Positions 1 through 64,000 of a stretch of DNA of 64,000 nt are shown piece by piece. The position numbers and the translations under genes were made by a program. The first letter of the stretch is position 1, and the number at the start of each line of letters is the position of its first letter. The DNA is from Sphingobacteriaceae bacterium (lineage in GTDB: Bacteria > Bacteroidota > Bacteroidia > Sphingobacteriales > Sphingobacteriaceae). Under the pieces are notes generated by a model, which ran no database searches, was not told the origin of the DNA, and worked only from the letters and a program-made list of their open reading frames with translations. The stretch is from assembly GCA_029266635.1 (NCBI GenBank), contig JAQSWM010000011.1, positions 1 through 64,000 of the forward strand. The letters run 5' to 3'.

Positions 1-499
1 TTAAAATCACATCAAACCGATCCGCGTAAGCCAACTCTTTCTCAGCTTTCTTTATACGTTCCCTCAGCTTCAGTTCACTGTCGGTGCCACGGCCGCGAAG
101 GCGCTCAATCAAAACATCCAGCGAGGGCGGTTGCACAAAAACAGCCAGCGCATCGTCTTCATACTTACGCTTAAGATGCAAGCCGCCTTCTACGTCAATA
201 TCAAAAATCACATGCTTGCCCGTCTTCCAAATCCGTTCAATCTCCGAACGTAAGGTGCCGTAAAATGTGCCTGAATAAACCTCTTCGAACTCCACAAATT
301 CTTTCTGCGCAATGCGGTGCAGGAACTCTTCTTTGGAAATAAAGTAATAGTCTTCGCCGTGGCGCTCCGTTCCGCGTGATTGGCGGGTGGTAGCCGAAAT
401 AGAAAATGACAGTTCGGGGAAGACATCCAGCAAATGGCGGACTATGGTGGTTTTGCCTGCGCCGGAAGGAGCTGAAAATATGATGAGTTTACCGTTCAT
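1..499 (-). CDS. gmk: Guanylate kinase, C-terminal end cut off by window edge
   Basis: Phosphorylates GMP to GDP with ATP, in cytosolic purine nucleotide metabolism. Reading the minus strand from the ATG at 499 gives a protein starting MNGKLIIFSAPSGAGKTT, with the P-loop at residues 10-18. A GMP-binding stretch follows (SATTR, RHGEDYYF), then a DIDVEGG segment. The frame stays open to base 1, so 166 codons are visible out of the usual 190-205 and the C-terminal part of the kinase fold is missing. It lies 65 bases downstream of yicC on the same strand; the yicC-gmk pairing is common in bacteria and supports both calls. Confidence 0.95.
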   Translation of the reverse strand, partial: MNGKLIIFSAPSGAGKTTIVRHLLDVFPELSFSISATTRQSRGTERHGEDYYFISKEEFLHRIAQKEFVEFEEVYSGTFYGTLRSEIERIWKTGKHVIFDIDVEGGLHLKRKYEDDALAVFVQPPSLDVLIERLRGRGTDSELKLRERIKKAEKELAYADRFDVIL

Positions 500-564
500 T
501 GGGCTGCGGGTTGTGTGGGATGGGTTGTGGGCGGTTCTCGCAACTCACAACGCTCAACACACAA

Positions 565-1440
565 CTATAATACGTTCAACAATTGTTCCTTGATTTTTTC
601 GAGTTCTTCTTTCATGCCCACTACCACCTGTTGTATCTGTGCGTCGTTGGCTTTTGAGCCAAGAGTATTAATTTCTCTTCCTATTTCCTGGGAGATGAAG
701 CCGAGCTTTTTGCCGTTCGCGTCGGGCGATTTGAGGGTTTGCAGAAAATAATCGCAATGGCTGCGCAGCCGGATTTTTTCTTCCGTGATATCTAATTTTT
801 CGATGTAGAAGATCAGCTCCTGCTCGAAGCGGTTTTCGTCGATATTTTCTTTCCCAACAAATTGCTCCAGGACCTGGTTAATACGTTCGCGGATCTGCGG
901 GATACGGTTCGGGTCCTGGGTTTCAACTCTTGTAAGCGCTTCCAGAATATTGTTGATCCGTAGCACCAGGTCTTGCTGCAACACTTTCCCCTCGTCTTCC
1001 CTGAACTTCTGGAATCCGGTCATTGCCTGGCTGAAGATGCCAAACAGTTGCTTCCACTCTTCCTCGGAGACCGTATCTTCTTCGTAGCGGATCACATCCG
1101 GAAAGTTCAGTGCCAGTTGTAATAAGTTGCTTCCGGTATCGCCCAGCTCATCCGCCGCAGAGCGAAGCAGCTTGTAATATAATTTTAGCAGGTTTTGGTT
1201 GATCGATGCCGTTTTTGCATCGCCTTCGGCATACTCAGCGTTTAAACTGACATTTACTTTTCCCCGCTCAATTTGCTTGCTGCACTCATTGCGGATCAGC
1301 AACTCTTTATCTGAAAATGACTTAGGAAGTTTAAGTGATAGCTCCAGGAATTTGCTGTTGAGAGATTTGATCTCTACGGTATATTTTGCCTGTGCAAAGT
1401 CGCCGGTGGCAATTCCATAGCCGGTCATGGATTTAATCAT
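565..1440 (-). CDS. yicC: YicC family endoribonuclease
   Basis: A 291-residue YicC-family protein. The family carries an N-terminal YicC domain and a C-terminal DUF1732 domain, and the E. coli member is a ribonuclease involved in small-RNA turnover. Here the N-terminus MIKSMTGYG is the family's hallmark start. The C-terminus has the typical EKLDITEE and GFISQEIGREINTLGSK segments. I chose the ATG at 1440 over an upstream TTG at 1446 because family members begin with MI(K/R)SMTG. It is first in a two-gene unit with gmk. No convincing promoter is visible, because the only TAnnTTTG match (1444-1451) abuts the start codon. Confidence 0.93.
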   Translation of the reverse strand: MIKSMTGYGIATGDFAQAKYTVEIKSLNSKFLELSLKLPKSFSDKELLIRNECSKQIERGKVNVSLNAEYAEGDAKTASINQNLLKLYYKLLRSAADELGDTGSNLLQLALNFPDVIRYEEDTVSEEEWKQLFGIFSQAMTGFQKFREDEGKVLQQDLVLRINNILEALTRVETQDPNRIPQIRERINQVLEQFVGKENIDENRFEQELIFYIEKLDITEEKIRLRSHCDYFLQTLKSPDANGKKLGFISQEIGREINTLGSKANDAQIQQVVVGMKEELEKIKEQLLNVL

Positions 1441-1516
1441 GGGCAAAGATATAATTTATTGATTTATGGCTGCCGCCAATCTGAGGGAATCTGCGAGCCC
1501 TCTTGCTTAATTTTCT

Positions 1517-1652
1517 CCCGCTGATTTCGCTGATTTTCGCAGAATCTGTCAGCGCTGATCTGCGTAATCTGCGGGATGTTAAAGTCTCTGCTCCCGCTGA
1601 TCTCGCTGATTTTCGCAGAATCTATCAGAGTACATCTGCGTCATCTGCGGGA
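1517..1652 (-). repeat. Two tandem 60-bp palindromic repeat units
   Basis: Two 60-bp units lie at 1517-1576 and 1593-1652. Each opens with CCCGCTGAT(T/C)TCGCTGAT and closes with ATCTGCG(T)(A/C)ATCTGCGGGA, so the ends are imperfect inverted repeats that could fold back. The same family, in the opposite orientation, occurs at 28528-28781 and 36836-37062. The units fill most of the 321-base gap between yicC and gcvP. Their translation creates a spurious N-terminal extension of gcvP ([10 protein letters not shown]). Confidence 0.85.
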
Positions 1653-1731
1653 CAACTTCAACTTTCCTAATCCAGGCAACTTTTTCCTGCAAACCCCTGC
1701 TCTTGCACCCGAAATATCTATCCCTTTTCCG

Positions 1732-1739
1732 TACCTTTG
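1732..1739 (+). promoter_or_regulatory. Bacteroidota -7 element for gcvP
   Basis: TACCTTTG fits the TAnnTTTG consensus exactly and lies 22 bases before the chosen gcvP ATG, giving a short leader of about 16 bases. No clear -33 TTG is seen at the usual spacing. Confidence 0.5.
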
Positions 1740-1761
1740 CGCACAAAATCCCACTCTTTGC

Positions 1762-4638
1762 ATGAAGCTGAATGTAGATTATCAGGAAAAATTTGAGTCC
1801 CGCCATATTGCTCCTAATCAGCAGGAAACTGCTAAAATGATCCAAACAATTGGAGTAAATTCTCTCGATGAACTGATCGAACAAACAGTTCCGGCAGCAA
1901 TCCGGCTGAAAAACGGGCTCAATCTTCCGCCGGCAAAGAGCGAAGCTGATTATCTCGCGGCATTGAAAAACGTAGCATCTAAGAACAAGGTTTACAAATC
2001 ATACATCGGTCAGGGCTACTATGACGTAAATGTGCCGGCTGTAATTCAGCGAAACATCCTCGAAAATCCGGGTTGGTACACACAATATACACCGTATCAG
2101 GCGGAGATTTCGCAGGGACGTTTGCAAGCCTTGCTGAATTATCAAACCATGGTTATTTCCCTAACCGGGATGGAAATTGCCAACGCCTCTTTGCTCGATG
2201 AAGGCACCGCAGCGGCAGAAGCCATGTTCATGCAGTACAGCCTTCGCAAAAACAATGATGCAAAAGTGTTTTTTGTATCTGAGGAAGTATTCCCGCAAAC
2301 TATCGACATTCTAAAAACCCGTTCACAACCTTACGGTATAGAAATACAAATCGGCGATCACCGCACAGTCGAGCTGAGCGAATCTATGTTCGGTGCAATC
2401 GTTCAGTATCCCGCTGCAAGCGGAGAAGTATTTGACTATGCAGAATTCGCGGCTAACGCTCACGAAAAAGGAATTAAGCTTACGGTAGCTGCTGATCTTC
2501 TGAGCCTTGCACTTTTAACTCCTCCGGGAGAATGGGGCGCCGACATTGTGGTAGGTACCAGCCAGCGCTTCGGTGTGCCGATGGGCTTCGGCGGTCCGCA
2601 CGCAGCTTACTTCGCGACCAAAGAAGAATACAAACGCTCAATGCCCGGACGAATCATTGGTGTAACGATAGACTCAGCCGGCAACTATGCACTACGGATG
2701 GCTTTGCAAACCCGCGAGCAGCATATCCGCCGCGATAAGGCAACCTCAAATATCTGCACAGCACAGGCTTTATTAGCAATCATGGCTGGAATGTATGCCT
2801 CTTACCACGGGCCTAAAGGCATCCAGGCGATTGCCGAGCGGGTGCATGGCTTGTCAGTGTTGCTATCACAATCACTAGAAAGCCTCGGATACAAACAGGC
2901 AAACGCCGCATTTTTCGATACGATAAAAGTCGAGCTGGCGGACCTGGTTTCTTCAATACATTCAGAATGCCTGAACAACGATATCAATCTAAACTACCAG
3001 GATTCTCTGGCGACTATTTCACTTGATGAGACTACTTCTCCCGAAGACGTCAAAACTCTTGTGCGCATCTTCGCGAAGGTGAAAGGCAAAACCTTGAGTG
3101 ATGTTGATTTCGCAGGAATTCAGGCAGCTTTAGAGACCAATATCCCGCAAGCACTGCAACGCACATCAGAATATTTAACGCATCCGGTATTTACATCGCA
3201 TCATTCGGAGCATGAGATGTTGCGCTACATCAAATCGCTAGAAGCTAAGGACCTTTCGCTTTGTAATTCCATGATCCCGCTTGGCTCCTGCACCATGAAG
3301 CTGAACGCAACTACTGAGATGGTTCCGATTACGTGGGCAGAGTTTAGTAAACTGCACCCTTTTGCGCCAACAGATCAAACCGGCGGTTACATGCAGATCT
3401 TTAGCGAACTAAATGACTGGTTGAGCGAAATCACCGGCTTTGCAGCGATGAGCCTCCAGCCTAACGCCGGCGCTCAGGGTGAATATGCGGGGTTGATGGT
3501 GATCAGGGCTTATCACCAGGACCGCGGCGATCATCACCGAAATATTGCGCTAATCCCATCCTCTGCTCACGGCACAAATCCCGCTTCTGCGGCTATGGCC
3601 GGAATGAAGATTATCGTGGTAAAGTGCGATGAACGTGGGAATATCGATGTGAATGATCTGAGGCTTCGGGCTGAAGAGAATAAAGACAACTTATCTTGCC
3701 TGATGGTTACTTATCCATCTACGCACGGTGTTTTCGAGGAATCCATCATCGAGATCTGCGAAATTATACATCAAAACGGCGGACAGGTTTACATGGACGG
3801 CGCCAACATGAATGCGCAGGTTGGGCTTACCAGTCCGGCGAATATTGGCGCAGACGTTTGTCACCTGAACCTGCATAAAACATTCTGTATTCCGCACGGC
3901 GGCGGCGGTCCGGGCATGGGGCCGATTGGTGTTGCCAAGCACCTGGTGCCGTATTTACCAGGGCATGCGGTTGTGCAGATTGGCGGAGCGAAATCGATTC
4001 CTGCAGTTTCGGCAGCACCTTGGGGTTCCGCTTCTATCTTGCTGATCTCACATGCCTACATCGCGATGATGGGCGCAGAGGGTTTGACCAACGCAACTAA
4101 ATATGCCATACTGAATGCGAACTACATAAAAGCAAGACTAGAGAATCACTATCCGGTTCTGTACTCAGGTGTTAATGGCCGTTGCGCACACGAAATGATT
4201 TTGGATTGCCGTGCATTCAAAAATTTCGGCATTGAGGTAACTGACATCGCCAAACGGCTAATGGATTATGGCTTCCACGCACCTACCGTTTCTTTTCCGG
4301 TTGCGGGAACGCTCATGATTGAGCCAACTGAATCTGAGCCTAAACATGAACTTGATCGCTTTTGCGATGCGATGATTGCCATCCACGAGGAAATAGATGC
4401 GGTGGAAAAAGGCACATCCGACAAAACAAACAATCCGCTGAAAAATGCGCCCCATACTGCTGCTGTAGTAACAGGAAATGATTGGGATCGTCCATACGAT
4501 CGACAAAAAGCGGCATTTCCGCTGCCTTACGTGGCGGAGCATAAGTTCTGGCCTTCAGTTGGCAGAGTGAATGATACTTACGGCGACCGCACGTTGATTT
4601 GCGCCTGTCCGCCGATTGAAGAATACGCAGAAGCTTAG
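1762..4638 (+). CDS. gcvP: Glycine dehydrogenase (decarboxylating), P-protein
   Basis: PLP-dependent P-protein of the glycine cleavage system. It decarboxylates glycine and passes the aminomethyl group to lipoyl H-protein in the cytosol. The 958-residue product is full length and carries both halves of the homodimeric form fused. The PLP lysine lies in the [18 protein letters not shown] segment, and [13 protein letters not shown] is another family signature. The frame is open from 1576, but the ATG at 1762 ([15 protein letters not shown]) gives the normal family N-terminus and sits just behind a -7 element. The upstream 62 codons are translated repeat. No gcvT or gcvH is nearby. Confidence 0.97.
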
Positions 4639-4721
4639 TAACTGACGCTTCGGAAGAAGGGTTTTTTATTGAAGACAGTTTGCTACCACGAATATAAATG
4701 CGGTTTTAGTGGCATTTGATG

Positions 4722-4729
4722 TATTTTTG
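4722..4729 (+). promoter_or_regulatory. Possible -7 element for the PAS kinase gene
   Basis: TATTTTTG matches TAnnTTTG, 32 bases before the ATG at 4762. There is no good -33 match, so this is weak support. Confidence 0.35.
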
Positions 4730-4761
4730 ATAACTTAAACCAACTTACATATCTACATAAC

Positions 4762-6108
4762 ATGCCGTTACCGTTGTGGTACCTAATCTATGCGCACGCT
4801 CAAAAAATCGCCATCGGCATAAGCTCATTTAAACTCACAGGTTACGCTTCCTTGCCGCTGTTAGGCCATATTCAAACACCGTATCCATACATATTTTCAA
4901 TCCTTCTTTTTGGAATTGTGGTTGCCCTTGGAATTTTCTTTTGGAACAGGGAGCTCCGGCGACAGGTGAACCTAAAAACAATAGCTCTTCAAAACGAGAA
5001 TTCACAAAGACATGAGGCGGAGCAGAAACTTGAGCTTGCTGTGGAGGCTGCCGGGCTGGGAACCTGGCACTGGGATGTTGCGACCGGCAATCTGGAGTTC
5101 AACGAGCGCTGGGCAAAGATGCTAGGTTACGAGCTCCAGGATATCCCGACCAACAATAGCGATTGGACAACGTTAGTTCATCCTGAAGACGTCGCCAACC
5201 TCAACACTTCGTCAGAAGAACTAATAAACGGGCATGCATTGTCCAACTCGATTGCATATCGCCTAAAAACTCAAGGCGGCAAGTGGAAGTGGATTTTATC
5301 CGTGAGAAAAGCGGTTAGCCGGGATGCCAGTGGGATAGCCGAGCGCATTGCCGGGATCCATGTAGACATAGATGTAATTAAAGGCAAGGAAAATGAGTTG
5401 AACGCAGTCTCCAAAGAACTCATAAAAAAGAACATCGAGTTAGAAAAGTTCGCCTACATCACGTCTCACAATCTCCGGGCACCAGTTGTTAACTTAAAAA
5501 GCCTTACGGATATTTATGAGGAGGTAAATGCCGATGAAGCTACGGCTAAAGATATTTTCGCTAAAATCCGCCAGTCTGTAAACCGGCTAGATTCCACTCT
5601 AAACGATCTGATTGAAATTGTATCAAGCAAAGGCGGCGAGAAAGTAAAGCGTGAATACCTGCACCTTGAAACAGAGTTCAAAGCTGTGATGGAGAGTGTA
5701 GAAAATCAGCTTTCAGAAGCAGGTGCCAACATACAATACGATTTCTCGGAAGCAGAAAACATCTATTTCTCCAAACGATACCTGCACAGTACGCTCATTA
5801 ATCTGTTGACAAATGCAATCAAATACAGATCATTGGGAACAACTTTGGAAATCCGCCTGAAATCTTATCCCCACAAAGATTTTATCTACCTAAATTTCTC
5901 GGATAATGGCATCGGCATAGACCTGGAAAAGTATAGCCAGAAAATTTTTGGGCTATATCAGCGTTTCCACTTAGACAGAGACGGAAAAGGTATGGGATTG
6001 TACATTATCAAATCGCAAATCGAAGCTTTAGATGGTAAAATCAAAGTGGAAAGCGAGGTTGATAAGGGCACAACTTTCAAGATACTATTTCACAACCCTC
6101 CCGCCTAA
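4762..6108 (+). CDS. Membrane-anchored PAS sensor histidine kinase
   Basis: A 448-residue kinase. An N-terminal region with one clear membrane segment (about residues 43-60, IFSILLFGIVVALGIFFW) is followed by a PAS_3-type domain (about 90-205, GTWHWDVATG through a C-terminal IAGIHVDID), then an H-box FAYITSHNLRAP and an HATPase domain. The ATPase domain shows NLLTNAIKY, DNGIGID and GKGMGLYIIK, so the catalytic core looks intact. No response regulator is adjacent, so it is an orphan whose partner and ligand are unknown. The flanking genes do not suggest a pathway. Moderate certainty on the exact start. Confidence 0.85.
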   Translation: MPLPLWYLIYAHAQKIAIGISSFKLTGYASLPLLGHIQTPYPYIFSILLFGIVVALGIFFWNRELRRQVNLKTIALQNENSQRHEAEQKLELAVEAAGLGTWHWDVATGNLEFNERWAKMLGYELQDIPTNNSDWTTLVHPEDVANLNTSSEELINGHALSNSIAYRLKTQGGKWKWILSVRKAVSRDASGIAERIAGIHVDIDVIKGKENELNAVSKELIKKNIELEKFAYITSHNLRAPVVNLKSLTDIYEEVNADEATAKDIFAKIRQSVNRLDSTLNDLIEIVSSKGGEKVKREYLHLETEFKAVMESVENQLSEAGANIQYDFSEAENIYFSKRYLHSTLINLLTNAIKYRSLGTTLEIRLKSYPHKDFIYLNFSDNGIGIDLEKYSQKIFGLYQRFHLDRDGKGMGLYIIKSQIEALDGKIKVESEVDKGTTFKILFHNPPA

Positions 6109-6165
6109 AAAATCACACTAGTGCAATAAATCAAGAATGAATGTTTAAACATGTATTCTTAATAG

Positions 6166-6173
6166 TACTTTTG
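6166..6173 (+). promoter_or_regulatory. -7 element for the YceI gene
   Basis: TACTTTTG is an exact TAnnTTTG match 20 bases before the ATG at 6193. No strong -33 is seen. Confidence 0.5.
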
Positions 6174-6192
6174 TAGAGAAGATAAACAATAC

Positions 6193-6774
6193 ATGAAAAA
6201 AACTATTGCAATTTTAGGTTTAGCAGCACTTTTCTTTTCAGCATTCACGCCGAAAAAAGCCGACACATTTACTGTAGACACAGAGAAATCAACAATTGAG
6301 TGGATTGGCAGGAAAGTTACCGGTCAGCACAATGGCGTTATAAAAATTAAAAACGGATCGTTAGTTTACAACGGCAATTCGTTAAAAGGCGGCACTTTCG
6401 CTATAGATATGAACACCCTTGTCGCCACAGACGGTAGCGGCGCAAACTTGTTGAATCACCTGAAAAGCCCTGATTTTTTCGATGTGGCCAACAGTCCTGT
6501 CTCTACATTCGTGATAACTAAAGTTACTTCTGCCGGACAGGACAAGGTAAATATCACCGGAAATCTAACTATCAAAGGAATTACACAGCCGCTCACATTT
6601 CCTGCAGCAGTTAAAAAACAGGGAAATAATGTAGTTGCGGTAGCAAAAGGCGTAAAAGTAGATCGCACAAAATATGACATCCGCTATGGATCAAAGAGCT
6701 TCTTTGACAGCATAGGCGATAAAGCGATTGATGATGAATTTGAGTTGTCGATCAATCTGCTTGCAAAGAAATAG
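6193..6774 (+). CDS. YceI family periplasmic protein
   Basis: A 193-residue secreted protein. A signal peptide (MKKTIAILGLAALFFSAF, cut near residue 20) precedes a YceI lipocalin-like beta-barrel. The barrel is recognised from FTVDTEKSTIEWIGRK, a central HLKSPDFFDVANSP and a late GNLTIKGITQPLTF. YceI barrels bind polyisoprenoid or quinone-like lipids in known structures. The ligand here is unknown. The gene is transcribed alone, with its own -7 element and a strong terminator. It is one of three YceI-type genes in the window (also 37222-37848 and 39304-39897). Confidence 0.9.
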   Translation: MKKTIAILGLAALFFSAFTPKKADTFTVDTEKSTIEWIGRKVTGQHNGVIKIKNGSLVYNGNSLKGGTFAIDMNTLVATDGSGANLLNHLKSPDFFDVANSPVSTFVITKVTSAGQDKVNITGNLTIKGITQPLTFPAAVKKQGNNVVAVAKGVKVDRTKYDIRYGSKSFFDSIGDKAIDDEFELSINLLAKK

Positions 6775-6791
6775 GTTTGGTTGAGTAGAAG

Positions 6792-6818
6792 GGCATGCAG
6801 AAATGTATGCCTTTTTTT
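6792..6818 (+). terminator. Rho-independent terminator after YceI gene
   Basis: A 7-bp stem GGCATGC/GTATGCC (one G-T pair) with a 6-base loop is followed by seven T. It reaches the stop codon of the converging hydrolase gene. Confidence 0.85.
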
Positions 6819-7587
6819 ATGCTTCTATTATCGAAAAAGAACCTTCTTCAAACTGCACTTTTCCGATCGGCTTGCTCTTGGCATGATAAAATAAACAGGT
6901 CCAGCCTTCCTCGGCAGCCCGTTTGCCATACTCCACCCGCAGCTCCATCGCCCTGCGACCATCAAAATCATACTTAGCAATGAACTTCCTGAGCAGTTGC
7001 TCCGGCTCCGGCAAAATATCTCCGCCGTAGAAAACAGCCACCTCACCTTCTTTGACCAAAAAAACCTGGTGATACTCACAATGCCCACCCGTTAATTCAT
7101 AGCTGATCTCATTCGTGAGCTGTCCGCTACCCTCAACAAAAACCAGGTTTCCGCTGCGTTGAAGCACATCGAATATTTCAGTTTTGTACGATTTGGATGG
7201 CTTGCTATACGCGGTTTCCCACTCGCCTCTTTGCACAACGTATTCGGCATTCGGAAAGCTGAGCTGCCATTGCCCATCCTTCTCATACACCATCCCACCC
7301 GAATGGTCGAAATGCAGGTGCGACATTAGCACCAGGTTTACATCTCCAGGATTGTATCCCGCTTCACGGATATTTCGGCGGATCATCAGCTCGCCAGATT
7401 CATCTTTGTATCCCAGCCCTGCATCAAAAACTACCAACCCTGATTTAGTCTCAAGCAAAAAAGGCTGTACGTAAATAAACAGCGAAGCCGGACGGCTTTT
7501 TGGATCATCCGTAGCCGGATTAAAGGGGATAAACTTTTTTGAAGTATCTACAGAAAAGGAGCCTTCGTACAGAGCAAACGTTTTCAC
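6817..7587 (-). CDS. MBL-fold metallo-hydrolase
   Basis: A 256-residue metallo-beta-lactamase-fold hydrolase without a signal peptide, so probably cytosolic. The zinc motif HLHFDHSGG is intact, and later metal ligands are visible at GGHCEYHQ and YGGDILP. The overall shape (a short N-terminal strand region, VVFDAGLGYKD, then HxHxDH) resembles N-acyl homoserine lactonase-type enzymes and related quorum-quenching hydrolases. That substrate is only a guess, because the same fold serves many esters and lactones. The gene converges on the YceI gene and diverges from recJ. An 18-bp perfect palindrome lies in the divergent gap and may be its operator. Confidence 0.85.
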   Translation of the reverse strand: MKTFALYEGSFSVDTSKKFIPFNPATDDPKSRPASLFIYVQPFLLETKSGLVVFDAGLGYKDESGELMIRRNIREAGYNPGDVNLVLMSHLHFDHSGGMVYEKDGQWQLSFPNAEYVVQRGEWETAYSKPSKSYKTEIFDVLQRSGNLVFVEGSGQLTNEISYELTGGHCEYHQVFLVKEGEVAVFYGGDILPEPEQLLRKFIAKYDFDGRRAMELRVEYGKRAAEEGWTCLFYHAKSKPIGKVQFEEGSFSIIEA

Positions 7588-7612
7588 AGATGTGGATGTT
7601 TTTAGTGGCTGG

Positions 7613-7630
7613 ATGTTAACCGGTTAACAT
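7613..7630. promoter_or_regulatory. 18-bp perfect palindrome, likely operator
   Basis: ATGTTAACCGGTTAACAT is identical to its reverse complement. It lies 26 bases upstream of the hydrolase start and 60 bases upstream of recJ. A central CCGG/CG with AT-rich arms is the usual shape of LacI-family operators. The regulator is not in the window. Confidence 0.55.
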
Positions 7631-7690
7631 TTGGGCTGATGAAATCAGTTCAATTAATGCCTATATTTACCAATTAAAAGCAGCAAATAT

Positions 7691-9394
7691 ATGCAAAAAA
7701 GGTGGGTGGAACGGGAGGCAGAAAACCAGGAGGCAATAGCCGATTTGCAAGACTGCCTGCAAGTAGACCAAGTGCTTGCCACCCTCCTCGCCAAACGCGG
7801 CGTTACCTGCTTTGACGAGGCGAAGAGCTATTTCCGCCCAAGCCTCGGCCACCTGCACGACCCATTTTTAATGCAGGATATGGAACGGGCCGTTCTGCGA
7901 ATTGAAAAGGCGATAAATGCTGGAGAACGTGTGCTGATTTACGGCGATTATGACGTAGATGGCACCACATCGGTAGCTCTCGCTTACAGCTTCTTCAGAA
8001 AGTATTTGCGGAACATAGACTTCTACATTCCCGACAGGTACAAGGAGGGATATGGAATTTCGACTGCAGGAATTGACTTTGCAGCCCAGCACCATTACAC
8101 ATTAATAATCGCTCTCGACTGTGGGATCAAGTCGGTTGACAAGGTTGCTTACGCGAAAGACCTCGGAATAGATTTTATCATTTGCGACCATCACCTTCCG
8201 GGAGATGCTTTGCCCGATGCTTATGCAGTTCTTGACCCGAAACGAAAAGATTGTGAGTATCCTTATAAAGAACTTTCGGGATGCGGGATTGGCTTTAAGC
8301 TGATTCAGGCTTTCGCTCAGAAAAACGATATCGATTTCAGCGAAATAAGCTGCTACCTTGATCTGGTAGCCGTTAGCATTGCTTCAGATATTGTTCCAAT
8401 AACTGGTGAAAACCGCACCATCGCCTGGTTTGGTTTAAAGAAACTGAACACCGAGCCTTGTAACGGGCTGGCTGCACTCATCGAGGTAGCAGGCAGAAAA
8501 GAAAACTACAGCATTTCGGATATTGTGTTCGCAATTGGCCCACGCATCAACGCTGCCGGCCGCATTGATGATGCAAAGCACGCTGTGAACCTGCTTATCG
8601 CGGATAACGCAAACTCAGCCCGGGATAGGGGGATGCTAATCAACCTTAAAAATACCGAGCGAAAAGAGCACGATATTTCAATCACCGAGCAAGCGCTTGC
8701 GATGATCCAGGCTGATTCTTCTCTTTTAAACAGGAAGACAACGGTCCTTTTTGACCAAAACTGGCACAAAGGCGTAATCGGCATTGTGGCATCGCGGTTA
8801 ACGGAAAAATATTATCGTCCAACCATTGTCCTGACCAAATCAAACGATCATGTTGCAGGCTCGGCACGTTCGGTAACAGGTTTTGACCTGTACGAAGCAT
8901 TGAGCTCATGCAGTGATCTGCTCGAACAGTTTGGGGGGCACAAATACGCAGCAGGCTTGACTATGAAGCCGGAGAATGTACCGGCGTTTCAGCAGAAGTT
9001 TGAAGAGATTGTATCAAGCACTATTCCCGATGAGCTGCTGATCCAGGAGATCCTAATAGATGCAAATCTTAATTTCAAGAATATCACACCAAAGTTCCTT
9101 CGCATTCTCAACCAGTTTTCGCCGTTCGGCCCGGGGAACATGGCTCCGGTTTTTTTAAGTAAAAGCGTGTATGTAAGTGGTTCAGCCTCGTTGGTGGGCA
9201 ACAATCACCTTAAAATGTGTGTCAAGCAGGACGATTCGGCAACTTTCGACTGCATTGGTTTCGGGCTGGGAGACTATATTGTTCACGTCAACAAAGGTGT
9301 TCCTTTTGAGATGTGCTATACCATAGAAGAGAATGTGTGGAAGGATAGAAAAACGGTTCAACTGAACATTAAAGGCATACGTACAATTGTGTAA
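7691..9394 (+). CDS. recJ: Single-stranded-DNA-specific exonuclease RecJ
   Basis: A 5'-3' single-strand DNA exonuclease used in recombination and mismatch or base-excision repair. The 567 residues cover the whole family fold. The DHH domain shows YGDYDVDGTTSVAL, ALDCGIKS and the name-giving ICDHHLPGD. The DHHA1 domain shows GHKYAAGLTM, and a C-terminal OB-like domain follows. The start MQKRWVERE is the first ATG in frame. lptB follows after three bases and the GH3 gene after that, suggesting one transcript. Confidence 0.96.
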   Translation: MQKRWVEREAENQEAIADLQDCLQVDQVLATLLAKRGVTCFDEAKSYFRPSLGHLHDPFLMQDMERAVLRIEKAINAGERVLIYGDYDVDGTTSVALAYSFFRKYLRNIDFYIPDRYKEGYGISTAGIDFAAQHHYTLIIALDCGIKSVDKVAYAKDLGIDFIICDHHLPGDALPDAYAVLDPKRKDCEYPYKELSGCGIGFKLIQAFAQKNDIDFSEISCYLDLVAVSIASDIVPITGENRTIAWFGLKKLNTEPCNGLAALIEVAGRKENYSISDIVFAIGPRINAAGRIDDAKHAVNLLIADNANSARDRGMLINLKNTERKEHDISITEQALAMIQADSSLLNRKTTVLFDQNWHKGVIGIVASRLTEKYYRPTIVLTKSNDHVAGSARSVTGFDLYEALSSCSDLLEQFGGHKYAAGLTMKPENVPAFQQKFEEIVSSTIPDELLIQEILIDANLNFKNITPKFLRILNQFSPFGPGNMAPVFLSKSVYVSGSASLVGNNHLKMCVKQDDSATFDCIGFGLGDYIVHVNKGVPFEMCYTIEENVWKDRKTVQLNIKGIRTIV

Positions 9395-9397
9395 CAG

Positions 9398-10135
9398 ATG
9401 ATTCTAAAAGCAGAAAACCTAGTCAAAAAATATAAACAGCGCACAGTTGTAAACAACGTCTCTTTCCATGTATCGCAGGGAGAGATCGTTGGTTTGCTAG
9501 GGCCTAATGGAGCCGGCAAAACCACTTCCTTTTACATGATTGTGGGATTGATCAAGCCGAACGAAGGCCACGTTTTCCTGGAGGACGAGGATATAACCGA
9601 AGACCCGATGTACCGCCGTGCACAAAAGGGGATTGGTTACCTGGCGCAGGAAGCTTCTGTGTTCAGAAAGTTGAGCGTGGAAGACAACGTAAAGGCAGTT
9701 CTTGAAATGGGCAAGCTGAGCAAGCACGAACAGAAAGAGAAGCTTGAGATATTGATTGACGAGTTTAGCCTTCATAAAGTGCGCAAGAACCGTGGAGACC
9801 TGCTTTCCGGAGGCGAGCGCCGACGCACGGAGATTGCCCGAGCACTTGCCGCCGACCCAAACTTCATCCTCCTTGACGAGCCGTTTGCCGGCGTTGACCC
9901 TATCGCTGTTGAAGAAATCCAGTTTATCGTGGATAAACTTAAAACCCGGAACATCGGCATCCTGATCACAGACCACAATGTTCAGGAAACCCTTTCCATC
10001 ACCGATCGGGCCTACCTCCTCGCCGAAGGCAAAATCATGCTCACGGGCACGCCTCCGGAGATTGCAGAGAACGAAATGGCACGGAAATTTTACCTCGGGC
10101 AGAACTTCGAGCTACGCAAAAAGAAGGTATCTTAG
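9398..10135 (+). CDS. lptB: LPS export ABC transporter ATP-binding protein LptB
   Basis: Cytosolic ATPase of the LptB2FG complex that extracts lipopolysaccharide from the inner membrane. The 245 residues carry Walker [10 protein letters not shown] (about 35-43), the signature [15 protein letters not shown], Walker [14 protein letters not shown] and the switch His in ILITDHNV. LptB is recognised from the [12 protein letters not shown] start, [17 protein letters not shown] and the length. It begins three bases after recJ. No lptF, lptG, lptA or lptC is in the window, which is normal in Bacteroidota. Confidence 0.95.
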
Positions 10136-10154
10136 CCAAGAACCCATCCTACCT

Positions 10155-11669
10155 ATGCCAATTGTAAATTCCATTTTTAACTGGATAATGAAAAAGCGCA
10201 TCCACCAGATTGAGCTTTTTATAAAATATCCGGAAGACGTTCAGGAAGAATGGTTTCAGCATCTTATCTCTACTGCCCAACACACCGAGTGGGGCAGAAA
10301 ATATCGCTACGACTCTATTTTTACACAAACGGAATTCAAGAACAGAGTTCCGGTACAAAATTACGATACACTTAAACCCTATATCGAGCGTATGCTGCGG
10401 GGCGAGCAAAATGTGCTTTGGCCGTCGGAAGTGCGTTGGTTTGCAAAATCATCGGGCACAACCAGCGACCGCAGCAAATTCATCCCGGTAACGGATGAAT
10501 CGTTGGAAGAGTGCCACTACAAAGGTGGCAAAGACCTGCTCTCAATCTACTGCAACAATCGGCCGGAGGCTAAGATATTTACAGGCAAATGCCTGGTGCT
10601 TGGAGGCAGCCATCAGATCAACCAGCTGAATGAAGAATCTTTTTACGGAGACCTTTCCGCTGTACTTATCAAGAATCTGCCGATGTGGGCAGCCTTTTAC
10701 CGCACTCCCGACCCTTCCATCACCCTGCTCGAAAACTTTGAAGAGAAAATTGAAAAAATTGCCCGGGCTACCATTGATGTGAACGTAACCAATCTTTCAG
10801 GTGTGCCAACCTGGAACATTGTCCTAGCCAAGAAAATACTTGAGATGACCGGCAAGAAGAACCTGCTGGAAGTTTGGCCAAATTTGGAATTGTATTTTCA
10901 TGGTGCAGTAAACTTCACTCCGTATCGCGAACAGTTCAGGCAACTCATCCCATCAGATGACATGTACTACCTGGAGACGTACAATGCGTCGGAAGGATTT
11001 TTTGGCATTCAGGACCAGGTAAAATCTGAGGAAATGCTGCTAATGCTTGATTACGGAATTTTCTACGAGTTTATCCCGATGGAAAACCTGGAGGATGAAA
11101 ATCCTGCAACACTCAGTCTGAACGAAGTAGAACTGGAAAAAAACTACGCAATTGTAATATCTACCAATGCTGGTTTGTGGCGATATATGATTGGCGATAC
11201 TGTAAAATTTACGTCCTTATCGCCATATCGCATCAAAATCACGGGCCGTACCAAGCACTTTATCAATGCGTTTGGAGAAGAAGTGATCATAGACAATGCG
11301 GAACGGGCACTTCAACAAGCTTGCGCTAAAACGGGAGCCGTGATACGCGACTACACTGCCTGTCCGGTTTATTTCAAAGGAGATGAGGCCGGGGCTCACG
11401 AATGGATTATTGAATTTGAATTGGCTCCATCCTGCATTGAAGATTTTACGGATGTTATGGATAGCACCCTACGCGAAATAAATTCTGATTACGACGCCAA
11501 ACGCTTCAAAGACCTTGCACTCCGCAGGCCGTTAGTGCGTGTGGCGCCAAGTGCTACGTTTTTCAACTGGATGAAAACCCGTGGCAAGCTAGGCGGGCAG
11601 AATAAAGTTCCACGCCTCGCAAATAACCGGGAATACGTGGACGACATTCTGAAGCTGATGGAAATCTAG
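10155..11669 (+). CDS. GH3 auxin-responsive promoter family protein
   Basis: A 504-residue member of the GH3 family, adenylate-forming enzymes that in plants join amino acids to jasmonate or auxin. Visible marks are the nucleotide loop KSSGTTSDRSKFIPVT, YLETYNASEGFFGIQ and ITGRTKHFINAFGEE. The bacterial substrates are unknown, so an acyl-acid amido synthetase role is inference from the family. The frame is open from 9978, but that part overlaps lptB out of frame. The ATG at 10155 gives MPIVNSIFNWIMKKRI, the usual bacterial start. The stop overlaps the terC stop on the other strand by three bases. Confidence 0.92.
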   Translation: MPIVNSIFNWIMKKRIHQIELFIKYPEDVQEEWFQHLISTAQHTEWGRKYRYDSIFTQTEFKNRVPVQNYDTLKPYIERMLRGEQNVLWPSEVRWFAKSSGTTSDRSKFIPVTDESLEECHYKGGKDLLSIYCNNRPEAKIFTGKCLVLGGSHQINQLNEESFYGDLSAVLIKNLPMWAAFYRTPDPSITLLENFEEKIEKIARATIDVNVTNLSGVPTWNIVLAKKILEMTGKKNLLEVWPNLELYFHGAVNFTPYREQFRQLIPSDDMYYLETYNASEGFFGIQDQVKSEEMLLMLDYGIFYEFIPMENLEDENPATLSLNEVELEKNYAIVISTNAGLWRYMIGDTVKFTSLSPYRIKITGRTKHFINAFGEEVIIDNAERALQQACAKTGAVIRDYTACPVYFKGDEAGAHEWIIEFELAPSCIEDFTDVMDSTLREINSDYDAKRFKDLALRRPLVRVAPSATFFNWMKTRGKLGGQNKVPRLANNREYVDDILKLMEI

Positions 11670-12724
11670 GCGTGCGTGGTTGCCTTTCGCTTTTGCGGGA
11701 ACATCAGGGATGCCACGACACTGACCGTTAAAATCAGCACTATTATTAGAAGCGAATGCGTAGTGGTGAAGCCCCATTCCGCAAGCCAGTGATGTCCCAG
11801 CATCTTGATCCCAATGAAGATCAAAAGGAAAGATAACCCAGTTTTAAGGTAATGGAACTTGTGTATCACATTTACCAGCAAAAAGAACATTGACCGCAGT
11901 CCCAAGATGGCAAAGATGTTCGAAAAGAACACAATGTAAGGATCTTTGGTAATGGCGAAAATTGCAGGAATGGAATCCACAGCAAATATCAGATCCGTAA
12001 ATTCTACGATGAGCAGAACCAGGAACAGCGGCGTGATGTATCTGTGCCCATTTCTTCGCACAAAGAAACTATGCCCCACAAACTCTGGATGCACTCTGAA
12101 GTATTTTGAGGCAAGCTTTACAACCTTATGATTCTTAGGGTCTATTTTTTCTTCATGGTTACGGTTCAGGAACATCATAATCCCTGTATAAACAAGAAAA
12201 GCTCCGAACACATACATGATCCACTCGAAGCGGCTTATTAAAGTAGCGCCTAAGAAGATGAACAGAAAGCGCATCACAATTGCACCAATTATCCCCCACA
12301 CCAGCACCCGATGGTAATATCTCTCATTCACGCCAAAGGCGGTAAAAATGAGGACCATTACAAAGATATTATCAACAGAAAGGGCGTATTCAATCAAATA
12401 CCCGGTGATAAACTCTAAAGCCAGGTTCTGGTTATAGATGTGTGTGCTTTCAGCGAAGTGCCCGGGAATGAGCGTAATATTATGGAGATTCTTTTGGGTA
12501 ACTGCCTCTAGTTCGGCGTAGTTGGTTATGTTATGCAGTATCTGTCCCTCCGTGAGCAGGATGAAGTAAAAACCTATAGCAAATGCAACCCACACGGCAC
12601 TCATAATGGCAGCTTCTTTGAAGCTTACCACGTGTTCGTTCTTGTTGAACACACCCAGGTCTATCGATAGCATCAGCACGATGAACAATATAAAACCGGC
12701 GAAAAACAGCAATTCGTTAGACAT
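11666..12724 (-). CDS. TerC family integral membrane protein
   Basis: A 352-residue multi-pass inner-membrane protein of the TerC/Alx family, members of which are linked to tellurite resistance and manganese or alkaline-pH homeostasis. About nine hydrophobic segments are visible. The conserved acidic membrane motif VEFTDLIFAVDSIPAIFAIT contains the Asp residues thought to handle the metal. A second conserved acidic stretch, IEYALSVDNIFVM, is also present. An unusual loop (about residues 65-105, TNYAELEAVTQKNLHNIT) extends the N-terminal half. The gene follows the polyprenyl synthase after three bases and is probably co-transcribed. The transported ion cannot be told from sequence. Confidence 0.9.
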   Translation of the reverse strand: MSNELLFFAGFILFIVLMLSIDLGVFNKNEHVVSFKEAAIMSAVWVAFAIGFYFILLTEGQILHNITNYAELEAVTQKNLHNITLIPGHFAESTHIYNQNLALEFITGYLIEYALSVDNIFVMVLIFTAFGVNERYYHRVLVWGIIGAIVMRFLFIFLGATLISRFEWIMYVFGAFLVYTGIMMFLNRNHEEKIDPKNHKVVKLASKYFRVHPEFVGHSFFVRRNGHRYITPLFLVLLIVEFTDLIFAVDSIPAIFAITKDPYIVFFSNIFAILGLRSMFFLLVNVIHKFHYLKTGLSFLLIFIGIKMLGHHWLAEWGFTTTHSLLIIVLILTVSVVASLMFPQKRKATTHA

Positions 12725-12727
12725 CTC

Positions 12728-13699
12728 CTACTTTTTACGTTCAGTTGTAAATCGCACTAACTGCTCAAGCCCCGTGCGTGATTCGTGCTCCGGAAATGTA
12801 TTCAGTATTTCGAAGGCTTCTTCCTGATAGCGGTGCATCTGCATCTCGGCGTAAGCCATGCCGCCACTGTTTCTTACAAAATGTATTACCTCGGCAACTT
12901 TGTCCATTTCTTCATTATGGTTTTTAACCAGGTTGATAATCCGGTGTTTCTCCGCACGCGAAGCTTTACTCAGCGAATAAATCAGTGGCAATGTAATTTT
13001 CTTTTCTTTAATATCAATGCCCAGAGGCTTGCCCACGTCATCAGTTCCAAAATCAAAGAGATCATCTTTTATCTGGAACGCGATGCCGGTTTTCTCTCCG
13101 AACATGCGCATACGTTCAACCGCCTCTTTGTCGGCACCGGCAGAGGCGGCACCACAAGCACAGCATGACGCAATTAATGATGCTGTTTTTTGCCTGATCA
13201 CCTCATAATACACCTTCTCGTCAATGTCAAGTTTCCGAGCCTTTTCCATTTGCAGAAGCTCGCCTTCGCTCATTTGCTGTACGGCTTCACTTACGATTTT
13301 CAGCAATTGAAAATCGTCGTTGTTAATGGAAAGCAATAAGCCTTTGGCAAGCAAAAAATCGCCTACCAACACGGCTATTTTATTTTTCCAAAGCGCATTC
13401 ACCGAAAAAAAGCCACGGCGCTCGTAGGCATTGTCCACCACATCATCATGTACCAATGTGGCAGTATGCAGCAGCTCGACCAGGGCTGCACCGCGGTGAG
13501 TAGCTTCCCTGATGCCACCGCAAAGGCTTGCAGCAAAAAAGACAAACATCGGCCGGATTTGCTTCCCTTTACGTTTAACGATATAATGAGTTACACGGTC
13601 AAGAAGCGGCACGGAACTTTTCATGGAGTCTTTGAACTTCTCTTCAAACACGTCCAGTTCTGCTGAAATTGGGTGCTTTATCGTATTAAGGTCTAACAT
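12728..13699 (-). CDS. Polyprenyl diphosphate synthase (long chain)
   Basis: A 323-residue trans-isoprenyl diphosphate synthase that condenses isopentenyl diphosphate onto allylic primers. It most likely makes the menaquinone side chain. The first aspartate-rich motif is LVHDDVVD (D85, D86, D89) followed by ERRG, and the second is IKDDLFDF. The residues before the first motif are alanine and small rather than bulky aromatic, which fits a medium- to long-chain product, but the exact length cannot be read. It is followed by terC. The thioredoxin gene lies 94 bases upstream on the same strand. Confidence 0.93.
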   Translation of the reverse strand: MLDLNTIKHPISAELDVFEEKFKDSMKSSVPLLDRVTHYIVKRKGKQIRPMFVFFAASLCGGIREATHRGAALVELLHTATLVHDDVVDNAYERRGFFSVNALWKNKIAVLVGDFLLAKGLLLSINNDDFQLLKIVSEAVQQMSEGELLQMEKARKLDIDEKVYYEVIRQKTASLIASCCACGAASAGADKEAVERMRMFGEKTGIAFQIKDDLFDFGTDDVGKPLGIDIKEKKITLPLIYSLSKASRAEKHRIINLVKNHNEEMDKVAEVIHFVRNSGGMAYAEMQMHRYQEEAFEILNTFPEHESRTGLEQLVRFTTERKK

Positions 13700-13793
13700 T
13701 CAGGCGCAACACCATTGCTGATGTAGGTTTTTGCAGCAAACATAGCTCAAAAATGTTGAAATACAGCGCCTGAACAGCCATTCGCACCATTTC

Positions 13794-14090
13794 TTATATG
13801 TAATTCCGCACCACCATTTCCAACTGCCCCACGGGCACCACGCCCGATTGCCTCCACCTGGGCTGGCCTTCTTTGAACAGGATGAGCGTTGGCACTCCCT
13901 GAATGCCAAAAGCAGAGGCCGCGGCAGGGTTTTTATCTACGTCCACTTTCAGGATGGTAGCCTCCTCGCCCATCTTCTTTTTCAGCTCGTCTAAAATCGG
14001 AGCCATTGTTTTACAGGGACCGCACCAGGTTGCAAAAAAATCGACCAGCACAGGCTTGCCCGAGTTTATTATTTCGTTGAAACTTGCCAT
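13794..14090 (-). CDS. trxA: Thioredoxin
   Basis: A 98-residue cytosolic thioredoxin that reduces protein disulfides. The active site is TWCGPCK with C23 and C26. The cis-proline loop is GVPTLILFK, and the buried Asp lies in LVDFFA. There is no signal peptide. It is first in a run of same-strand genes with the polyprenyl synthase and terC. No clear -7 element is visible in the 68 bases to the tRNA promoter. Confidence 0.95.
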   Translation of the reverse strand: MASFNEIINSGKPVLVDFFATWCGPCKTMAPILDELKKKMGEEATILKVDVDKNPAAASAFGIQGVPTLILFKEGQPRWRQSGVVPVGQLEMVVRNYI

Positions 14091-14156
14091 ACAATTACCA
14101 ACACCACAGGCAGTAAAGAGTTTATGAAAAGACAGAGATGTTTATGTAAATTTTGA

Positions 14157-14164
14157 TAGTTTTG
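14157..14164 (+). promoter_or_regulatory. -7 element for tRNA-Ser
   Basis: TAGTTTTG is an exact TAnnTTTG match, 14 bases before the first base of the tRNA, as expected for a short leader. Confidence 0.6.
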
Positions 14165-14178
14165 CAATCCTTTTTCAG

Positions 14179-14266
14179 GGAGAGTTGTCCGAGTGGTTTA
14201 AGGAGCACGCCTGGAAAGTGTGTATACTTCAAAAGGGTATCGAGAGTTCGAATCTCTCACTCTCCG
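14179..14266 (+). tRNA. tRNA-Ser(GGA)
   Basis: An 88-base class II tRNA. The acceptor stem GGAGAGT pairs with ACTCTCC. The anticodon arm CACGC/GTGTG encloses the loop CTGGAAA with GGA at 14213-14215. A long variable arm follows, then the T arm GAGAG-TTCGAAT-CTCTC. The discriminator base is G, as in serine tRNAs. CCA is not encoded. Confidence 0.97.
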
Positions 14267-14268
14267 CT

Positions 14269-14298
14269 AAAAGCCGTTCTAATCAGAATGGCTTTTTT
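14269..14298. terminator. Bidirectional terminator between tRNA-Ser and safE
   Basis: The stem AAAAGCC-GTTCT / AGAAT-GGCTTTT, with a short loop and T run on one side and A run on the other, serves both the tRNA and the converging cbb3 operon. Confidence 0.8.
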
Positions 14299-14300
14299 CA

Positions 14301-14984
14301 TTAATTACAAACCGGCGCTCCTCCGTTTTCTATCGGCATCGAGATATAAGGGATATCAAGATTCATCCCCCTCGTCAACAGGAACGTTCCAGCAAACAGA
14401 TAAAGCACAGAAATAGCCAGTGCGGGGATCCGAAATTTTCTGAAAAACAATGGTAGAAATGAAGCAAAAAGAAGCAAGGGCGTAGTGCCGAGCCCAAAAA
14501 AGAGCATGAACTTCCCTCCTGCTAACGCCGAACCCGAGTTCAAAGATGCTGCCATTGCCATATAAACCATCCCGCAAGGCAAAAGCCCGTGCAAGGCCCC
14601 GGCAAAGAATCCGCCGTAAGGCTTGGCGAGCCACTTGCCCAGCATTAACGCAATGGGCGCCACAGCCCTCTGCTGAAATCGTGAAAAGCGGCTAGACTTT
14701 TTGCCCGAGAAGTGTGAAAAGGCTATCGCGATGAGCAACACCCCTGTTATAAGGCTAAGCATCCGCTGTAAGCCGATAATATTCAGCCCTTGCCCAATCA
14801 GGCCGGCGGCTAGCCCAAACACCGAATAGGTTATGATCCTGCCCAACTGATACAGCATGCGCTGCAGCAGGGCCAGCCACCCGTTTCCACCAAACGGAAG
14901 CGCCATAACCAGTGGGCCGCACATGGCTACGCAGTGCAAGCCACCAAACAAACCGGTAAAAAAAGCGAGGGCTTCGTAGCTCAC
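14301..14984 (-). CDS. SafE/TauE-like membrane protein of the cbb3 locus
   Basis: A 227-residue inner-membrane protein with about six hydrophobic segments, of the sulfite exporter TauE/SafE (UreH-like) family often encoded with cbb3 oxidases. The N-terminal motif GGLHCVAMCGP holds a conserved Cys pair. A second conserved stretch is HGLLPCGMVYMA. A role in copper delivery or assembly of the oxidase is inferred from context only. The start is a GTG at 14984 that overlaps the TGA of the FixH gene (GTGA), so translation is probably coupled. This is the last gene of the ccoNO operon. Confidence 0.85.
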   Translation of the reverse strand: MSYEALAFFTGLFGGLHCVAMCGPLVMALPFGGNGWLALLQRMLYQLGRIITYSVFGLAAGLIGQGLNIIGLQRMLSLITGVLLIAIAFSHFSGKKSSRFSRFQQRAVAPIALMLGKWLAKPYGGFFAGALHGLLPCGMVYMAMAASLNSGSALAGGKFMLFFGLGTTPLLLFASFLPLFFRKFRIPALAISVLYLFAGTFLLTRGMNLDIPYISMPIENGGAPVCN

Positions 14985-15409
14985 GGCATTTCAATTTCGG
15001 TTTCGAACAGATAATCTTTGCCTTTGGCAGTATATTGAATGCGCATCATCCACCTGCCCGGCTCTAACTGCCCTTTCGCAATTTGTACCTTTCGGTCTTC
15101 ATCTGTGAAACCATTCATCATTTTGTCCATGTGATAATCAGATGGGCGCCTGAAAAGCATCTGATATTTAACCGGAACAGGAAAAGTTATAATGATTCCA
15201 TATTCATTCACCACAATGGCGGGTATTACTTCGTCATCTATTGCATTCTGTTTGAGCTGATAATCCTTGTTGAAGTTCTGCCCTTTTTCGTAGTAATCGT
15301 TTTCGATCAGAGCATCATCCCCGTTCCGCATAATCATGATGGCGCCAAGGCTCACAATAAATATCATGAACAACACCATCCCGATAATTAACTTTTTTCC
15401 CCAGTTCAT
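14981..15409 (-). CDS. ccoH: FixH family protein (CcoH-like)
   Basis: A 142-residue protein with one N-terminal membrane anchor (LIIGMVLFMIFIVSLGAIMIM) and a periplasmic beta-rich FixH domain. FixH/CcoH helps assemble cbb3 oxidase. The anchor is followed by ENDYYEKGQNFNKDYQ, typical of the family. I chose the ATG at 15409 (MNWGKKL), four bases after the ccoG stop, rather than the in-frame ATG at 15433, which would overlap ccoG. It sits between ccoG and safE in the operon. Confidence 0.88.
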   Translation of the reverse strand: MNWGKKLIIGMVLFMIFIVSLGAIMIMRNGDDALIENDYYEKGQNFNKDYQLKQNAIDDEVIPAIVVNEYGIIITFPVPVKYQMLFRRPSDYHMDKMMNGFTDEDRKVQIAKGQLEPGRWMMRIQYTAKGKDYLFETEIEMP

Positions 15410-15413
15410 TTTA

Positions 15414-16808
15414 TTAGAGATTAGGTGGCGCAATAAAAGTGGTTTCCGTTTTGCTGATGATTTTCCCTTCGGAAGTAATGTTTAAGCCGATATCAGATTT
15501 ATATTTTTTGATAGAGGCCCGAGGCCTGATAATGAAGAATGTCAGCTTCACGCTCTCGCCTTTCGCGATGTCGGTTGCCCGATTGATGTACTGGATCTTC
15601 GCATCCTTTTCGGGAAGTTTGATTTCGAACGACATTGTTCCGGGCGTTTTATTCACCAGCTCAATGTTGTAGAGATTGCTCACTGTACCATCATCACGAA
15701 GCTGATACAAAGTGCCCGCCGCCCGCAAAACCCGGGCTTCAATATCCGACCGCCTCACCAGCAATGTAACAAGTGTTCCAAACAAGATCAGCAGTATTGC
15801 GGCATAAGCGTACACCCTTTTGTTCAGCTTGAATGGTATTTTCGCAACAATTTGCTCTTCAGATTTAAAGCCGATGAGCCGTGTGGGACGATTAGTTTTT
15901 TCCATCACCATATCGCAGGCATCTATGCAGGCTGTGCAGTTAATACATTCCATTTGGGTACCCTGGCGGATGTCTATCCCGGTAGGACAAACCTGAACAC
16001 ACAAGCCGCAATCAACACAGTCGCCAAGAGGTGCAATTTCGAACTTAGTGATATGCCCTCGCGGCTCGCCCCGTTCATAATCATATGCAACCACCAGTGT
16101 AGACCTGTCTAATAAGACTTCCTGCAAACGGCCATACGGACAAATGGTGGTACAAACGATCTCTCTCAGGCGGGCAAAGACGAGGTAAAACAGTGCTGTA
16201 AAAACGGTAATTGAGATAAAACCGGAAATGTGTTCTACAACCGGCTCAAAGACGATCTTTAACAATGCCTCCAGCCCTATGATGTATGACAGGAAAACAT
16301 TTGCTATTAAAAACGAAATAGCCACAAAGATGGTGTGCTTCAAGGTTTTCTTGAATACCTTTTCGGGGCTTAGCGGTGCCGCATTCAGCTTTCTCTGTTG
16401 CTGTGCATCGCCTTCTATCCAGTATTCAATTTTGCGGAAAACCATTTCCATGAAGATGGTCTGCGGGCAAGCCCAGCCGCACCAAACCCGCCCCAAAACC
16501 ACGGTGAAGAGCACGATAAAAACCATAAGGGAAAGCAGTGCAAACGCAAACAGGTAAAAGTCCTGCGGCAGGAACACCACTCCGAAAAACACAAACTTGC
16601 GTTCAAGTACATTTAGCAGAATGAGAGGTTCGTCGTTAATTTTCACGACAGGGCCTGCAAACAGCAATCCAAGCAGAAAATAGCTTACTATGCTCCTGTA
16701 CCTATAGAGTTTCCCCTTAATTAGCTTGGGATAGATCCATTTCCTGGCATCTGCAGAGCTGCCCGCTACCTCTTTCGCCTTCGCACCTGTCACTGTTGCC
16801 ATTGCCAT
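15414..16808 (-). CDS. ccoG: Cytochrome c oxidase accessory protein CcoG
   Basis: A 464-residue membrane ferredoxin-like protein (FixG/RdxA) that reduces copper during cbb3 assembly. It has about five membrane segments. A metal-site motif, WCGWACPQTIFMEM, is present. Two [4Fe-4S] motifs follow, CVDCGLCVQVCPTGID and CINCTACIDACD. The C-terminal domain is the periplasmic IG-like FixG domain. It begins three bases after the ccoP stop, within the ccoNO-Q-P-G-H run. Confidence 0.95.
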   Translation of the reverse strand: MAMATVTGAKAKEVAGSSADARKWIYPKLIKGKLYRYRSIVSYFLLGLLFAGPVVKINDEPLILLNVLERKFVFFGVVFLPQDFYLFAFALLSLMVFIVLFTVVLGRVWCGWACPQTIFMEMVFRKIEYWIEGDAQQQRKLNAAPLSPEKVFKKTLKHTIFVAISFLIANVFLSYIIGLEALLKIVFEPVVEHISGFISITVFTALFYLVFARLREIVCTTICPYGRLQEVLLDRSTLVVAYDYERGEPRGHITKFEIAPLGDCVDCGLCVQVCPTGIDIRQGTQMECINCTACIDACDMVMEKTNRPTRLIGFKSEEQIVAKIPFKLNKRVYAYAAILLILFGTLVTLLVRRSDIEARVLRAAGTLYQLRDDGTVSNLYNIELVNKTPGTMSFEIKLPEKDAKIQYINRATDIAKGESVKLTFFIIRPRASIKKYKSDIGLNITSEGKIISKTETTFIAPPNL

Positions 16809-16811
16809 CTG

Positions 16812-17711
16812 TTACCCTCCTTTTTGTCCCTGCGGAGCTTTCGGATTTGGCGGATTTGTGCCCTGCAATGAAAGCACAAAGTTTGTAGCGTCAGAGATCT
16901 GTTTAGGAGTCAGCTTCTTCTCCCACGAAATCATCCCCTTCTCCGGAACCCCGTATTTTATTGTTTTGAATATATCACCCACTTTGCCGCCGTGCAGCCA
17001 AAACTCGTCTGTCAGATTCGGCCCAACCAGCCCCTGACCTTTGTCTGCATGGCAAGCCACACAGTTTTCAGCGTAGATTGCCTTACCGGATGCAATCACC
17101 CCAGGATCTTTGCTTTCTTTTACAGAACTTTCATCGATGTTATTTGCAGAGGTAGCCAGGAAAGCGGCACGTTCTTTAGCTGCAACCTGCATTTCAGCAA
17201 CATATTCCTGCTCCTGCATTTTGCCATATCCCAGCACGTGATAGTACATCAGGTAACCTGCGCCGAAAACTATGGTGCCATAGAACAACCACATAAACCA
17301 CGCTGGGGTAGGATTATCCAGCTCTGCGATTCCGTCAAACTCATGTTCAAGCATAATATCCTTTTCTTCAGACAATGGACGTAGCGACAGGATTTTAGTC
17401 CAGATGCTCGGCTTTTGCTGTTTCAGCTCCCTTTGGTGCGCCGCCCAGTCAGCGTACTCCATAGCAGATTGCTGTACAGGTTTAACGTATGGCTTGGGAT
17501 TCATCAACTCCTCTGCCATAACCTGGACCGCTCTTAGTAAAGCGAGGCATCCAACCAGCACGATGATAGCCCCAAAAATGCAAACTGCTACAAAGAGGTT
17601 GGTACTTAGGTCTCCGGAAGAAGTAACCGGTTCAGCCGGTGCGGCTGCCTGTTGCGCCATCAGGGTACTTGCAGGCAAAAGCAGTAAAAATGTGTACACA
17701 AGCTTTTTCAT
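16812..17711 (-). CDS. ccoP: cbb3 oxidase subunit III, CcoP
   Basis: A 299-residue membrane-bound cytochrome c subunit that feeds electrons to CcoNO. It has an N-terminal signal-like segment, a membrane helix (LFVAVCIFGAIIVLVGC), the CcoP_N domain with a second helix (AWFMWLFYGTIVFGAG), and a single cytochrome c domain with CVACH and a likely Met ligand in PEKGMISW. Proteobacterial CcoP usually has two heme c sites. One is usual in Bacteroidota. The ATG overlaps the ccoQ stop (ATGA). The C-terminal tail is Pro- and Gly-rich. Confidence 0.94.
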   Translation of the reverse strand: MKKLVYTFLLLLPASTLMAQQAAAPAEPVTSSGDLSTNLFVAVCIFGAIIVLVGCLALLRAVQVMAEELMNPKPYVKPVQQSAMEYADWAAHQRELKQQKPSIWTKILSLRPLSEEKDIMLEHEFDGIAELDNPTPAWFMWLFYGTIVFGAGYLMYYHVLGYGKMQEQEYVAEMQVAAKERAAFLATSANNIDESSVKESKDPGVIASGKAIYAENCVACHADKGQGLVGPNLTDEFWLHGGKVGDIFKTIKYGVPEKGMISWEKKLTPKQISDATNFVLSLQGTNPPNPKAPQGQKGG

Positions 17712-17878
17712 ATTTCTTCTTCTTCGCTTAATGGCAGATCGCTCATATAATCAACATGTTCTTTATTCATCCGGAAAAGCATAATGCCAACCGCTATAAA
17801 AAACACAAGGAAGAGCCAGAGAGATGTGATCAGGTAAACCTGGCTTCCGGGGAAATTTTCTATAAATTGCTTAAACAT
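17708..17878 (-). CDS. ccoQ: cbb3 oxidase small subunit CcoQ-like
   Basis: A 56-residue single-span protein encoded between ccoNO and ccoP. It starts MFKQFIENFPGS, has one membrane helix (VYLITSLWLFLVFFIAVG) and a charged tail ending SEEEEI. Size, topology and position match CcoQ, which stabilises the cbb3 complex. Sequence conservation of CcoQ is low, so the call rests mainly on context. Its TGA overlaps the ccoP ATG. Confidence 0.8.
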   Translation of the reverse strand: MFKQFIENFPGSQVYLITSLWLFLVFFIAVGIMLFRMNKEHVDYMSDLPLSEEEEI

Positions 17879-17897
17879 TGTTTTAAGTTTTGATTTA

Positions 17898-20018
17898 CTA
17901 TTTGCGTACGTTTTTCACATCAACTCCCAGGCGCTGCAGGTAAGCGATTACAGCTACTATTTCTCTATCGCTCTTAACTTTGATGTTGTCTTTCTCCAGA
18001 TCCGCAGAAATATTTTGGGCTTGATTATCTAAATCCTGATTAGCCAAAGCTTCGTAGCCTGGCGCATAAGGCACGCCTAATCTCCGCATAGCCTTAATCT
18101 TCGATGCGGTGCTTACTGTATCCAGTTGCTGTTCAATCAGCCACGGGTAAGTAGGCATAATACTGCCTGGCGACATGGTTGTTGGATCCATCAGGTGATT
18201 GAAGTGCCACGCATTTGAGTATTTGCCGCCTTCACGCTGCAAATCAGGCCCAGTGCGCTTAGATCCCCAGAGGAATGGGTGATCATACACAAATTCACCA
18301 GCCTTACTATACTCTCCGTAGCGCTCAGTTTCAGAACGGAACGGGCGGATCATTTGCGAATGGCAGTTTACACAGCCTTCGCGGATGTATATGTCGCGTC
18401 CTTGCAGCTCGAGCGGCGAATAAGGTTTTACACTGGCGATGGTGGGGATATTAGATGAAATCATAAATGTTGGCATCATTTCCACCATACCACCAATCAG
18501 GATCGCGATAAGCGAAACTATCAGGAACTGCATTGGCCGGCGTTCTAAGGCTCTGTGGGCTGTTTTCTCTCCAGCACCAGGAACAAATACCGGTGCAAGC
18601 GCCAGGGCTTCGGCAGGTTCATCGCCAAGCAAAACTCCTTTCTTAACTGTTTTAATCAGGTTGTATGTCATCACGATCACCCCGATCAGATACATACCCC
18701 CACCTACAGCCCTGAACATGTGCATTGGCAATACCTCGAGGGTTGTTTGCAGGAATGCCGGATATTTCAGCAGCCCTTCAGAGGTGAATTCTTTAAGCAT
18801 CAGGCCTTGCGCAAAGCCCGACAAGTACATCGGAACCGCATAGAATAAGATCCCCAGTGTGCCAATCCAGAAGTGGACGCCGATGAGCTTTTTGGAGAAA
18901 ATTTCAGTTTGATAAATACGCGGTATCAGCCAGTAAAGAATGGCGAAGGTCAGAAATCCATTCCAGCCCAGCGCACCAACGTGTACGTGCGCTACAATCC
19001 AGTCGGTATAGTGAGCAATTGCGTTTACCTGTTTGAGTGCCAGCATTGGACCTTCGAAAGTTGCCATACCGTAGGCGGTAAGCCCAACAACCATAAATTT
19101 CAGAATGGCGTCGTCACGGACTTTATCCCAGGCACCACGCAAGGTTAGCAGCCCGTTGATCATGCCTCCCCAGCTTGGGGCAATCAGCATAATAGAAAAT
19201 ACTACGCCCAGCGATTGCGCCCATCCAGGAAGGGAAGTGTACAACAAGTGGTGCGGGCCTGCCCAGATGTAAATAAATATTAGCGACCAAAAATGGAGTA
19301 TGCTCAGTTTGTAAGAATAAACCGGGCGGTTTGCCATTTTAGGCAGGAAGTAGTACATCATGCCGAGGTATGGCGTAGTCAAGAAGAACGCCACGGCATT
19401 ATGCCCATACCACCACTGCACAAGGGCATCCTGCACGCCAGCGTAGAGATAATAACTTTTGAAAGCAGAGATTGGAAGCTCAAACGAATTGACAATGTGC
19501 AAAACAGCCACCGTAACAAACGTGGCGATGTAAAACCAGATGGCCACATACATGTGCCGCTCCCGGCGTTTGATGATAGTACCAAACATATTTACACCAA
19601 AAATTACCCAGATAACTGTAATGGCAATATCGATCGGCCATTCTAGCTCCGCATATTCATGCGATGTGGTAAAACCGAGCGGAAGCGTAATTACGGCTGA
19701 AACTATAATGAGCTGCCATCCCCAAAAGTGGATCTTGCTTAACATATCGCTGTACATCCGGGCTTTTAGCAGACGCTGAAGAGAGTAGTAAACTCCCATA
19801 AATATCCCGTTGCCAACAAATGCAAAAATTACGGCATTGGTGTGTAGTGGCCTGATGCGGCCGAAGGTGGTGTATTGGTTAGCCATGTTCATGGCAGGAC
19901 TAAATAACTGAGTGGCAACCAATAAGCCTACAGTCATGCCGATGAGCCCCCAAACAACGGTGGCTATACCGAAGTTGCGGACAATCTTGTTGTCGTAATT
20001 AAATTTCTCGAGCTGCAT
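17898..20018 (-). CDS. ccoNO: Fused cbb3 oxidase subunits I and II, CcoNO
   Basis: A 706-residue fusion of the catalytic subunit CcoN (about residues 1-480, some twelve membrane helices) and the monoheme cytochrome CcoO (about 490-706). CcoN reduces oxygen with high affinity at a heme b3-copper site. Conserved pieces seen are RPLHTNAVIF, WWYGHNAVAFFL and DWIVAHVHVGALGWNG. The CcoO part has a membrane helix (FLIVSLIAILIGGMVEM) and the heme motif CVNCHSQMIRPF. The fusion is the Bacteroidota form. A Crp/Fnr-type box and a -7 element lie upstream, with 55 bp between their centres. First gene of the operon running to safE. Confidence 0.96.
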   Translation of the reverse strand: MQLEKFNYDNKIVRNFGIATVVWGLIGMTVGLLVATQLFSPAMNMANQYTTFGRIRPLHTNAVIFAFVGNGIFMGVYYSLQRLLKARMYSDMLSKIHFWGWQLIIVSAVITLPLGFTTSHEYAELEWPIDIAITVIWVIFGVNMFGTIIKRRERHMYVAIWFYIATFVTVAVLHIVNSFELPISAFKSYYLYAGVQDALVQWWYGHNAVAFFLTTPYLGMMYYFLPKMANRPVYSYKLSILHFWSLIFIYIWAGPHHLLYTSLPGWAQSLGVVFSIMLIAPSWGGMINGLLTLRGAWDKVRDDAILKFMVVGLTAYGMATFEGPMLALKQVNAIAHYTDWIVAHVHVGALGWNGFLTFAILYWLIPRIYQTEIFSKKLIGVHFWIGTLGILFYAVPMYLSGFAQGLMLKEFTSEGLLKYPAFLQTTLEVLPMHMFRAVGGGMYLIGVIVMTYNLIKTVKKGVLLGDEPAEALALAPVFVPGAGEKTAHRALERRPMQFLIVSLIAILIGGMVEMMPTFMISSNIPTIASVKPYSPLELQGRDIYIREGCVNCHSQMIRPFRSETERYGEYSKAGEFVYDHPFLWGSKRTGPDLQREGGKYSNAWHFNHLMDPTTMSPGSIMPTYPWLIEQQLDTVSTASKIKAMRRLGVPYAPGYEALANQDLDNQAQNISADLEKDNIKVKSDREIVAVIAYLQRLGVDVKNVRK

Positions 20019-20046
20019 ATAAAAAGAAAGGGTGATTTTAACGATG

Positions 20047-20112
20047 TAAAATTATTGGGGGCGGGTATTTTGCTGAGTGATGAAGATTCTGCCAAAAACT
20101 GATCTTCGTCAC
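20047..20112 (-). promoter_or_regulatory. Crp/Fnr-type box and -7 element of ccoNO
   Basis: The box GTGACGAAGATCAG (20099-20112, read on the minus strand) and the -7-like TAATTTTA (20047-20054, 7 of 8) are 55 bp apart centre to centre. This is the same spacing as at ccoI and ldhA. The position fits a class I activator near -61.5. Confidence 0.65.
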
Positions 20113-20133
20113 TTTTTTAAAGAGGGCTTCAAA

Positions 20134-20292
20134 TCATGGCTCTTCTGTGGGCTTGTCATCCTCAAAAAGAATCCGGATCGCGGGGGTCTGCATATCGTCA
20201 TTCTGGCCATTTTTCATGGCCCAGAAAAAAGCCATAAGAAATGTAAGTGCAAGCAAGATGCTGCAACCTATCAGCATGTAAATGATATTCAT
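20134..20292 (-). CDS. ccoS: cbb3 oxidase assembly protein CcoS
   Basis: A 52-residue CcoS/FixS protein, needed for cofactor insertion into cbb3 oxidase. It begins MNIIYMLIGCSILLALTFLM, has one membrane helix, the family's FFWAMKNGQNDD junction and a short acidic tail. The ATG overlaps the ccoI stop (ATGA), so the two are coupled. The 115 bases downstream carry the ccoNO promoter. Confidence 0.92.
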   Translation of the reverse strand: MNIIYMLIGCSILLALTFLMAFFWAMKNGQNDDMQTPAIRILFEDDKPTEEP

Positions 20293-22685
20293 GTGAGCGA
20301 ATTTTTAGTGGCAAAAAAGTGTGTTGCCACTGAAGTAAAAACAATTATGGTAACGGTGCTGAGCGGCATGAGCACGGCGGCAGTGAGCGGCGAAAGCAAG
20401 CCCTGAACGGCAAACCAAACTCCTATCAAATTATATGAAGCCGAAATGCACAGGCTCAGCCGGATGGTTTTTACACCATCTTTTGCCTGCAGGAGGAACT
20501 TAGGAAGGGAGCTTAAAGAGCGCCCATCCAAAATGGCATCACAGCCGGGACTGAAACTATTGATGTTATCTGTAACAGCTACGCCCAGATCGCTCTGCCT
20601 TAAAGCTCCCGCATCGTTCAGGCCATCGCCGAACATCATAACTTTTTTATCCTGTGTTTGGAGCTTGCTTATATAGTCAAGCTTGTCCTGGGGCGATTGC
20701 CGGAAATGCATCTGCGTATTCGGGAATATCTCAGCAAGGCGGTTTCCATCCGATTCATTATCGCCGGATAACAGGTGCATATCGTATTTTAAAGATAAAG
20801 ACTGGAAGAGCCCCGCCAGCCCCGGTCGCCAGGATTGTTTTAGCTGAAAATAGCCTTTGTAAACATTCGCAATTTCAAGATGCACCACAGACGGCACCTT
20901 CGTTAGGTTCATTTTGCTTACCGATGCAAGCATTGCCGGGCTCCCCATTATTACCTGCTGGCTTTTTATGATACCATACACACCCTTGCCGGGCAGTTCA
21001 GTAAAAGCCAGCACATCAAAGTAAAGACCTGGGTCGAGCCATCTCAGGATCTCCCGGCTCAATGGGTGAGTAGAATTCCTTGCCAGCGATGCCACCATCA
21101 CTTTCTCATCTTCGGTAAGAGTGCCCGAGAATGAGAGGCCAATCGCATCGGGCGAAGTTATGGTGCCGGTTTTATCAAAAACGATAGTATCTACCCTGGC
21201 GAGCTGCTCAACAACATCAGTATTCTTAAGATAAAAGCGATTTTTATCGAAAATACTGAGTACCGCCGAAAGCGTAAAAGGCGTGCTGAGCGAAAGCACA
21301 CATGGACAAGCCACAATCAGCACAGCCGTGAAGGCGTTCCATGCCCGGGCGCTATCGTTCTGCAAAAACCAGTAAGCCGCGGCGCCAATGGCGATGACAA
21401 ACATGGCTATTCCAAAGTACTTCGCTATGTTGTCGTTGAAGTTCTGGATACTGTTATCCTTTTCGGCGAACGCATCATTGTTCCACAAACGGGTGAGATA
21501 GCTTTGCGAAACAGGTTTTACAACCTCCAGCTCAATTGCTTCGCCCACTTGCCGGCCCCCGGCGTAAACAATCTCCCCCAAAACCTTACTCACTGGTTCA
21601 GATTCGCCGGTTACGAAGCTAAAATCGACTGTAGCATTGCCCTTCATCAGAATGGCATCTGCAGGTATGATCTCGTTGTTACGGATGAAGATCCTGTCGC
21701 CAACTGCAAGTTCTTCAATGGCTACAGACTTCTCCCGGATTCCGCGGAGCACCGTAACCGCAACAGGAAAATAGGAACGGTAATCGCGTTTAAACGACAG
21801 GTGATAATAGGTGCGTTGCTTAACCCATCTGCCCATTAGCAGCAAAAAGACCAAGCCAGTTAAGGTATCAGTAAAACCTGGGCCAGTTTGGGCGATAATC
21901 TCAAAAGCAGAGCGCAGGAACAAAACAGCGATGATGAGAGCCAGGGGTGCATCCAGATTCACCATTTTGTTCTTCAATCCCGCGACAGCGGAAACAAAGA
22001 ACTCGCGTGCACTGTAAAAAGTAACTGGAATGGCAAAGGCGAGGTTGAGCCAGGTGAATAAGGTCCGGAACTGCTGCTCGAAAGAAGAAAGGCCGAGATA
22101 TTCGGGAAAACTGAGCAGCATGACGTTGCCCATGCAGAATCCGGCAACCGCAATCCGTTTGATCAGTTCACGATTTACAGATTGCTGCTTTTCTTTCACA
22201 ACATCCTGCAAGCTGATGAGCGGCTCATATCCTACCGAAACCATGAGCTCCACGAGTTTCCGAAAGGAAATTTCCTGATGTTTAAACGTGATGGAAACCT
22301 GTTTTTTCAGGAAATCTATCCGCGAATGCACAACCCCTTTATCCAGCTTGTGCAAGTGTTCCAACAACCAGATGCAAGAGCTGCAGTGGATTGCCGGAAC
22401 ATAAAAGCTTACTACCGTTATATTTTCATCAGCATAATCCACCAATTTGGCAGCAATCCCGGGTTCATCCAGATATTCGTAATGCTGAAGCGACTGAGCC
22501 TGAGTTTGGCCAGGAGCATCATTGTAAGTATAATAGCTGCACAGGTTATTGGAAGACAGAACCTGATACACGCTCTGGCAGCCTATGCAACAGAAAGATT
22601 TTCCATCATATTGGTAAGGTGCTTTCGGATTTTCTGTACCGCAATGATAGCATTGCGTATCTGTTAAGGTAAATGTTGACATCAA
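20289..22685 (-). CDS. ccoI: Copper-transporting P-type ATPase CcoI (FixI)
   Basis: A 798-residue P1B-type ATPase that exports copper for cbb3 assembly. The N-terminal metal-binding region has CYHCGTENP and CCIGC. An HMA domain with HCSSC follows. Eight membrane helices are expected, with the ion-binding VACPCVLSL. The phosphorylation motif is DKTGTITS and the hinge is GDGLNDAGAL. The double Cys-rich N-terminus is the FixI/CcoI subtype rather than general CopA. It is followed by ccoS and preceded by a palindromic Crp/Fnr box. Start at the first ATG, MMSTFTLTD; the second Met may also serve. Confidence 0.94.
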   Translation of the reverse strand: MMSTFTLTDTQCYHCGTENPKAPYQYDGKSFCCIGCQSVYQVLSSNNLCSYYTYNDAPGQTQAQSLQHYEYLDEPGIAAKLVDYADENITVVSFYVPAIHCSSCIWLLEHLHKLDKGVVHSRIDFLKKQVSITFKHQEISFRKLVELMVSVGYEPLISLQDVVKEKQQSVNRELIKRIAVAGFCMGNVMLLSFPEYLGLSSFEQQFRTLFTWLNLAFAIPVTFYSAREFFVSAVAGLKNKMVNLDAPLALIIAVLFLRSAFEIIAQTGPGFTDTLTGLVFLLLMGRWVKQRTYYHLSFKRDYRSYFPVAVTVLRGIREKSVAIEELAVGDRIFIRNNEIIPADAILMKGNATVDFSFVTGESEPVSKVLGEIVYAGGRQVGEAIELEVVKPVSQSYLTRLWNNDAFAEKDNSIQNFNDNIAKYFGIAMFVIAIGAAAYWFLQNDSARAWNAFTAVLIVACPCVLSLSTPFTLSAVLSIFDKNRFYLKNTDVVEQLARVDTIVFDKTGTITSPDAIGLSFSGTLTEDEKVMVASLARNSTHPLSREILRWLDPGLYFDVLAFTELPGKGVYGIIKSQQVIMGSPAMLASVSKMNLTKVPSVVHLEIANVYKGYFQLKQSWRPGLAGLFQSLSLKYDMHLLSGDNESDGNRLAEIFPNTQMHFRQSPQDKLDYISKLQTQDKKVMMFGDGLNDAGALRQSDLGVAVTDNINSFSPGCDAILDGRSLSSLPKFLLQAKDGVKTIRLSLCISASYNLIGVWFAVQGLLSPLTAAVLMPLSTVTIIVFTSVATHFFATKNSLT

Positions 22686-22699
22686 TAAAAATCTATGAG

Positions 22700-22765
22700 C
22701 AAAGATTGCAGCTACAGCGATTTTATTAAGTGAGGGATATTATAGAGGAATGTGATTTAAATCAC
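22700..22765 (-). promoter_or_regulatory. Palindromic Crp/Fnr-type box and -7 element of ccoI
   Basis: The box GTGATTTAAATCAC (22752-22765) is a perfect 14-bp palindrome. The -7-like AATCTTTG (22700-22707, minus, 7 of 8) is 55 bp away centre to centre, giving a leader of about 8 bases before the ATG at 22685. Confidence 0.65.
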
Positions 22766-22778
22766 TAACTGATTAAAG

Positions 22779-22809
22779 TTGAGTATTTGCCAACCTTTCT
22801 TTATATTTG
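22779..22809 (+). promoter_or_regulatory. -33/-7 promoter of the higBA pair
   Basis: TTG at 22779-22781 and TATATTTG at 22802-22809 are separated by 20 bases, the best full match to the Bacteroidota -33/-7 promoter in the window. The ATG of higB is 31 bases further on. Confidence 0.65.
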
Positions 22810-22839
22810 TTCGTAGAATAAAAACAGCCATCAATAACC

Positions 22840-23133
22840 ATGCGGATCATCTATTCCCGAAGGCTGGACCAGTTTGCCAGGAAGCATGCAGATTCGGGAA
22901 AAAGCCTCAGGACATGGGTTACCGTTACTGAACGTGCACGCTGGAGAAAGGGCACAGATGTAATGCAAGATTTTCCAAATGCGAAAATCATCAGTGGCAG
23001 TAGAGCAAGGTTCAAAATTGTGGGCAACAAATATCGACTGGTAGTAGAGGTTGATTATATTGATGAAATAGTGGAAATCAGGTTTATTGGCACACATTCT
23101 GAATATGATGTGATCGATGCGACAACTATATAA
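22840..23133 (+). CDS. higB: HigB-type toxin (mRNA interferase)
   Basis: A 97-residue basic protein of the HigB_toxin family (RelE-like fold), which cleaves mRNA at the ribosome. Visible marks are [14 protein letters not shown], the central [29 protein letters not shown] read as separate strands, and the late [10 protein letters not shown]. The toxin-first order with a downstream HTH antitoxin is the HigBA arrangement. It is divergent from ccoI, with the ccoI Crp/Fnr box in the shared gap. Confidence 0.88.
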
Positions 23134-23144
23134 AAAAGCTCAAC

Positions 23145-23528
23145 ATGACAAGACAATGGTATTTGATTAACTCTGAAGTTGAATATGACGAGGCAATCGG
23201 CAGGTACGAGCAAGTAAAGCAATCAGCTAAAGGCACCGAAGATCACAAGGAAAAATTGCTATTAGCACACCTGATATCGGAATATGAAAAATCTTTTAGA
23301 GAACTTCCCGAAGTTGATCCAATTGAATTAATTAAGGTGAGGATGGATGATTTCGGCTATAAAGCGGCAGATTTAGCTAAAAAGTATGGCGACAAAGGTA
23401 CTGTAAGCAAGGTTTTAAATTACAAGCAGCCACTTTCACTCTCTATGATAAGAGCATTTAGCCAGATGTTGCATATCCCTGCTGAAGCATTGCTTAAAGA
23501 GTATTCTTTACAAGCAGCGAATCAGTAA
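23145..23528 (+). CDS. higA: HigA-type antitoxin with XRE helix-turn-helix
   Basis: A 127-residue antitoxin starting 11 bases after higB. The N-terminal half is acidic and helical (residues 1-60). The C-terminal half is an XRE-like HTH (about 64-115, IKVRMDDFGYKAADLAKKYG then KGTVSKVLNYKQPLSLSMIR). HigA proteins neutralise the toxin and repress the pair. The gene converges on the following unknown-enzyme gene with only ten bases between, and no terminator is seen. Confidence 0.87.
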   Translation: MTRQWYLINSEVEYDEAIGRYEQVKQSAKGTEDHKEKLLLAHLISEYEKSFRELPEVDPIELIKVRMDDFGYKAADLAKKYGDKGTVSKVLNYKQPLSLSMIRAFSQMLHIPAEALLKEYSLQAANQ

Positions 23529-23538
23529 CACTATCATT

Positions 23539-25317
23539 TTATACCACTACCACATTGATTTCCGCAATGCTCTGCTGCAACTTTTTTATTTCAGCACTCA
23601 CCTGATCTGCACAGGCACTGACACTTGGCAACAGGTTCAGGTAATAATCAACGCCTATAAGCAACTGCTCTTTGAACTTGCTTAGTTGCTTTGCCTTTTT
23701 ATCAGCCATAGGCTTTACGCTCATTTCTACATCCTTTTTCAGATAGTCAACATAGAGCTTAAGTTCATTGACGAAAACATGCGGACGGCTTACATTATTG
23801 AGCAAGTTCATTTTGCCGTAAATGTGCTTCACCATTTCCTCTAAGGTGTAAATACCTGAGAAGTATGCCGTGTTCGGGCCAGGACAAATTGCCACTGCCT
23901 TATTCTCCCGAGGCTTAAGCATTCCTTTTTTGATATAAGCCGAAGTAACCAGCCCTTCGCACAGGCAAATTTTCTCAGTTATAGTCGCGAAAGCCTTATC
24001 ATATTCTTCTTCCGAAAGGGCTTGTTCTTTGAGGTTTTTGATCTTTAAGTTCTGATACTCCCGCGATGCCGTGCAGATGGGCTGCTCCGTAAATTCAGTA
24101 TTGGAAACAAGATATTTCTTTGTGCAGGGGCTACCGGGCCGACCTTTAGCAATTCGCTCAAGCCTTTGCTGCTCTGCCGTGCTTTTTCTGAAGTTATTAA
24201 AAGGGATACCCAAGGGAGATGCGCCACTGATGTAAAAGTCGGTGCCATCTGCCGTTGCGAGAAGATTTAACGTAGAATCGTCAACGTTCGTGGCTTCGGG
24301 AACCAAAAGGAAAGGACTGCCCCAGCCGGTGCCATCTAGTTGATAATAATCCTGCAAGAATTCATTTTCCTCCGCTGTGCCGATGCCGCCCTGAACGGTG
24401 ATCCGGGTGACAGGCTTTTGTGCTTCCGGTATACCTTTTGACGTTAATGCAGACTGGTAACTATCAAAAAGCTCATCCGTCATTGCCTGCCGTTTATGCT
24501 TGAACTCTTCCAGGATTGGGCCGAGCAAAAAGCCCTCGGTAGCAAAAGCATGCCCGCCACAGTTCAGGCCTGATTCTATCCTGAACTCATGTACCCAAAG
24601 CCCCTTTTTGGCAAGGAACTTCGCCTGGATGAAAGCAGATCTGTAATCGCTAACTTTCAGGATGATCTTCTTTTCAGCGGGAAGGCCGTTTGCCGGGAAA
24701 AAGCCTTCAAACTCTTCCAGGTAACTGTATAGCCGCGGATTCATTCCAGCAGATAAGATAATTGAAGACGACAAGGTGCTGTTTGCAAAACCACGAAGCG
24801 AGGCAAGCGCATCGGAAAATTTGTCGCCGAGCGGCTGCCCATCTTTCGAGTAATTGATTTTATCAACCTTAGACATGATGTTTACATCCACAGCGCCCTG
24901 GCATATCAGCGTCCGCAACCTCTGCTGCAGAATGTTCTTCGTGGCTGCATCTGTTTCCATCAACATCTCTTCGTATAGCCTTTTCTCAGGCAGATGGTCA
25001 GGCAGCAATTCGAAATACTTGCAAATGTCTGCTCCTTCGCTAAATTCCTCTGCCTTCAGTATGCTGATTTGTTTGCTTATGAGTGTGTGCAAGAGGTCGA
25101 GGTAAGCGGTAATTCGTTTCGCTCTGAAATCCTCTTCCGTAGCGGGAATGCTGACGTAAGGTAATCCGCTTTGCCTCAAATGATGTTCACGCATGCGCTC
25201 TATCATTTGGTCATCAACAATGGAAACCACCGACGAGATGCCGTAGCGGGCAACCTTTAGAGGTGTATCAATAGAAAACCCGAGTCCCAGAACGGGTATA
25301 TGAAAAGTGTGGCTCAT
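23539..25317 (-). CDS. Uncharacterised protein with nitronate-monooxygenase-like motifs and a Cys cluster
   Basis: A 592-residue cytosolic protein I do not recognise by name. Residues 8-36 (PVLGLGFSIDTPLKVARYG), 247-257 (IESGLNCGGHA), 307-313 (TVQGGIG) and 328-336 (DGTGWGSPF) recall the FMN-binding TIM barrel of nitronate monooxygenases. Identity looks low, so this is inference. The C-terminal third has cysteines at 398, 415, 451, 453 and 478 (KICLCEGL, AICPGPN), which could bind an Fe-S cluster. It is the last gene of the ldhA-hemN-PAS operon under a Crp/Fnr-type box, which points to a redox role at low oxygen. Confidence 0.55.
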   Translation of the reverse strand: MSHTFHIPVLGLGFSIDTPLKVARYGISSVVSIVDDQMIERMREHHLRQSGLPYVSIPATEEDFRAKRITAYLDLLHTLISKQISILKAEEFSEGADICKYFELLPDHLPEKRLYEEMLMETDAATKNILQQRLRTLICQGAVDVNIMSKVDKINYSKDGQPLGDKFSDALASLRGFANSTLSSSIILSAGMNPRLYSYLEEFEGFFPANGLPAEKKIILKVSDYRSAFIQAKFLAKKGLWVHEFRIESGLNCGGHAFATEGFLLGPILEEFKHKRQAMTDELFDSYQSALTSKGIPEAQKPVTRITVQGGIGTAEENEFLQDYYQLDGTGWGSPFLLVPEATNVDDSTLNLLATADGTDFYISGASPLGIPFNNFRKSTAEQQRLERIAKGRPGSPCTKKYLVSNTEFTEQPICTASREYQNLKIKNLKEQALSEEEYDKAFATITEKICLCEGLVTSAYIKKGMLKPRENKAVAICPGPNTAYFSGIYTLEEMVKHIYGKMNLLNNVSRPHVFVNELKLYVDYLKKDVEMSVKPMADKKAKQLSKFKEQLLIGVDYYLNLLPSVSACADQVSAEIKKLQQSIAEINVVVV

Positions 25318-25335
25318 AAAGTTTAAGTCAATTAG

Positions 25336-26001
25336 CTAATGGATTTGTATGGATTCTTCCTTTTGTTCGCTTTCATACAGAAAGGCAGTGAGCTTTTTAG
25401 TAAACGCATCGAGAGAAATTGCCGCAGAGCGTATAGATGCAATCAGCTGCGCAGTTTCCTCCTCCGTATTTTCGAAATTCTGAAGCATGTCTGTTATGCC
25501 CTGGATATTCGCCACAGAGTGCCTCACCTCGTGATTGGTCATAAACAGCATCTTTTTCAAGGAGTTGAGATAAGCTTGATGCCGCTCTTCAAATTGTTTT
25601 TTGGAGTCGATAGAATGTCGCAAAGAGAAGTAGCGAAACACGGTTCCATCGGGATTTAGCAGCGGGAGGATTGTGCTGTCGAGCCAGAAAGTACTACCGT
25701 CCTTGGCTCGGCTTTTCACTTCTCCCCGCCATACTTTTCCTGCCGAAATGGTCTGCCATAAGTCCCTAAAAAACTCTTCCGAGTGATAACCGGAATTAAC
25801 AATATTGTGATTCTGGCCTAAGAGTTCCTCTCGCGAATATTGGCTCAACCTGCAGAAATGGTCATTTGCGTAAGTTATTGCTCCGCCTGCATCTGTAATC
25901 GAACACACGATATTTTGGTCAATCGCTGTCTGATATGCTTTTAAGATATTCAGCAGTCCCGATTTAGTTTTAACCTTACAGGCAAATAGTTGAGTTTCCA
26001 T
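25336..26001 (-). CDS. PAS protein with histidine-kinase dimerisation helix but no ATPase domain
   Basis: A 221-residue protein. The PAS domain (about 25-135) is of the Aer-like type (GQNHNIVNSGYHSEEFF, then DLWQTISAGKVWRGEVK, then KDGSTFW), a group that includes FAD-binding redox sensors. Residues 150-210 look like a HisKA-type dimerisation region with H157 in TNHEVRHSVANI. The protein ends without any HATPase motifs. I chose the ATG at 26001 (METQLFACKV), ten bases past the hemN stop, because the longer frame overlaps hemN. It could be a phosphotransfer or docking partner of another kinase. Function unknown. Confidence 0.75.
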   Translation of the reverse strand: METQLFACKVKTKSGLLNILKAYQTAIDQNIVCSITDAGGAITYANDHFCRLSQYSREELLGQNHNIVNSGYHSEEFFRDLWQTISAGKVWRGEVKSRAKDGSTFWLDSTILPLLNPDGTVFRYFSLRHSIDSKKQFEERHQAYLNSLKKMLFMTNHEVRHSVANIQGITDMLQNFENTEEETAQLIASIRSAAISLDAFTKKLTAFLYESEQKEESIQIH

Positions 26002-26011
26002 TTCACCCGAT

Positions 26012-27364
26012 TTAAACTGCTTTGCTGAACAATTGGCTCTCCAGCTTCTTATCCCAAAGCTTTTGGTCAAAACACATACAGATATTGCGAAGAAAGGCTG
26101 TGCCGGTTGGCGTAACTGTAATAGTCTCTCCGTCAATTTCTACCAATCCATCGAATTGTAGCGGAAGAAGCCGATCTATAAACTCCCTGAACAAAGGATA
26201 GTGTGCATTGATAAGTGTTTTACCGAAGCACATAATATTCAGGATATGCCTGCGTATCAGCATGTCTTCTGTAGATAGAAGATGTCCTTTTATCAGTGGG
26301 AAATGTCCGGCAGCTACTTTTTGCAGGTACGATTCTACTTCCTTTTCATTCTGTGCAAAAGCATACCAGCTATCGCTGATCGCGGAAACTCCGAGCCCGA
26401 TTGAAAGTTGGGTAAACTGGTGTGTATATCCCATAAAGTTGCGGTGCAGCTTGTGCTCACGCGAAGCCTTATACAAAGAATCGCTCTCAAGGGCGAAGTG
26501 GTCCATGCCGATATCGTGGTAACCTTCAGCAAGCAGCAGTTTTCTGCCGAGCTCATACAATTCCCGCTTTTCTTCATTGTCTGGCAGGTCGGCTTCGGTA
26601 AATCGGCGTTGGCCGGATTTTATCCATGGCACGTGCGCATAACTGTAAAACGCAATGCGGTCTGGCCGGAGTTTTGCCACCTCTGCAACCGTGTTCTCAA
26701 TGCTGCTTAGCTTCTGCAGCGGAAGGCCATAAATGAGGTCATAGTTGATGGATGTGAATCCGATTTCACGTGCTTCCCAAGTTACTTTTGCCACTTGCAC
26801 AATGCTCTGACGCCTGTTGATGATTGCCTGCACTACCGGATCGAAATCCTGTATTCCCAGGCTCAGTCGGCGAAAACCGGATTCGTACAGTACTTTCAAA
26901 TGTTCGGTAGTGGTGTTTGCCGGGTGGGCTTCGAATGAAAACTCAGCACCCTCTACAATTTCGGCATTATCAACAATACCCGACATTAGCTTATCAAGGT
27001 TCTCAGGACTGAAGAAGGTGGGCGTTCCGCCTCCTAAATGGATCTCCCTGATGCGGGGACGCGAGCCAAGTTCGGCGCAATACATTTGCCACTCTTTAAG
27101 CACCGCAGCTATATAAGGCCCTTCTACGTTGTGATTTTTTGTGATGCGTTTGGTGCATCCGCAAAAGGTGCAAAGGCTCTCGCAAAAAGGCAAGTGGATG
27201 TACAAACTAATACCATCTTCGCTGCTTTCGCGATATGATCGTTTTACTGAATCAAGCCATCCCGGCTCCGTCCATTGTTCCGGCTCCCAGAACGGCACGG
27301 TAGGATAGCTGGTGTAACGTGGCGCCGCCACATTATATTTTTTTATCAGGCTTTCGCTTGTCAT
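26012..27364 (-). CDS. hemN: Oxygen-independent coproporphyrinogen III oxidase
   Basis: Radical SAM enzyme that converts coproporphyrinogen III to protoporphyrinogen IX without oxygen. The 450 residues include the HemN-type cluster motif C61-ESL-C65-TF-C68-GC, the SAM-binding EIHLGGGTPTFF and the typical N-terminus AAPRYTSYPTVPFW. That N-terminus distinguishes true HemN from HemW. The ATG at 27364 overlaps the ldhA stop (ATGA). hemN is a classic FixK/Fnr target, which fits the box upstream of the operon. Confidence 0.95.
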   Translation of the reverse strand: MTSESLIKKYNVAAPRYTSYPTVPFWEPEQWTEPGWLDSVKRSYRESSEDGISLYIHLPFCESLCTFCGCTKRITKNHNVEGPYIAAVLKEWQMYCAELGSRPRIREIHLGGGTPTFFSPENLDKLMSGIVDNAEIVEGAEFSFEAHPANTTTEHLKVLYESGFRRLSLGIQDFDPVVQAIINRRQSIVQVAKVTWEAREIGFTSINYDLIYGLPLQKLSSIENTVAEVAKLRPDRIAFYSYAHVPWIKSGQRRFTEADLPDNEEKRELYELGRKLLLAEGYHDIGMDHFALESDSLYKASREHKLHRNFMGYTHQFTQLSIGLGVSAISDSWYAFAQNEKEVESYLQKVAAGHFPLIKGHLLSTEDMLIRRHILNIMCFGKTLINAHYPLFREFIDRLLPLQFDGLVEIDGETITVTPTGTAFLRNICMCFDQKLWDKKLESQLFSKAV

Positions 27365-28392
27365 ACGGCAATTTTTGAGGGTTCTACAGCACAGGCTTCT
27401 ACGCAGCAACAAGCTGGGCCCACACATTTATCAGAATTCCAGAGATTGAGATTTTTAATGGTCTTTTCAGCGATAACGCCAAGCGCTTCGGCAGTTAAAA
27501 ATGCCTGATGCGGAGTAAGCAGCACTCTCGAATGTTGAATGAATGCCTTGAGAAGCTGATCTTCTATTGGGTATCGGCTATGGTCGAAAAAGAACACGTT
27601 CTGCTCAAATTCATACACATCCATGCCGATCTTGCTTATTTTTTCATCCTGCAGAGCAGCAAAAACATCAGCTGAATTGAATACTGCCCCGCGGCTTACA
27701 TTGATAAGCACCACGCCGTCTTTCATTTGGCGTATGGTTTCTGCGTTCACCATGTGCCTGGTTTGGCCTGTTAGCGGAACATGAAAAGAAATGATGTCCG
27801 ACTCTTTAAAAAGTCGTTTTAGCTCAACCTGCTCGGCACCCAAAGCAGCAACTTTTTCACTCACGTCAGTGATGTCGCATACTAACAAGCGAGCTCCAAA
27901 CCCGCGTAAAATTTGCGCTAAGGCTTGTCCGGTTTGTCCAAAGCCAACTATACCGATTGTTTTGCTGCGAATGGTGCTGCCAACCAAATCATCAAGAGCG
28001 AAGTTGTGCTCAAGCATTTTCTGATGTGCGGGAATAATGTTGCGGTACAAAGCAAGTATGAGCGCAATGGCGTGCTCTGCTGTTGATTCTGCTGAATAAA
28101 CGGGAATGTTGCCAACCTTAATGCCCAGGTGGGCGGCTTCTACCAGATCAATATGATCGGTTCCGGTAGAACGGGTTGAAATATATTTAACCCCGTATTC
28201 TTTTAATTTATGAAGGATGGGGGCCGAAACATCATCGCAAGAACAAACCAATACAGCGTCTTTGCCCTCAGCGTACGACGCCGTTGCCAATGTCAAACGG
28301 TTAGATATCAAGGTGATATCATGCCGCTTGCGGTTGGCTTTAATCAACAGTTCTTTCTCACAAGGCTTTATGCTATACGCTACAGCTTTCAT
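27361..28392 (-). CDS. ldhA: D-lactate dehydrogenase (2-hydroxyacid dehydrogenase family)
   Basis: A 343-residue NAD-dependent dehydrogenase that reduces pyruvate to D-lactate in fermentation. The NAD loop is GIVGFGQTGQ. Catalytic residues are the Arg of NVSRGAVF, the Glu of MDVYEFEQ and the His of LLTPHQAF. YEFEQNVFFFDHS is typical of the LdhA group. I chose the ATG at 28392 (MKAVAYSIKP) as it fits the family start. The tail is odd: DKCVGPACCCVEACAVEP has six cysteines in 17 residues, which is not a normal LdhA end. First gene of a four-gene low-oxygen operon. Confidence 0.9.
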   Translation of the reverse strand: MKAVAYSIKPCEKELLIKANRKRHDITLISNRLTLATASYAEGKDAVLVCSCDDVSAPILHKLKEYGVKYISTRSTGTDHIDLVEAAHLGIKVGNIPVYSAESTAEHAIALILALYRNIIPAHQKMLEHNFALDDLVGSTIRSKTIGIVGFGQTGQALAQILRGFGARLLVCDITDVSEKVAALGAEQVELKRLFKESDIISFHVPLTGQTRHMVNAETIRQMKDGVVLINVSRGAVFNSADVFAALQDEKISKIGMDVYEFEQNVFFFDHSRYPIEDQLLKAFIQHSRVLLTPHQAFLTAEALGVIAEKTIKNLNLWNSDKCVGPACCCVEACAVEPSKIAV

Positions 28393-28409
28393 GCAATTTT
28401 TCTTTGCAT

Positions 28410-28475
28410 CAAAGTTAGCTTTGGGCACAGGCCATACGAGTGAGGCTAATCAGAGAGAAAAGTGATCTTCGTCAC
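28410..28475 (-). promoter_or_regulatory. Crp/Fnr-type box and -7 element of the ldhA operon
   Basis: The box GTGACGAAGATCAC (28462-28475, minus) and the perfect -7 TAACTTTG (28410-28417) are 55 bp apart centre to centre. The ATG follows 18 bases after the -7. Confidence 0.75.
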
Positions 28476-28527
28476 AAACTCTCTCGCGGATGTGCGCTGA
28501 TAAGTTCTTGTGAGATGAGAAAAGGTG

Positions 28528-28781
28528 TCCCGCGATTACGCCGATGTGCGCTGAGGTTCTGCGAAAATCAGCGAGATCGGCGGGAAGGAAAAATATAGAG
28601 CTCCCGCAGAGTACGCAGATGTGCGCTTGACAGGTTCTGCGGAAATCAGCGAGATCAGCGGGAAAGAAAAATATAGGAGCTCCCGCAGATTACGCAGAGA
28701 ACCGCAGATGCCTTTCTCCAGCCGAGAGAACAATCGCAGATGGCGCTGATTGGATTTTGCGGAAATCAGCGAGATCAGCGG
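28528..28781 (+). repeat. Three tandem palindromic repeat units next to GxxExxY gene
   Basis: Units lie at 28528-28585, 28602-28663 and 28681-28781 (the last with extra sequence inside). Each opens with TCCCGC(A)GA(T)TACGC and closes with AAATCAGCGAGATC(A/G)GCGGGA. They are separated by near-identical spacers such as GAAAAATATAGAG. The ends are imperfect inverted repeats. They fill the gap between the ldhA promoter and the GxxExxY gene and belong to the family at 1517-1652 and 36836-37062. Confidence 0.85.
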
Positions 28782-28787
28782 AAATAA

Positions 28788-29165
28788 TTACAGCCCATTA
28801 ACCTTCCTGAAAATAGCTTTATCAATCTCCACACAATTGAAATTAACCAACAAACCCAGCTTCTTACCGGATAACTTCAAATAAGTAATTACTTGTTTAT
28901 GATGTACTTCCGCCAAGTTCTCCACCGACTTAATTTCAACAATCACCTTATCCTCCACCAGCAGATCAAGTCTGTAGCCAACCTCTAATTTAATTTCATC
29001 ATAGACCAGCGGTAAAGGGGTCTGCTGCCTTACATGCAACCCATTTTTCTGCAACTCGTATGCTAGTGCCGCTTCGTAGGCAGATTCAAGCAGCCCCGGT
29101 CCGAGAGCATTAAAGACTGCAAAAATCGCTCGCCTTATCTCATATGAAATCTCATTTTCTGTCAC
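28788..29165 (-). CDS. GxxExxY protein, PD-(D/E)XK nuclease-like
   Basis: A 125-residue member of the GxxExxY family (PDDEXK_3). The name motif is GLLESAY (G24, E27, Y30). The nuclease-like core is complete: D67 in YRLDLLV, E77-I-K79 in VEIKSV and a RecB-like Q91-xxx-Y95 in QVITYLKL. The biological role of the family is not established. The stop lies seven bases from a tandem block of palindromic repeats. The start is two bases after the stop of the Crp/Fnr-type regulator gene on the same strand, so it may share that transcript. Confidence 0.85.
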   Translation of the reverse strand: MTENEISYEIRRAIFAVFNALGPGLLESAYEAALAYELQKNGLHVRQQTPLPLVYDEIKLEVGYRLDLLVEDKVIVEIKSVENLAEVHHKQVITYLKLSGKKLGLLVNFNCVEIDKAIFRKVNGL

Positions 29166-29167
29166 CG

Positions 29168-30220
29168 CTACTGCTTGATCCTGCTCAGCTTGCTCACAGA
29201 CAGAATATTGATCACGCTTCCTTCTTTTTCAATCAGGCTTTCATCTTTGAAATCTGCAAGCGTACGGCTGATAGTTTCATTCGCTGTGCCAACCATCGCG
29301 GCAAGATCGTCTCTTGATATTTTCACGGAACATTTATCGGCTTGGCCACCGAACTTTTCAGCCAGATTCACCAGTGCATCCGCTACACGCTTCCGAACGG
29401 AATTGTATGCCAGCTTAAGCAATTGTTCCTGCTTTTCCTGGACATGACCTGAGAGCAGTTCGATGAACTTCTTTGATATCCCGGGATTTTTGAACAACAA
29501 AGCATTGAATTCATCACGCGAAAGGAGGTGCAATTCTGAAGCTTCGAGCGTTTCTGCATTATCGCGGCACGGCTTGTTCAGCAGCACAGAATCGTAGCCA
29601 AAAAATTCGCCGGCTGCATACATACCGGTGGCTATTTCACGGCCATCCTGGTAAACCATGTAAGTACGTACGCTGCCGCTTTTAACCAGATAAACACTCA
29701 GCGGATGATCGCCTTCGGAATAAATATTTTGTTTCTTCTTATAGCTTCGCAGGCGGCTGTTCAAAGATAGTTCATCGAGCAGCTTTGCCGAACGGGCCTC
29801 ATCCAGCAAGCCTTCGAACGAGGCAGTGCTTCCTAAATTCTTTTTAAGCGAATCTCTTTTCTGCAAGCGTGTTTCTATGGCATTTAATAACTCCATATCA
29901 TCAAAAGGCTTGGTGAGATAATCATCGGCGCCCATCTCCATACCTTTGCGCAAATCAGCCCGCTCGGCCTTGGCGGTCATGAAAATAAACGGAATATTCG
30001 CAGTCTGTTCATTTTTATTGAGCATATACAGCACGCCGTAGCCATCCAGTTCTGGCATCATAATATCACAAAGAATAACGTCTGGCAGATGCGCCTGGGC
30101 CAACTCCACTCCCTTCCTCCCATTTTCTGCGGCGTAAACTTTGTAATCAGCAAGCTCAAGAATTTCCGTAGTGCTTTCGCGGATATCCTGGTTATCCTCA
30201 ATAATTAAAATAGATTTCAT
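29168..30220 (-). CDS. Response regulator fused to a Crp/Fnr-type DNA-binding module
   Basis: A 350-residue regulator. The receiver domain (1-125) has the phosphoacceptor D52 in ILCDIMMPELDG and the conserved Lys in LTKPFDD. A linker leads to a cNMP-binding-like beta-roll (about 155-270, KKQNIYSEGDHPLSVYLVKSG) and a Crp-type HTH (about 290-345). The recognition helix GTANETISRTL keeps the Glu, Ser and Arg of Fnr (ETISR at 315-319). There is no N-terminal Cys cluster of the Fnr type, so control should come from phosphorylation. It overlaps the upstream FixL-like kinase by four bases (ATGA). It is the best candidate for the protein that binds the boxes in this window. Confidence 0.88.
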   Translation of the reverse strand: MKSILIIEDNQDIRESTTEILELADYKVYAAENGRKGVELAQAHLPDVILCDIMMPELDGYGVLYMLNKNEQTANIPFIFMTAKAERADLRKGMEMGADDYLTKPFDDMELLNAIETRLQKRDSLKKNLGSTASFEGLLDEARSAKLLDELSLNSRLRSYKKKQNIYSEGDHPLSVYLVKSGSVRTYMVYQDGREIATGMYAAGEFFGYDSVLLNKPCRDNAETLEASELHLLSRDEFNALLFKNPGISKKFIELLSGHVQEKQEQLLKLAYNSVRKRVADALVNLAEKFGGQADKCSVKISRDDLAAMVGTANETISRTLADFKDESLIEKEGSVINILSVSKLSRIKQ

Positions 30221-31404
30221 TTCTGCTTAAATGTTAACTTAATGGTTGTGCCCTCGTTCAGCACGCTTTTATATACTACTTCGCCGCCCATCAACTCGGC
30301 GTAACGTTTTACGATGTTTAGGCCCAGGCCCGTGCCCGGAATGTTGCCCGTGTTATGAGCCCTGAAAAATGGTTCGAAAAGGCTTTTCTGTTCTTCTTCC
30401 GGTATCCCGATACCGTTATCCTTTACCATGATGCTAAGTTCGTTATCAGTTAATTCTGTATCAAACTCTATGAAAGTGTTCTCTCCTGAATACTTGATAG
30501 CATTTGAAATAAGATTGATCACGGTATTTTTCAGCAATGCAGGATCCAGGTACACTTTTGCTGAAACTCCTGTATGCTGATAGACAATATTCTGGTTTTG
30601 CTTGGCGATGAGCTGCATCTCCTCAATAATTTCTTCAGAGAACCTGACGATATCGAACTCTTGATAGCTGGCCTGCGTTTTCCCCGCCTCCAATTTCTCT
30701 AGCGAAAGGAAATCATTCAAAATCCCGGTAAGGTGCCCAACAGAGTTCTTGATTTTTCCGGTGTGCTTCAAAATATTCTCTACGTCCGGCTTTTGCAGGT
30801 ACTTTTCAATAAGAGATGCCGAAAGTTGCACAGAGCTGAGTGGCGTCCTGAATTCGTGCGAAGCCATGGACACAAACCGCGTTTTGAGCTGGTTGAGCTC
30901 CTTCTCTTTTTCAAGCGATAAACTCACGTCTTCCTTTGCTTTTTCCAGTTCGTGGACAAGTGTTTGCAGCACTTCAGTACGCTCCCGGATGCGTTCCTCC
31001 AATTGTTCAGTATATTTCTTCAGCTTGGTCTCTGCCGATTTCTCTTTCGAGAGATCATGAATAAAGCCTGTATAAATCACACGATTTTCGTACTCCACCT
31101 CACTTACAGCAAGCCTGAAGGGAAATGTAGTATTGTCTTTGCGAAGCCCAAGCACTTCCCTTCCAATGCCAATGATCCTTCTTTCGCCGGTGGTCTGATG
31201 GCGCTCCAGATAACCGTCGTGGGCGCTTTTATCGGGTTCCGGCATCAGCATAGAAATATTTCTGCCAATCACGTCCTCTTCTCTATATCCGAACAAGGCC
31301 AGCGCAGCAGGATTGATAGACTCTACTATGCCGCGAGTGTCAATGGTAATTATTCCATCTATGGCGGTGTTGATAATTGCGTTGAGAAGCCTTGCCTGTT
31401 CCAT
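30217..31404 (-). CDS. FixL-like heme-PAS oxygen-sensing histidine kinase
   Basis: A 395-residue soluble kinase. The PAS domain (about 5-120) is strikingly like rhizobial FixL: MPEP (54-57), then H62-DGYLER68, TGERRIIGIGR82 and a closing YTGFIHDLS. In Bradyrhizobium FixL the heme ligand is H200, with R206 and R220 in the pocket. The spacing of 6 and 20 residues is identical here. A coiled coil follows (about 122-175). HisKA has H183 in MASHEFRTPL. HATPase shows NLISNAIKYSG, DNGIGIPEEE and GTGLGLNIVK. It lacks the membrane helices of some FixL proteins. It overlaps its partner regulator gene. Confidence 0.88.
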   Translation of the reverse strand: MEQARLLNAIINTAIDGIITIDTRGIVESINPAALALFGYREEDVIGRNISMLMPEPDKSAHDGYLERHQTTGERRIIGIGREVLGLRKDNTTFPFRLAVSEVEYENRVIYTGFIHDLSKEKSAETKLKKYTEQLEERIRERTEVLQTLVHELEKAKEDVSLSLEKEKELNQLKTRFVSMASHEFRTPLSSVQLSASLIEKYLQKPDVENILKHTGKIKNSVGHLTGILNDFLSLEKLEAGKTQASYQEFDIVRFSEEIIEEMQLIAKQNQNIVYQHTGVSAKVYLDPALLKNTVINLISNAIKYSGENTFIEFDTELTDNELSIMVKDNGIGIPEEEQKSLFEPFFRAHNTGNIPGTGLGLNIVKRYAELMGGEVVYKSVLNEGTTIKLTFKQK

Positions 31405-31477
31405 ATCAAATCAATATCCACAAATATGAAAAGTATTTTGCGTAAGCATAGCCCAAAACACACAATCACACTTTTTT

Positions 31478-31521
31478 GTGACGGACGTCATTTCTCACGG
31501 ACCCCAAACGCCTGAATTTTG
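31478..31521 (+). promoter_or_regulatory. Crp/Fnr-type box and -7 element of the pta operon
   Basis: The box GTGACGGACGTCAT (31478-31491) lies 33 bp, centre to centre, from GAATTTTG (31514-31521, 7 of 8 to TAnnTTTG). That fits a class II activator near -41.5. The ATG is 22 bases after the -7. The box also lies upstream of the divergent FixL-like gene. Confidence 0.65.
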
Positions 31522-31542
31522 TGCCAATCAAAAATTAAAATC

Positions 31543-31899
31543 ATGGCAACACATAAAATTTCATCTTCAATTGTATTCGCGGAATCATCAGAGCAGTCTT
31601 CAGGTTTTTGGACAAGATATGCAGCATATGCAAAAAGCCAGGAACCAAATGCAGTTGCATGGTGGGTAGGCTCTCTTTTTATTCATGGCGGTATTCTAGT
31701 TCCGCTTACATTTTTGCTTGTGTACACTCTAGAGGGGCCAACTCCACTCTTCCTCGGGATAAGCCTGATCTGCTTTTTTGTAAATTTTATAGCCAATATG
31801 GGTGGGGCATCATTCAAGTTCACCTTCAATTCATTTGTGTTTAGCTTGCTAGTGCACATAGTGATGGTTGCTTCAGTCCTCCCATTAATATTTTCATAA
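31543..31899 (+). CDS. Small membrane protein, unknown function
   Basis: A 118-residue protein I do not recognise. A polar N-terminus (about 40 residues) is followed by three hydrophobic segments (about 40-62, 67-88, 95-117), so it is probably an inner-membrane protein. The first segment starts AWWVGSLFIHGGILVP. I chose the ATG at 31543. An in-frame TTG at 31519 falls inside the -7 element and is rejected. It is the first gene of a run with the coiled-coil gene, pta and ackA, directly behind a Crp/Fnr-type box, so it is expected to be made at low oxygen. Confidence 0.75.
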   Translation: MATHKISSSIVFAESSEQSSGFWTRYAAYAKSQEPNAVAWWVGSLFIHGGILVPLTFLLVYTLEGPTPLFLGISLICFFVNFIANMGGASFKFTFNSFVFSLLVHIVMVASVLPLIFS

Positions 31900-31941
31900 G
31901 GCGGTGCGGCATTAAGCCGCCCGTTATAAACTAAGAAAAAA

Positions 31942-32358
31942 ATGAGCACACAAATAGAAGATAAAGAGCTTACCGCAGAATTGCAGGAACTCTATTTGGA
32001 AGGCAAAGAATGGATTTCCGATCTGGATTTCATGGAGACCGACATAGATTTTCTAAAAAAGCTATATTTCGGGCTGATGAAGAACAGTGCTGCACCAAGT
32101 GCTGATACGGCTATCGGCATTGGTGCGCTTGAACAAAGCCAACGCAGTTTAAAATCACGCATTCGCGGATATCTGCACACAATAGAACCGCTGATTATTA
32201 ATTCTGATACCACTTTTCAGTTCAGTCTGCTGGAAACTTTTAATATTTTGCAGCACGACCTGTATGAAACGTCCGCTACTTACAAGGCGATAAAAAACCA
32301 GGTATTTGCATTAACCAAGGATGTTATCAAAGATTCTCGGGTTCTTACAAACGCTTAA
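31942..32358 (+). CDS. Small helical protein, unknown function (paralogue of 40444-40863)
   Basis: A 138-residue acidic, helix-rich cytosolic protein with no recognised domain. The pattern ELQ-LY then SD-x2-F then F-x-K near the N-terminus (ELQELYLEGKEWISDLDF) recurs in the protein at 40444-40863, so the two look like distant paralogues. Both lie downstream of Crp/Fnr-type boxes. It sits 42 bases after the membrane-protein gene, with a small GC hairpin between, and 35 bases before pta, probably on one transcript. Confidence 0.7.
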   Translation: MSTQIEDKELTAELQELYLEGKEWISDLDFMETDIDFLKKLYFGLMKNSAAPSADTAIGIGALEQSQRSLKSRIRGYLHTIEPLIINSDTTFQFSLLETFNILQHDLYETSATYKAIKNQVFALTKDVIKDSRVLTNA

Positions 32359-32393
32359 GCGAATCCTTTGTTAATCAAGTTTCGCCCTCAAAG

Positions 32394-34487
32394 ATGACCC
32401 GAACGGTATTTATTGCGTCCTCCGAACCTTACAGCGGCAAATCGCTGGTAGTATTAGGCTTAATGAACATGCTTTTGGGGAAAGCTCAAAAGATCGGTTA
32501 CTTCAAGCCCATCATCAACAGCAATCCCACAGAAAAGAAAGACGCTCATATCCAAACCGTTATTGAGCATTTCTCATTACAAACCAAATATGAGGATGCT
32601 TATGCCTACACCCGTCAGGAAGCTATGCAATACCTGGAAAGCGGCAGGGAGAGCGAGATGATAGAAGCGATCATCGGGAAATTCAAAAAACTGGAGGAAA
32701 ACACTGATTTTACAATCCTCGAAGGCAGCGATTTTATCGGTGAAGGAACAGCCTTTGAGTTTGAATCAAATGTACTCATCGCTAAAAACCTGAGCGCTCC
32801 GGCCATCCTGGTGGTTTCCGGAGAGAATAAAACTACCGCACAGGTTATCCATGCCGCACTCAACTTCCTCCGGGGCTTTGAAGCACGAGAGATACAGGTA
32901 CTCGGCATAATTGCCAACAAAATTGCGCCCGAGCAAATTACAGACGTCCGGCAGCTCCTCTCAGACCAGCTTCCAAAAGACGTCATCCTTTCGGTGATCC
33001 CGGCTGACAAGGGCCTTCAAAACCCTACTATCAAAGATATTTTTGACGATTTGAATGGCGAGTTGCTCTTTGGCCAGGAATATCTCTCCAACCAGGTTGA
33101 TAATTATGTAACTGGAGCCATGCAGGTGCCCAACTTCCTTAATCACATTAAGGAGAATGTGTTGATTGTAACGCCTGCCGACCGTGGCGACATTATCATC
33201 GGTTCCTTACAGGCCAACCTTTCATCGAGTTATCCAAAGGTTGCCGGGCTTGTGCTTACAACCGGCTACAAACCAGACGAACCCATTCTCCGCCTTATTA
33301 AGGGGCTTCAAAATGTTGTCCCCGTGCTATTGGTACAAACAGGAACTTTCCAGACCATCACGCAAATTGCGTCTATTAAGGCCCGGATTACACCAGATAA
33401 CCCCAAAAAAATCCAGCTCGCGATAGACACTTTTAACACCCATATAGATGCAGATGCGCTTGATAAACGGATTGTAACCTATCATTCCACAGCCATTACG
33501 CCTCACATGTTTCAGTATCAGCTGAGCAAATGGGCTAAAAAACAGATCAAAAACATTGTGTTGCCTGAAGGAAATGATGACCGCATTTTGAAAGCCGCAG
33601 CCCGGCTCTCGGCCAAAGACATTGTAAAGCTCACGCTGCTGGGCAATCCTGTAGAGATCGCTGCATCCGTTAAGCGCCTGGGGCTGGATCTCGACTTTAG
33701 CAAGGTGACAGTTATTGATCCGGCAAACTCAGAACACTATCGTGATTACGTAGAAACCTTGTACGAACTCCGCAAAAACAAGAACGTGACTATGGAAATG
33801 GCACGTGACCTGATGACAGATGTATCCTACTTTGGGACGATGATGGTCTTTAAAGGTGATGCAGACGGAATGGTTTCGGGCGCTACGCATACCACTCAGC
33901 ACACTATTCGCCCGGCTCTTCAATTCGTGAAAACAAAGCCCGGAATCTCCACGGTTTCGTCAGTGTTTTTTATGTGCCTTGAAGACCGCGTTTCTGTTTT
34001 CGGAGATTGCGCTGTAAACCCCAACCCAACTGCAGAGCAACTGGCCGAAATTGCCATTTCATCTGCTGATACCAGCAGCCGCTTCGGCATAGAGCCGCGT
34101 ATTGCGATGCTCTCCTACTCCTCCGGTACTTCGGGCGAGGGCGAGCAGGTGGACAAAGTACGCAGAGCCACTGAGCTCGTGAAATCCCAGCGCCCCGATT
34201 TGAAAGTGGAAGGCCCAATCCAATACGATGCGGCGGTAGATCCTGTGGTGGGAAAACAAAAAATGCCTGATTCTGAAGTGGCAGGAAGAGCCAGTGTGCT
34301 TATTTTTCCCGACCTTAACACCGGAAACAACACGTATAAAGCCGTGCAACGCGAAACCGGTGCGCTGGCAATCGGGCCAATGTTGCAGGGACTGAACAAA
34401 CCTGTGAACGATTTAAGCCGCGGCTGCACCGTTGAAGACATTTTTAATACAGTAGTTATTACTGCTATACAAAGCCAGGAAGGATAA
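32394..34487 (+). CDS. pta: Phosphate acetyltransferase, long form
   Basis: Converts acetyl-CoA and phosphate to acetyl phosphate in the acetate pathway. The 697 residues are the long form: an N-terminal BioD/P-loop-like domain (1-200, FIASSEPYSGKSLVV), a DRTGG domain (about 205-320, ADRGDIIIGSL) and the C-terminal PTA catalytic domain (about 370-697). The catalytic domain shows VLPEGNDDRIL, GDADGMVSGATH and YSSGTSGEGEQVDKV. ackA follows after 31 bases. Placed in a unit with two small unknown genes under a class II-type box. Confidence 0.96.
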   Translation: MTRTVFIASSEPYSGKSLVVLGLMNMLLGKAQKIGYFKPIINSNPTEKKDAHIQTVIEHFSLQTKYEDAYAYTRQEAMQYLESGRESEMIEAIIGKFKKLEENTDFTILEGSDFIGEGTAFEFESNVLIAKNLSAPAILVVSGENKTTAQVIHAALNFLRGFEAREIQVLGIIANKIAPEQITDVRQLLSDQLPKDVILSVIPADKGLQNPTIKDIFDDLNGELLFGQEYLSNQVDNYVTGAMQVPNFLNHIKENVLIVTPADRGDIIIGSLQANLSSSYPKVAGLVLTTGYKPDEPILRLIKGLQNVVPVLLVQTGTFQTITQIASIKARITPDNPKKIQLAIDTFNTHIDADALDKRIVTYHSTAITPHMFQYQLSKWAKKQIKNIVLPEGNDDRILKAAARLSAKDIVKLTLLGNPVEIAASVKRLGLDLDFSKVTVIDPANSEHYRDYVETLYELRKNKNVTMEMARDLMTDVSYFGTMMVFKGDADGMVSGATHTTQHTIRPALQFVKTKPGISTVSSVFFMCLEDRVSVFGDCAVNPNPTAEQLAEIAISSADTSSRFGIEPRIAMLSYSSGTSGEGEQVDKVRRATELVKSQRPDLKVEGPIQYDAAVDPVVGKQKMPDSEVAGRASVLIFPDLNTGNNTYKAVQRETGALAIGPMLQGLNKPVNDLSRGCTVEDIFNTVVITAIQSQEG

Positions 34488-34518
34488 GAGCCCAGGCTGC
34501 GCACTAAATACATCGAAC

Positions 34519-35736
34519 ATGAACATTTTAGTTATCAATTCGGGCAGCAGCTCTATAAAATATCAGTTATTCAAAATGCCGTCGCCACAGCCTATTTGCA
34601 CCGGGCTGGTGGAACGGATCGGGCTGGCAAATTCGGTTATCACTCACAAATCCAATGTGGGCGGAGAAGAAAAATCCACCAAGCTTATCATGGACATTGA
34701 GGACCATGAAAAAGGAATGCTGGAAGTGGGCAGGCTGCTCATGGAGCCCGAGATTGGCGTTATTCAAAATCCGGATGAAATTGAGGTGGTTGGGCACCGG
34801 GTTGTGCACGGCGGCGAAAGCTTTTCAAAGACCACCGTCATCACCCCCGAGGTAAAGGCAGAAATTAAAAAGCTTTTTCCCTTAGCGCCCCTTCACAATC
34901 CAGGGCATTACCTCGGTATTGATGTAGCTGAACGCATTTTTGCTAAAGCCACTCAGGTTGCAGTTTTTGATACCGCATTTCATCAGACAATGCCGGAGAA
35001 AGCCTTTCGGTACGCTATTCCAAATGCGTTCTATACCAACTACGGAATTCGCGTGTATGGCTTTCATGGAACCAGCCATAAATATGTGAACCAGGAAGCC
35101 GTGAGATATCTGGGTAAACCGAATGCAAAAATCATTACCATACATTTAGGGAATGGCTGCAGCATGGCAGCGGTGGACGGCGGCACTTGCATTGATACGA
35201 GCATGGGCATGACTCCCCTTGCGGGATTGATAATGGGTACCCGCAGCGGCGATATTGATCCATCGGTGATATTTTACCTCCGCACCCAATTTGGATATGA
35301 AGTTGAACAGATAGATAATCTGCTCAATAAGCAGAGCGGCATGTACGGTTTAACCGGATACAATGACTTGCGTGATGTGCGCAAGATGTTGCAGGACGGA
35401 GATCCGTTCGCTAAACTGGCTTATGAGATGTACGCTTATCGCATTAAAAAATATATCGGTTCGTACGCTGCTGCCCTCAACGGATTGGATGCCATTGTTT
35501 TTACTGCAGGAGTAGGCGAGAACGATACACTGGCCCGCGAATTGGTTTGCAAGGACATGGACTTTTTGGGACTCAGCCTTGATCAGGAAAAAAACATCTC
35601 CGCTGCCTCTGGTATCCGTGAGATCAATACTGCCGATTCCCGCACAAAAATATTGGTGGTACCAACCAATGAAGAACTGGAAATTGCAATCCAGTGCAAA
35701 GAGCTGCTTGATCAAGAAACAAGCAATCTTCCTTAG
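34519..35736 (+). CDS. ackA: Acetate kinase
   Basis: Makes ATP from acetyl phosphate, completing acetate fermentation with Pta. The 405-residue sequence has the ASKHA fold signatures VINSGSSSIKYQLF at the N-terminus, VGHRVVHGGESF, FDTAFHQTMPEKAFRYAIP, the phosphate loop HLGNGCSMAAV and the adenosine motif FTAGVGENDTLARE. Start at the ATG 31 bases after pta. It is about 110 bases upstream of uspA, which has its own box and -7 element. Confidence 0.97.
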   Translation: MNILVINSGSSSIKYQLFKMPSPQPICTGLVERIGLANSVITHKSNVGGEEKSTKLIMDIEDHEKGMLEVGRLLMEPEIGVIQNPDEIEVVGHRVVHGGESFSKTTVITPEVKAEIKKLFPLAPLHNPGHYLGIDVAERIFAKATQVAVFDTAFHQTMPEKAFRYAIPNAFYTNYGIRVYGFHGTSHKYVNQEAVRYLGKPNAKIITIHLGNGCSMAAVDGGTCIDTSMGMTPLAGLIMGTRSGDIDPSVIFYLRTQFGYEVEQIDNLLNKQSGMYGLTGYNDLRDVRKMLQDGDPFAKLAYEMYAYRIKKYIGSYAAALNGLDAIVFTAGVGENDTLARELVCKDMDFLGLSLDQEKNISAASGIREINTADSRTKILVVPTNEELEIAIQCKELLDQETSNLP

Positions 35737-35774
35737 GCAAATTCCTCTAATTGCTAAAAAGATCATTTTCATAC

Positions 35775-35818
35775 GTGACACAGGTCATATAAAAGCGATC
35801 GTAAACAAAGGAGTTTTG
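35775..35818 (+). promoter_or_regulatory. Crp/Fnr-type box and -7 element of the universal stress protein gene
   Basis: The box GTGACACAGGTCAT (35775-35788) and GAGTTTTG (35811-35818, 7 of 8) are 33 bp apart centre to centre. This is the same geometry as at 31478-31521. The ATG is at 35844. Confidence 0.65.
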
Positions 35819-35843
35819 TAACAGCGAACCAAAATAAACTGTT

Positions 35844-36767
35844 ATGAAAACCATATTTGTTCTCACCGACTTTTCTGACCGGGCAGCCAGCGCTGCTGAA
35901 TATGCCCTGAACGTAGCAATAAAAAGCAATGCAAATTTATTGCTGTTGCACGCCATGGAATTGGCAGCTCAAATTACCCCGGGCGTTGAATTCACCTGGC
36001 CAATGGCTGATTACAACCATGTAAAAAACGAATCTGTTCACGAACTTAAAGCCCTGGCTCACCGCCTTGAGGTAATAGCCCAGGAGAATGGAAACTTTGT
36101 TCCGGCTATCACATACCTTACTGAGTTTGGCTTTTTAGATGAAGTAGCTCAGAAAACCATTTCAGAGAAAAATCCTGATATGGTTATAATCGGAGCACAT
36201 AAATCCAGTGGGATTTCAAGGCTTTTATTTGGCAGCCACACCAACACACTTTTAGATAAAATTTCATGCCCTGTGTTGTTGGTGCCAGAAAATCTAAAAT
36301 TCAAAGGCATTAAGCAAATCAGCTATGCCACAGACCTAACCTTCAATAATCTAAAAGTTGTCAATTACCTGGCTGATTTTGCCAAGCCCCTTGATGCGGG
36401 TATTGCAGTAAACCACATTTATTCTCCTGCTTATCCTGTAACAGATGCTGAGCAGAATATCTGGTTTTCCTTAAAGGAACATATGAAGCTCAATCATCCA
36501 AGAATTGCTTACCGCACCATAACCGGAGAAAACGTAAAAAGCACCCTGCAGCAGATCACCACATCAGGGCTGGTTGACGTACTGGCACTGGTACATAAGA
36601 GATATGATTTCTTCGATCGGATCTTCCACGCTAGCATCAGCAAGCAACTGGCACATACAGCAATCATCCCGCTGCTGGTACTTCCATATTCCTTTAGTAT
36701 GGATGTACCCGATATGACAAACGAAGAGCTCGATCAATTGTGCTTTGATAACGAGAGTTCAAGATAA
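35844..36767 (+). CDS. Universal stress protein with two Usp domains
   Basis: A 307-residue cytosolic tandem UspA protein. The first domain (1-145) has the ATP-binding glycine motif GAHKSSGISRLLFGSHTNTLL read as G-x2-G-x9-G-S/T, near residues 113-133. The second domain (about 150-280) keeps the fold but lacks that motif (HKRYDFFDRIFHASIS). Usp proteins of this type are induced by oxygen limitation in several bacteria. The upstream Crp/Fnr-type box supports the same here. A strong terminator closes the unit. Confidence 0.9.
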   Translation: MKTIFVLTDFSDRAASAAEYALNVAIKSNANLLLLHAMELAAQITPGVEFTWPMADYNHVKNESVHELKALAHRLEVIAQENGNFVPAITYLTEFGFLDEVAQKTISEKNPDMVIIGAHKSSGISRLLFGSHTNTLLDKISCPVLLVPENLKFKGIKQISYATDLTFNNLKVVNYLADFAKPLDAGIAVNHIYSPAYPVTDAEQNIWFSLKEHMKLNHPRIAYRTITGENVKSTLQQITTSGLVDVLALVHKRYDFFDRIFHASISKQLAHTAIIPLLVLPYSFSMDVPDMTNEELDQLCFDNESSR

Positions 36768-36790
36768 AACCGAGACAACGAGGAAAGATT

Positions 36791-36815
36791 GGAGCGCACG
36801 TCGCTCCTTTTTTTT
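36791..36815 (+). terminator. Rho-independent terminator after the universal stress protein gene
   Basis: Stem GGAGCG/CGCTCC with loop CACGT is followed by eight T. Confidence 0.9.
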
Positions 36816-36835
36816 GCAATAGATTTTTGCAGTTC

Positions 36836-37062
36836 ACCGCAGATAGGATAAACCGAAAGGTCAGCGGGACAGCGGGACATACAACTAAGCCCCTGCAGAT
36901 CACCTCGGTTCGCTCTCCAAATGGGACGGCGCTCAGAAATCTGCGAAAATCAGCGAGATCAGCGGGAAGAAAAGAGAGCCCGCAGATTGCGCAGATCACC
37001 GCGGATCGCTCTACAAACAGGGTGGCACCAGATGTCCGCCAAAACCAGCTAGATCAGCGGGA
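36836..37062 (+). repeat. Degenerate palindromic repeat block
   Basis: Two longer units (36891-36967, 36978-37062) and a worn fragment before them belong to the family at 1517 and 28528. They open with CCGCAGATTGCGCAGATCA-like ends and close with CAGCGAGATCAGCGGGA or CAGCTAGATCAGCGGGA. Each carries about 20 extra bases in the middle compared with the 60-bp form. Together with the flanking terminator and the yceI promoter they account for the 454-base gap between uspA and yceI. I see no gene in it. Confidence 0.8.
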
Positions 37063-37117
37063 CAAACAAATAAAGCCCTCGCACAACATCTCAAACCTGC
37101 AAAAAATCATCCTGTAA

Positions 37118-37183
37118 GTGTCGAAGATCACTTTTTAGCAGTCTGTAAGTCATTCTCCAGCGCTGCGGCCCGCGGTAATTTTG
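37118..37183 (+). promoter_or_regulatory. Crp/Fnr-type box and -7 element of the yceI-porin unit
   Basis: The box GTGTCGAAGATCAC (37118-37131) and the exact -7 TAATTTTG (37176-37183) are 55 bp apart centre to centre, as at ccoI, ccoNO and ldhA. Confidence 0.7.
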
Positions 37184-37221
37184 AGGCATAAAGAAAAACA
37201 GATAATTAAATCTATAAAACA

Positions 37222-37848
37222 ATGAGAACTCAATTTTTTAACATCGACAAATCCAGGTTCATGAGACCTGTCCTTATCCTGATAGCGGTATTAAGCACTT
37301 TCGGGTTCAGCCAAAAAGCTCTTGCGCAAACTCAATACAAAATTGCTCAATCCCAAATAAAAGTTGCCGGATCCTCTAACCTGCACGACTGGACAATGGC
37401 AGCAACAGCCTTCACATGCGAAGGAACTTTTGTTGTGAAAAACGGACAATTACAGGATCTGAGCGCTCTCTCCTTTACTCTGCCGATCTCCAATTTAAAA
37501 AGCAAGGAAGATTTGATGGACGAACGGGCGTATAAAGCGCTGAATGCAGAAAAGTATCCAAAAATCACATTTAAGCTCACCGATGCAGTGGTGTCAACAC
37601 AATCGAAAACTATAAAAGCAACAGGTAATTTAACTATCGCAGGTGCTACAAAGCTGATCGCTATTCAGGCTAACTATGTGGTAAATTCTGATGAAAGCAT
37701 CACGATCAAAGCTATAGAACCTGTAAAAATGAGCGACTACAAAATCAAAGCTCCAACCTTCATGCTGGGCGCTTTAAAGGTCGGCGATAATGTGAATATC
37801 GATATCAACTTAAAACTTACAAAAAGCGTAGCCTACACAAGCAACTAA
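37222..37848 (+). CDS. YceI family periplasmic protein
   Basis: A 208-residue secreted protein with a YceI lipocalin-like barrel. The signal peptide runs to about residue 36 (VLILIAVLSTFGFSQKALAQ). A shorter start at the second Met (37261, MRPVLILIAVLSTF) would give a more usual signal length. The barrel shows KVAGSSNLHDWTM, LKSKEDLMDERAYKALNAEKYPKI split over two strands, and GNLTIAGATKLIAI. This is the YceI subgroup often found with an outer-membrane barrel gene, as here 45 bases downstream. Preceded by a Crp/Fnr-type box. Confidence 0.88.
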   Translation: MRTQFFNIDKSRFMRPVLILIAVLSTFGFSQKALAQTQYKIAQSQIKVAGSSNLHDWTMAATAFTCEGTFVVKNGQLQDLSALSFTLPISNLKSKEDLMDERAYKALNAEKYPKITFKLTDAVVSTQSKTIKATGNLTIAGATKLIAIQANYVVNSDESITIKAIEPVKMSDYKIKAPTFMLGALKVGDNVNIDINLKLTKSVAYTSN

Positions 37849-37893
37849 AAACCAACCAACACTTACTATAGAACATTTATAATACACAAAACG

Positions 37894-39243
37894 ATGAAAA
37901 CTACAATCCAATCACTGTTTCAAGCATCTGCTACAGCCGTTCTATTGATGGCAGGAGCAATGGCAAATGCTCAGACCCGCGACACTGTTGCTACCGAAAC
38001 CGAAGTGGCTAACTTAAGGCCTTACGACCAAAGCGGGATTAACGTATTTGAATCACCAAAAGATAACGATGCTGTCTTCAAAAACCTCAAGCTCAAATTC
38101 GGCGCCGGCTTTACCCAATCTTTCCAGGCACTTGAGCACAAAAACACATCTGGCGGGCTTTATAAATTATCTCCCGGATTCAACACTGCCAACGCTAACT
38201 TGTTCATGGACGTACAGCTTGCTGATGGCATCCGCCTGAACCTGACCAGCTACTTATCATCTCGCCACCACAATGAAACCTGGGTAAAAGGGGGATATAT
38301 CCAGTTCGATAAGCTTCCTTTCAAAGGACAGATCTGGCAGGATATTATGGAGTTGACAACTATTAAAGTTGGGCACATGGAGATCAACTACGGCGACCAG
38401 CACTTCCGCAGGTCAGACGGCGGGCAAACCCTCTACAATCCATTTGTTGAAAACTACATCATGGATGCGTTTACAACAGAAATCGGTGGAGAAATTTTGG
38501 TGAGAAAAGGCGATCTGTTCGGTATGGTTGCTGCATCAAACGGTATGATCAAAGGCAACGTAGACAGCCTGATCGCTACCGAACAGGATCCCAATATCCA
38601 CAAATCTCCTGCGTTTTACTTTAAAGGCGGTTTTGACAAACAGCTTAGCGATTTGTTGAGAGTACGCTTGTCAGCATCTTATTACACCAACAAAAGCTCT
38701 GGCGGCCAGACACTCTACGGCGGCGACCGCACAGGATCTAACTACTTCATGGTAATGGAGAAAGCGGGTGGCACTTATTCAGCCAATGCATTCTCTGGCC
38801 GTGTAAACCCTGGCTTCAGCAAACAAGTAAACGCCTTCCAGCTTAATGGATTTGTAAAAGTGAAAGGTGCCGAACTATTTGCTACTTACGAAGCTGCTAA
38901 AGGGCGTACTAAAACAGAGCTTGACCAAAGGAAAGCTACTCAATATGCACTTGATGCAATCTACCGCTTCGGCAAAAAAGAGAGCTTCTTTGTAGGTGCC
39001 CGTTACAACATTGTAAAGGCAAGGCTTGCCAACACACCTGCAGCTGGCACAACTCCAGCCATTAAATACACAGAGGATATGAAAGTTAACCGCACCGAAA
39101 TTGGCGCAGGCTGGTTCCTTACCCGCAATGTGTTGCTGAAAGGCGAATACGTGAAACAGCAGTACAAAAACCTTCCCGCAGCCAACTACTTGAATGGCGG
39201 CGAATTTAAAGGCTACGTTGTACAGGCAGTAGTAGGTTTCTAA
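37894..39243 (+). CDS. Outer-membrane beta-barrel protein, porin-like
   Basis: A 449-residue secreted protein. A signal peptide (MKTTIQSLFQASATAVLLMA, cut after ANAQ) leads to a long run of alternating strands with many aromatic residues (INLTSYLSSRHHNETWVKGG-type stretches), ending in VVQAVVGF. The terminal Phe is the usual barrel assembly signal. I cannot name a substrate. It is co-transcribed with the YceI gene upstream and closed by a strong terminator. Its level should follow the same low-oxygen box. An alginate- or phosphate-porin-like role cannot be excluded. Confidence 0.75.
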   Translation: MKTTIQSLFQASATAVLLMAGAMANAQTRDTVATETEVANLRPYDQSGINVFESPKDNDAVFKNLKLKFGAGFTQSFQALEHKNTSGGLYKLSPGFNTANANLFMDVQLADGIRLNLTSYLSSRHHNETWVKGGYIQFDKLPFKGQIWQDIMELTTIKVGHMEINYGDQHFRRSDGGQTLYNPFVENYIMDAFTTEIGGEILVRKGDLFGMVAASNGMIKGNVDSLIATEQDPNIHKSPAFYFKGGFDKQLSDLLRVRLSASYYTNKSSGGQTLYGGDRTGSNYFMVMEKAGGTYSANAFSGRVNPGFSKQVNAFQLNGFVKVKGAELFATYEAAKGRTKTELDQRKATQYALDAIYRFGKKESFFVGARYNIVKARLANTPAAGTTPAIKYTEDMKVNRTEIGAGWFLTRNVLLKGEYVKQQYKNLPAANYLNGGEFKGYVVQAVVGF

Positions 39244-39258
39244 TCTGTTAACTCCAAG

Positions 39259-39289
39259 GCAGGCTGGCGAATACCCAGCCTGCTTTTTT
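39259..39289 (+). terminator. Rho-independent terminator after the porin-like gene
   Basis: Perfect 9-bp stem GCAGGCTGG/CCAGCCTGC, 7-base loop, six T. Confidence 0.92.
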
Positions 39290-39303
39290 ATGCAATATCT
39301 ATC

Positions 39304-39897
39304 ATGAACTCGTTAAAACTTTACCTGATACTTATGCTGATCCTGCTCTCAGCATTCGTGGAGCAGCCCAGCGGCGGCAGCTCAATCAGGTGGGTTATTT
39401 CGCATGGCGGCAGCTTAAAGGTAGTCGGCAGCACTAACGTGAACAATTTTAGCTGTTCCATTATGAACTACTCCAGGCCAGATACTTTATCGGTTTACAG
39501 AACAAGCAACAACGTGCGCATGACCGGAAATGTACAACTGGATGTAGAAGATTTTGATTGCCATAACCTGGTAATGACTGCAGACTTAAGGAAAACTCTC
39601 AAAGCTAAACAGCACCCGCGGCTGGGAATAAAGTTCCTGAACTTAAATAAATTTCCCGGAGCAAATCAGCAAAATGTAAAAGGGATGGTGATTATTGAAC
39701 TTGCCGGTGTTGCCAGGCAGTTCGAAGTGAATTATACCATTGTTCCCGGCGAGCGGCAAACAATTACGCTTACAGGCAGCAGAGATATCAAATTTTCTGA
39801 TTTTAACATTGTTCCGCCCAGAAAACTTGGCGGCATGATTCAAACTAATGATGAACTGAAGGTTGAGTTCAAGCTGCGATTAAAAGCTCTTGATTAA
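39304..39897 (+). CDS. YceI-like secreted protein
   Basis: A 197-residue protein with a hydrophobic N-terminal segment (LKLYLILMLILLSAFV) acting as signal or anchor, then a YceI-like barrel. Diagnostic pieces are LKVVGSTNVNNFSCSI, LRKTLKAKQHPRLGIKF and DIKFSDFNIVPPRKLGGMI. It is more divergent than the other two YceI proteins in the window. It follows the porin-like gene behind a strong terminator. No separate promoter is obvious in the 14 bases between, so it may depend on read-through. Confidence 0.78.
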   Translation: MNSLKLYLILMLILLSAFVEQPSGGSSIRWVISHGGSLKVVGSTNVNNFSCSIMNYSRPDTLSVYRTSNNVRMTGNVQLDVEDFDCHNLVMTADLRKTLKAKQHPRLGIKFLNLNKFPGANQQNVKGMVIIELAGVARQFEVNYTIVPGERQTITLTGSRDIKFSDFNIVPPRKLGGMIQTNDELKVEFKLRLKALD

Positions 39898-39921
39898 GCT
39901 GAAAGCGAAGTTCAAGACCAA

Positions 39922-39954
39922 AAAAAATCCCCGCAGAATATGCGGGGATTTTTT
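39922..39954. terminator. Bidirectional terminator between YceI-like gene and hpf
   Basis: Stem AAAATCCCCGCA/TGCGGGGATTTT with loop GAATA, A run on one side and T run on the other, between converging genes. Confidence 0.92.
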
Positions 39955-39968
39955 GTTAGTGATAGCCC

Positions 39969-40268
39969 TTATGCAGACTGGAGCTTCTGTTTGGTTTTAT
40001 CCAGCTGCCTGGTAACAGAATCGACAGCGAGGAGAGTGGCTTCCTCAAATGAATCGCATTGCTCTTTCGCAAAGAGCGTATTGCCCGGAATATGCACCCT
40101 GATCTCAACTACTTTGTTATCATCAGCCTCTGGCTTTTCAACCTTCAGGAAGACTTCGGTATGTATAATATGAGCGAAATGGTGTTCCATTTTCTGAGCT
40201 TTAGCGGTTATGAAATCCAGAAGTGCTTGTCCTGCATGGAAATGAATGGATTGGATGTCGATTTTCAT
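39969..40268 (-). CDS. hpf: Ribosome hibernation promoting factor (HPF/RaiA family)
   Basis: A 99-residue short-form HPF/YfiA protein that binds the 30S subunit and silences ribosomes in stress or stationary phase. It starts MKIDIQSIHFHAGQALLDFI and carries the family stretch VVEIRVHIPGNTLFAKEQCDSF. The basic C-terminus TRQLDKTKQKLQS fits. It is divergent from the helical-protein gene at 40444, and two Crp/Fnr-type boxes lie in the shared gap. A -7-like TAAATTTA (40274-40281, minus) is too close to the ATG to be certain. Confidence 0.92.
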   Translation of the reverse strand: MKIDIQSIHFHAGQALLDFITAKAQKMEHHFAHIIHTEVFLKVEKPEADDNKVVEIRVHIPGNTLFAKEQCDSFEEATLLAVDSVTRQLDKTKQKLQSA

Positions 40269-40329
40269 GATCTTAAATTTAGTGTTCTTGTTTCTGAGTT
40301 AAATGTATCACTATCGGCATCCGGTTGGA

Positions 40330-40366
40330 ATGACGTAAATCACCTCCAATAGATGACCAAAGTCAC
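40330..40366. promoter_or_regulatory. Two Crp/Fnr-type boxes in the hpf divergent region
   Basis: ATGACGTAAATCAC (40330-40343) and ATGACCAAAGTCAC (40353-40366) are 23 bp apart centre to centre, near two helical turns. The second is 55 bp from a weak -7-like GACTTTTA (40411-40418) of the gene at 40444. Confidence 0.55.
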
Positions 40367-40443
40367 CATCCTGCTTGAGGAGAGTCATTCCCAAAGCCTG
40401 TTACAATGCTGACTTTTACATCAACAACCAAAACTAACAGATC

Positions 40444-40863
40444 ATGGAAACCTACCAAAAATCAGAATTACAGAACTTATACGAGCTCAACAGACACCAT
40501 TTGTCTGATATTAACTTCTTTGATGATGAAGCAAAATTCATCAAAAACACGCTCGAAAAGTTCTTTTTGCCTATGCTTCATGAATACCATGTTAACCGGG
40601 CACAACTCATTAATAAGCAGCTTACAGAATTAAACATGATGAAAGCAAGTATCCTGCGTGACCTAACTGTGCATCGTAGCCATTTGGAAGGGACTATTAA
40701 GGACGTTGGTGCCAGAAGCATAGAGTTTTTGAAATTAGAAGGCGAACGTATGCAGGATGAAATCCGCGACCTCAATAAACGCTTTATTCATATCAAGCGA
40801 GAGGTATATGCGTTTTACAAAAAGTATGAGAACAGCCAGCTTATACCAGAGCTTGTTCAATAA
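40444..40863 (+). CDS. Small helical coiled-coil protein, unknown function
   Basis: A 139-residue, nearly all-helical cytosolic protein without a recognised domain. The start METYQKSELQNLYELNRHHLSDINFF shares the ELQ-LY ... SD--F ... F-K pattern with the protein at 31942-32358, suggesting a common origin. Heptad-like spacing in residues 55-115 indicates a coiled coil. It is divergent from hpf, with two Crp/Fnr-type boxes between, so a role in low-oxygen or dormancy physiology is inferred from place only. Confidence 0.68.
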   Translation: METYQKSELQNLYELNRHHLSDINFFDDEAKFIKNTLEKFFLPMLHEYHVNRAQLINKQLTELNMMKASILRDLTVHRSHLEGTIKDVGARSIEFLKLEGERMQDEIRDLNKRFIHIKREVYAFYKKYENSQLIPELVQ

Positions 40864-40889
40864 AAATTGGTTAATAAGTTAGTAGAGTG

Positions 40890-40911
40890 AGCCTGGCCAT
40901 AAGCCGGGCTT
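40890..40911 (+). terminator. Weak hairpin terminator
   Basis: AGCCTGGC-CATAA-GCCGGGCTT hairpin with one G-T pair and only a short T-rich tail. Confidence 0.4.
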
Positions 40912-40955
40912 ATTAGTAAATTGTCGCTAAAAACAACAGGAACAAAATTAATGCT

Positions 40956-41363
40956 ATGAGAAAGGTCTTAACCACAGGATTGCTTGCGGGAAGCGTATTA
41001 TTTGTGCTAAGCTACGGAGGCTTGTACCTGGCTGTAAAGTTCTTTCCCTGGATCTTTGTGGAATACAACAACCCGCTTTTCAATTCTGATGGCAGCCGCG
41101 ACTTGCTGTTTTATCTGCACGCCTTCATCTTCAGCCTGGCCCTTTCCTGGTTTTGGGAGCGGTTCAAGAGCCTCTTCCACGGCTCCTTTCTGATTCGTGG
41201 GGCGGAGTTCGGGCTGGTTTATGGAGTGGTGTCGCTGCTGCCTGTGATGTGGATTACTTTCAGCGCAATGGATATCACTCCTTTCATGGTAAGCAGCTGG
41301 TTTATCTATGGCCTGGCGCAGGCAATTGTTGCCGGACTGGTATTTGCCAAAACCAATCCCTGA
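40956..41363 (+). CDS. Small integral membrane protein, unknown function
   Basis: A 135-residue inner-membrane protein with four hydrophobic segments (about 5-28, 48-66, 80-100, 108-130) and little outside them. Nothing in it identifies a family with confidence. It is transcribed alone and its stop lies a few bases from the converging receiver gene. No Crp/Fnr-type box is seen in its upstream gap. Confidence 0.7.
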   Translation: MRKVLTTGLLAGSVLFVLSYGGLYLAVKFFPWIFVEYNNPLFNSDGSRDLLFYLHAFIFSLALSWFWERFKSLFHGSFLIRGAEFGLVYGVVSLLPVMWITFSAMDITPFMVSSWFIYGLAQAIVAGLVFAKTNP

Positions 41364-41366
41364 ACA

Positions 41367-41795
41367 TTAATTTGCCAGTATCTTCCTGATATGGAACTGA
41401 AAGAAAGCATCGAGCGAGTCGGTGCGCTTGCGGTTATCGGTAAAGTTTAAAGGCTTTATGAGGTAGCCTGAGATCCCAAGCTGATCTGCCTCTTTCCTGT
41501 CGGTCTCCTCCCCCGATGTAGTCATGATGAACACTTTCACATCCTTCAGCTGCTCGTCTTTCCGCAGTTCTTTTAAGAACTCAATACCGTTCATTTTTGG
41601 CATGTTCAGGTCCAGAAGGATCACGTCAGGAATTATTCCATCATGCCCTTTGCGCCCCCGGAGCAGTTCCAGCGCCTCCACGCCATTATATGCATTGTGC
41701 AGTTCGTACTCCTGATCAAGCTTTTTTAAAGACCGCTGTACGCTGATCACATCCAGTTCATCGTCTTCAACCAATAAAATTACGTTCTTCTTCAT
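41367..41795 (-). CDS. Single-domain response regulator (CheY-like)
   Basis: A 142-residue stand-alone receiver. Acidic pocket ILLVEDDELD, phosphoacceptor Asp in PDVILLDLNMPKMNG, conserved Thr in IMTTSGEE and Lys in YLIKPLNF. It belongs to the Rcp1-like class often paired with phytochrome-type or CHASE3 kinases and has no output domain. I chose the ATG at 41795 (MKKNVILLVEDD), since the longer frame runs into the kinase gene. It starts four bases after the CHASE3 kinase stop, so that kinase is its likely partner. Confidence 0.9.
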   Translation of the reverse strand: MKKNVILLVEDDELDVISVQRSLKKLDQEYELHNAYNGVEALELLRGRKGHDGIIPDVILLDLNMPKMNGIEFLKELRKDEQLKDVKVFIMTTSGEETDRKEADQLGISGYLIKPLNFTDNRKRTDSLDAFFQFHIRKILAN

Positions 41796-41799
41796 ATGC

Positions 41800-43251
41800 T
41801 TAATTTTTATTCCAGGTAAATATAAATGATGAGCCGTGGCCAGGCTCAGACTCCACACGAATGCTGCAATGCTGATCGTCTAAGATCTTTTTCACAATGG
41901 CGAGCCCGATGCCCGTGCTCTCTTTCGCATTCTTCTCCCGCAAAGTTTGAAAAATAACAAATATCTTATCGTGATAGCCCGGATCAATCCCGATCCCGTT
42001 ATCTGACACGGTGAACTCATAAAACTTGGGCAACTCATGACAGTCTATACCAATTCTGGGGTGTTCTGCGGAACCGTATTTTACTGCGTTGCTAATCAGA
42101 TTACTGAAAACTTGCTCAAGGCGAAGCTTATCTGTAGCAAAGCCCGGCAGTCTGCCGATAGATATTTCTGTATCTTTTGGTACAATATCATCTACAATAT
42201 CTCTCACCAAGATGTTTACGTCAACGTATTCCTTTAGCGGCTTTTCCCTCGCGATACGGGCGTAATCAAGCAATCCGTCAATAAGCCCTTCCATGCGTGC
42301 AATACGCTCGGGAATAATGTTCAAATATCGCTTGAGGCTTGGAGAGAGTTCTGTTTGTAAGTCTTCCTCTATCCACTGGGTTACGTTGTAAATGCCTCTT
42401 AGCGGTGCCTTTAAGTCGTGCGAAACGACATAGGCAAACTGATTCAGCTCATTATTCCTTTTCTCCAGTTCCCGGATATTTTTGTTCAGGGTGGCAGACA
42501 TAATATTCAGCGAAGTAGATAAGCTGGTCAGCTCATCATTCTGATTGTCTTCAACATTCACAAAGTTGCCGTTGGAGATATTATGCGCAACATTAACCAT
42601 GGCGGCAATTCGCTTGGAGATAAGGCGCACAATGTAAATGGTACTGATGGCGCCAATGCAAATTATCACCCCGAGGAAAATAATGGAATAGGTGTTTGTT
42701 TGCGAAATAGATTCGCTCAAAGTCTCTCTTCTAACCTGCCGTACCTTGTACTCGTAGCGGTCAAACTCGCGGAACTTGTCGCTGATCTGGTTATTAAGCT
42801 TTTGCCCGAACTGCTTCCTGAAACGCGTGTTAAACAAGGTCTCGTAGTCGCCCTTATCGCCCAGCTTCTTTTTTGCCGATATAAGCGAGTTGGCATAATC
42901 GATCCACTCCTGGTGGAGTACCTTGATGGAATCAAGCCTCTGCCTGTGCACCGGATATTCCTGAACAAGCTGCGACTGCTCTTTAAACAAAGTAGGTATC
43001 TCCTTAAGGCTGCTGTAATAAGGTTCCAGAAAGTCATCATCGTCAGTAAGCAGATATCCGCGAAAAGCGCTCTGCATATCGATAATGCTTTTGTTTAACC
43101 GACCCGAATTCCGGATGATGGTTTCAGAGTTTGTGAGGAAGGTACTGTTTTGGTTTACCTGTTGCGAAAGCGTGTAATTCACGTAGGAGTTTACTACCGA
43201 AAGGACAATTATCAGCGAAAAGCCTAAGAGTATTTGGGTAGATAACTTCAT
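41800..43251 (-). CDS. CHASE3-HAMP sensor histidine kinase
   Basis: A 483-residue membrane kinase. TM1 (about 7-27), a periplasmic helical CHASE3 domain (about 38-175, SGRLNKSIIDMQSAFRGYLLT), TM2 (about 188-210), HAMP (about 211-262), a HisKA H-box FAYVVSHDLKAPLRGI and an HATPase with NLISNAVKYG, DNGIGIDPGY and GIGLAIVKKI. The Q-F-A-Y-V-x-S-H-D-L-K-A-P H-box is that of phytochrome-like kinases that pair with single-domain receivers. The receiver gene follows. It is the third gene of a four-gene signalling run. Confidence 0.9.
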   Translation of the reverse strand: MKLSTQILLGFSLIIVLSVVNSYVNYTLSQQVNQNSTFLTNSETIIRNSGRLNKSIIDMQSAFRGYLLTDDDDFLEPYYSSLKEIPTLFKEQSQLVQEYPVHRQRLDSIKVLHQEWIDYANSLISAKKKLGDKGDYETLFNTRFRKQFGQKLNNQISDKFREFDRYEYKVRQVRRETLSESISQTNTYSIIFLGVIICIGAISTIYIVRLISKRIAAMVNVAHNISNGNFVNVEDNQNDELTSLSTSLNIMSATLNKNIRELEKRNNELNQFAYVVSHDLKAPLRGIYNVTQWIEEDLQTELSPSLKRYLNIIPERIARMEGLIDGLLDYARIAREKPLKEYVDVNILVRDIVDDIVPKDTEISIGRLPGFATDKLRLEQVFSNLISNAVKYGSAEHPRIGIDCHELPKFYEFTVSDNGIGIDPGYHDKIFVIFQTLREKNAKESTGIGLAIVKKILDDQHCSIRVESEPGHGSSFIFTWNKN

Positions 43252-43266
43252 ATCGGTGTTTTAGGG

Positions 43267-44493
43267 CTAATTAGCCCTGAGATCGGACGGCATGGTAAAC
43301 TTAATGCATGTACCGGAACCCGGATTGCTTTTTACATCTATCGTTCCGCCATGCTGGGCTACAAAATCGCGTACAAGCAATAGGCCGAGACCGGTTCCTT
43401 TTTCATTATTAGTGCCTGCTACGGAACCCGAAGAATCCGCTGTGAAAAGCTTCTCCATAACGTCTGCGGTCATTCCTACCCCCGTATCGTAGACGCATAT
43501 TTCAACCATTGTATCCTGCTCTTCGGCTGTAACCGATACTGAGCCTCCTTCGGGAGTGTATTTAATGGCGTTGGTAACCAGGTTTTGCAGAATAGACCTT
43601 AGCATAAGCGCATCGGCATGAACATGGATATTCTTTGGCACACGATTTTCCAAAGCAATATTTTTCTGGATCGCGTTAGCTTTCAAAAGTTCCAGCGACT
43701 CGTTCATGCCATTGAGAAGGTGGATTTTCTCAGGATTGAATGAGGTTTTCTCCCGCTGCTTTTTAGCCCAGTCAACCAGCTCATTCAGTTGTTGCAAAAT
43801 CTTGTTAGACGTTCGGTGGATAATCCCCGAAAGGTGCAGCACTTCGCCTGGAGAATGTTTCTCTACATCGCGGCTTAGCTTTTCTGATGAAACAATCAGT
43901 GCGGTAAGCGGATTTCGGAGATCGTGCGAAATAACCGACAAGAACTTGTCTTTTGAAACATTGAGTTCTTTAAGTTCCTGGTTCAGCTTTTCAAGTTCCA
44001 GCGTACGTTCCCTTACCCTGTCTTCTAACTGCTGGTTTAACAACAGCAAATCCTGGTTTATAACCCTCAGTTTCTCTTCCTGACGCTGCAGAAGCTGGTT
44101 TTTCTTATGAAGCTCGGCGAAGACCGCCACCTTGGAGCGAAGGATTTGCGGATTAACGGGCTTGCGGATGTAATCCACCGCACCGTATTGATAGCCCTTG
44201 AATATTCCACCCTCTTCGTAGTCCTGCCCGGTAATGAAAATAATTGGGATTCGCCGCAGCTTTTCACGCTGGTAAATCAGCTCGGCGGTTTCGTACCCGT
44301 CCATGATCGGCATCTTGACATCCAGCAGGATAAGCGAAAAATCGTCTTCCTTAAGCAGGATCTGCAATGCACCAGTACCTGATGTGGCTTTAGAGAAGGA
44401 ATATCCTTCCTTCTCCAAAACCAATTCCATCGACATTAAGTTGTCTTCCCTGTCGTCTACAAGAAGGATTTTTATCGCTGAATCAGAACTCAC
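43267..44493 (-). CDS. Receiver-first hybrid histidine kinase
   Basis: A 408-residue soluble protein with an N-terminal receiver (1-125, D58 in LILLDVKMPIMDG), a long coiled coil (about 130-180), HisKA with H in LSVISHDLRNPLTAL and an HATPase domain (NLVTNAIKYTPEGG, DTGVGMTADV, GTGLGLLLVRDF). The receiver presumably gates the kinase, since there is no separate sensor domain. It lies 30 bases after the giant HAMP kinase gene and 15 bases before the CHASE3 kinase gene, suggesting a phosphorelay made from one transcript. Confidence 0.9.
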   Translation of the reverse strand: MSSDSAIKILLVDDREDNLMSMELVLEKEGYSFSKATSGTGALQILLKEDDFSLILLDVKMPIMDGYETAELIYQREKLRRIPIIFITGQDYEEGGIFKGYQYGAVDYIRKPVNPQILRSKVAVFAELHKKNQLLQRQEEKLRVINQDLLLLNQQLEDRVRERTLELEKLNQELKELNVSKDKFLSVISHDLRNPLTALIVSSEKLSRDVEKHSPGEVLHLSGIIHRTSNKILQQLNELVDWAKKQREKTSFNPEKIHLLNGMNESLELLKANAIQKNIALENRVPKNIHVHADALMLRSILQNLVTNAIKYTPEGGSVSVTAEEQDTMVEICVYDTGVGMTADVMEKLFTADSSGSVAGTNNEKGTGLGLLLVRDFVAQHGGTIDVKSNPGSGTCIKFTMPSDLRAN

Positions 44494-44523
44494 GTTATAT
44501 GTTTATGCCGGCTAAGCTATCAA

Positions 44524-50283
<5,760 letters not shown>

Positions 50284-50532
50284 AAACTAAAAAATATCAA
50301 AGGTTAGGATTTAGGATGCCCACTTTATACGTACGAATTGAAAAGACGAAATGTAATTTTTTTTGGAACAGAAGCCTGGCAAAGCCAACTTCACGTGTGT
50401 TTTAACAATGTTGATGAAGATGTGTTTTGTAAAATTAAAAAAAGCTTGCCCAGCTAAAATCCTGCAATATCATGTAAAAATCAAGAGTTGAGCTTTTGAT
50501 TTCGCGAGTACCGAACTATTCAGAAAATGATT

Positions 50533-51957
50533 CTATTCTTTAACTTTTTTGCCCTTGCCACCATAATATGGATAGGAATCAAAAACATCTTCTTTGCTAA
50601 GCAATAATGGATCTGACGTCTTCTTTCTCCAGATGGTCAGTTTTGCACCAAGTTGAAGTTTGATACTGGTGTACTGCTTGTAGCCCGCAAGGTTTTTAAG
50701 TTGATTGGGATCTTTGACCAGATCGTAAAGCTCTATCGCCGGGCGCTTCTCAAGGCTCCAGCCAGCATACTGCGTATAGGCAGGATTATCTCTGTTTTCT
50801 ACTAAGAACTGCTTAGCTAAGCCAGGGTCGATATCGCCAAAAGAGCCGGTGGCCTGCTCGCTTTTCGGATCTCCCGCAGGCCAGCGCTCAGGCCTTAAAT
50901 TTTCTATGTACAGGTATTGTTTGGTACGCACTGCCCGCATTGGATAGCCTACATTATTCTGACGCACAGAAGCATGTCTTTCACGCTCTGTGAAAACAAT
51001 ATCAAACCGTGGGTCTTTGGCAGCAGTGGACAACAGAGGCAAGAATGATTTTCCAGTCATAGAACTTGGTGACATCACTTTCATTGCATCAAGGATTGTA
51101 GGGCCAATGTCCACCAGGCTGACCAGCTCTGTGCGCCTGCCAGTTTTAAACTGCTTACCGAAGCGCATTACAAGTGGGATGTTCGTACTGGCATCGTAAG
51201 CATTCGCCTTTACCCGCGGAAAGGGCATTCCATTATCGCTGGTGACGATTATTAATGTGTTATCATACTGTCCGTTCTTTTTCAACAGAGCTACAGCTTC
51301 TTCAACAGTCTGATCAAATCGCTTTACAGCGGCATAATAGTCCATAAGATCCTCTCTTACAGTTGCATTATCGGGCAGCCAGGCTGGTACCCGTAAGGCA
51401 TCAAGGTTGAACTTTACAGAATTTTTCAGGTCTGATTCATAAGGCCGGTGAGGGTCATGGCTCCCGATCCAGAAACAAAAGGGCTTTGATTTATCGCTCG
51501 TATTCAAGAAAGCAGCAAAGTTCTTGAAGTCAGGCCCGGCAGGATTCTCTTTATATCCGCCCACCGTAAAATCGCCGGGTCCCCAGCCCTTTCCTGTCAA
51601 GCCGATCTGGTATCCGTTCTCAGCAAGTATGCGTGTGTAAGTAGGGTAAGAAACCGGTAATGTTCCCCACAAGTTGCCTCCTTCTTTTAGCTGGTGAGGA
51701 TACATTCCTGTTAAAATGCTCGCCCGCGACGGGCTGCAGGAGGAAGCTGTGCAGTAGGCGTGGTCGAACACCACACCGTCCTTCGCTATACCGTCGATGC
51801 CGGGCGTGCTGATGGTATAGTCACCGTAGGCTCCGGCATTTTTTGACATATCATCTGCTACTATGAACAGCACGTTGGGTTTAGCGGAAGTTTTCTGTTG
51901 AGCAGTTGCAATAATTGTAGCTAAGGCAAAAAGAGCCGTGGACAAATACATTTTCAT
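50533..51957 (-). CDS. Secreted sulfatase (arylsulfatase family, S1)
   Basis: A 474-residue type I sulfatase that removes sulfate esters from glycans. The signal peptide (MKMYLSTALFALATIIATAQ) sends it to the periplasm or outer membrane. The formylglycine motif is C74-S-P-S-R, followed by ASILTG. Metal residues are visible at IVADD (34-36) and TSDNGMPFPR. The Cys type needs an anSME-like maturase, which is not in the window. It starts one base after the next sulfatase stops and is the last gene of the susC operon. The target glycan is unknown. The context suggests a sulfated galactan. Confidence 0.92.
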   Translation of the reverse strand: MKMYLSTALFALATIIATAQQKTSAKPNVLFIVADDMSKNAGAYGDYTISTPGIDGIAKDGVVFDHAYCTASSCSPSRASILTGMYPHQLKEGGNLWGTLPVSYPTYTRILAENGYQIGLTGKGWGPGDFTVGGYKENPAGPDFKNFAAFLNTSDKSKPFCFWIGSHDPHRPYESDLKNSVKFNLDALRVPAWLPDNATVREDLMDYYAAVKRFDQTVEEAVALLKKNGQYDNTLIIVTSDNGMPFPRVKANAYDASTNIPLVMRFGKQFKTGRRTELVSLVDIGPTILDAMKVMSPSSMTGKSFLPLLSTAAKDPRFDIVFTERERHASVRQNNVGYPMRAVRTKQYLYIENLRPERWPAGDPKSEQATGSFGDIDPGLAKQFLVENRDNPAYTQYAGWSLEKRPAIELYDLVKDPNQLKNLAGYKQYTSIKLQLGAKLTIWRKKTSDPLLLSKEDVFDSYPYYGGKGKKVKE

Positions 51958-51958
51958 T

Positions 51959-53551
51959 TCAATCTCCTTTGATTATTCTCGGATCGGTTTCGTAATCCGT
52001 AGAGTTAACCCACGGCGTAGTCATTCTTTGCCCGTTCATAAACTTACTATAAAATTGGAACCCTTCAAATGGCGGATAGTTATCAAATAAATATCCTTTG
52101 CCAAACATTCGCGGATCTCCTTGCTGTTTTAACTCTGTTAAAAGTTGGCTCCTCATAGCAGCGATCCTGGTTTGCAACGAAGCATCATTGATCAGATTCT
52201 TAACACAATCCCGATCTTCCTTTATGTTGTAAAATTCTTCAGCTCCACGCTTCGCGAAACTTAACTGGTAAAAAGGAATGTTCCCGGGACTTCTGCGATT
52301 TTGGTTTAAGATAACTGTCTTTGTAGGTCCCCCATCTGTATTCAGGTAGCCAGTTTCCGGATTTCCGGCAGGCCAGCGGCTTGGCTCAAAATTCCTGATG
52401 TACATGTATCCATCTTTGATGATGCTTCTGATTGGATACCCGGCTTCGTGCGGCCGGCCCACATCGTGCCGTTCCTGTCCCAGCAACACGTAATTTCTGG
52501 TTGGATCAATCAAGTCGGAAAGGTTGCTGTTGAAAATATTAGTCAGCGATTTGCCTTGCGGCTGATTGTGTTCTGCAGCGTCGGGCTTGACACCTGAAAC
52601 TGTAAGGAATGTAGGAGTGAAATCTATAAAGCTCACAAAGTCTTCAATCTTTCTCCCGGGCTTCTGAATACCGTTCGGCCAGCGGATTGCCAGCGGCATG
52701 TGATTAGAAAGTTCGTATTCAAAACCCTTTATCCGAGGAAATGGCATCCCATTATCTGACGTAATTACAACGATGGTGTTCCCTGCCTCACCCGACTGAT
52801 CAAGCACCTCGAGGATTCTGCCGAGCTGTTTGTCGAAGTATTCGACTTCGTAAGCGTAGTCGAGCATGTCCATTCGGACACTATCTGCATCGGGCCAGAA
52901 CTGGTGGATTTTATCTATATCCTTTAAAGATTTGCTTCCCTTAGCGGCTCCTGAGCCATATTCATATTCCCGATGTGGCTCTTTGCTACCGAACCAAAAG
53001 AAAAAAGGCTGTCCCTTGGGTTTCGCTCCCAGAAAGTTCTTGAAGTTGGTTGCGTAATCTGTGTTTGCTATCCCGCTGGTAGGCGGCACCAGAGTAGCGG
53101 ATTGATAAGCTTTACCGGTAACCTCCCGTGGTTTGCCGTTTATCTTTCCGGGATCTCCGGGAGCCCAGCCCTTCCCGGTGTAACCGGTAAAATATTTTTG
53201 ACCCATCACTTCCATCACCGATACATATTTCGCTGGCCAATAGGCGAGGTGATTTCCCAGCTCTTCTAATTGCCATGAATTCCGTCCGGTGAGTATGCTC
53301 GCCCGCGAAGGAGCGCATTTGGCATTAGGTGTATAGGCGTTGAGGAACAAAAGCTCGTCTTTGGCAATACGATCAAAGTTCGGAGTTTTCACCCATTTGC
53401 TTCCATTGGCACTGAAATGTTCAAAAGAAGCGTCATCAGCCAGGCAGAAGAGAATATTAGGCACGGTGCTTTTCTGCTGTGCGCCGGCATTCGCCGAAAC
53501 AATTAACAGCGCAGCAAATGCAACCAAGAGCATATTTCGAAAATTTTGCAT
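51959..53551 (-). CDS. Secreted sulfatase (arylsulfatase family, S1)
   Basis: A 530-residue type I sulfatase with signal peptide MQNFRNMLLVAFAALLIVSA. The formylglycine motif is C79-A-P-S-R, with ASILTGRNSWQLEE after it. Metal-binding NILFCLADD and ITSDNGMPFPRIKG are present. It is a paralogue of the following sulfatase but clearly distinct, so the pair may remove sulfate from different positions. It lies three bases after the GH110-like gene. Confidence 0.92.
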   Translation of the reverse strand: MQNFRNMLLVAFAALLIVSANAGAQQKSTVPNILFCLADDASFEHFSANGSKWVKTPNFDRIAKDELLFLNAYTPNAKCAPSRASILTGRNSWQLEELGNHLAYWPAKYVSVMEVMGQKYFTGYTGKGWAPGDPGKINGKPREVTGKAYQSATLVPPTSGIANTDYATNFKNFLGAKPKGQPFFFWFGSKEPHREYEYGSGAAKGSKSLKDIDKIHQFWPDADSVRMDMLDYAYEVEYFDKQLGRILEVLDQSGEAGNTIVVITSDNGMPFPRIKGFEYELSNHMPLAIRWPNGIQKPGRKIEDFVSFIDFTPTFLTVSGVKPDAAEHNQPQGKSLTNIFNSNLSDLIDPTRNYVLLGQERHDVGRPHEAGYPIRSIIKDGYMYIRNFEPSRWPAGNPETGYLNTDGGPTKTVILNQNRRSPGNIPFYQLSFAKRGAEEFYNIKEDRDCVKNLINDASLQTRIAAMRSQLLTELKQQGDPRMFGKGYLFDNYPPFEGFQFYSKFMNGQRMTTPWVNSTDYETDPRIIKGD

Positions 53552-53554
53552 TGC

Positions 53555-55456
53555 TTATGGTTTTACTGCCTTATTGTTTTTCGCCTTTAGTTGTTTTACC
53601 TTCATGTCAGGTGCAAGGAATACCTTGAACAGAGGATCGTATTGATTATTTTCGATTACGGCAGTCCCGACATTCTCCAGATCAACAACCGGGTTTTCGA
53701 AATTGATTGGGTAAGTGCCTGAATAACTGATACGATTGTTACGAAACACTACATTCTTTCCGTGTTCTACAAAAAGGAGGCTCGACGAGTAAGTACGGAA
53801 GGTATTGTTTTCTACTACGAGATTTCCATGGATGTAGTCACCTTTCTTGGAGACCGCAAGAAGATTGATCAGTGGCTGAGGCTTCGCAGTGCCATACGCT
53901 CCATCCAAAAACGTGTTGTTTCGAATGGTGAGGTCGCCAACATATCCAGATTCGTACCAAAAGCTGAACTCATTCGGGCTGAGTACAGCCGACATCATAT
54001 TGCTAAAGGTGTTTCCTTCTATCAAGACAGGCTTCGGGGTTGAAATGAGCAAGCCCCGGGCACGGTTGTTAGTGAAGTTGTTGTTTCTTATCACGACCTC
54101 CGGATACGCATCCGTATTTTCCAGATACAATCCGGGAACTACCGCAGCGGGAACATCTTTATCGAACGTTACTTTGTAATACCGGCCGCTCACTTGCTCT
54201 ACACTGCGGATTGTGAGATCTGCAATGGGCACAGCACTGACTTCAGGATTTACAGCAACTACCTGATCCCCCGGGTGTCCAAAACTATTTCCGGTTTGTT
54301 GAAAATGACCGATGTTGATCCCCGCCACATTGCCTTGAACATCCGCAACCTGAACGTACATACCGTGGATGTTGGTTGCGTCATCAAGCTGTTTCTGAAA
54401 TACACAGTTCTCCATCAAAATCTTACCACGACAGCCTGAAAAATGCGTGGCATCTGCGGTGGTAGATAACATCCGGTGATCGTTTGGATCGGGCAGCACG
54501 CGAAAGCCGTTCAGGTGAATATCTTCGCTATCTTCCGCTACAAAAGCCATCCCGCCGGCATGGTTTACCGTTACATCTGTTATGGTTAAATTTTTAGCTT
54601 GTGCCACTCGTATTGCAGGTGCCATGCGGTTGTAGCCATTTAGCCCTTTAGCAACCAGCACCCAGCCCGGTTTAGGCATATTCGGCGCCACGCCGGATAT
54701 CCTTACCAAGCCCGGCTTAAGCTGAGTTGCTGATATGGAAGGCTCGGCACCACGATAGCGATAAGCCGGATCAACCGGATCAACCGGATAAGGTGAAGCT
54801 TCTTCGTTTGGTTTGCTTTGAACAATGCTTTTATTAAGGCGAAATATTGGAACATAGAGGTTGTTCTGAAATGCGACCGCATTGGTTTTATTATCCCAAT
54901 AAATTGCCTGATCGATATTGTGCTCATAACCTTTCTTTAGAAAGACTAATTGCCTGTTTCTGATCTCATAAGGATATTCTGGCGCAATCCGAAAATCAAC
55001 AGTTTTCTTTACACTGTCAACCGCCTCTACAACAAGCTCGCTGTGTAAAGGGCGATACCAATTGATAGTAAGATTTCGTATGCGGATGTTATCGGAATCC
55101 TCTATACAGATGGGCACAATAAGGCCGTGCATCATAAAGGTTGCGCCGCCGCCATCAATTTCCAGATCATGAAAATCGAACAGCGGCAAAGCGATTTTCT
55201 TCAGCCCTGAATCGTGATTGGTTATTGAAAGATATTTCTCAAAAGCCCGGTCATCATATAATTGATAAACCTGCTTTTCGAAGATAATTTTAGTAGCTTT
55301 TTGCTCCTTAGCGGCTTTAACTAATGCCAAAACTCCCGGGACAGCATCCGGCGCACCGCTCTTAATATAATCTTTCGCGTACAAAACTCGCTCCTGAGCC
55401 TGCAGCCCGGCGCATAGGCATGCCAGGGCAGCCGCACAAATCAACTTCTTAAACAT
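53555..55456 (-). CDS. Right-handed beta-helix enzyme, GH110-like (alpha-1,3-galactosidase)
   Basis: A 633-residue secreted protein (signal peptide MFKKLICAAALACLCAGLQA). The body is a parallel beta-helix (repeated NN-x-F/I turns such as VVIRNNNFTNN and LTIRNNTFLDG). The segments STTADATHFSGCRG (about 331-344) and KQLDDATNIHGMY (about 355-367, D358 and D359) match what I know of the catalytic region of GH110 alpha-galactosidases, which cut terminal alpha-1,3-galactose. Some GH110 enzymes act on carrageenan pieces. Beside two sulfatases and SusCD this suggests a sulfated galactose-containing glycan. An alternative is another beta-helix hydrolase. Confidence 0.78.
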   Translation of the reverse strand: MFKKLICAAALACLCAGLQAQERVLYAKDYIKSGAPDAVPGVLALVKAAKEQKATKIIFEKQVYQLYDDRAFEKYLSITNHDSGLKKIALPLFDFHDLEIDGGGATFMMHGLIVPICIEDSDNIRIRNLTINWYRPLHSELVVEAVDSVKKTVDFRIAPEYPYEIRNRQLVFLKKGYEHNIDQAIYWDNKTNAVAFQNNLYVPIFRLNKSIVQSKPNEEASPYPVDPVDPAYRYRGAEPSISATQLKPGLVRISGVAPNMPKPGWVLVAKGLNGYNRMAPAIRVAQAKNLTITDVTVNHAGGMAFVAEDSEDIHLNGFRVLPDPNDHRMLSTTADATHFSGCRGKILMENCVFQKQLDDATNIHGMYVQVADVQGNVAGINIGHFQQTGNSFGHPGDQVVAVNPEVSAVPIADLTIRSVEQVSGRYYKVTFDKDVPAAVVPGLYLENTDAYPEVVIRNNNFTNNRARGLLISTPKPVLIEGNTFSNMMSAVLSPNEFSFWYESGYVGDLTIRNNTFLDGAYGTAKPQPLINLLAVSKKGDYIHGNLVVENNTFRTYSSSLLFVEHGKNVVFRNNRISYSGTYPINFENPVVDLENVGTAVIENNQYDPLFKVFLAPDMKVKQLKAKNNKAVKP

Positions 55457-55471
55457 GAATCTCTATTAAGG

Positions 55472-57013
55472 CTAGTAGCCTGGGTTTTGATCAGATGGCT
55501 CAATGGCACTGTTGTTATCAATCTCGGTTTGTGGAATTGGAAACAGGTAGTGCATTGGTTTAATATTAGCCGCTCCGGTAAACGTAGCAGCAGTTAACAC
55601 CGTAGCTTTCACAGCAGCTATAAGCCTGCCCGTGCGTGCAAGGTCAAACCAGCGCTGGCCTTCATAACAAAGCTCGCGGGATCGCTCATCGAATATAAAG
55701 TTCAGGAAGTTTGTCGCAGGTGGAACGGGCGGAGTTGTTGAATAGCGCTTTGCTCTTAACGTGTTTACCATCTGCAATGCGAAAGGAGTTGCCGCACCGT
55801 TGTTCAGTTCAGCTTCTGCTTCAGCAATCTCTAACATCACATCGGCTAAACGTAGAAGTGGAAAGTTATTCGGATCGGAAAAGTGCTGCCCGTCGTAGCC
55901 GCAGGGCTTCATAAACTTACCGCAGTAGAATACTGTTTGCACCACAGGTGTACAGCCATTGTAGCCCAACTGTTGTATGTTCCGTGCTTTTCTGGTGTCG
56001 GTAGCATCATAACGGTTGACAAGGTTCCGTGTAGGGCGTGCGTTGTTTTGCCCGCCGCGGGAAACATTGATATCGCCGATATTTGTAGGCCCGAATAGAT
56101 TTGTAAGAAAAGATCCTTCGTCGCTTACCGTAGAGCGACCTTCCATTTGCACACTGAAAATGGTTTCTGGCCCATTTTCTGTTTCTGAATCGAATATCGA
56201 ACCATAATTACTTACAAGGCTGTAGTCGGTTATAGCCAGAACCAGTTTCCCTGTCGAAACCGCCTTCGTAAATGACTCGTTTACATTCACCCATTCGTAG
56301 CCGCTCACGGTTTTATACTTTGCATAAGATGCCATTGTAAGATAAACTTTTGTCAACAGCGCAAGAGCAGCGCCACGAGTTCCCCGCCCCGGCACAGTGC
56401 CGCTTACCTCTGGCAAAGCAGGGGTGGCCTCGTTTAAATCTTTAAGAATTTGCTCGTAAACTGCTTGAATAGTCGCTCGCGGCGTATTCAGGTTGCTTAG
56501 GTCTGTTGTTGGCTTCAGTACAAGCGGAACTCCGCCGTGCATGCGCACAAGGTAGAAATAGAAAAGAGCTCTCAAGAACTTAGCCTCCGCAGTGATACGG
56601 GTAACTGTTTCGGCCGGAAGCGGCGAGGCACCTATATTTTCGATAATATCATCAGCCTGGTTAATACCTGCGTAGAAGTTATCCCAAATAAGCGGGAGCT
56701 TAGCGTCATTAGCTGTATAAGTATAGTTCGCGTAATCGCTTACTATTCCATTCGATACACCTTTTGGCGCAAAGTCGTCGGTACCAAAGTTCGCCACGAT
56801 CAGCATACCTCTCCTGAAAGAAGCATCAAACGTTGGTGAGGTGGAAGCTAAGCGATCATAAACCCCAACTAAATAGGCCTGGGCAGCCTCAGGCGTTTGC
56901 ATAAGGTTAGAAGGCGTTTTGAAGGAGTAAGCATTCTCTTCGAGAAATTTTTTACATCCCCACTGGGAGCTAACCAACAAAAGCCCCAGGAAAATATATT
57001 TAAGTGATTTCAT
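55472..57013 (-). CDS. susD: SusD/RagB family outer-membrane lipoprotein
   Basis: A 513-residue surface glycan-binding protein that caps the SusC channel. The lipobox ends at C20 (VSSQWGC), so it is a lipoprotein. The SusD N-terminal part shows the TPR-like helices (FLRALFYFYLVRMHGGVPLV). The C-terminal part has the typical ERSRELCYEGQRWFDLARTGRL and ends MHYLFPIPQTEID then NPGY. It starts five bases after susC stops. Sequence alone does not give the glycan. Confidence 0.95.
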   Translation of the reverse strand: MKSLKYIFLGLLLVSSQWGCKKFLEENAYSFKTPSNLMQTPEAAQAYLVGVYDRLASTSPTFDASFRRGMLIVANFGTDDFAPKGVSNGIVSDYANYTYTANDAKLPLIWDNFYAGINQADDIIENIGASPLPAETVTRITAEAKFLRALFYFYLVRMHGGVPLVLKPTTDLSNLNTPRATIQAVYEQILKDLNEATPALPEVSGTVPGRGTRGAALALLTKVYLTMASYAKYKTVSGYEWVNVNESFTKAVSTGKLVLAITDYSLVSNYGSIFDSETENGPETIFSVQMEGRSTVSDEGSFLTNLFGPTNIGDINVSRGGQNNARPTRNLVNRYDATDTRKARNIQQLGYNGCTPVVQTVFYCGKFMKPCGYDGQHFSDPNNFPLLRLADVMLEIAEAEAELNNGAATPFALQMVNTLRAKRYSTTPPVPPATNFLNFIFDERSRELCYEGQRWFDLARTGRLIAAVKATVLTAATFTGAANIKPMHYLFPIPQTEIDNNSAIEPSDQNPGY

Positions 57014-57018
57014 AACTC

Positions 57019-60000
57019 TTAAAATCTTGCGTTAAGTCCGAATGTGTACGTTTTAGGGCGAGGGTATGAGAAATAATCTACTCCAAAGTTATTAGGGTTA
57101 GTAGATGTGATCTCAGGGTCATACCCCTCATAGTTTGTGAATAAAACGATATTGTCTGCAGAGAAGAATACTCCCAAAGCTGCCATCTTCATCCTGCGTG
57201 TAAGCTGCTGAGGCAGGCTATAGTTCAGGGTGAGATTTTGAAAGCGCAGGAATGATGCATCTTTTACATACATAGTTGAAGATTCATTTCTGCCTGCAAT
57301 ATCCAGGTACACAGGAGTGGTTGTGTTTGTGTTTGTAGGTGTCCACATCTCGTGATAATAGTCAGCAAGCAGGTTGTTGTTTCCCACACCGCTCAAAATA
57401 TATCGGTTCCAGTTTATCAACTGATTTCCAACTTGCCAACTGAAGAATGTACTTAGAGACACATTTTTATAGCCAAACGTATTTCTTATGCCTCCAAAAT
57501 GTTTGGGATTGGAGTTGCCGATCACCGTGCGATCATAAGCATTAATGATTCCATCGGGCAGCCCGGCAGGACCACTGATATCCTTGAACTTGAGATATCC
57601 CGCCCGTGGTGAGTTATAACGGGGCACATCAGCCTTGAGCGTGGTGCCGTTGGCTTCGAAATCGTCGGGTTGATATAAACCATCCTGTATATATCCGTAA
57701 AAGGATCCCAGGGAATAACCGGGCTGTATTACGTTCGGGGCAACAGTAGAGTTTATCAGGTCGCCTGTGAGGATTTGCGACTGTGTGCCCAGTGCTAACA
57801 CGGTGTTCCTGTTCACATTAAAGTTGAGGTCAGTATTCCAGGAAAAGTCCTTACTCGCAATATTCCGTGTGCTCAGCACCAGCTCAAATCCTTTGTTCCT
57901 GATCTTTCCAACGTTCTGGAAGATCGAGTTGAAACCCGAGCTCCCCGCAACCGGAGCTCTGAGAAGCAAATTTTTGGTGTTCTTCACGTACGCATCGGCT
58001 GTAACGCTTATCCGATTATTAAAGAAAGCCATATCAATACCGGTATTATAGGTTTCGCTGGTCTCCCACTTCAAATCTACGTTGGCTACCGAGGCGGTTG
58101 ATGCACCCTTGTATTCTGTAGTTCCGCTAAAATATGAAACCGTGCCTGCTTTGCTTAGAGCACTGTAAGCTGGTATCGACTGATTACCGATCTGGCCGTA
58201 GCTTAACCGGAGTTTGAGTTGATCAAAAACTTTTAGCTTCTGAACAAACGGCTCCTCCGCGACCTGCCAGGATAATGCAGCGGCGGGGAAATAAGAATAC
58301 TTGTTTTTACCGTAAAACTTCGAAGAACCATCTACTCGTAGGCTGGCGGTGAAAAGATAACGGTCGTTGTAAGAATAGTTAATACGCCCGAGATAAGAAC
58401 GTAGTGACCACTCAGTTTTATCGCTTCCGTAGCTGTTTATAGATAACGCGTCTTGAATAGAGTTGGCTCCATTTATCTCAATTGGGAAGTTGGTGGCCTG
58501 CAGAAAATAGCTTTCAACAGTATTACGCTGCTGAGTAAAGCCGGCCAGGGCGTTAATCGTATGCTTCTTAATTGCAGTGGAATAATTGAGTGTGTTTTCA
58601 TTAAGCCAGTTGAAGGTATTAGCCGATCCGAGCGAAGCGAGCCCATTAGCATTTGAAGACAGCGTTACCTCCTTTGAAAGGAAAGTAGTGTTTTTCGCAC
58701 TTGTTAAATATCCGCCGCCAAGTACTTTTAAATTCAAGCCTTTAGCGAGGTTATATGTTAAGGTCAGGTTACTGACATTGGTAAAAGACTTGTTCAGTTT
58801 TTCACTTAGGTCTATGAATTTGAAAAGATTTGAGAAATCGGGGTCGTTAGCGTCGGCGGCGTTTGGATTAAGCGGCCTGGAAGAAAGGATCCGATAGGTA
58901 ATTCCCGCAGAGCTTCCCTGACCTGTTCCGTAAAGCTGCCCCTGGCGATTTGACAAGCCGGATGTTGACTTCAGCTGAAGTGAAAATTTCTTAGATATCT
59001 TGGTGTCTCCGTTTAGCACAAGCGATAACCTCTTGAAGTCTGAGCCCGGAATCACGCCTTTTGTGTCTCCATAGCCTACAGACGTGTAGAATTTCGTCTT
59101 ATCTGTATTGTTCGAGAAGGAGATATTGGTGTTCTGAAGCGGGGCAGATGTATATATCACATCCTGCCAGTCGATGGTCTGATCATCACCATAAGGTATT
59201 GCGGCACCTGTTGCGATGTCTGTGTACAATGCGTTATCCGGATACCTTGTATGGATGTAGGTGGCGTACTCCGAAGCACCTAACATTTCTATGCGATTAT
59301 TGAACACGGACGATCCGAAAGAAGTGTTAAAATTAACCTCTCCCTTCCCGATTGCTCCTGTCTTGGTAGTAATCAGAATAACTCCGTTCGCTCCTCTTGA
59401 TCCGTAGATAGCTGCTGCGCTGGCATCTTTTAGAACCTCAATAGAGGCAATTGTATTCGGATCGATGTAGCTCAAAGGATTGACCACCGGATCATTCAAA
59501 GGCGTACCGCCTGTTTTTACTTCCGCTTGATTACTTTCAATCGGCACTCCGTCTATAACATATAATGGATTGCTTGAAGCACTGATGGAATTCAGGCCGC
59601 GTATCCGGATGTCGAGGCCCGCACCCGGCTCCCCCCCGCTGCTGGTTACCTGCACACCTGAAAGCTTGCCGCGAAGCTGATCCCCAAACGAGACTGATCC
59701 CGCATCTTTTAGTTGCTCAGCACTTACCGATGCTACAGAGCCTGTCAGGTCACGTTTCCGAACAGTCCCATATCCGATAACAACTACTTCGTTCAGGTTT
59801 TTTACATCCTCTTCCAGAACTACATTTCCCAGGTTCGCCGATGTTACCTGAACAGATTTCGGAGTCATACCGACGTAAGTAAAGTCGAGTATATCGCCGT
59901 TGTTAGCTGCGATGCTGAAGTCGCCTGAGGGATTACTTACAGTAGCCTTTTGGGTGCCTTTAATACTTACTGCAACGCCGGCAAGCGCCTCGCCGTTTGT

Positions 60001-60102
60001 CCCGGTTATCCTTCCTTTCACTAATTGCTGCGCCCAGGCAACCTGGCAGGCAAATAGAAACAGAACGATAAGAGAAATTTTCTTGGTAAAATGTTCGCTC
60101 AT
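57019..60102 (-). CDS. susC: SusC/RagA family TonB-dependent transporter
   Basis: A 1027-residue outer-membrane channel that imports oligosaccharides using TonB. A signal peptide (KKISLIVLFLFACQVAWAQ) is followed by a carboxypeptidase-like domain (about 27-100, VKGRITGTNGEALAGVAV). The plug comes next, with VVIGYGTVRKRDLTGSVASV and the SusC mark DASAAAIYGSRGANGVI, then the 22-strand barrel ending YTFGLNARF. First gene of a five-gene unit with susD, the GH110-like gene and two sulfatases. Confidence 0.96.
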   Translation of the reverse strand: MSEHFTKKISLIVLFLFACQVAWAQQLVKGRITGTNGEALAGVAVSIKGTQKATVSNPSGDFSIAANNGDILDFTYVGMTPKSVQVTSANLGNVVLEEDVKNLNEVVVIGYGTVRKRDLTGSVASVSAEQLKDAGSVSFGDQLRGKLSGVQVTSSGGEPGAGLDIRIRGLNSISASSNPLYVIDGVPIESNQAEVKTGGTPLNDPVVNPLSYIDPNTIASIEVLKDASAAAIYGSRGANGVILITTKTGAIGKGEVNFNTSFGSSVFNNRIEMLGASEYATYIHTRYPDNALYTDIATGAAIPYGDDQTIDWQDVIYTSAPLQNTNISFSNNTDKTKFYTSVGYGDTKGVIPGSDFKRLSLVLNGDTKISKKFSLQLKSTSGLSNRQGQLYGTGQGSSAGITYRILSSRPLNPNAADANDPDFSNLFKFIDLSEKLNKSFTNVSNLTLTYNLAKGLNLKVLGGGYLTSAKNTTFLSKEVTLSSNANGLASLGSANTFNWLNENTLNYSTAIKKHTINALAGFTQQRNTVESYFLQATNFPIEINGANSIQDALSINSYGSDKTEWSLRSYLGRINYSYNDRYLFTASLRVDGSSKFYGKNKYSYFPAAALSWQVAEEPFVQKLKVFDQLKLRLSYGQIGNQSIPAYSALSKAGTVSYFSGTTEYKGASTASVANVDLKWETSETYNTGIDMAFFNNRISVTADAYVKNTKNLLLRAPVAGSSGFNSIFQNVGKIRNKGFELVLSTRNIASKDFSWNTDLNFNVNRNTVLALGTQSQILTGDLINSTVAPNVIQPGYSLGSFYGYIQDGLYQPDDFEANGTTLKADVPRYNSPRAGYLKFKDISGPAGLPDGIINAYDRTVIGNSNPKHFGGIRNTFGYKNVSLSTFFSWQVGNQLINWNRYILSGVGNNNLLADYYHEMWTPTNTNTTTPVYLDIAGRNESSTMYVKDASFLRFQNLTLNYSLPQQLTRRMKMAALGVFFSADNIVLFTNYEGYDPEITSTNPNNFGVDYFSYPRPKTYTFGLNARF

Positions 60103-60169
60103 ACAAGTTAATTTATATAATATCAGTCAGAGAGGTCCTGACGCATTAGTTAGTTAAGCTAAATTAACT

Positions 60170-60177
60170 CAAACCTA
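60170..60177 (-). promoter_or_regulatory. -7 element of the susC operon
   Basis: TAGGTTTG on the minus strand matches TAnnTTTG exactly, 68 bases before the susC ATG, giving a leader of about 60 bases. The nearest TTG is at a poor -33 spacing, as often seen where an HTCS activator is needed. Confidence 0.5.
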
Positions 60178-60253
60178 TTTTCTGGAAATAACCAATCGTT
60201 CAAAAAGTTGTACTCACCGTAAGGAAGTTGATCAATAAGGAATAAGGAACTGC

Positions 60254-63200
60254 TTAATTGATGGGCGCAGTAGAATTGCCTGCATAGGCTTTGGGATTGT
60301 GGCCGAACTTATTTTTAAAAGCTTTATTGAAATACGAAGGGCTTACAAAGCCAGTTTTATACATCACTTCGGATACCGAAAAGCCTTTTGTGAGAAGCAA
60401 TTGAGCGGCCCGCTTCAGCCGGAGATCTAGAATGAAGAGCTGAATCGACATACCCGTAAGCTCTTTGATTTTTCGATACAGTCCAGGCCGGCTCATAGCC
60501 ACCGTTTGACAAAGCTCTTCTACAGAGAAATCTGCATTTTCCATATTCTGCTCAATAGCAGAAATAACATCTTTTAGCAGCTTTTGATCCCGCGAATCAA
60601 ACGACAAAGTCGCTGGCTGAAGGGCAGCTTCGTTGCTAACTTTGGTGCGATAATTCTCTCGTTGCTGAATAGTGTTTTTGACTTTAACCCTGAGTTCTTT
60701 AAGGCTGAAGGGTTTTGATATGTAGTCATCAGCCTGTGCTTCCAGCCCTTGCAACCGACTTTGCTCAGTTCCTTTGGCGGTAAGCATAAGTACCGGTATG
60801 TGGCTTGTTGCCAAATCGCCTTTAAGCAACTTACAAAGCTGTATCCCGTCTAGTTCAGGCATCATTACATCGGTAATCACCAGCAATGGCTTTACCTTCC
60901 GGACGATTTTCAAGCCTTCTTTTCCGTCTGCAGCCTGATAAACTTTGTAATCTTTAGCAAACTCCTGCACCAACATTTGGCGAAGCTCAGCATTGTCGTC
61001 AATTACAGCGATGCTTTGAAGATTAACCTCCTCCGCTTCCGTCTGCAAATACTGCCTTTGGCTCAACGGCAAGGGCAAATTAATAGTCGAAAGTGGCAGG
61101 CAAATCCTGAAAGTGGTAATGGCGGCTTGTCGCTGAGATGAAGGAATACTTTGTACCTCAATGGTTCCGCCATGAAGCTCTACAAGAGAACGGGAGATGG
61201 TAAGACCAAGCCCGGTTCCATTAGCGGCGGCTGGTTGTTGAGCCTGATAAAACGGTTCAAACACACGCGAGGCTTCCTCGGGACTGAGGTAAGAGCCAGT
61301 ATTACTTACTTCAATAACAACAATTCCTTCATGTTCAGCTGCTTTCAGACTGATATTCCCGCCTGTCGGGGTAAATTTTACAGCATTTGAAAGAAGGTTT
61401 CCGAGCACCTGCTCTAGCTTGAACGCATCTATCTCAATAAGCAAATCCGTTACAGATTGAAGTTCAATAGTTAAATCAGATCTTAATGCGATGTCCTTAA
61501 ACTGCAGGAAAACTGTGTTAAGAAAATCGTCTAGCGCTACTGCTGTGCTATTTAATTCAAGTTTTCCGATTTCTAACTTACGTATGTCGAGAATCTGATC
61601 AATCAATTTTTTGAGCCGGTTGGCATTTGCATGGGCTATATTCAGGCTGTGAAGCACAGGTGGAGGAGCATCTCCGTCATTGATGATCTGTTCGATCGGT
61701 GTTGAAATTAAGGTTAAGGGCGTTCTAAGCTCATGCGAAACGTTTGTGAAGAACTGCATTTTATCTTCATACTGCCTTATTTCCTGTTCCTGTTTTGCCA
61801 GCTCGAGCTCTCTTTTGTGTTTCTGAGAAATTCGCATCAAAGCATAACTCCTCTGCGTGAAAAGGCCTCCGAGAATAATCAGGGCATAAAACGCATACCC
61901 GTATTTGCTATTCCAGAAAGGTGGAAGTATTTCTATTTGGAGCGTGGTGAGGGAAGTTCCCCAGTTTCCATTTCCCCCCGAAGCATATAACTCAAATGTA
62001 TAATTGCCAGACGGCAAGCCTGTATAATTTACAAACCTCTTCCTGCTGTTCGTGTAGCTCCAGCTTTTATCAAAACCTTTAAGGCGATATTTGTATACGA
62101 TCTTTGAAAAGTCGTGGCTATGCACGCTTGCAAACTCTAGACCGAAGTTTTTTATTTTATGGTTCAGAGTGATTTGAGATGTGTACTCAAGCGTTTTGCC
62201 TAATATCTGCTCTCCTTCAATTTTGCTTCCGGCCTTTACCACAATATTATTGATGATGAGCTTGGTGAGAACCGGTCGAGAAATGGAAATCTTAGGATCT
62301 ATATTTTGTGGATAGAAAATGTTAAAACCATTAATACCGCCGAAGATCATCTCACCGTAGCTTGTTTTGAAAGCCGACCATATCTTAATCGCATTGCTCT
62401 GCAAACCATCAGAAGCATCGAAATAGCGAAAGCTGCCTTTTGCAGGATCATATTTGGTTAGCCCGATTCCTCCAATCCAAAAGCTCCCTTCAGAATCTTC
62501 CAGCAAAGTTTCAACATCATTAGTGGGAAGGCCTTCTGTAGTTGTAATGGTGGAGAATGTGGCAGCACTTGCTGTATACGAAGCCAGTTTGCTCAGACCG
62601 CCGCCAATTGTTCCTGCCCAAATGTTTCCTTTGGGATCTTCATGCAATAACGAAATCCAGTTGCTGTAAAGGTTTTGGGCGTTACTTCCCGCCAGATAAT
62701 GGCTCGCAGAGCTCAGGCGCAAGGTTCGCTTATCCAAAACTACCCTGCTCAAGCCCTGCTTGGTGCCCAGCCAGAGAACCGTTGATCTGGATTTCGGATC
62801 TTCCTTGATGAGAATGCCATTAACTGTAGCATTACTCAAACAACTCCGCCCCTTGTTGGCGGTGTTGCTATCAAAGATTAGTTGCCGCGAGCTGTTGTAG
62901 CAGAAGAGCCCTCTTTGGGTAGCCACCCAAATTCGTCCCTGACTATCGGCTATTATTCTATTTATACGATACGATTGCTCGAAATTTGTTAGAGGCCGAA
63001 GCTTTGGCGGCTTTGAAATTGCCTGCTCGTACTCAAAATTTTCCGCGTAAGCTAAACCACTTACGGTACCAACCCACAAGGTCTTATCAGGCGACTTGTA
63101 AAGCGCACTTACATCGTAGTTCAACTCGGCGCCAGCACCTTCTAGACTCGATTTAATAAAAACGAACTTATTTTTGGAACGATCAAAAATGCTGAACTGA

Positions 63201-64000
63201 CTGCCATGCAACCCAAGCAATACGTATCTCTTATCATCGGTATAAAAACAAATAGGTCGTTTTACACGAGCAAAATCAGTAGCGCTTACGTTGTAGGGGA
63301 ATGATTTGAAGCTGTTGCTGTGAGGGCTGATGACCTTTATTCCATCGCCTATCGTGGAAACAAAGATGCTTGCCTGTTTATCCTTGAACAAATACCTGAT
63401 TGTCCCCTGCTTCTCGTCAAAGCTGCTTCCAAACGAATATTTATAGGAAACCTGCCCCGCTCCGTTCAATAAGAAAAGGCCATCCTCAAAGGTTCCCGCC
63501 CAAATTTTATCTGTGTCTTTTAGCAGGGAGCTAACGCGGAGATCATTTAGTTTTTTGAGGTGCAAGGTTTGCAGGTTTAGCGCATATAAACCGTGCGAAC
63601 TTCCAATCACCAGCTGATCTTCGTCTTGTTGAATGATTGCGTTAATATCCGTGGGCGCAGCAGCATCCACTACCGAGAACTTTGCCCCTTTCGGTGTTTT
63701 ATAAAAGAGCCCTGCGGGTGTCCCCGCCCACACCCCTCCCCGGGAGTCTACGCTGATGTAATTTACACCGCCTTGCTGCGGCATCGGGTATTTGACAAAC
63801 TTGAGAGTTGTGTTGATTGGGGAAGTCAATACTGCTTTGTAAGCACCTTCCGGAGTCGACACCCACAAGTCTCTCTTGTTGGCTAGCTTAACCTTTACTA
63901 TTTCATTTACTTGCTGGCTGCCGTTTAGAATTCGCAGCCGAACAAATCTGCCGGTTACAAGATCAAGAAAATTTAAACCTCCCGACTGCGTCGCCACCCA
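60254..64000 (-). CDS. Hybrid two-component system regulator (HTCS), N-terminus cut off by window edge
   Basis: At least 1248 residues are visible, and the frame is open at base 64000. Order: Reg_prop beta-propeller repeats (WVATQSGGL, VWAGTPAGLF, IWVATQRGLF), a Y_Y_Y domain (GLPSGNYTFELYAS), one membrane helix (about visible residue 700), HisKA (H near 755, NVSHELRTPLTL), HATPase, a receiver (Asp near 1044, VITDVMMPELDG) and an AraC-type HTH (about 1150-1247). HTCS proteins bind an oligosaccharide in the periplasm and switch on the neighbouring susC operon from the same polypeptide. The gene lies 151 bases upstream of susC. Confidence 0.95.
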   Translation of the reverse strand, partial: WVATQSGGLNFLDLVTGRFVRLRILNGSQQVNEIVKVKLANKRDLWVSTPEGAYKAVLTSPINTTLKFVKYPMPQQGGVNYISVDSRGGVWAGTPAGLFYKTPKGAKFSVVDAAAPTDINAIIQQDEDQLVIGSSHGLYALNLQTLHLKKLNDLRVSSLLKDTDKIWAGTFEDGLFLLNGAGQVSYKYSFGSSFDEKQGTIRYLFKDKQASIFVSTIGDGIKVISPHSNSFKSFPYNVSATDFARVKRPICFYTDDKRYVLLGLHGSQFSIFDRSKNKFVFIKSSLEGAGAELNYDVSALYKSPDKTLWVGTVSGLAYAENFEYEQAISKPPKLRPLTNFEQSYRINRIIADSQGRIWVATQRGLFCYNSSRQLIFDSNTANKGRSCLSNATVNGILIKEDPKSRSTVLWLGTKQGLSRVVLDKRTLRLSSASHYLAGSNAQNLYSNWISLLHEDPKGNIWAGTIGGGLSKLASYTASAATFSTITTTEGLPTNDVETLLEDSEGSFWIGGIGLTKYDPAKGSFRYFDASDGLQSNAIKIWSAFKTSYGEMIFGGINGFNIFYPQNIDPKISISRPVLTKLIINNIVVKAGSKIEGEQILGKTLEYTSQITLNHKIKNFGLEFASVHSHDFSKIVYKYRLKGFDKSWSYTNSRKRFVNYTGLPSGNYTFELYASGGNGNWGTSLTTLQIEILPPFWNSKYGYAFYALIILGGLFTQRSYALMRISQKHKRELELAKQEQEIRQYEDKMQFFTNVSHELRTPLTLISTPIEQIINDGDAPPPVLHSLNIAHANANRLKKLIDQILDIRKLEIGKLELNSTAVALDDFLNTVFLQFKDIALRSDLTIELQSVTDLLIEIDAFKLEQVLGNLLSNAVKFTPTGGNISLKAAEHEGIVVIEVSNTGSYLSPEEASRVFEPFYQAQQPAAANGTGLGLTISRSLVELHGGTIEVQSIPSSQRQAAITTFRICLPLSTINLPLPLSQRQYLQTEAEEVNLQSIAVIDDNAELRQMLVQEFAKDYKVYQAADGKEGLKIVRKVKPLLVITDVMMPELDGIQLCKLLKGDLATSHIPVLMLTAKGTEQSRLQGLEAQADDYISKPFSLKELRVKVKNTIQQRENYRTKVSNEAALQPATLSFDSRDQKLLKDVISAIEQNMENADFSVEELCQTVAMSRPGLYRKIKELTGMSIQLFILDLRLKRAAQLLLTKGFSVSEVMYKTGFVSPSYFNKAFKNKFGHNPKAYAGNSTAPIN

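Follow-up and report, generated by a model that had tools for sequence, protein, structure and literature searches.

A FixL-type PAS kinase and a receiver-Crp regulator as a conserved gene pair and probable microaerobic switch in Sphingobacteriaceae

Soil and water abound in aerobic Bacteroidota, yet we found no paper in the open-access literature on how they turn on high-affinity respiration. The locus described here lies in a 64,000-nucleotide stretch of Sphingobacteriaceae DNA (the window), where the minus strand encodes a FixL-like sensor kinase of 395 residues (30217..31404) and a 350-residue response regulator with a Crp/Fnr output (29168..30220). Stop and start codon overlap as ATGA (30217..30220), which likely couples translation of the two genes. 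A preliminary description of this DNA had placed both reading frames and their four-nucleotide overlap correctly. Taken in aggregate, the data show that the pair is real, conserved and coherent as a system, and we regard it as a variant of the oxygen circuit built on FixL and Crp/Fnr proteins. It is probably a microaerobic two-component switch: a heme-PAS kinase would phosphorylate the regulator, which would then activate genes directly from DNA dyads.

The kinase matches the Pfam families PAS (residues 7-118), HisKA (with H183) and HATPase_c, and it lacks an N-terminal membrane segment. Its predicted FixL-type heme-PAS domain (31054..31386, minus strand) has FixL chains as its closest PDB relatives. 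Against all solved structures, Sinorhizobium meliloti FixL (RmFixL) is matched with an E-value of 3.5e-32 and Bradyrhizobium japonicum FixL (BjFixL) with about 1e-31 (range ~1e-32 to 1e-30); the next-best structure, Escherichia coli DosP (EcDosP), follows at 1e-16. Alignment with the FixL structures, a check that the preliminary description had proposed, is gap-free over 112 residues. Identity is 57/112 (51%) to RmFixL and 52/112 (46%) to BjFixL, and the two rhizobial domains share 66/112 with each other. As judged from these alignments, the likeness to FixLs is far above chance. The NCBIfam equivalog for sensor protein FixL gives 177.5 bits at a cut-off of 850, with a model built for the 485-residue rhizobial FixL.

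In BjFixL numbering, H62 is equivalent to H200, R68 to R206, R82 to R220, I77 to I215, L98 to L236 and V100 to I238; the first three were already recognized in the preliminary description. The kinase PAS thus has the His200, Arg220 and hydrophobic I215/L236/I238 equivalents of the FixL heme class. For conservation, 80 orthologous loci were collected and 78 kinases aligned. The His/Arg trio had been expected to be conserved in orthologues; H62 and R82 are indeed invariant in the 78, but R68 varies, being R in only 40 kinases and otherwise mostly N (28), more rarely H (7) or S (2), which reduces the trio to a duo. This variation is not judged to be refuting, because S. meliloti FixL variants at R200, the R206 equivalent, still bind heme with unchanged spectra (PMC10765370). 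By analogy, the R206 equivalent is probably not essential for heme. O2 binding by S. meliloti FixL is, by contrast, affected at I209, the residue that corresponds to I77 of the present kinase (PMC10765370). Beyond these residues, the whole FixL pocket (H200, Y203, I215, I216, R220, V222, L236, V/I238, F/Y249 and G251; BjFixL numbering) persists, apart from conservative exchanges, in all FixL-type partner kinases that were tested, both in Sphingobacteriaceae and in other families of the same class.

One possibility would be that the pair is a genuine two-component system for respiration whose PAS domain senses redox, another ligand or nothing at all (a structural PAS), rather than O2 via heme. 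In several other families of Bacteroidota, the kinase beside the regulator has a different PAS domain, in which the His and mostly the Arg are kept and Y203, I215, V222 and L236 are lost. In a tree, this non-FixL class, which comes from deeper Bacteroidia, is a clade of its own (12 rows, support 98/100). As H62 and usually R82 recur in it, and as R68 varies, the H/R/R trio was dropped as a heme signature: what is diagnostic is the full pocket, and not the His and Arg letters by themselves. At two further loci (L165, L166) the neighbouring kinase has a sensor region that cannot be aligned with the FixL-type PAS. Either arrangement implies that different sensors can serve the regulator, a point in favour of a non-heme reading. 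Against that reading, Sphingobacteriaceae partners keep the entire FixL pocket, FixLs are their closest solved relatives, and in two other Bacteroidota genomes (L256, L258) a FixL-type PAS kinase lies head-to-head with cbb3 genes, with no receiver-Crp regulator there and a HisKA_3 core in L258. A PAS domain that does not sense O2 through heme is, on balance, unlikely.

The second component, the regulator, matches Response_reg, cNMP_binding and HTH_Crp_2 in Pfam. Its sequence joins a receiver (residues 4-116) to a cNMP-type beta-roll (158-245) and a Crp-type helix-turn-helix (277-347) containing E315..S318-R319. All 38 regulators compared, distant ones included, have D9, D52, T82 and K104 in the receiver, so the protein should be phosphorylated in the normal way. 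E315, S318 and R319 of the recognition helix are invariant in the 78 regulators, of 79, that have the region. This E..SR helix is that of FNR and FixK, in line with an FNR alignment, and the Crp-type fold also agrees with these proteins. The Fe-S cysteines of FNR are absent: of the regulator's three cysteines only C51, beside the phosphorylation site, is conserved, and the protein is therefore not an Fe-S Fnr. An AlphaFold2 model has two well-folded domains (pLDDT 86) joined by a poorly defined link (129-143), with an unreliable inter-domain arrangement (pTM 0.41). Among the matches listed, a fold search with this model found only Crp-type chains, and a profile search of solved structures found no chain covering both the receiver and the Crp part.

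The preliminary description had read this architecture as a FixJ receiver fused to FixK, one protein doing the job of both. The circuit logic of that proposal is well supported, but the literal fusion is not. A fusion acquired from Alphaproteobacteria might be suspected from the FixL-like PAS, and over the Crp part of the regulator the best NCBIfam match is the FixK model. That match reaches 97.5 bits against a cut-off of 300, however, and the receiver matches PhoB/PleD/OmpR-type models; on these two results the literal fusion was rejected. Furthermore, the closest solved relatives of the Crp part are generic Crp/Fnr proteins, and many Bacteroidia have the regulator but no FixL-type kinase with it. 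Such an origin is highly improbable. The NCBIfam Fnr model likewise stays below its cut-off (90.4 bits vs 228), and the LuxR/GerE-type output of FixJ is absent, its place being taken by cNMP_binding and HTH_Crp_2. The regulator would be a functional stand-in for FixJ plus FixK, an origin as their fusion being unsupported.

The neighbourhood connects the pair to respiration at low oxygen. All on the minus strand, the window encodes a D-2-hydroxyacid (D-lactate) dehydrogenase (ldhA, 27361..28428, the true start probably being the ATG at 28392); an oxygen-independent coproporphyrinogen III oxidase (hemN, 26012..27427; TIGR00538, 411.7 bits vs a cut-off of 325); a conserved 592-residue protein (23539..25317); a ccoI-type copper P-type ATPase (20289..22685); fused ccoN-ccoO for cbb3 oxidase subunits I/II (17898..20018); and ccoP, ccoG and ccoH (FixH) (14981..17711). 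The 592-residue protein has no Pfam or NCBIfam match, shares 51-65% identity with seven relatives and yields a weak structure model (pLDDT 64). Beside hemN lies a further PAS protein (25336-26136, minus strand), whose PAS is NifL-like and whose C-terminal stretch resembles the start of a kinase core, although neither HisKA nor HATPase is matched there. The segment that separates ldhA from the regulator (28430-29165) contains a gene of the GxxExxY type (PDDEXK_3) together with direct repeats, ~45 and ~38 nt long, that have diverged. It looks like an insertion, since ldhA directly follows the regulator in the closest relatives.

The search through other Bacteroidota that had been suggested at the outset found the kinase-regulator pair kept through Sphingobacteriaceae, usually near hemN and often near cbb3-oxidase genes. 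The two genes are side by side in nearly all loci, hemN is close by in 71/77, and cco genes occur within the flanks of most. Across 61 genomes of the order, ccoNO is present in 50/54 with an orthologous regulator and 1/7 without (Fisher p 2.5e-5, kinship ignored). Two genomes with only a 34% identical paralogue (G047, G059) were counted among those without.

If the regulator acts on these genes, a Crp/Fnr-type site is expected upstream of them. The canonical anaerobox TTGA-N6-TCAA has no occurrence in any upstream set (270 nt upstream of operon genes) and no excess within the window. A de novo look for dyads gave TGAY-N4-RTCA, which is the core of the anaerobox TTGAT-N4-ATCAA (PMC7888657). The same 270 nt were scanned for it, with expectation taken from dinucleotide shuffles. 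The dyad occurs upstream of ldhA in 12/13 cases (expected 0.2), of the 592-residue protein gene in 31/39 (expected 1.1) and of the kinase in 29/81 (expected 1.4). In controls from the same loci it stays near chance: upstream of the regulator it occurs in 4/79 cases (expected 1.5), upstream of ccoI in relatives it is likewise near chance, and upstream of hemN itself it is not above chance (2/72); hemN would, from the distribution of sites, be reached only via the ldhA-hemN or the kinase operon. New here is the enrichment of this Crp/Fnr-type dyad, RTGAY-N4-RTCAY, before the kinase operon, ldhA(-hemN), ccoNO and the 592-residue protein gene. The circuit first proposed for this locus is well supported as to its FixL-type PAS kinase, adjacent receiver-Crp protein, hemN and cbb3 neighbours and conserved Crp/Fnr-type sites positioned for direct activation; it needs amending in that the site is relaxed and that hemN mostly has none of its own.

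Within the window, RTGAY-N4-RTCAY occurs at six sites, all intergenic (expected 0.78; no shuffle reaches six): at ccoI, at ldhA, in the gap between the kinase and pta-ackA, at a universal stress protein gene, and twice at a gene for a 139-residue protein without a Pfam match. The kinase dyad (TGACGTCCGTCA, 31479..31490, start at -86) shares its gap with the divergent pta-ackA gene string. The ldhA-hemN promoter carries a distal dyad (TGACGAAGATCA, 28463..28474) and a proximal one (TGATTAGCCTCA, 28441..28452). Tandem dyads precede ccoI (22731..22764), and a slightly weaker copy precedes ccoNO (TGACGAAGATCA, 20100..20111, start at -93). The universal stress protein gene (35844-36767, plus strand) is preceded by TGACACAGGTCA (35776..35787), and the 139-residue protein gene (40444-40863, plus strand) by three tandem dyads (40331..40387; starts 40331, 40354 and 40376) spaced 22-23 bp. 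In the rest of this genome, where dyads were sampled by pattern, exact dyads are mostly inside open reading frames. More distant genomes have their ccoNO dyads at different positions. Most Sphingobacterium-like kinase promoters are without an exact dyad, so autoregulation is not universal.

Promoters were aligned on the dyad, with positions counted from the first TGA. A second dyad exactly 22 bp downstream is found in 11/12 ldhA promoters at 5 or 6 of its 6 bases; this signal is weaker in ccoNO and kinase promoters. A TAnnTTTG box follows at +57 in 11/12 ldhA and 12/13 ccoNO promoters, at +58 in 12/29 kinase promoters and, where a single dyad precedes the 592-residue protein gene, at +35 in 12/31. 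All of these spacings put the centre of the nearest dyad ~29.5 nt before the box. At ldhA-hemN in the window, the box (TAACTTTG, 28410..28417, minus strand) lies 29.5 nt from the centre of the proximal dyad and 51.5 nt from that of the distal one. TAnnTTTG is the -7 element of Bacteroidota promoters, which places the dyads near -41, the classical position of a class II Crp-type activator, and near -63, that of a class I activator. The tandem dyads of the window (ccoI, ldhA and the 139-residue protein gene) amount to three matches at one mismatch or fewer, against 0.20 expected. Such a geometry speaks for direct activation. The conserved dyads probably mark low-oxygen genes turned on by the regulator, with the 592-residue protein probably a member of the same regulon.

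The dyads might instead belong to another Crp/Fnr protein, with the receiver-Crp protein controlling something else. This genome has two other clear Crp proteins; the recognition helix of one (L168) differs, and that of the other (L169) reads REVISR, an E..SR-type helix, with GTGACAAAAGTCAC sites near its gene. L169 could read a similar site, in which case the dyad may be shared with it or be its own. One genome without the regulator (G041) still has cbb3 genes and a dyad. Opposing this, dyads stand upstream of the kinase-regulator operon itself, and regulator presence tracks cbb3 presence. In addition, the ccoNO dyad is far commoner in genomes with the regulator (19/21) than in those without (3/18; p 3.5e-6), a comparison that follows phylogeny and carries no correction for it. 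Assignment of the dyads to a different Crp protein is quite unlikely, and the receiver-Crp regulator is the likely binder. The locus L190 of this genome (G000:C16:254500-262500) encodes a second Crp-type regulator, with a REVISR helix, and has two identical GTGACAAAAGTCAC sites nearby, before genes for a TauE-like and a small membrane protein; these may form a separate regulon.

In the mechanism that we propose for the switch, H62 would anchor a heme in the kinase PAS. Loss of oxygen from this heme would lead the HisKA kinase to autophosphorylate on H183, and the phosphate would then pass to D52 of the adjacent regulator. Once phosphorylated, the receiver, in place of cAMP (in Crp) or an Fe-S cluster (in Fnr), would switch the Crp-type dimer to its DNA-binding form. 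This dimer would bind RTGAY-N4-RTCAY dyads, often two set 22 bp apart, with the nearer near -41 in the class II position. Genes activated in this way would be ldhA-hemN, the cbb3 oxidase genes and the 592-residue protein gene and, in Pedobacter-like genomes and in this one, the regulator's own operon. A single regulator would thereby replace the series of FixJ, fixK transcription and FixK, with no fixK step.

The full-length receiver-Crp regulator was found in more than 40 genomes sampled across the phylum, all within the class of the window. Its wide occurrence in Bacteroidia without a FixL-type kinase makes it look like an old Bacteroidota regulator to which some lineages joined a FixL-type sensor, and suggests a regulator that stays while its sensor is swapped. 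We lean slightly toward a broader reading, in which aerobic Bacteroidota rely on this Crp/Fnr regulator, driven by phosphorylation, as their main microaerobic activator. It would be old and class-wide, would act at tandem class II sites positioned relative to the -7 box, and would have an exchangeable sensor: in Sphingobacteriaceae and certain relatives a heme PAS of the FixL type, and elsewhere another PAS or an unrelated sensor. The preliminary description knew of no such system in Bacteroidota, and in the full-text open-access literature that we searched, likewise, no such kinase-regulator pair is described for the phylum, nor is a function described for Crp/Fnr-output response regulators. 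These negatives hint that the system may be new; the receiver-Crp architecture is already in public annotation, as a plain 'response regulator'. For the soil and water bacteria of the Sphingobacterium group that carry the two genes, the analysis names a sensor and a regulator and provides a DNA site, the geometry of the promoters and a list of candidate targets.

Comparison with known systems places the pair among several partial likenesses. The PAS pocket recurs in FixL-type kinases of other Bacteroidota (L248, L251, L258), and the kinases at L256 and L258 adjoin cbb3 genes. Unlike the kinase here, those outside the class had a HisKA_3 (NarL-type) core in the three scanned and no receiver-Crp neighbour in the eleven examined. 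'Response regulator' proteins with Crp/Fnr output from Hymenobacter, Runella and Spirosoma plasmids have the same receiver-cNMP-HTH_Crp arrangement over their full length, at 39-49% identity, but their partner kinases are mostly not FixL-type. FNR and FnrN have the Crp fold, the E..SR recognition helix and the TGAY-N4-RTCA core site in common with the regulator. In contrast to it, FNR itself senses O2 by an Fe-S cluster; a receiver and a single conserved cysteine (C51) are found here instead.

The closest parallels in circuit logic are rhizobial. The hFixL-FxkR-FixK system of Rhizobium leguminosarum and R. etli likewise has an oxygen-sensing FixL variant and reaches fixNOQP via a FixK-type protein. 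There, FxkR binds the K-box and still induces fixK (PMC7888657), whereas no intermediate transcription step would be needed here. In the FixL-FixJ-FixK systems of S. meliloti, B. japonicum and Caulobacter, as at this locus, a FixL-type PAS kinase with heme-pocket residues is combined with a Crp/Fnr-type end regulator without Fe-S cysteines, and cbb3 genes and hemN are neighbours or targets. In Caulobacter, FixK is described as feeding back on its own operon (PMC4999443), as is predicted for the regulator here. The present system differs in that its kinase has no N-terminal membrane part, its dyad is the relaxed RTGAY-N4-RTCAY rather than the rhizobial TTGAT-N4-ATCAA (PMC7888657), and there is neither a FixJ with LuxR-type output nor a separate fixK, receiver and Crp part being in one chain. 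As phosphorylated FixJ must first drive fixK transcription in rhizobia (PMC4999443, PMC7888657), the pair would respond with one transcription-translation step fewer, a simpler wiring of the textbook cascade.
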